From Rheinheimera sp. (lineage in GTDB: Bacteria; Pseudomonadota; Gammaproteobacteria; Enterobacterales; Alteromonadaceae), in assembly GCF_020217005.1 (NCBI RefSeq), contig NZ_JAIWOI010000276.1, positions 1 through 13,424 on the forward strand: 13,424 nucleotides of DNA, given 5' to 3'. The position numbers were made by a program, and so were the translations under genes. Below are positions 1-13,424 of the stretch, in pieces (position 1 is the first letter of the stretch; the number at the start of each line of letters is the position of its first letter). The notes below the pieces were generated by a model, which saw nothing but the letters and a program-made list of their open reading frames with translations, was not told the DNA's origin and did not search any database.

Positions 1-380
1 TCAGGTAATTGGCTTGTTGCGTTTGGTGACTGACTTGTTACCGTACCATTTTGGACCGTTGCTTCTGCTGTCACCTGGATAGGTTCAATAATGCTTTGAA
101 TGCTGCCTCCGCTGATTTTTACACTGCCGCCGTCATTGCTAAAGATTTTAACCGGGCTCGATTGAAGCTCGACCTGTGCGGCGGCGTCACCAGCGTTGCG
201 AACCGTGACTGAGCGACTTTGCTCAAACTCAAGGTTATCACTTTGCTTTATTTCGAACTCCGGTAAGCCTAAATGCGGGTCTGATAACACCACTTTACCT
301 GTCAGTGTTCGCACGACCAAAAAGCGGCCCGTTAGCGGTATTTGCCGGATTTCACCAGGCTGTAACGTAATTAAATTCAT
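1..380 (-). CDS. Putative virion vertex/spike-type protein, 3' end cut off by window edge
   Basis: The frame starts with ATG at 380 (MNLITLQPGEIRQI) and stays open for about 126 codons to the window edge, so the C-terminus is missing. The visible part has no membrane segment. It is made of short alternating hydrophobic stretches with many G, S, T, N and V residues, suggesting a beta-sandwich. Examples are RFLVVRTLTGKVVLS near residues 19-33 and GGSVKISGGSIQSII near 85-99. The start overlaps the stop of the upstream gene by one base (TAATG), which implies translational coupling and places it in the structural-gene run. In PM2-like phages, soluble beta-rich proteins encoded next to the membrane proteins tend to form the vertex or receptor-binding spike. 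That role here is inference from fold impression and position, and I do not recognise the family. Confidence 0.65.
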   Translation of the reverse strand, partial: MNLITLQPGEIRQIPLTGRFLVVRTLTGKVVLSDPHLGLPEFEIKQSDNLEFEQSRSVTVRNAGDAAAQVELQSSPVKIFSNDGGSVKISGGSIQSIIEPIQVTAEATVQNGTVTSQSPNATSQLP

Positions 381-1126
381 TATTTCGCGCTCCTGTACGC
401 TGACACAGCAAACACAACGGCCATCATTGCAGCACCTGCCATCAGCACTTTTTTCATGGCATCAATCATCAGGTCTTGACCGCCTAGCGCTGTGGTCTGG
501 ATTAGGGCTGCGTTGCGCTCCATGGCTGAATTCGCCGCTTCGATGCTGGCTGCTGTGGTGGCCTGATTTTGCTTTGCAAACTGTTCGGCGGCGTTGCTGA
601 TGGTCTCCCCCGCGTACATGGTCGATTCTGTTGCCTTTTGAATGGCGTACTCACTGACTGAACGAACCCCATCAATTGCGCCCAGGCTGGTATTTTCTAC
701 CGACCTGATAGCTTTATCGCCAAACGCCAGCGCATCAGATGCGGTTTGCTGTGCCGCCTTGGTTGCCAGATAGGTTTGCTCTGTGGCGTTTTTTAATGCC
801 GTATCCATGGTGTTACTGAGTGCTTTCACCACATCTGAGCCAAACTCAAAAGCTCCATCTGCTGTGATGGTGACATTGCCGCCCACCGTAGAGCCTGACA
901 ACTGACCCTCGAATTCCCTTATAGAGTTGTCGCTATTATCCTGCTGCCAATCCAAGCTACTGTTGTCGCTGTTGTCTGTGTAAATATCCGTGTTGCTGTT
1001 GTCATTTAACAGCGTGTTGCCATCGCCCAGGATGCCGGATAAATCGCCGTCAATACCCAGTGATGTGCTGTTATTGGTGGTATTGCTGGTTGTGCTGCTT
1101 TTCTTGCTGCCGCTAAATAAGCCCAC
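380..1126 (-). CDS. Low-complexity, alanine-rich C-terminally membrane-anchored virion protein (putative)
   Basis: This 248-residue protein starts at GTG 1126, preceded by AAGGGGGC. Three regions can be seen. Residues 7-75 are rich in S, T, N, D and G with Asn-Ser/Asp-Asn-Ser repeats (for example TDNSDNSS and QQDNSDNSI). Residues about 97-222 are rich in A, T, E and K, with almost no Pro, and look like a long helical stalk. Residues about 225-243 (KVLMAGAAMMAVVFAVSAY) form a membrane segment followed by a short basic tail. A membrane-anchored stalk with a flexible polar head suits a protein embedded in the internal phage membrane and reaching the capsid or vertex. It follows the 66-residue membrane protein by 9 bases and overlaps the next gene at TAATG. 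I do not recognise a named family. The structural role is inference from architecture and neighbours. Confidence 0.75.
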   Translation of the reverse strand: MGLFSGSKKSSTTSNTTNNSTSLGIDGDLSGILGDGNTLLNDNSNTDIYTDNSDNSSLDWQQDNSDNSIREFEGQLSGSTVGGNVTITADGAFEFGSDVVKALSNTMDTALKNATEQTYLATKAAQQTASDALAFGDKAIRSVENTSLGAIDGVRSVSEYAIQKATESTMYAGETISNAAEQFAKQNQATTAASIEAANSAMERNAALIQTTALGGQDLMIDAMKKVLMAGAAMMAVVFAVSAYRSAK

Positions 1127-1135
1127 AGAGCCCCC

Positions 1136-1336
1136 TTATAATTTTTTCCACAGGTAAATACCGACCAGGCCAATCACACCCACCACGGCGAATGGGATTG
1201 CACTTTCCCAGCCGCCGCCAAAATTAATTGAACCGCCGTTGGTGTTTTTGCCCTGAATATCCCCCGCCACCGCTGAGCCGCTATCACTCAGACCGCCTGA
1301 CATACCAGGCAAGCCAGTTGCTAAAAGCGGGTTCAT
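1136..1336 (-). CDS. Small Gly/Ser-rich single-span membrane protein, putative virion membrane component
   Basis: This is a 66-residue protein. The N-terminal two thirds is rich in Gly, Ser and Asn (GGLSDSGSAVAGD, NTNGGSINFGGG). A single hydrophobic segment spans about residues 46-63 (AIPFAVVGVIGLVGIYLW) and ends in a KKL tail. The ATG overlaps the stop of the preceding gene in an ATGA motif (1333-1336). No strong Shine-Dalgarno sequence is seen, so translation is probably coupled. The design (short flexible domain, one span near the C-terminus, basic end) is shared with the neighbouring small proteins and fits the set of short membrane proteins of the PM2 internal membrane. No family is recognised. 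The function is inferred from genomic position only. Confidence 0.7.
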   Translation of the reverse strand: MNPLLATGLPGMSGGLSDSGSAVAGDIQGKNTNGGSINFGGGWESAIPFAVVGVIGLVGIYLWKKL

Positions 1337-1569
1337 TGGTTGGTTACTCTGTCAGGCATCCCACGTTCTACGGGGTCGCGTGTTACTGGTGCGCCCACGT
1401 TGATAGGTTGCAAGCGGGTCGGTGTTTTAGAGATTGGCTGCTTTACCCCTGTTAAGGTATTGCTGCGGCTAATTACGGTTTGCACAAGTCCGCTTGGTCT
1501 TGTTATCACAGGGTTTGCCTGTTTTGGTGGGAAAAACTGCGCTTTTAGGTTTGTGAAAAAGTTACCCAT
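1333..1569 (-). CDS. Small basic hypothetical protein of the structural operon
   Basis: This is a 78-residue protein with ATG at 1569 and a GAGG Shine-Dalgarno sequence five bases upstream. It begins MGNFFTNLKAQFFPPKQ, then continues as a Pro/Thr/Val/Arg-rich chain with little predicted regular structure and no membrane segment. The charge is strongly basic. Its stop overlaps the next start (ATGA at 1333-1336), and it starts 7 bases after the 121-residue membrane protein ends. A basic, extended protein among virion genes could bind DNA or tie the capsid to the membrane, but nothing in the sequence decides this and I do not recognise a family. The coding call rests on the ribosome site, the overlap and the compact operon. 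Confidence 0.65.
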   Translation of the reverse strand: MGNFFTNLKAQFFPPKQANPVITRPSGLVQTVISRSNTLTGVKQPISKTPTRLQPINVGAPVTRDPVERGMPDRVTNQ

Positions 1570-1576
1570 GACCGCC

Positions 1577-1942
1577 TCACTTCATCATTTTGAAGGCAAA
1601 CACGCCTAAGACCAGTGCGCCAATAATCATTGCTCCGGTTTTTGCTGTGCCTGTCTCAATGGTTAAACCGCCGATACTTATCACCTCTTCATTGAGTGGT
1701 GAACCGTCCCAGTCCCGACCCACAGCCGTTTGCTGTTGCCTCTGGTAGGCCGCCGAGCTGGTCGCATCGTAATACGCCTGTGTATCTGCGGGCAGAACAC
1801 CAAGCTTTTCGTTAATTTTTGCCTGTACCAGCTGAGTTGAACCCTCACCGATACTTTCAAACACCTTGACGCCCGCCCCTGTTGCGGCCTGTGCCAGCTG
1901 CTGATACCACGTTAATGCTGGGGCTGCTGTTGCTGTTGCCAT
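1577..1942 (-). CDS. C-terminally anchored membrane protein, putative virion membrane component
   Basis: The chosen start is ATG 1942 (MATATAAPALTWYQQ, 121 residues), preceded by AAAGGA. The frame also stays open upstream to a GTG at 1972, but that codon lies inside the terminator hairpin and lacks a ribosome site. Residues 1-70 look helical and Ala/Gln-rich, 71-98 contain a short polar/beta section, and 101-118 (TGAMIIGALVLGVFAF) form one membrane segment ending in KMMK. It is the first gene after the capsid gene and its terminator, so it is probably expressed by read-through at a lower level than the capsid protein. The likely location is the phage internal membrane. No family is recognised, and the role is inferred from topology and position. 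Confidence 0.75.
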   Translation of the reverse strand: MATATAAPALTWYQQLAQAATGAGVKVFESIGEGSTQLVQAKINEKLGVLPADTQAYYDATSSAAYQRQQQTAVGRDWDGSPLNEEVISIGGLTIETGTAKTGAMIIGALVLGVFAFKMMK

Positions 1943-1961
1943 CTTTGCTGTCCTTTGATTA

Positions 1962-1992
1962 AAAAAGCCCACGTCTATCAGTGGGCTTTTTG
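1962..1992 (-). terminator. Intrinsic terminator directly after the capsid gene
   Basis: Arms AAAAAGCCCAC (1963-1973) and GTGGGCTTTTT (1982-1992) form a perfect stem with an 8-base loop. On the minus strand the GC-rich stem is followed by a run of six T, the classic Rho-independent form. The A/T ends make it potentially bidirectional. It sits 18 bases after the capsid stop and just before the start of the next virion gene, so it should limit transcription into the membrane-protein genes rather than end the operon completely. Confidence 0.85.
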
Positions 1993-2009
1993 TTTACCGA
2001 TCACCGCTG

Positions 2010-2858
2010 TTAAGCCGCCGCTGATGTTGTGATTGCGTTCACCTGGTCGATGGTTTCCACCAACACTTTGATACCGCCCAGCGCCGTCACGTCATACTTA
2101 AAGGCCAGCTCTTTTTGTGCAATGGTCGGGAATGCACCTTCCCAATGAAAGCCAATATGCGCAGGGTCGAAGTGGAACACGTTAGCCACTGGCGCATTGT
2201 CTCCGCCTTCGCCTAAGTCCTGAGCGTTATCCACTGCGCTAGCCTGATAGACTTTCAAATCGTCGCGGTACACCTGCAACTTTGACACGTTGCCACTTAA
2301 GAAATGCAAGCGGCGTATGAAGTGCGAACCGCTACGCAAAGGCCATGACATATGATTTTCGCCGACAACAGACGGGTCGATATTGATGCTGTATACCTTC
2401 GGGATGAAGTAGCGCACAGGCTGGCTTGGCGTTACTAAGGCGCGGGCTCGCAGTGTTGGCACTGTAGCACCTGTATCACCAAAGGTGACGTACACGGTCA
2501 GCGTGTCAGAGGGCAGTGTCACCAACTCACCCAAGCGCATACTGTTTAAGGTGCTGGCTTCAGGGTTAAAGAAGTTGATAACGTAGCGGCCCGCCGCACG
2601 GCTGCGTTTTGTGTAGGCTTCTAAAACGCTTTTCAGGTCGTAGCCTGTGCAGTTCACAATCGTATTGCCGTTTAATTCCACTTCTACTTTTGCGATTTTG
2701 GTCACGTCAGTAATGTTTGAAATTAACTCAATCATCTGGAAGGTCGCGCCTGGTGTCACCTGAAGACTTGCGCGTTGGTTTGAACCCACGCCTACAAAGT
2801 TGTTCAGCTCCACAGGGGTTGGCTTAAAGCCGTTTACTGCAATTTCTAACAGGTTCAT
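2010..2858 (-). CDS. Major capsid protein, PM2 P2-like double jelly roll
   Basis: This 282-residue soluble protein has no membrane segment; PM2 P2 is 269 residues. Two similar halves can be seen. Residues about 25-67 (polar lead, then TFQMIELISNITDVTKI and KVEVELNGNTIV) resemble about 164-204 (SWPLRSGSHFIRRLHFLSGN, then KLQVYRDDLKVY). This duplication is expected of a double jelly roll built from two beta-barrels. The first half also matches my memory of the P2 pattern: Asn-rich lead, hydrophobic strand, short loop, then a strand ending in a ValGluLeu-x-Gly turn. Trimers would form the pseudo-hexagonal shell around the lipid membrane. ATG 2858 has AAGGGG five bases upstream, overlapping the stop of the 41-residue gene, so translation is coupled. 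An intrinsic terminator follows. The fold is inferred by eye and should be tested by structure prediction. Confidence 0.85.
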   Translation of the reverse strand: MNLLEIAVNGFKPTPVELNNFVGVGSNQRASLQVTPGATFQMIELISNITDVTKIAKVEVELNGNTIVNCTGYDLKSVLEAYTKRSRAAGRYVINFFNPEASTLNSMRLGELVTLPSDTLTVYVTFGDTGATVPTLRARALVTPSQPVRYFIPKVYSINIDPSVVGENHMSWPLRSGSHFIRRLHFLSGNVSKLQVYRDDLKVYQASAVDNAQDLGEGGDNAPVANVFHFDPAHIGFHWEGAFPTIAQKELAFKYDVTALGGIKVLVETIDQVNAITTSAAA

Positions 2859-2867
2859 GGCTACCCC

Positions 2868-2993
2868 TTAACGTACAATGTTGCGAACAGCTGAAACGTT
2901 GTTAGCGGCCCAAATAGCCACCAGCGCTGTACCACCTGCAACCAGCAATAAAGTCATCAGGCTGTAGGTTTGTTTGGTTTGTAAATCTGGCAT
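2868..2993 (-). CDS. 41-residue single-span membrane protein just upstream of capsid gene
   Basis: This short gene reads MPDLQTKQTYSLMTLL and onwards, with a single membrane segment at about residues 11-31 (SLMTLLLVAGGTALVAIWAA) and a short basic tail ending in NIVR. The ATG at 2993 has GAGG with 7 bases between it and the start. Its TAA stop is embedded in the capsid gene's Shine-Dalgarno sequence (TAAGGGG at 2864-2870), a strong sign of coupled translation. Small membrane proteins encoded beside the capsid gene are typical of PM2, where they line the internal membrane under the shell. I infer such a role. No family is recognised. Confidence comes from the ribosome site, the stop/SD overlap and the clear hydrophobic span. 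Confidence 0.75.
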   Translation of the reverse strand: MPDLQTKQTYSLMTLLLVAGGTALVAIWAANNVSAVRNIVR

Positions 2994-3102
2994 TTTTGCC
3001 CTCACTTAGTTGATTAAAATCTTGTCTGCTATGCCCCTAAAGGCTGCGCCAAAAAATCAACACGTTCAAAATAGATTCCTGAATTATCCCCAAAAGAGGG
3101 AA

Positions 3103-3804
3103 TCAGAACATAATGCTTTTTTGCTCGTAATTCCCAATACCGCCGCGCTTTACAAGGTAATATTTTTTGCGTTTTTGGTTCAGGCTGCCAAGTTCTACAA
3201 TTTCCGAAATTTGGCAATCCAGCTCTTCAGACCAGCGTTTTGCGTCCAGCGTGGCCCGCTGTGCGCCGACCACTAAATACTCCGCCTGAGTGATAAACGT
3301 CTTTGGCACTTCAGACGGGCGCTGAAATGAGAAATGCCATACCAGATTGAATTTCCGGCCTCCTGTGGCTATTTCCCCGATGCGGCCCGTTGCTTTGCCT
3401 GTGCTGTCGATGTACTTCGCCATTTCTTCAAACACAACATCTAATCGCCTGTTGCCGTCTGATGCTTTCCACATCACATCAGCGAACCATTCAGATTCTG
3501 TTTTATAGTCTTCTGCTGTTTTAAAGTCCGGCTGATACGCCACCACAAAGGTTTTACCACTGGCCCATGCTTCAGCGAATGCCTTTAAAAACGTGTGCCT
3601 TGTGCTGTAGTGGTAAACTTTTCTGCCACCCAAACCAGACAGCCTACGGATCCGATTTGGTCGGTAATCCCCGTACACGTCAAGAATTGCCACGCACTGG
3701 CCGACCAGCCCCATGAGTTTTACAGCCACAGTCTTTCCTGCGCCTGTGGTCCCGCAGTAGCAAGCCCCCAGCGGGTCTAGGCTGTTGTTAGGATTGATTG
3801 CCAT
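3103..3804 (-). CDS. Genome packaging ATPase, PRD1/PM2 P9 (FtsK/HerA-like) type
   Basis: This is a 233-residue P-loop ATPase from ATG 3804 (MAINPNNSLDPLG), with GAGG nine bases upstream. An in-frame upstream ATG at 3861 would add a lysine/arginine-rich piece that only overlaps the previous gene. Walker A is GTTGAGKT (residues 18-25). Walker B is LDVVFEE (121-127) with an acidic pair. A later WHFSFQRPSEVPKTF stretch (156-170) resembles the Gln-Arg-Pro-Ser sensor segment of HerA/VirB4/FtsK-like ATPases. There is no membrane segment, unlike most Zot/pI proteins of filamentous phages. In PRD1/PM2-type viruses this enzyme drives genome entry into the preformed, membrane-lined capsid at a special vertex. 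It overlaps the preceding gene by 17 bases and lies upstream of the capsid gene, a neighbourhood expected for this virus group. Confidence 0.8.
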   Translation of the reverse strand: MAINPNNSLDPLGACYCGTTGAGKTVAVKLMGLVGQCVAILDVYGDYRPNRIRRLSGLGGRKVYHYSTRHTFLKAFAEAWASGKTFVVAYQPDFKTAEDYKTESEWFADVMWKASDGNRRLDVVFEEMAKYIDSTGKATGRIGEIATGGRKFNLVWHFSFQRPSEVPKTFITQAEYLVVGAQRATLDAKRWSEELDCQISEIVELGSLNQKRKKYYLVKRGGIGNYEQKSIMF

Positions 3805-4273
3805 GCGCTGCCGCCTCTTTTTCTTCTTTCTGGTACTGCTTATGGGCCTTGTACATGCCATAGCCCAGCGCCCCCAGCGCCATCAGTGCATCTATTTCAA
3901 CCTTCCATTTGATAAACAGCGCTGAAGGTTCGCCCACGCCATATTTTACCAAGCAAGGCGCTATGCCTTTGGCTAGTTTGTTGGCGGCCTGTTCGGTCAG
4001 GTTGTAGCTGCGGCCTGTTGATTCCTGAAGGGCAAAGAACAAAAAGCCAGCGGCGTTTTTGGCGGCTTCTTCTGCAAGCTTTATGCGGGCTGGGTCTAAC
4101 TCTGGCGGCATTTCCAGCGGCGGCAATTGCTCAACCTCTGTTTTTTCCTCTGCCGCCGTTGATTCGCCTAGCAATGCCGTAAAAGACGGGTCTAGCTGCT
4201 GGGTTGTCACGACTTCAGCACCTGGCGCGGTCACGCCATTGTCCACCTGGTCTGTCACTGTTGTTTCAATCAT
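3788..4273 (-). CDS. Putative membrane-associated phage protein with acidic N-terminus
   Basis: This 161-residue protein starts at ATG 4273, with AAGGT six bases upstream and an ATGA overlap with the preceding gene. Residues 1-60 are acidic and Pro/Thr/Glu-rich, hence probably unstructured. Residues 61-125 look helical (PARIKLAEEAAKNAAG through NLTEQAANKLAKGIAP). Residues about 127-142 (IDALMALGALGYGMYKA) form a short hydrophobic segment followed by a highly charged tail (KEEKEAAAH). Its end overlaps the ATPase start by 17 bases. A membrane-associated partner translated together with the packaging ATPase might help place it at the vertex, but that is speculation from position. I do not recognise a family. 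Confidence 0.7.
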   Translation of the reverse strand: MIETTVTDQVDNGVTAPGAEVVTTQQLDPSFTALLGESTAAEEKTEVEQLPPLEMPPELDPARIKLAEEAAKNAAGFLFFALQESTGRSYNLTEQAANKLAKGIAPCLVKYGVGEPSALFIKWKVEIDALMALGALGYGMYKAHKQYQKEEKEAAAHGNQS

Positions 4274-4665
4274 CTTGCTACCTTCAGTACAAGGCCGCCC
4301 ACTGCCAACAGCAAAAGGCTGAATCCTGCGACTTTCTTAAGGATTCCGCCTTTTGGTGCTGTATTTTGTGGTTCCGGCTGGTTTTGTTGAGTTTCAGACA
4401 CGCCCAATAACGGCGCGGACTGCGTTTTGATGGTGGGGCTCCATTCCTTCCCCAAATTTTCGGAATTTTCCGGATTATTTTCGGACTCAGATTCCGGAAT
4501 TCCCGAAACTGCTTTTTGCAGTTTTTCCTGAAAAGCCTGACTGCTGCTTTTGTGGGTTCCGCATTTACACGCCAGATACAGCAGAGGCGAATTTTTTATT
4601 TTTCGAACTGGTGCTTGTTCGCCGCAGTGCGGGCAAGCGGTCATTGCTAAGTTTTCGTTTGCCAT
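4270..4665 (-). CDS. Zinc-ribbon protein with C-terminal membrane segment
   Basis: The best start is ATG 4665 (MANENLAMTACPHC, 131 residues), which has GGGGGT just upstream. The frame is open further up to 4731 but without a comparable ribosome site. Cys11 and Cys14 (CPHC) with Cys33 and Cys35 (CKC) make a four-cysteine zinc-binding ribbon. A polar Glu/Asn/Ser/Gln-rich linker spans about 52-105. Residues 112-129 (VAGFSLLLLAVGGLVLKV) form one membrane segment. The protein overlaps the next gene by ATGA. From memory, PM2 encodes a zinc-finger-type late-gene activator, but a membrane anchor is not expected of a transcription factor, so I do not equate the two. It could be a virion membrane protein with a zinc-stabilised knob. 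Confidence 0.75.
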   Translation of the reverse strand: MANENLAMTACPHCGEQAPVRKIKNSPLLYLACKCGTHKSSSQAFQEKLQKAVSGIPESESENNPENSENLGKEWSPTIKTQSAPLLGVSETQQNQPEPQNTAPKGGILKKVAGFSLLLLAVGGLVLKVAR

Positions 4666-4796
4666 TACAACCCCCATGAAGCTGTGCAGCTGTGAGTTTT
4701 TGTCGTGTTGTGCGTTTGGTGCATATCCCATATTTTTTGCAGGGAATAGCCCAATCCTAAATAAACACCAGCCGTCACTCTGTTAGCTTGAAGCAT
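4665..4796 (-). CDS. Possible 43-residue ORF coupled to the zinc-ribbon gene
   Basis: An ATG at 4796 opens a 43-codon frame (MLQANRVTAGVYLGLGYSLQ onwards, ending CTASWGL). Its TAA overlaps the ATG of the zinc-ribbon gene in a TAATG motif, the same junction type seen at 380 in this element. The first 22 residues are weakly hydrophobic; the rest is Thr/His-rich and unremarkable. The ribosome site is poor (only GGA close to the start). It may be a short leader peptide that couples translation, or simply an open stretch in a 100-base intergenic gap. No family is recognised. Confidence 0.3.
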   Translation of the reverse strand: MLQANRVTAGVYLGLGYSLQKIWDMHQTHNTTKTHSCTASWGL

Positions 4797-4828
4797 TTTC
4801 CAGCTGGGTATTCCCAAAGGGCGGCGCA

Positions 4829-5110
4829 TCATTGCGCCACCTTCTCAGGTTTGGTCAGCTTTTTAACCTGGGCCTCAAGCGAAGCAATTTTTTTACCCAT
4901 GGCCTCAAACTGCTTTTTAACTTCGCTTTCACTGGTTAAGCCGTCCAGCTTTTCGGCTACGGTCTGAAGGAATGGGACAACATCGTCTTTTAGCAGCTGT
5001 TTTGCTGCTGCTGGCTGCTGAAATACGCCTAAATTATCAATGGCTTCAGCTTTGGTGATGATTGCTGCTACTACTTGCACCAAAAGTGCGTTTTGTGTTG
5101 TTTTGGTCAT
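4829..5110 (-). CDS. Small coiled-coil protein downstream of Rep
   Basis: The preferred start is ATG 5110 (MTKTTQNALLVQVV, 93 residues), with GAGG seven bases upstream. A TTG at 5140 would add ten residues but overlaps the end of rep without a ribosome site. The protein is mostly alpha-helical by composition. Residues about 66-88 (SEVKKQFEAMGKKIASLEAQ and on) show heptad spacing of hydrophobic residues with charged flanks, a short coiled coil suited to dimer or trimer formation. There is no membrane segment. It begins 17 bases after the rep stop, so it is probably co-transcribed with it. It could assist replication or be a regulator. No family is recognised. Confidence 0.7.
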   Translation of the reverse strand: MTKTTQNALLVQVVAAIITKAEAIDNLGVFQQPAAAKQLLKDDVVPFLQTVAEKLDGLTSESEVKKQFEAMGKKIASLEAQVKKLTKPEKVAQ

Positions 5111-5127
5111 GGTATTGCCTCGTTGTG

Positions 5128-6936
5128 TTATGCCGCGCAACTGTCCCAGCTGGGTTCCGGTGCGTAGCTGTTAAAGTAATCGGTGATTTTTTCGGTGATG
5201 TATTCCCCGGCGGCGTTGATGTAAGCGACAAAGCCCGATTTTTTGCTGGTGAATTCTGCTAATTCGTTGGCGGCCCGTTCAAAGCGGTTCCAGAAATGCT
5301 CGTTGCGCTCCGGCTGGTTTAGTTCGGACTTACAGTTATTCTCACGGGTCCGAGCTGCGCGGTTTGCACCTTGCAAAGAGCAAAAGCGGCTCAGGCTGCC
5401 TTTCAGGTTGCCCAAACTAATCCAGTTGCGGCGGGTAATCATGTAGTTGTGTGCTCCGGCGATAATGCCCACGATTTTCTCCCGCACCGTCCCGCTGGCT
5501 GTTTCCTTGACGTGTTTAATTGTGTTAACCGGATAACTGCTGCGCGGTGCGTTTAGGCCGCCCATGAGCTGCACAAACTTACAGAACTGGCCCTTGTCTG
5601 CCGCTTCGCGTATGGCTTCTGTTTTTTCACAGGTTAAAGGTTCACGGATGCGCCGTAGTTCGCGCCAAACTGTGACTGGTGGGCTGCCGATAAACTGGAA
5701 TTGACGGATACCCCAGCGGCTGGCCCATGCCCTGCACTTTTGGCTAACGTCTGCTATAGGTTCGCCAGTTTCGTTGTCCAGCTCCGTTTCTACATGGCTG
5801 GCGTTAATGCTTTTGCTGATGTATTTCGCTATATAGGCCACAGCGCAGCCCTTGGCAGGGTCTATTTCTTCCACAGTAAAGCGGTGCTGCTCAGCACCTT
5901 TTTCGTCGCGGTCATGCTGTAGTGCGTAGTGCTTTAGCAACCGGATCACCGACTCTTTAAAATCGGGCAACACAAACAGCAACATATGCCAGTGTGGGGT
6001 CTCGTCGTTGTGTGGCTCTACTACCCGAAGGCCAGATATTTTTATGTCCGATTCGCTTAATTCAGCGCGAACCTTTGCCCACTGCTTAGACAGGTAACGC
6101 TGAGTGTCGCGTGGGTCTGAGCCATTCCACTTTTTACCGCTGTTGTAGTGGTAAGCGCCTGGCGCGGTGATGGTCACGAAAATAGCTGTATGCCCTGCCG
6201 CTTCTGCCGCTTCTTTCATGCCCCGAATGCGGGCCATCATTTCAAGACGGCGAATTTCAGGGTTTGCGGTGCTGCCTGCTGCGGCTTCGCTCAGGCTGAT
6301 AATGTCTAAATCATCAAAACCGTTTGCGGTCTCGCTTTCGGCTGCAATGAAATTGTTTTCAAGGAATTCTGCGGCGTCTTTTTGCTGCTTTACCCACTCA
6401 GACAGGCATTCTTTGCTGATATAGCTTTCAGCGCCACGGCCTACCATGCCCAAGGCGATAGCCATGTATTCCCGCGCTCTGGCCGCTGTTTTTTTGGCTT
6501 GGCGCTGCCACCATTTTTCATTGTCTAAATGGGCTACGCACTGGCTAATTTGCGCTGGCGTCATCTTTTTGCGGTCTGCACCTGGCGGCACAAAACCAAA
6601 GCGCTTGGCATAGGCGGCTAAGTGCTTATAGCGCGGTATTAATTCGTCAATGGTGATGTGACTGCCACGGCTTGAGGTGTAGCGCCAGCGGAAGCACTCA
6701 GAGGCCCAGCTTGTTGCTGTTGTATCTGTGCTTATCGCCGTTAAAGGCATTTTGATGCGCTTCAGCTTACCCATAATCAGACGTAGCCACACGTTAGCGG
6801 CTACATCGTCTTTTTGGTATTTGCTGGTATACGTGCTGATTAGGGTTCTTTCGTAGCGGGCTGGCAGACAATCCACCAGCTCATTAGACCAACGCCAATC
6901 ACTTAGGGCTGAAACGGGGTAAGCACTCAGAGGCAT
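5128..6936 (-). CDS. HUH rolling-circle replication initiator, phage gpA superfamily (PM2 P12-like)
   Basis: This is a site-specific nickase that would start rolling-circle replication of the phage genome. Counting from a GTG at 6942, the motifs are motif I FVTITAPG (255-262), the HUH metal site PHWHM (His317, His319), and motif III AYIAKYISKS with two tyrosines four apart (Tyr370, Tyr374). That two-tyrosine arrangement marks the phiX174/P2 A superfamily, to which PM2 P12 (about 630 residues) also belongs. I prefer the start at ATG 6936 (602 residues; subtract two), because GAGG lies seven bases upstream of it and only two bases before the GTG. The first ~250 residues are helical and charged with no recognised domain. 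The region after about 400 is also unassigned. Initiators of this group often nick within their own gene, so the origin may lie here. It follows four coupled small genes. Confidence 0.9.
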   Translation of the reverse strand: MPLSAYPVSALSDWRWSNELVDCLPARYERTLISTYTSKYQKDDVAANVWLRLIMGKLKRIKMPLTAISTDTTATSWASECFRWRYTSSRGSHITIDELIPRYKHLAAYAKRFGFVPPGADRKKMTPAQISQCVAHLDNEKWWQRQAKKTAARAREYMAIALGMVGRGAESYISKECLSEWVKQQKDAAEFLENNFIAAESETANGFDDLDIISLSEAAAGSTANPEIRRLEMMARIRGMKEAAEAAGHTAIFVTITAPGAYHYNSGKKWNGSDPRDTQRYLSKQWAKVRAELSESDIKISGLRVVEPHNDETPHWHMLLFVLPDFKESVIRLLKHYALQHDRDEKGAEQHRFTVEEIDPAKGCAVAYIAKYISKSINASHVETELDNETGEPIADVSQKCRAWASRWGIRQFQFIGSPPVTVWRELRRIREPLTCEKTEAIREAADKGQFCKFVQLMGGLNAPRSSYPVNTIKHVKETASGTVREKIVGIIAGAHNYMITRRNWISLGNLKGSLSRFCSLQGANRAARTRENNCKSELNQPERNEHFWNRFERAANELAEFTSKKSGFVAYINAAGEYITEKITDYFNSYAPEPSWDSCAA

Positions 6937-6938
6937 GT

Positions 6939-7229
6939 TCACGCCTCTAGGCGTTCAATAAGGTGCAGTTGCTCAGGTGACAGGCACAGGGTTATAGGTT
7001 CATTTTTGAATACGCCTATATCCGCTGTGCCTTCTTCGTCTGCCCATTGGAATTGAAATGCAACCTCTGGCGCGGCCCTGTCGGGTCGAAGTTGCAGTAC
7101 AAGGCCAATTCTTTCCTGTACGCTTGATGACATATAACCCGTTGGCGCAATCACATTTAAGCCGATCAGGTCTTTTTTCAATATGGCTGCGGCCCGTCCT
7201 GCTGAAACTCTGTAGTTGGTGAATTTCAT
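6939..7229 (-). CDS. Small early phage protein upstream of Rep
   Basis: This 96-residue soluble protein has ATG 7229 with GGAGG seven bases upstream and an ATGA overlap with the gene before it. Its stop is 3 bases before the preferred rep start. The first part is basic (NYRVSAGRAAAILKKDLIG) and could be a small helical DNA-contacting segment. The remainder alternates hydrophobic and polar residues (IGLVLQLRPD, VAFQFQWADEE), which suggests beta strands, ending in a helix (PEQLHLIERLEA). Tight linkage to rep suggests a replication accessory or single-strand-binding role, but there is no recognised family or catalytic motif. Confidence 0.75.
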   Translation of the reverse strand: MKFTNYRVSAGRAAAILKKDLIGLNVIAPTGYMSSSVQERIGLVLQLRPDRAAPEVAFQFQWADEEGTADIGVFKNEPITLCLSPEQLHLIERLEA

Positions 7230-7456
7230 GCTGTAGCCTCCAGACCTGCAAACTTTGTAAATTGAACGTCTGAAAGTCTTTTTAATGGCTTGCTTCCAGT
7301 GTCAAAGTTGTCAAGCAACACTAAGCCCTGATAGTGATGTATCACCGCGCATCTAAACCAATTAACGCCGCCGCGCTCTCTGTACATTGCATGCATTCCA
7401 GCCGCTGGAATGTAGCCAGTGACCGCCTCTAATTGCTCTGCTCTGGCTGGTCTCAT
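7226..7456 (-). CDS. Small early phage protein, unknown function
   Basis: This is a 76-residue protein with ATG 7456, GGAGG eight bases upstream and ATGA overlaps at both ends (7453-7456 and 7226-7229). Its sequence runs MRPARAEQLEAVTGYI, then a Trp/Phe/His-containing centre (GGVNWFRCAVIHHYQG, LVLLDNF) and a basic C-terminal part (SKPLKRLSDVQFTKF). The centre looks like a small beta-sheet. No membrane span and no metal-binding pattern are obvious. Its place between the promoter and rep marks it as an early gene, perhaps acting on replication or host takeover, but the sequence gives no family. Confidence 0.7.
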   Translation of the reverse strand: MRPARAEQLEAVTGYIPAAGMHAMYRERGGVNWFRCAVIHHYQGLVLLDNFDTGSKPLKRLSDVQFTKFAGLEATA

Positions 7457-7698
7457 GCTGGCAGCCTCCGCCCTTTGGCTGCCCTTTTCATTCGTTCAAC
7501 CCTTTCATTGCCTAGCCTTTCTGCCACGGCTATTTGTTTTTTGTTCCAACTGTGCCATAGCGGCACTAATGGGGCTGTCATTGCGTGTATTAGTCTCTCA
7601 ATTTGTATTGGGTCTACATTGAATTTAATTGCAACCCTTACATCAATCATCAGCATGTACTGAGCATGCAAAAGCGCTCTGCAAATTCCGTCTCTCAT
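7453..7698 (-). CDS. Small basic early phage protein, unknown function
   Basis: This is an 81-residue protein with ATG 7698 following a GGGGGGG run, and ATGA overlaps at both ends. It is predicted helical: residues 1-22 (MRDGICRALLHAQYMLMID) are hydrophobic to amphipathic. A middle part mentions VDPIQIERLIHAMTAPLVPL, and the C-terminus is strongly basic (GNERVERMKRAAKGRRLPA). The basic tail would suit nucleic-acid binding. It belongs to the four-gene coupled early cluster. I do not recognise it. Confidence 0.7.
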   Translation of the reverse strand: MRDGICRALLHAQYMLMIDVRVAIKFNVDPIQIERLIHAMTAPLVPLWHSWNKKQIAVAERLGNERVERMKRAAKGRRLPA

Positions 7699-7994
7699 AA
7701 AGACCCCCCCGCCAGCGCTGCTAATTTGCTACCTGGCAACGGATCAGCATTTTTGCTTTGGCTGCCTTTCAGCCGGGCTTTGATTTGGTCGAGGTATTTG
7801 CCGTTCAGCTCGCACTGTGCGATTTGCTCGGGGCTGCGGCTGATGGTGACTGACTGTTTTATGTAATTCATTGCAGACTTGATGCTGGCTTGTGCTAGTG
7901 GGTCTTTGGTGGCTTGTGCCAGCAATAGCTTATAGCCGTTGTATGCTGGCTTCAGACTCTGTTCAGGTCTGGGCACTACTGTATGTTTATCCAT
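7695..7994 (-). CDS. First gene of the early operon, unknown function
   Basis: This 99-residue, mostly helical, basic protein has ATG 7994 with GGAG eight bases upstream. Sequence landmarks are SLKPAYNGYKLLLAQATKDP near the N-terminus and ARLKGSQSKNADPLPGSKLA near the C-terminus. There is no membrane segment or known motif. It is the first gene downstream of the minus-strand early promoter, after a leader of roughly 140 bases that carries a strong hairpin. Its stop overlaps the next start (ATGA). First-position early genes of small phages are often regulators or host-takeover proteins, but this one gives no family match by eye. Confidence 0.7.
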   Translation of the reverse strand: MDKHTVVPRPEQSLKPAYNGYKLLLAQATKDPLAQASIKSAMNYIKQSVTISRSPEQIAQCELNGKYLDQIKARLKGSQSKNADPLPGSKLAALAGGSL

Positions 7995-8047
7995 GTGTTC
8001 GGCTCCGCATTGTTTTGACCGCCCTACACACCGCCCCTACAGCGGTC

Positions 8048-8086
8048 GGGCTGGGTTAGCCAGTGAGGATTCCAGCTAACCCGCCC
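8048..8086. promoter_or_regulatory. Leader hairpin of the early operon
   Basis: Arms GGGTTAGC (8053-8060) and GCTAACCC (8075-8082) pair perfectly across a 14-base loop. The stem extends with GGGC (8048-8051) against GCCC (8083-8086), leaving one bulged T. It lies in the untranslated leader between the minus-strand promoter and the first early gene. No T-run follows on the minus strand, so it is not a standard terminator. It could be an RNA structure controlling translation or transcription, or part of a replication origin. Confidence 0.6.
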
Positions 8087-8140
8087 ATAGGGATTTGCTT
8101 TTCAGGCTTTGTTCTTGGGGAATAAACCGAAAGCACGCTG

Positions 8141-8169
8141 ATGATAGTCAATGAGCATATACACGTAAA
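8141..8169 (-). promoter_or_regulatory. Early promoter driving the leftward phage genes
   Basis: On the minus strand, TTTACG (8169-8164) and TATCAT (8146-8141) are separated by exactly 17 bases. The -10 box matches consensus in 5 of 6 positions and the -35 box in 4 of 6. The -35 lies inside the palindromic operator, so a bound repressor would block it. It would transcribe the four small early genes and rep. Confidence 0.65.
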
Positions 8170-8184
8170 TGCGCATTTACATGT
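8161..8184. promoter_or_regulatory. Palindromic operator between divergent promoters
   Basis: GTAAATGCGCATTTAC (8165-8180) is a perfect 16-base palindrome. With flanks ACAC and ATGT the symmetry extends to 24 bases with a single mismatched pair. It contains the -35 boxes of both divergent promoters and lies 62 bases upstream of the HTH repressor gene. It is the obvious binding site for a dimer of that repressor and would control both its own gene and the early operon. Confidence 0.75.
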
Positions 8185-8204
8185 TGTTGGCTGTTAGCTA
8201 TGCG
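8176..8204 (+). promoter_or_regulatory. Candidate promoter of the repressor gene
   Basis: TTTACA (8176-8181) is followed 17 bases later by TATGCG (8199-8204). The -35 box is good (5 of 6). The -10 box is poor beyond TAT, so the call is tentative. The -35 sits in the right half of the palindrome, giving the symmetric divergent arrangement expected for a self-regulated repressor. Confidence 0.4.
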
Positions 8205-8245
8205 CCTAAACTTCACAAGGAAAATGAGTTCTTGGGGGAACTAAA

Positions 8246-8554
8246 GTGAAAACAGTCGAATATATAGATGCGCTGATAGCAGCGTATTTACTGGAGTCTG
8301 ATTATCAACTTGCAAAGAAACTTGGTGAAAGTAGAGCCAGAATCAGCCAGTACAGAACTGGTCGCAACATTATGGATGATGACTTTGCTATCAAAACAGC
8401 TTACATGCTTGACCTAAACCCTTTAGCGGTGCTGGCTGACGCTCACATTGAGCGCGAAATGAAGCGTGGCAATAATTCGATGGTAATTTTTTGGGAAGAG
8501 GTTAAAAAGTCCGGCAAGATGGACGTCAAAGTCCTGTCTAAAATGGTGGCCTAA
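8246..8554 (+). CDS. HTH repressor/regulator of the prophage
   Basis: This is a 102-residue protein with a GTG start at 8246 and a strong GGGGGA Shine-Dalgarno sequence six to seven bases upstream. Residues about 18-60 carry a helix-turn-helix: SDYQLAKKLGESRARISQYR is followed by an extended Asp-rich helix and LDLNPLAVLADA. The overall length and the N-terminal MKTVEYIDAL lead-in resemble the small DUF3693-like/Cro-type regulators of filamentous and other small marine phages. That is a recollection of the family style and not a search result. It is the only phage gene on the plus strand and faces a palindromic operator covering both divergent promoters, so it most likely represses the early operon and itself, holding the element as a prophage. 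A hairpin follows the gene. Confidence 0.85.
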   Translation: MKTVEYIDALIAAYLLESDYQLAKKLGESRARISQYRTGRNIMDDDFAIKTAYMLDLNPLAVLADAHIEREMKRGNNSMVIFWEEVKKSGKMDVKVLSKMVA

Positions 8555-8566
8555 CACCTAAATTCT

Positions 8567-8603
8567 GCGGCGGATTTCCTTATCATTTTGATAAATTCGC
8601 CGC
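8567..8603 (+). terminator. Hairpin after the repressor gene, possible terminator
   Basis: GCGGCGGAT (8567-8575) pairs with ATTCGCCGC (8595-8603) with one G-T wobble. Inside it TTATCA (8580-8585) pairs with TGATAA (8589-8594) around a 3-base loop, with a TTCC bulge. It starts 12 bases after the repressor stop. No clean T-run follows on the plus strand, so termination may be weak or Rho-aided. It may also be a structural part of the attachment region. Confidence 0.5.
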
Positions 8604-8651
8604 GTTCCTCCCCTTCTAAGTATCTGATTTAAAACGGTCTTTACATTCAGC

Positions 8652-8679
8652 GCTAAAAATAATGATTATTATGTTAAAT
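8652..8679 (+). other. dif-like XerC/XerD recombination site, putative right prophage junction
   Basis: TTATGTTAAAT (8669-8679) is identical to the XerD arm of E. coli dif. The six central bases TGATTA match TGTATA in 4 of 6. The adjoining XerC arm GCTAAAAATAA (8652-8662) matches GGTGCGCATAA in 6 of 11, with the four inner bases ATAA intact. The total is 21 of 28. The site lies exactly between the last phage gene and the end of host nhaP2. A perfect host-side XerD arm with a degenerate phage-side XerC arm is what a hybrid junction would look like. Confidence 0.65.
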
Positions 8680-8744
8680 TGAATATTGTTATTGGGTTAT
8701 CAACTTAACCCGCTACCGTAATCCAGATGTTCCAACAGTATTAA

Positions 8745-8787
8745 AAGCCTTATGCCTGATTTAATTCATTTATCCGGCATAAGGCTT
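8745..8787 (-). terminator. Terminator of nhaP2
   Basis: AAGCCTTATGCC (8745-8756) and GGCATAAGGCTT (8776-8787) form a perfect 12-base stem. On the minus strand the stem ends in TTTTAATAC, a short T-run. It lies 11 bases after the nhaP2 stop and closes the host transcription unit before the phage border. Confidence 0.75.
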
Positions 8788-8798
8788 ACTTCTATAGA

Positions 8799-10520
8799 TT
8801 AAGCCGACTTAATACCCACCTGCAGTATCTGGTCGTGGTCGTCTATTTGACGCACTGTCAGTACTAACTGGTCCAATTGCACCTGGTCGCCAACCACCAC
8901 ACGTCTGTGGAATTTTTCGGTGATGTATTCGGACAAACTCTGGCTTGGATCCTGGTCTTCAGCAAATTGAATGCTGTAGAAGCCATCCAGTTCGTTTAAG
9001 GTGATTTCGCCGTTTAATACGAAGTCACCGAAGAAATCCAGTTTATCCAGCGAGGTTTGCTCTGCGCTTGTGGACACTTTGTCACTGACAGCTTTTACAT
9101 CTTTGGCTTTACTCAATACCAACAGCATATCGTTCAGTTGAAAGCTTGGGCTTTGCTCGGCTTTGATCCATTCGCCTTTACGCAGCACACCCAAATAGCT
9201 GACATCCGGTGACATATTCAGTTGCTGCCAGTCACTGTCGACAATAGGTGAACCTTTGCCGACTTTAAACGAAAGTACCTGTAGCAAATCATTACTGGCT
9301 ACGCTGTCGAGTGTCATGGAGTGATCCGGGCCTGGCTCTGGTGGCACTTCGAGCTTCAGCCAGCGCGCTACTGGCGCTATAGACCAGCCCTGAATAAGCA
9401 AAGATACGATCACTACGAAAAACGCCACATTAAAGTACAAATCTTTATTCGGTACACCTGCTAACCATGGGAATAACGCCAGAATAATAGGCACAGCACC
9501 ACGTAAGCCAACCCAACTGATAAACACCTGATCTTTCTTAGGAAAATGAAAAGGTACCAAGCTTAAAAACACCGCTATTGGCCGGGCTATAAAGATCATC
9601 ACTAATGCCAGTATCAGCGCAGGAATTGCATATTCCATCAGCTTACTTGGCGTAACCAGCAAACCTAGCATCAAAAACATAATAATTTGACTAAGCCAGG
9701 CTAAACCGTCATGCATTCTCAGGATTTGTTGAATTTGCGGTAAACGGGCGTTGCCTATTAAAAAGCCCATCAAATACACAGCCAGAAAACCACTGCCGCC
9801 AAATTGGTTGGTTAAACCGTAAATCAGCAGTGCGTAAGATACGGCCAATAAAGGGAAAAAGGCTGCGCTTAATGGCAGTTTGCGGCAAAGTAAAACAAAG
9901 AAGCGCCCTGCTCCATAGCCTACTGCTGCGCCCACAATGGCTTGCTGAAAAAATACCGTCGACAAAGACCAATTCAATTCACTTTGACCGGCCAAAACCC
10001 CAACCAGAGTAAAGGTTAACATCACCGCCATAGGGTCGTTACTACCCGACTCTATTTCCAGTGTGGACGCTACCCGTTCTTTAATATTTAAGCCGGCAGA
10101 CTGGAAGATTGAAAATACAGCAGCGGCATCTGTTGAGCTTAATATCGCCCCTAACAGCAAGCCTTCTAATAAGGTCAAATTAAACAGATAAGAGGCTGCG
10201 ACACCTAAAATGCCGCAGGTCAGTACTACGCCCAACGTGGCCAATACAGCTGAAGGCGCCAGCACCACCCGAACACGATCCGGATGTGTGCGCATACCAC
10301 CATCAAACAGAATAATCACAAGGGCAATAGAGCCAATCAGCAGAGCAACATCAGGATTGCCAAACTTGATGCCCAGCAAACCGTCTTCACCGGCCAGCAT
10401 GCCAATGACAAGGAAAATTAATAATAAAGGCGCACCTAAGCGCGCCGAGATCAGAGTCGCAACTATACTGGAGAAAAACAGAGCCCCTGCAACCAGGATT
10501 GTTAAATTCACTGCATCCAA
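8799..10520 (-). CDS. nhaP2: K+/H+ antiporter NhaP2/CvrA
   Basis: This inner-membrane cation/proton antiporter has 573 residues; the E. coli homologue is about 578. About 12 membrane segments occupy residues 5-395. Signature ion-binding motifs are SSTDAAAVF (128-136, with Asp131) and ESGSNDPMAV (157-166, with Asn161-Asp162), typical of the CPA1 NhaP group. A cytoplasmic TrkA-C/RCK-C-like domain follows (about 405-480), and a CorC/HlyC-type C-terminal domain (about 490-573) completes the CvrA architecture. This family exports K+ (or Na+) and supports growth under osmotic or alkaline stress. The start is TTG 10520 with AAGGAG seven bases upstream; no better ATG is nearby. It lies 18 bases after pyrF, so the two are probably co-transcribed, and it is the last host gene before the prophage. 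Confidence 0.9.
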   Translation of the reverse strand: MDAVNLTILVAGALFFSSIVATLISARLGAPLLLIFLVIGMLAGEDGLLGIKFGNPDVALLIGSIALVIILFDGGMRTHPDRVRVVLAPSAVLATLGVVLTCGILGVAASYLFNLTLLEGLLLGAILSSTDAAAVFSIFQSAGLNIKERVASTLEIESGSNDPMAVMLTFTLVGVLAGQSELNWSLSTVFFQQAIVGAAVGYGAGRFFVLLCRKLPLSAAFFPLLAVSYALLIYGLTNQFGGSGFLAVYLMGFLIGNARLPQIQQILRMHDGLAWLSQIIMFLMLGLLVTPSKLMEYAIPALILALVMIFIARPIAVFLSLVPFHFPKKDQVFISWVGLRGAVPIILALFPWLAGVPNKDLYFNVAFFVVIVSLLIQGWSIAPVARWLKLEVPPEPGPDHSMTLDSVASNDLLQVLSFKVGKGSPIVDSDWQQLNMSPDVSYLGVLRKGEWIKAEQSPSFQLNDMLLVLSKAKDVKAVSDKVSTSAEQTSLDKLDFFGDFVLNGEITLNELDGFYSIQFAEDQDPSQSLSEYITEKFHRRVVVGDQVQLDQLVLTVRQIDDHDQILQVGIKSA

Positions 10521-10538
10521 ATAAAAGCTCCTTTTTTC

Positions 10539-11246
10539 TTAATGCGCGGGGTAAATCTCCCGGTAAATTTGTTGTAAAGCAGATAATGGATCGGCGGCTT
10601 TGGTAATTGGGCGACCTATCACCATATAGTCTACACCAGCCTTTAACGCATCAGCTGGAGTCATCACTCGTTTTTGATCATCAGCTGTGGCAAAAGATGG
10701 ACGAATACCTGGCGTCACTAAGCAGAACTCTTTACCAAATTGCTGTTTTAATTCAACAGCTTCTTGTGCAGAACACACTACGCCATCCAAACCGGATTTT
10801 TCCACCAGACCCGCCAGTCTGAGTACCTGCTGGTGCGGCGTTAAATTAATACCCAACTCTACTAAATCACTTTGCTCCATGCTGGTCAACACAGTCACAG
10901 CAATCAGCAGTGGTTTCTCTTTACCAAAACTTTCTAAAGCTTCGCGGGCAGCAATCATCATACGACTGCCACCGGATGCATGTACATTCACCATCCACAC
11001 ACCTAAATCGGCAGCGGCTTTAACAGCCTTGGCCACTGTATTTGGAATATCGTGAAATTTCAGATCTAAAAACACATCAAACTTGCGCTGCTGCAGTTCT
11101 TTGACAAAGTCCGGGCCAAAGTGAGTAAACATTTCTTTGCCTACTTTTAACCGACATAAAGCCGGGTCGAGTTGGCTGACTAAATTTAATGCTACGGATT
11201 TTTGTTCAAAGTCTAAGGCGACCACTATAGGACTGGAGTTATTCAT
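10539..11246 (-). CDS. pyrF: Orotidine 5'-phosphate decarboxylase
   Basis: This enzyme carries out the last step of UMP synthesis, decarboxylating OMP in the cytoplasm. It has 235 residues, the usual length for bacterial PyrF. The substrate aspartate is in VVALDF (Asp11). The catalytic charge array is DLKFHD (Asp61, Lys63, Asp66) followed by [13 protein letters not shown] (33-40) supplies another active-site lysine. VTPGIRP and VIGRPIT near the C-terminus form the phosphate-gripping loop. All key residues are present and nothing suggests decay. It begins 21 bases after lapB, in the same lapA-lapB-pyrF order as in E. coli, where the genes also lie together. Confidence 0.97.
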
Positions 11247-11267
11247 CAGGTTCTCTTCTATCTAAGA

Positions 11268-12398
11268 TCAGCGACCGTCTATGCCGGTCATTGGCTCTAC
11301 CGTTTCCCACTGCTGGCAAGACGGACAGAGCCAATAAGGTTGTTTGGTCTTAAAACCGCAGTTGCGACAATGATACAGTACTTTGGTGTCGAGATAAGCC
11401 TGTAGCATCTGCTCTATTTCAGCCAGGTGTGGCTCAGACGGGTTTTGTAACCGTCTGATTTGAATGAATTTTAAAAACAAGCGGATGTTCGGTTGTTGCC
11501 GCAATTTATCCGTTAGCAAATTCTCAGCTTGCTGTAGGTTGTCACCTGTCGCATAAAACTGTGCTAGTTCGGCCGTCGCACTGATGTTTTTATGTTTACG
11601 GCTCAATTCTGTGAGTAGCGCCTGCCACTCTGCTGGTTCTGGTGTGGTTTGCGCTACTAATGGCAACAACTCAGCTGCCCATTGCGGCCTTTGTTGTAGT
11701 ATGGCCAGCAACAGCTCACGTGCTTCGTCAAATTCCTCTTCGGCAATAAGTTTTTTCGCCAGCTCGTATTTAGGCCGCAAGGATACCGGATAACGTTGGA
11801 TCAATTGACGATACGCACCGCTTGGCACCGATTCTTTATGCCAGGCTTCACAGCTAAAGTTTGCAATACCAATACGTAAGGAGCGGGAATCTGTCTGTTC
11901 TACTACGGCACGGAAATCCATGGCTTTTTGCCATTCGTGAGTGGCTGTGAATAAACTAAAGAGTTGTTTTAACACAGCTTCACGAATGCTTTCAGCCTGG
12001 ACCAGTGCACTTAATAAAGGTTCGGCTCTGTCGTATAAACCTGCACTGAAGTAGTCTTTAGCCAATTCGAATTGGATTTTTTGTGCCTGCTGTTTTGGCA
12101 GTTTTAACTGATGTAATTTTTCATGAATACGAATAGCTTTATCCCAGTCGCCACGACGACGGAACAGGTTGGCTAATGCCAGATAGGTATCGATAGTGGC
12201 GGCTTCGACATCAAGCAATTGCAGTAACTGCTCTATAGCTTTGTCTTCCTGATCAGTGAGCAGGAAATTTAAGCCTGAAGACAAATTTTTAGTAACAGAA
12301 GCCCTGCCCTTAAGCTCTTTTTGTTTTTCGCTGTTTCGCCCCATAAACCAGCCATAAGCGGCGGCAACGGGAAGTAACAGAAATAACAGTTCCAGCAT
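11268..12398 (-). CDS. lapB: LPS assembly regulator LapB (YciM), TPR protein
   Basis: LapB is an inner-membrane protein that adjusts lipopolysaccharide synthesis by presenting LpxC to the FtsH protease. This one has 376 residues. It has an N-terminal membrane anchor (LLFLLLPVAAAYGWFMG, about 4-20), then tandem TPR helices (for example AATIDTYLALANLFRRRGDW and the following repeat). It ends in a rubredoxin-like metal site with Cys344/Cys347 (CRNC) and Cys358/Cys361 (CPSC) that packs on the TPRs. This architecture is diagnostic. The ATG lies 5 bases after the lapA stop with no clear ribosome site of its own, so translation is probably coupled to lapA. Confidence 0.95.
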   Translation of the reverse strand: MLELLFLLLPVAAAYGWFMGRNSEKQKELKGRASVTKNLSSGLNFLLTDQEDKAIEQLLQLLDVEAATIDTYLALANLFRRRGDWDKAIRIHEKLHQLKLPKQQAQKIQFELAKDYFSAGLYDRAEPLLSALVQAESIREAVLKQLFSLFTATHEWQKAMDFRAVVEQTDSRSLRIGIANFSCEAWHKESVPSGAYRQLIQRYPVSLRPKYELAKKLIAEEEFDEARELLLAILQQRPQWAAELLPLVAQTTPEPAEWQALLTELSRKHKNISATAELAQFYATGDNLQQAENLLTDKLRQQPNIRLFLKFIQIRRLQNPSEPHLAEIEQMLQAYLDTKVLYHCRNCGFKTKQPYWLCPSCQQWETVEPMTGIDGR

Positions 12399-12403
12399 AG
12401 GGG

Positions 12404-12646
12404 TCAGGTTTTATCGAAAGATTTAGTAAACCAACCTTTGGTTTTTGCCTTCAGAATAAAGGCCATAGAAACGCTCAGGCCAAGCAGAAAACCAGACACT
12501 AAAAACAAAGCTGCGATATCTACCACTCTGAGTTCTGCTTTTGCAATAAGGTAGTTAAATTCAGCAACTTGCTGATTCAGGGAGCCCAGTACAAGCCCAA
12601 AAATAATAAGGGCGATGATAATTACAACATAAAAAAATCTGGTCAA
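12404..12646 (-). CDS. lapA: LapA (YciS), inner-membrane partner of LapB
   Basis: This is an 80-residue protein with two membrane segments (about residues 4-24 and 43-67) separated by a polar loop containing LNQQVAEFNYLIAKAELRVV. A basic cytoplasmic tail follows (KAKTKGWFTKSF). It is shorter than E. coli LapA (about 100 residues), the tail being reduced. The start is TTG 12646 with GGAG four to five bases upstream; a nearby ATG is absent. It sits between ihfB and lapB in the conserved gammaproteobacterial order. LapA is thought to work with LapB in LPS assembly, though its exact contribution is less clear than that of LapB. Confidence 0.9.
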   Translation of the reverse strand: MTRFFYVVIIIALIIFGLVLGSLNQQVAEFNYLIAKAELRVVDIAALFLVSGFLLGLSVSMAFILKAKTKGWFTKSFDKT

Positions 12647-12680
12647 GACTCCGTCAACCCCGCTTTTTGCTAATAAGAGA

Positions 12681-12965
12681 TCAGGTGTTAGCTTTCACCC
12701 TGTCACGTAATTCTTTACCCGGTTTGAAATGAGGCACGTATTTGCCATCTAATTCTACTTTGTCACCGGTTTTTGGATTGCGACCTACGCGAGGTGCACG
12801 ATAATGAAGAGAAAAGCTACCAAAACCACGAATTTCGATACGTTCGTTATTCGCCAACGAAGTGGCCATTTGTTCCAAAATTTCTTTGACTGACGATTCA
12901 ATATCCTTCACCTGGACATGAGAAAACTCAGTAGACAGTTTTTCGATCAATTCAGATTTGGTCAT
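12681..12965 (-). CDS. ihfB: Integration host factor subunit beta
   Basis: IhfB is a DNA-bending nucleoid protein that works as a heterodimer with IhfA in recombination, replication and transcription. This one has 94 residues, the normal length. Landmarks are the N-terminal [14 protein letters not shown] helix, the [11 protein letters not shown] strand turn (46-56), and the [10 protein letters not shown] arm (61-70) with Pro64, which inserts between base pairs. [14 protein letters not shown] closes the fold. GGAGG lies four bases before ATG 12965. It directly follows rpsA, as in most gammaproteobacteria. IHF is often required for phage site-specific recombination and replication, but no connection to this prophage can be seen. 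Confidence 0.97.
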
Positions 12966-12990
12966 GGACCCTCCGCTGTATCAGTAGAAT

Positions 12991-13020
12991 GAAGGACTGG
13001 AGCTGAAGCCCCAGTCCTTC
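12991..13020 (-). promoter_or_regulatory. Hairpin between rpsA and ihfB, without T-run
   Basis: GAAGGACTGG (12991-13000) and CCAGTCCTTC (13011-13020) form a perfect 10-base stem; the 10-base loop can add a GC/GC pair. On the minus strand it comes 14 bases after the rpsA stop. The following bases (ATTCTACTG) have no T-run, so it is not a standard intrinsic terminator. It could protect the 3' end of rpsA mRNA or give partial termination before ihfB. Confidence 0.6.
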
Positions 13021-13034
13021 TACACAAGCATCAA

Positions 13035-13424
13035 TTAGTCAGCTTTTTGAGCAGCTTTGAATGCTTCGGCCATAGCGTTACCACCAAAATCAGTATCATC
13101 CTGCTTTTTGATCGTGTCCATAGCTTCTTTTTCTTCAGCTTCGAATTTCGCTTTGATTGACAGGCTGATTACGCGGTTCTTGCGATCAACACCCATCAGG
13201 CGAGCTTCTACTTCTTCACCAACTTTTAATACTGTAGTAGCGTCTTCGATACGCTCACGAGCAATGTCAGATACGCGAACGTAACCTTCAACACCACCTT
13301 CCAGCATTACAGTAGCGCCTTTCGCGTCAACTGCAGTTACGTTGCCTTTAACGATAGCACCTTTTTTGTTATCAGCAAGGTAGCCGTTGAACGGATCTTC
13401 GTCTAATTGCTTGATGCCTAAAGA
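13035..13424 (-). CDS. rpsA: 30S ribosomal protein S1, C-terminal part (5' end outside window)
   Basis: The last 129 residues are present, open at the window edge. They begin [13 protein letters not shown] and contain the final S1 RNA-binding repeat: [57 protein letters not shown] charged tail follows, ending [14 protein letters not shown], which matches the characteristic S1 C-terminus. S1 binds mRNA at the 30S subunit and aids initiation on weak ribosome sites. The first part and its control region are not in the window. The order rpsA-ihfB is conserved. Confidence 0.97.

Follow-up and report, generated by a model that had tools for sequence, protein, structure and literature searches.

Gene content of the window

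The window, i.e., the whole 13,424-nucleotide stretch analyzed, carried one end of a prophage joined to a block of host genes (Table 1). The prophage was corticovirus-like, as it encoded a PM2-type double jelly-roll coat protein exceeding the cut-off of both PF18628 and PF25513, together with a packaging ATPase of phrog_2666. The ATPase gave no match in Pfam, and its homologues adjoined the coat gene in relatives. Scanning genome and viral contigs by pattern confirmed no close relatives of the coat protein, and within the genus the P2 coat was present in 1 of 22 genomes, namely that of the window itself.

The gene for a small HTH regulator, at the att-proximal end of the prophage, matched Pfam HTH_3 below the cut-off. 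Relatives of this gene were detected in 6 of the 394 genomes of the order, all six of which also harbored a PM2-type coat gene. The gene was not specific to phages ending at dif, as weak matches occurred in two loci of the integrase type described below (L131 and L132). No integrase-family match was found in the window or on contigs C164 and C171, and no DUF3653-type gene, a candidate Xer activator, was found in the window. The host possessed two XerC/XerD-like genes, located on C172 and C239.

The nhaP2 gene of the host flank was 93-99% identical in the seven best-matching Rheinheimera records listed. The host therefore grouped with Rheinheimera and not with Shewanella, from which the first-pass annotation had drawn its argument on the chromosomal position of this region.

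Table 1. Features of the window, and tyrosine recombinase ORFs outside the att sites of related loci (coordinates within each locus)
Feature	Coordinates	Strand	Basis or remark
Prophage portion, one end only	1..8651	.	coat, ATPase, replication and HTH genes; window is the whole contig piece
PM2-type major coat protein P2	2010..2858	-	PF18628 105.5 bits, PF25513 96.1 bits (cut-off 25); phrog_8536
Packaging ATPase	3103..3861	-	phrog_2666, E 9.1e-28; 44% identical to the ATPase of the G283 prophage
GPA-type replication initiator	5128..6942	-	PF05840 293 bits; phrog_91
Small HTH regulator gene at att end	8246..8554	+	PHROG HTH/regulator families, E 3.5e-17 and 1.2e-15
attR, prophage/host junction inside dif	8652..8679	+	sister-genome dif and homology border
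XerC-side arm GCTAAAAATAA	8652..8662	+	outer part 8652-8658 phage-derived; inner ATAA (8659-8662) same as host dif
Core TGATTA and XerD arm TTATGTTAAAT	8663..8679	+	host dif; 17-mer in eight sister genomes, contiguous host homology
Host flank: nhaP2 (8799-10520), pyrF, lapB, lapA, ihfB, rpsA	8680..13424	.	same order in sister genomes; names except nhaP2 by eye
Recombinase ORF outside att, L125	5166-6470		
Recombinase ORF outside att, L128	15544-16308		
Recombinase ORF outside att, L137	1632-2594		
Recombinase ORF outside att, L144	1652-2611		
Recombinase ORF outside att, L129	2080-3078		

The site between prophage and host

The 28 bases at the junction read GCTAAAAATAA TGATTA TTATGTTAAAT. When compared with the letters that we take to be those of E. 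coli dif, they agreed at 6 of 11 positions in the XerC arm, 4 of 6 in the core and 11 of 11 in the XerD arm, the same counts as had been given in the first-pass annotation. The chance expectation of 0.006 quoted there for the exact 11-mer in the window, with the remark that A/T bias would raise it, became 0.0097 at the base composition of the window for both strands. The 11-mer TTATGTTAAAT alone was little proof, because 2.85 occurrences were expected in the 3.92-Mb genome and three were found in the assembly. Against the dif of the sister genome G015, the site was the best 28-mer of the window with 22 of 28 matches (runner-up, 18 of 28); among 60 crude two-base-block shuffles the highest count was 20 of 28.

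Comparison with sister Rheinheimera genomes revealed a chromosomal dif (for example, GTGTCGCATAA-TGATTA-TTATGTTAAAT) near the same nhaP2 gene as in the window. The 17-mer TGATTATTATGTTAAAT, consisting of core and XerD arm, was shared with the dif of eight other genomes of the genus (G001, G002, G006, G012, G014, G015, G016 and G021). Other cores were TTATTA in G008 and G010 and TGTATA in the remaining members with a match, and G004, G007 and G018 gave no match to the loose dif pattern, which matched in 80 of 98 related genomes. Both nhaP2 and dif lay in the same stretch in 11 of 13 loci from 12 sister genomes, about 115 bp apart in G015; nhaP2 was absent from the fetched stretch in the remaining two, L069 (G005) and L057, which carries the second junction of G008. 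In the single-contig record of G015, dif was located at 2.278 of 4.628 Mb, which corresponds to the terminus provided that the record starts near the origin.

BLAST comparison of the window with five sister loci (L060, L059, L064, L155 and L151) gave a homology that began at 8659 in every case and extended to the right end of the window, with 89.6-93.1% DNA identity over the host flank. This border indicated that the right flank, the core and the XerD arm belonged to the host and the outer part of the XerC-side arm to the phage, and, as it fell inside the site, that the window held one junction of a prophage in dif. The match to the R. soli locus L188 was split into two pieces (8659-8690, and 8798 onward) by an insert between its dif and nhaP2, and that to the R. 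mesophila locus L058, occupied itself, started at 7977. The right junction of R. mesophila IITR-13 (G008) had the identical 11-bp XerC-side arm, but the core TTATTA, which fits a phage origin of this arm. The earlier assignment of the degenerate XerC arm to the phage and of the perfect XerD arm to the host was thus right. The element was inserted at the chromosomal dif, as expected of an IMEX (integrative mobile element exploiting Xer), since its border fell within the dif of the conserved nhaP2 locus. A dif-like att site belonging to the element itself, another IMEX trait, was seen in the two-ended relatives and free phages described below, the window showing one junction. Two outcomes had been named in advance as speaking against this, an integrase accompanied by another repeat and a separate canonical dif elsewhere in the chromosome. 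Neither was seen, and the dif pattern scan found no further canonical dif in this assembly.

The left side was also searched for the second dif-like site proposed in the first-pass annotation. The left junction of the prophage was not found in the assembly, including the neighboring pieces, and the full dif of the far end was likewise absent from it, as TTATGTTAAAT occurred there just three times. The host flank of the XerC side, on C171, did lead to a dif-like site, GTAGCACATAA TAGAGATA TTTCGTTAAAT at 8447, with an 8-bp core and followed by unrelated sequence. This different site and the sequence beyond it suggested that something else was inserted, or that a rearrangement had occurred, on the XerC side. 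Neither of the two ORFs beyond 8447 matched PHROG, and ORF 9315-9890 had no match in Pfam. Judged by eye only, this ORF resembled the end of a filamentous-phage Zot-like protein, and a Zot family search of this genome gave no matches. Since the assembly lacks the left end, the absence of an integrase, which had been claimed for the element, is not established for the one-ended window copy; it holds for the window and C164 and, with respect to tyrosine integrases, for the eight two-ended relatives described next.

Related prophages with two ends

The search for the P2 coat in 394 genomes of the order gave matches in 21 genomes, 20 of them over the cut-off, and 23 coat matches in total. Apart from the window itself and the coat matches of G073, G184 and G131, which were not fetched, the remaining 19 matches and the locus L129, chosen for its HTH gene, provided 20 loci from 18 genomes. 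Eight of the 20 had both ends at dif-type sites (G283, G214, G228, G126, G293, G430, G177 and G137), and no tyrosine integrase was detected between the ends in any of them by the integrase family search or the local model. The former covered 13 genomes, the latter was built from eight recombinases, and both addressed the tyrosine type only. Nine other loci, from eight genomes, all contained an integrase ORF in the fetched stretch and none contained a DUF3653-type gene; three of the nine were seed sources for the local recombinase model. In G287, G330 and G405 the integrase lay between a pair of direct repeats, which we take to be of the tRNA type in G287 and of the dusA type in G330 and G405. 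The last three loci were L130 and L138, short contigs left unclassed, and L129 with one dif end. L125 and L128 were outside the Pfam and NCBIfam scans, and L126, L127 and L144 were outside the NCBIfam scan.

Genome-wide, the dif pattern matched nowhere but at the two ends in G283, G214 and G126, and an additional dif-type match lay on another contig in G430, G137 and G228. At that stringency one end only matched in G177 and G293; the second end of G293, missed in the exact-repeat scan, was found by fuzzy search.

The closest two-ended relative was the prophage of Shewanella psychrotolerans (G283, a single contig), whose layout was that of the window. Its order was a full dif, the DUF3653-type gene, structural genes, coat, ATPase, small ORFs, the HTH gene and a site with a crippled arm. 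The polarity of the sites was of two kinds. The XerC arm was degenerate in the window, G283, G214 and G228 (type A), and the XerD arm in G126, G293, G430 and G177 (type B). G137 had an 8-bp core at one end. The idea that the crippled site always accompanies the HTH end was abandoned because G137 breaks it.

Tyrosine recombinase ORFs were also observed just outside some dif ends, at distances between about 35 bp and a few kb (Table 1).

A DUF3653-type gene accompanies the dif ends

All eight two-ended dif prophages carried an HTH/DUF3653-type gene beside one end, and the distance from this gene to the site was 92-238 bp in the eight and in G008. A model built from four of these ORFs (G283, G214, G008 and G021) matched all six further dif loci and none of the nine integrase loci, a split for which kinship among the phages weakens any p-value. 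The extended model also matched weakly to HTH ORFs in L127 and L129 and, in L144, to a pair of overlapping ORFs lying beyond the ends.

The first half of these proteins was an HTH. In Pfam, PF12375 (DUF3653) was over the cut-off for six of 11 proteins, just below it for two and absent for three, including that of G283. In NCBIfam, the top match for seven of eight proteins was NF040522, 'VC1465 family Xer recombination activation factor', with E-values from 0.025 to 1.6e-12, and the protein of R. mesophila (G008) gave no NF040522 match. The seven scored 14.6-47.5 bits against a curated cut-off of 70, so that the DUF3653-type proteins appear to be distant relatives of the activation factor family and not members of it. 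An IMEX of V. cholerae avoids the need for FtsK by encoding the XerD-activating factor XafT (PMC9765430, seen in part), which, judging from the family name, would be VC1465.

Other elements at the same dif

The right junction of R. mesophila IITR-13 carried, in addition to the XerC-side arm of the window, an HTH gene 75% identical to that of the window and a GPA-type replication gene. Further in were portal, terminase, major head, tail sheath and tail genes. At the DNA level, the window was matched over about 7977-8554 at 72%, with no homology over 8555-8651. The left junction, on another contig, had a full dif together with a baseplate gene and one of DUF3653 type. No integrase-family match was found on either junction contig, and no P2 coat in the genome. 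The two contigs probably represent one element, and its GPA and gpP-like terminase matches point to a contractile-tailed, P2-like phage. Thus, R. mesophila apparently harbors an integrase-less tailed phage at the same dif.

Among 43 nhaP2 loci (L149-L191), five had a DUF3653-type match. In Arsukibacterium indicum (L167), a DUF3653-type and a Zot-like gene lay between two sites with a common XerD arm, as did a DUF3653-type gene in R. aquimaris (L177). Another element, with Zot-like and DUF3653-type genes, was observed at the nhaP2-side dif of G021 (L078). In G016 (L059) and G002 (L062), elements that by eye resembled filamentous phages ended at dif on the XerC side with the near-canonical arm TATTCGCATAA.

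Att-like sites in free phages

A dif-like site was found in three free phages. In NO16 it read GGTGCGCATTA TGTATA ATGTGGTAAAC at 3280, between genes 6 and 7; in PG21, AGTGCGCATTA TTAGTTCT TTATGTAAAAT at 9824, between the HTH gene and the first gene, identical to the sequence at one end of G137; and in PM2 (AF155037), CGTGCTTACGA TTTATA TTATGTTAAAT at 747-774, between ORF a and ORF c and overlapping the annotated ORFs b/b*. One neighbor of the site was DUF3653-type in each phage, and the local model detected no integrase in any of them. The other neighbor was an HTH protein in PG21, and no HTH match was obtained in Pfam for NO16 gene 6 or PM2 ORF c. PM2 ORF a (77-550) matched the local DUF3653 model with E 1.4e-10 and NF040522 with E 1.9e-7, the latter below the cut-off, and PF12375 just below the cut-off. 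PM2 has long been treated as strictly lytic. The presence of an activator-like gene beside a dif-type site suggests that PM2 and the related phages can probably integrate without an integrase.

NO16 gene 7 (MH730557, 3558-3989), annotated as S-adenosylhomocysteine hydrolase, was DUF3653-type (57 bits, over the cut-off) and looks misnamed. The linear Vibrio record PQ189338 had a DUF3653-type gene at its end, and no att-like site was seen in that record.

Interpretation

Judging from the sequence comparisons, the site is very probably an attR, formed by XerC/XerD-type recombination when a corticovirus-like phage entered the chromosomal dif of its host, a Rheinheimera relative. The first-pass annotation had proposed Xer-dependent integration at dif; the dif site is supported by the arms and by the position of dif near nhaP2 in the sister genomes, and catalysis by XerC/XerD is what we infer from it. 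The circular phage would carry an attP composed of a poor XerC arm, a core and a XerD arm, which the host XerC/XerD would exchange with dif. A full dif would be left at the far phage end, such that dimer resolution could survive, and the crippled site at the HTH end would keep the prophage from being readily lost. By analogy with the two-ended relatives, the window copy would lack an integrase, and an HTH/DUF3653 protein encoded just inside its far end may assist XerD in working independently of FtsK.

A dif-like sequence standing by chance beside an unrelated phage end might be considered, as chance would give the 11-mer by itself about three times in the genome, but the same position beside nhaP2, the same core and the contiguous host homology in sister genomes already exclude it for practical purposes. 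The phage could instead have entered dif by means of its own dif-targeting integrase, encoded in the missing left end, and the Vibrio tailless prophages at dif are reported to have integrase genes regularly (PMC11630473, seen in part). We consider this improbable, because the two-ended dif relatives had no tyrosine integrase between their ends (0 of 8) whereas every one of the nine other loci had one in the fetched stretch; moreover, the recombinase ORFs outside att in L125, L128, L129, L137 and L144 could pass for phage genes.

The product of the DUF3653-type gene beside the site might be unconnected with Xer recombination, an excisionase or a further repressor being examples. Its HTH half, activator-family scores below the cut-off and the R. 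mesophila protein lacking a match would suit such a product. We regard this as possible but somewhat doubtful, given that the gene tracked dif integration (six of six further dif loci and none of nine integrase loci) and that the activator family was the leading NCBIfam match for seven of the eight proteins.

Beyond the single prophage, att with a small regulator on one side and a XafT-like activator on the other might form a portable Xer-lysogeny cassette traded among unrelated kinds of phage, a proposal on which we find the balance even. Under it, corticovirus-like phages would carry mirror-image forms with either the XerC or the XerD arm crippled, the apparently integrase-less tailed phage of R. 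mesophila would share the att arm of the window, with a homologous HTH end and, at the other end, a DUF3653-type gene of its own, and elements resembling filamentous phages, found at dif within this bacterial family, could carry a DUF3653-type gene. If true, PM2 keeps the cassette, as ORF a beside its dif-like site, and could lysogenize through dif. The comparison also suggests how a prophage leaves one working dif and one crippled site, points to a tailed phage seemingly on the same route, and names PM2 ORF a and NO16 gene 7 as candidate Xer activators. It further provides a testable rule, in which dif-type ends enclose no integrase and are accompanied by a DUF3653-type gene, and other ends go with an integrase.

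Comparison with known systems

The use of dif by PM2-like phages is already proposed in print, for the NO16 phages ('Asemoviridae') and for PM2, whose dif-like site was noted (PMC9966536, seen in part). NO16 is, like the window prophage, a PM2-type tailless phage with a dif-like att site, and a DUF3653-type gene adjoins this site as in the two-ended relatives. It differs in host and in having a degenerate XerD arm instead of the XerC arm of the window, and its coat is only distantly related, the best matches in the phage collection reaching no more than 35% identity. The part of PMC9966536 that was available mentions no Xer activator, with 0 occurrences of 'activation' and 'FtsK'.

Jorvik is an integrase-less phage of the PM2 order with a dif-like attP/attB, but has an alphaproteobacterial host and sits in a RuBisCO operon, and the attB location varies in its relatives (PMC10589892, seen in part). 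The PhiCjT23-like prophages of Flavobacterium, with a double jelly-roll and a membrane, have dif motifs at both ends; they differ in being ssDNA elements of Bacteroidetes, and their arms are reported to be a conserved palindromic motif at both ends (PMC9719478, seen in part). The use of dif has been put forward for Jorvik and for the PhiCjT23-like phages as well. The nearest phage-collection relatives of the window coat were the Vibrio tailless PM2-related prophages at dif, which a 2024 survey reports to carry integrase genes regularly and whose mechanism it called inconclusive (PMC11630473, seen in part).

Elements of other kinds are comparable in part. The attP of TLCphi has a poor XerD arm, in contrast to the poor XerC arm of the window type. 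TLCphi of V. cholerae, with XafT, is an element at dif encoding its own XerD-activating factor (PMC9765430, seen in part), but it is a satellite phage of another kind, and the relation between the activators is distant. The use of XerC/D by CTXphi is mentioned in PMC1950889, in the available part of which a dif site was not seen. A literature search over titles, abstract starts and term counts, with thin subscription coverage, yielded among the papers listed no link of a Xer activation factor to PM2-like phages and no P2-like tailed phage integrated at dif. Relative to these systems, the new elements are the comparison of two-ended prophages, the mirror-image att types, the probable activator link, PM2 included, and the apparently integrase-less tailed phage at the dif of R. 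mesophila.
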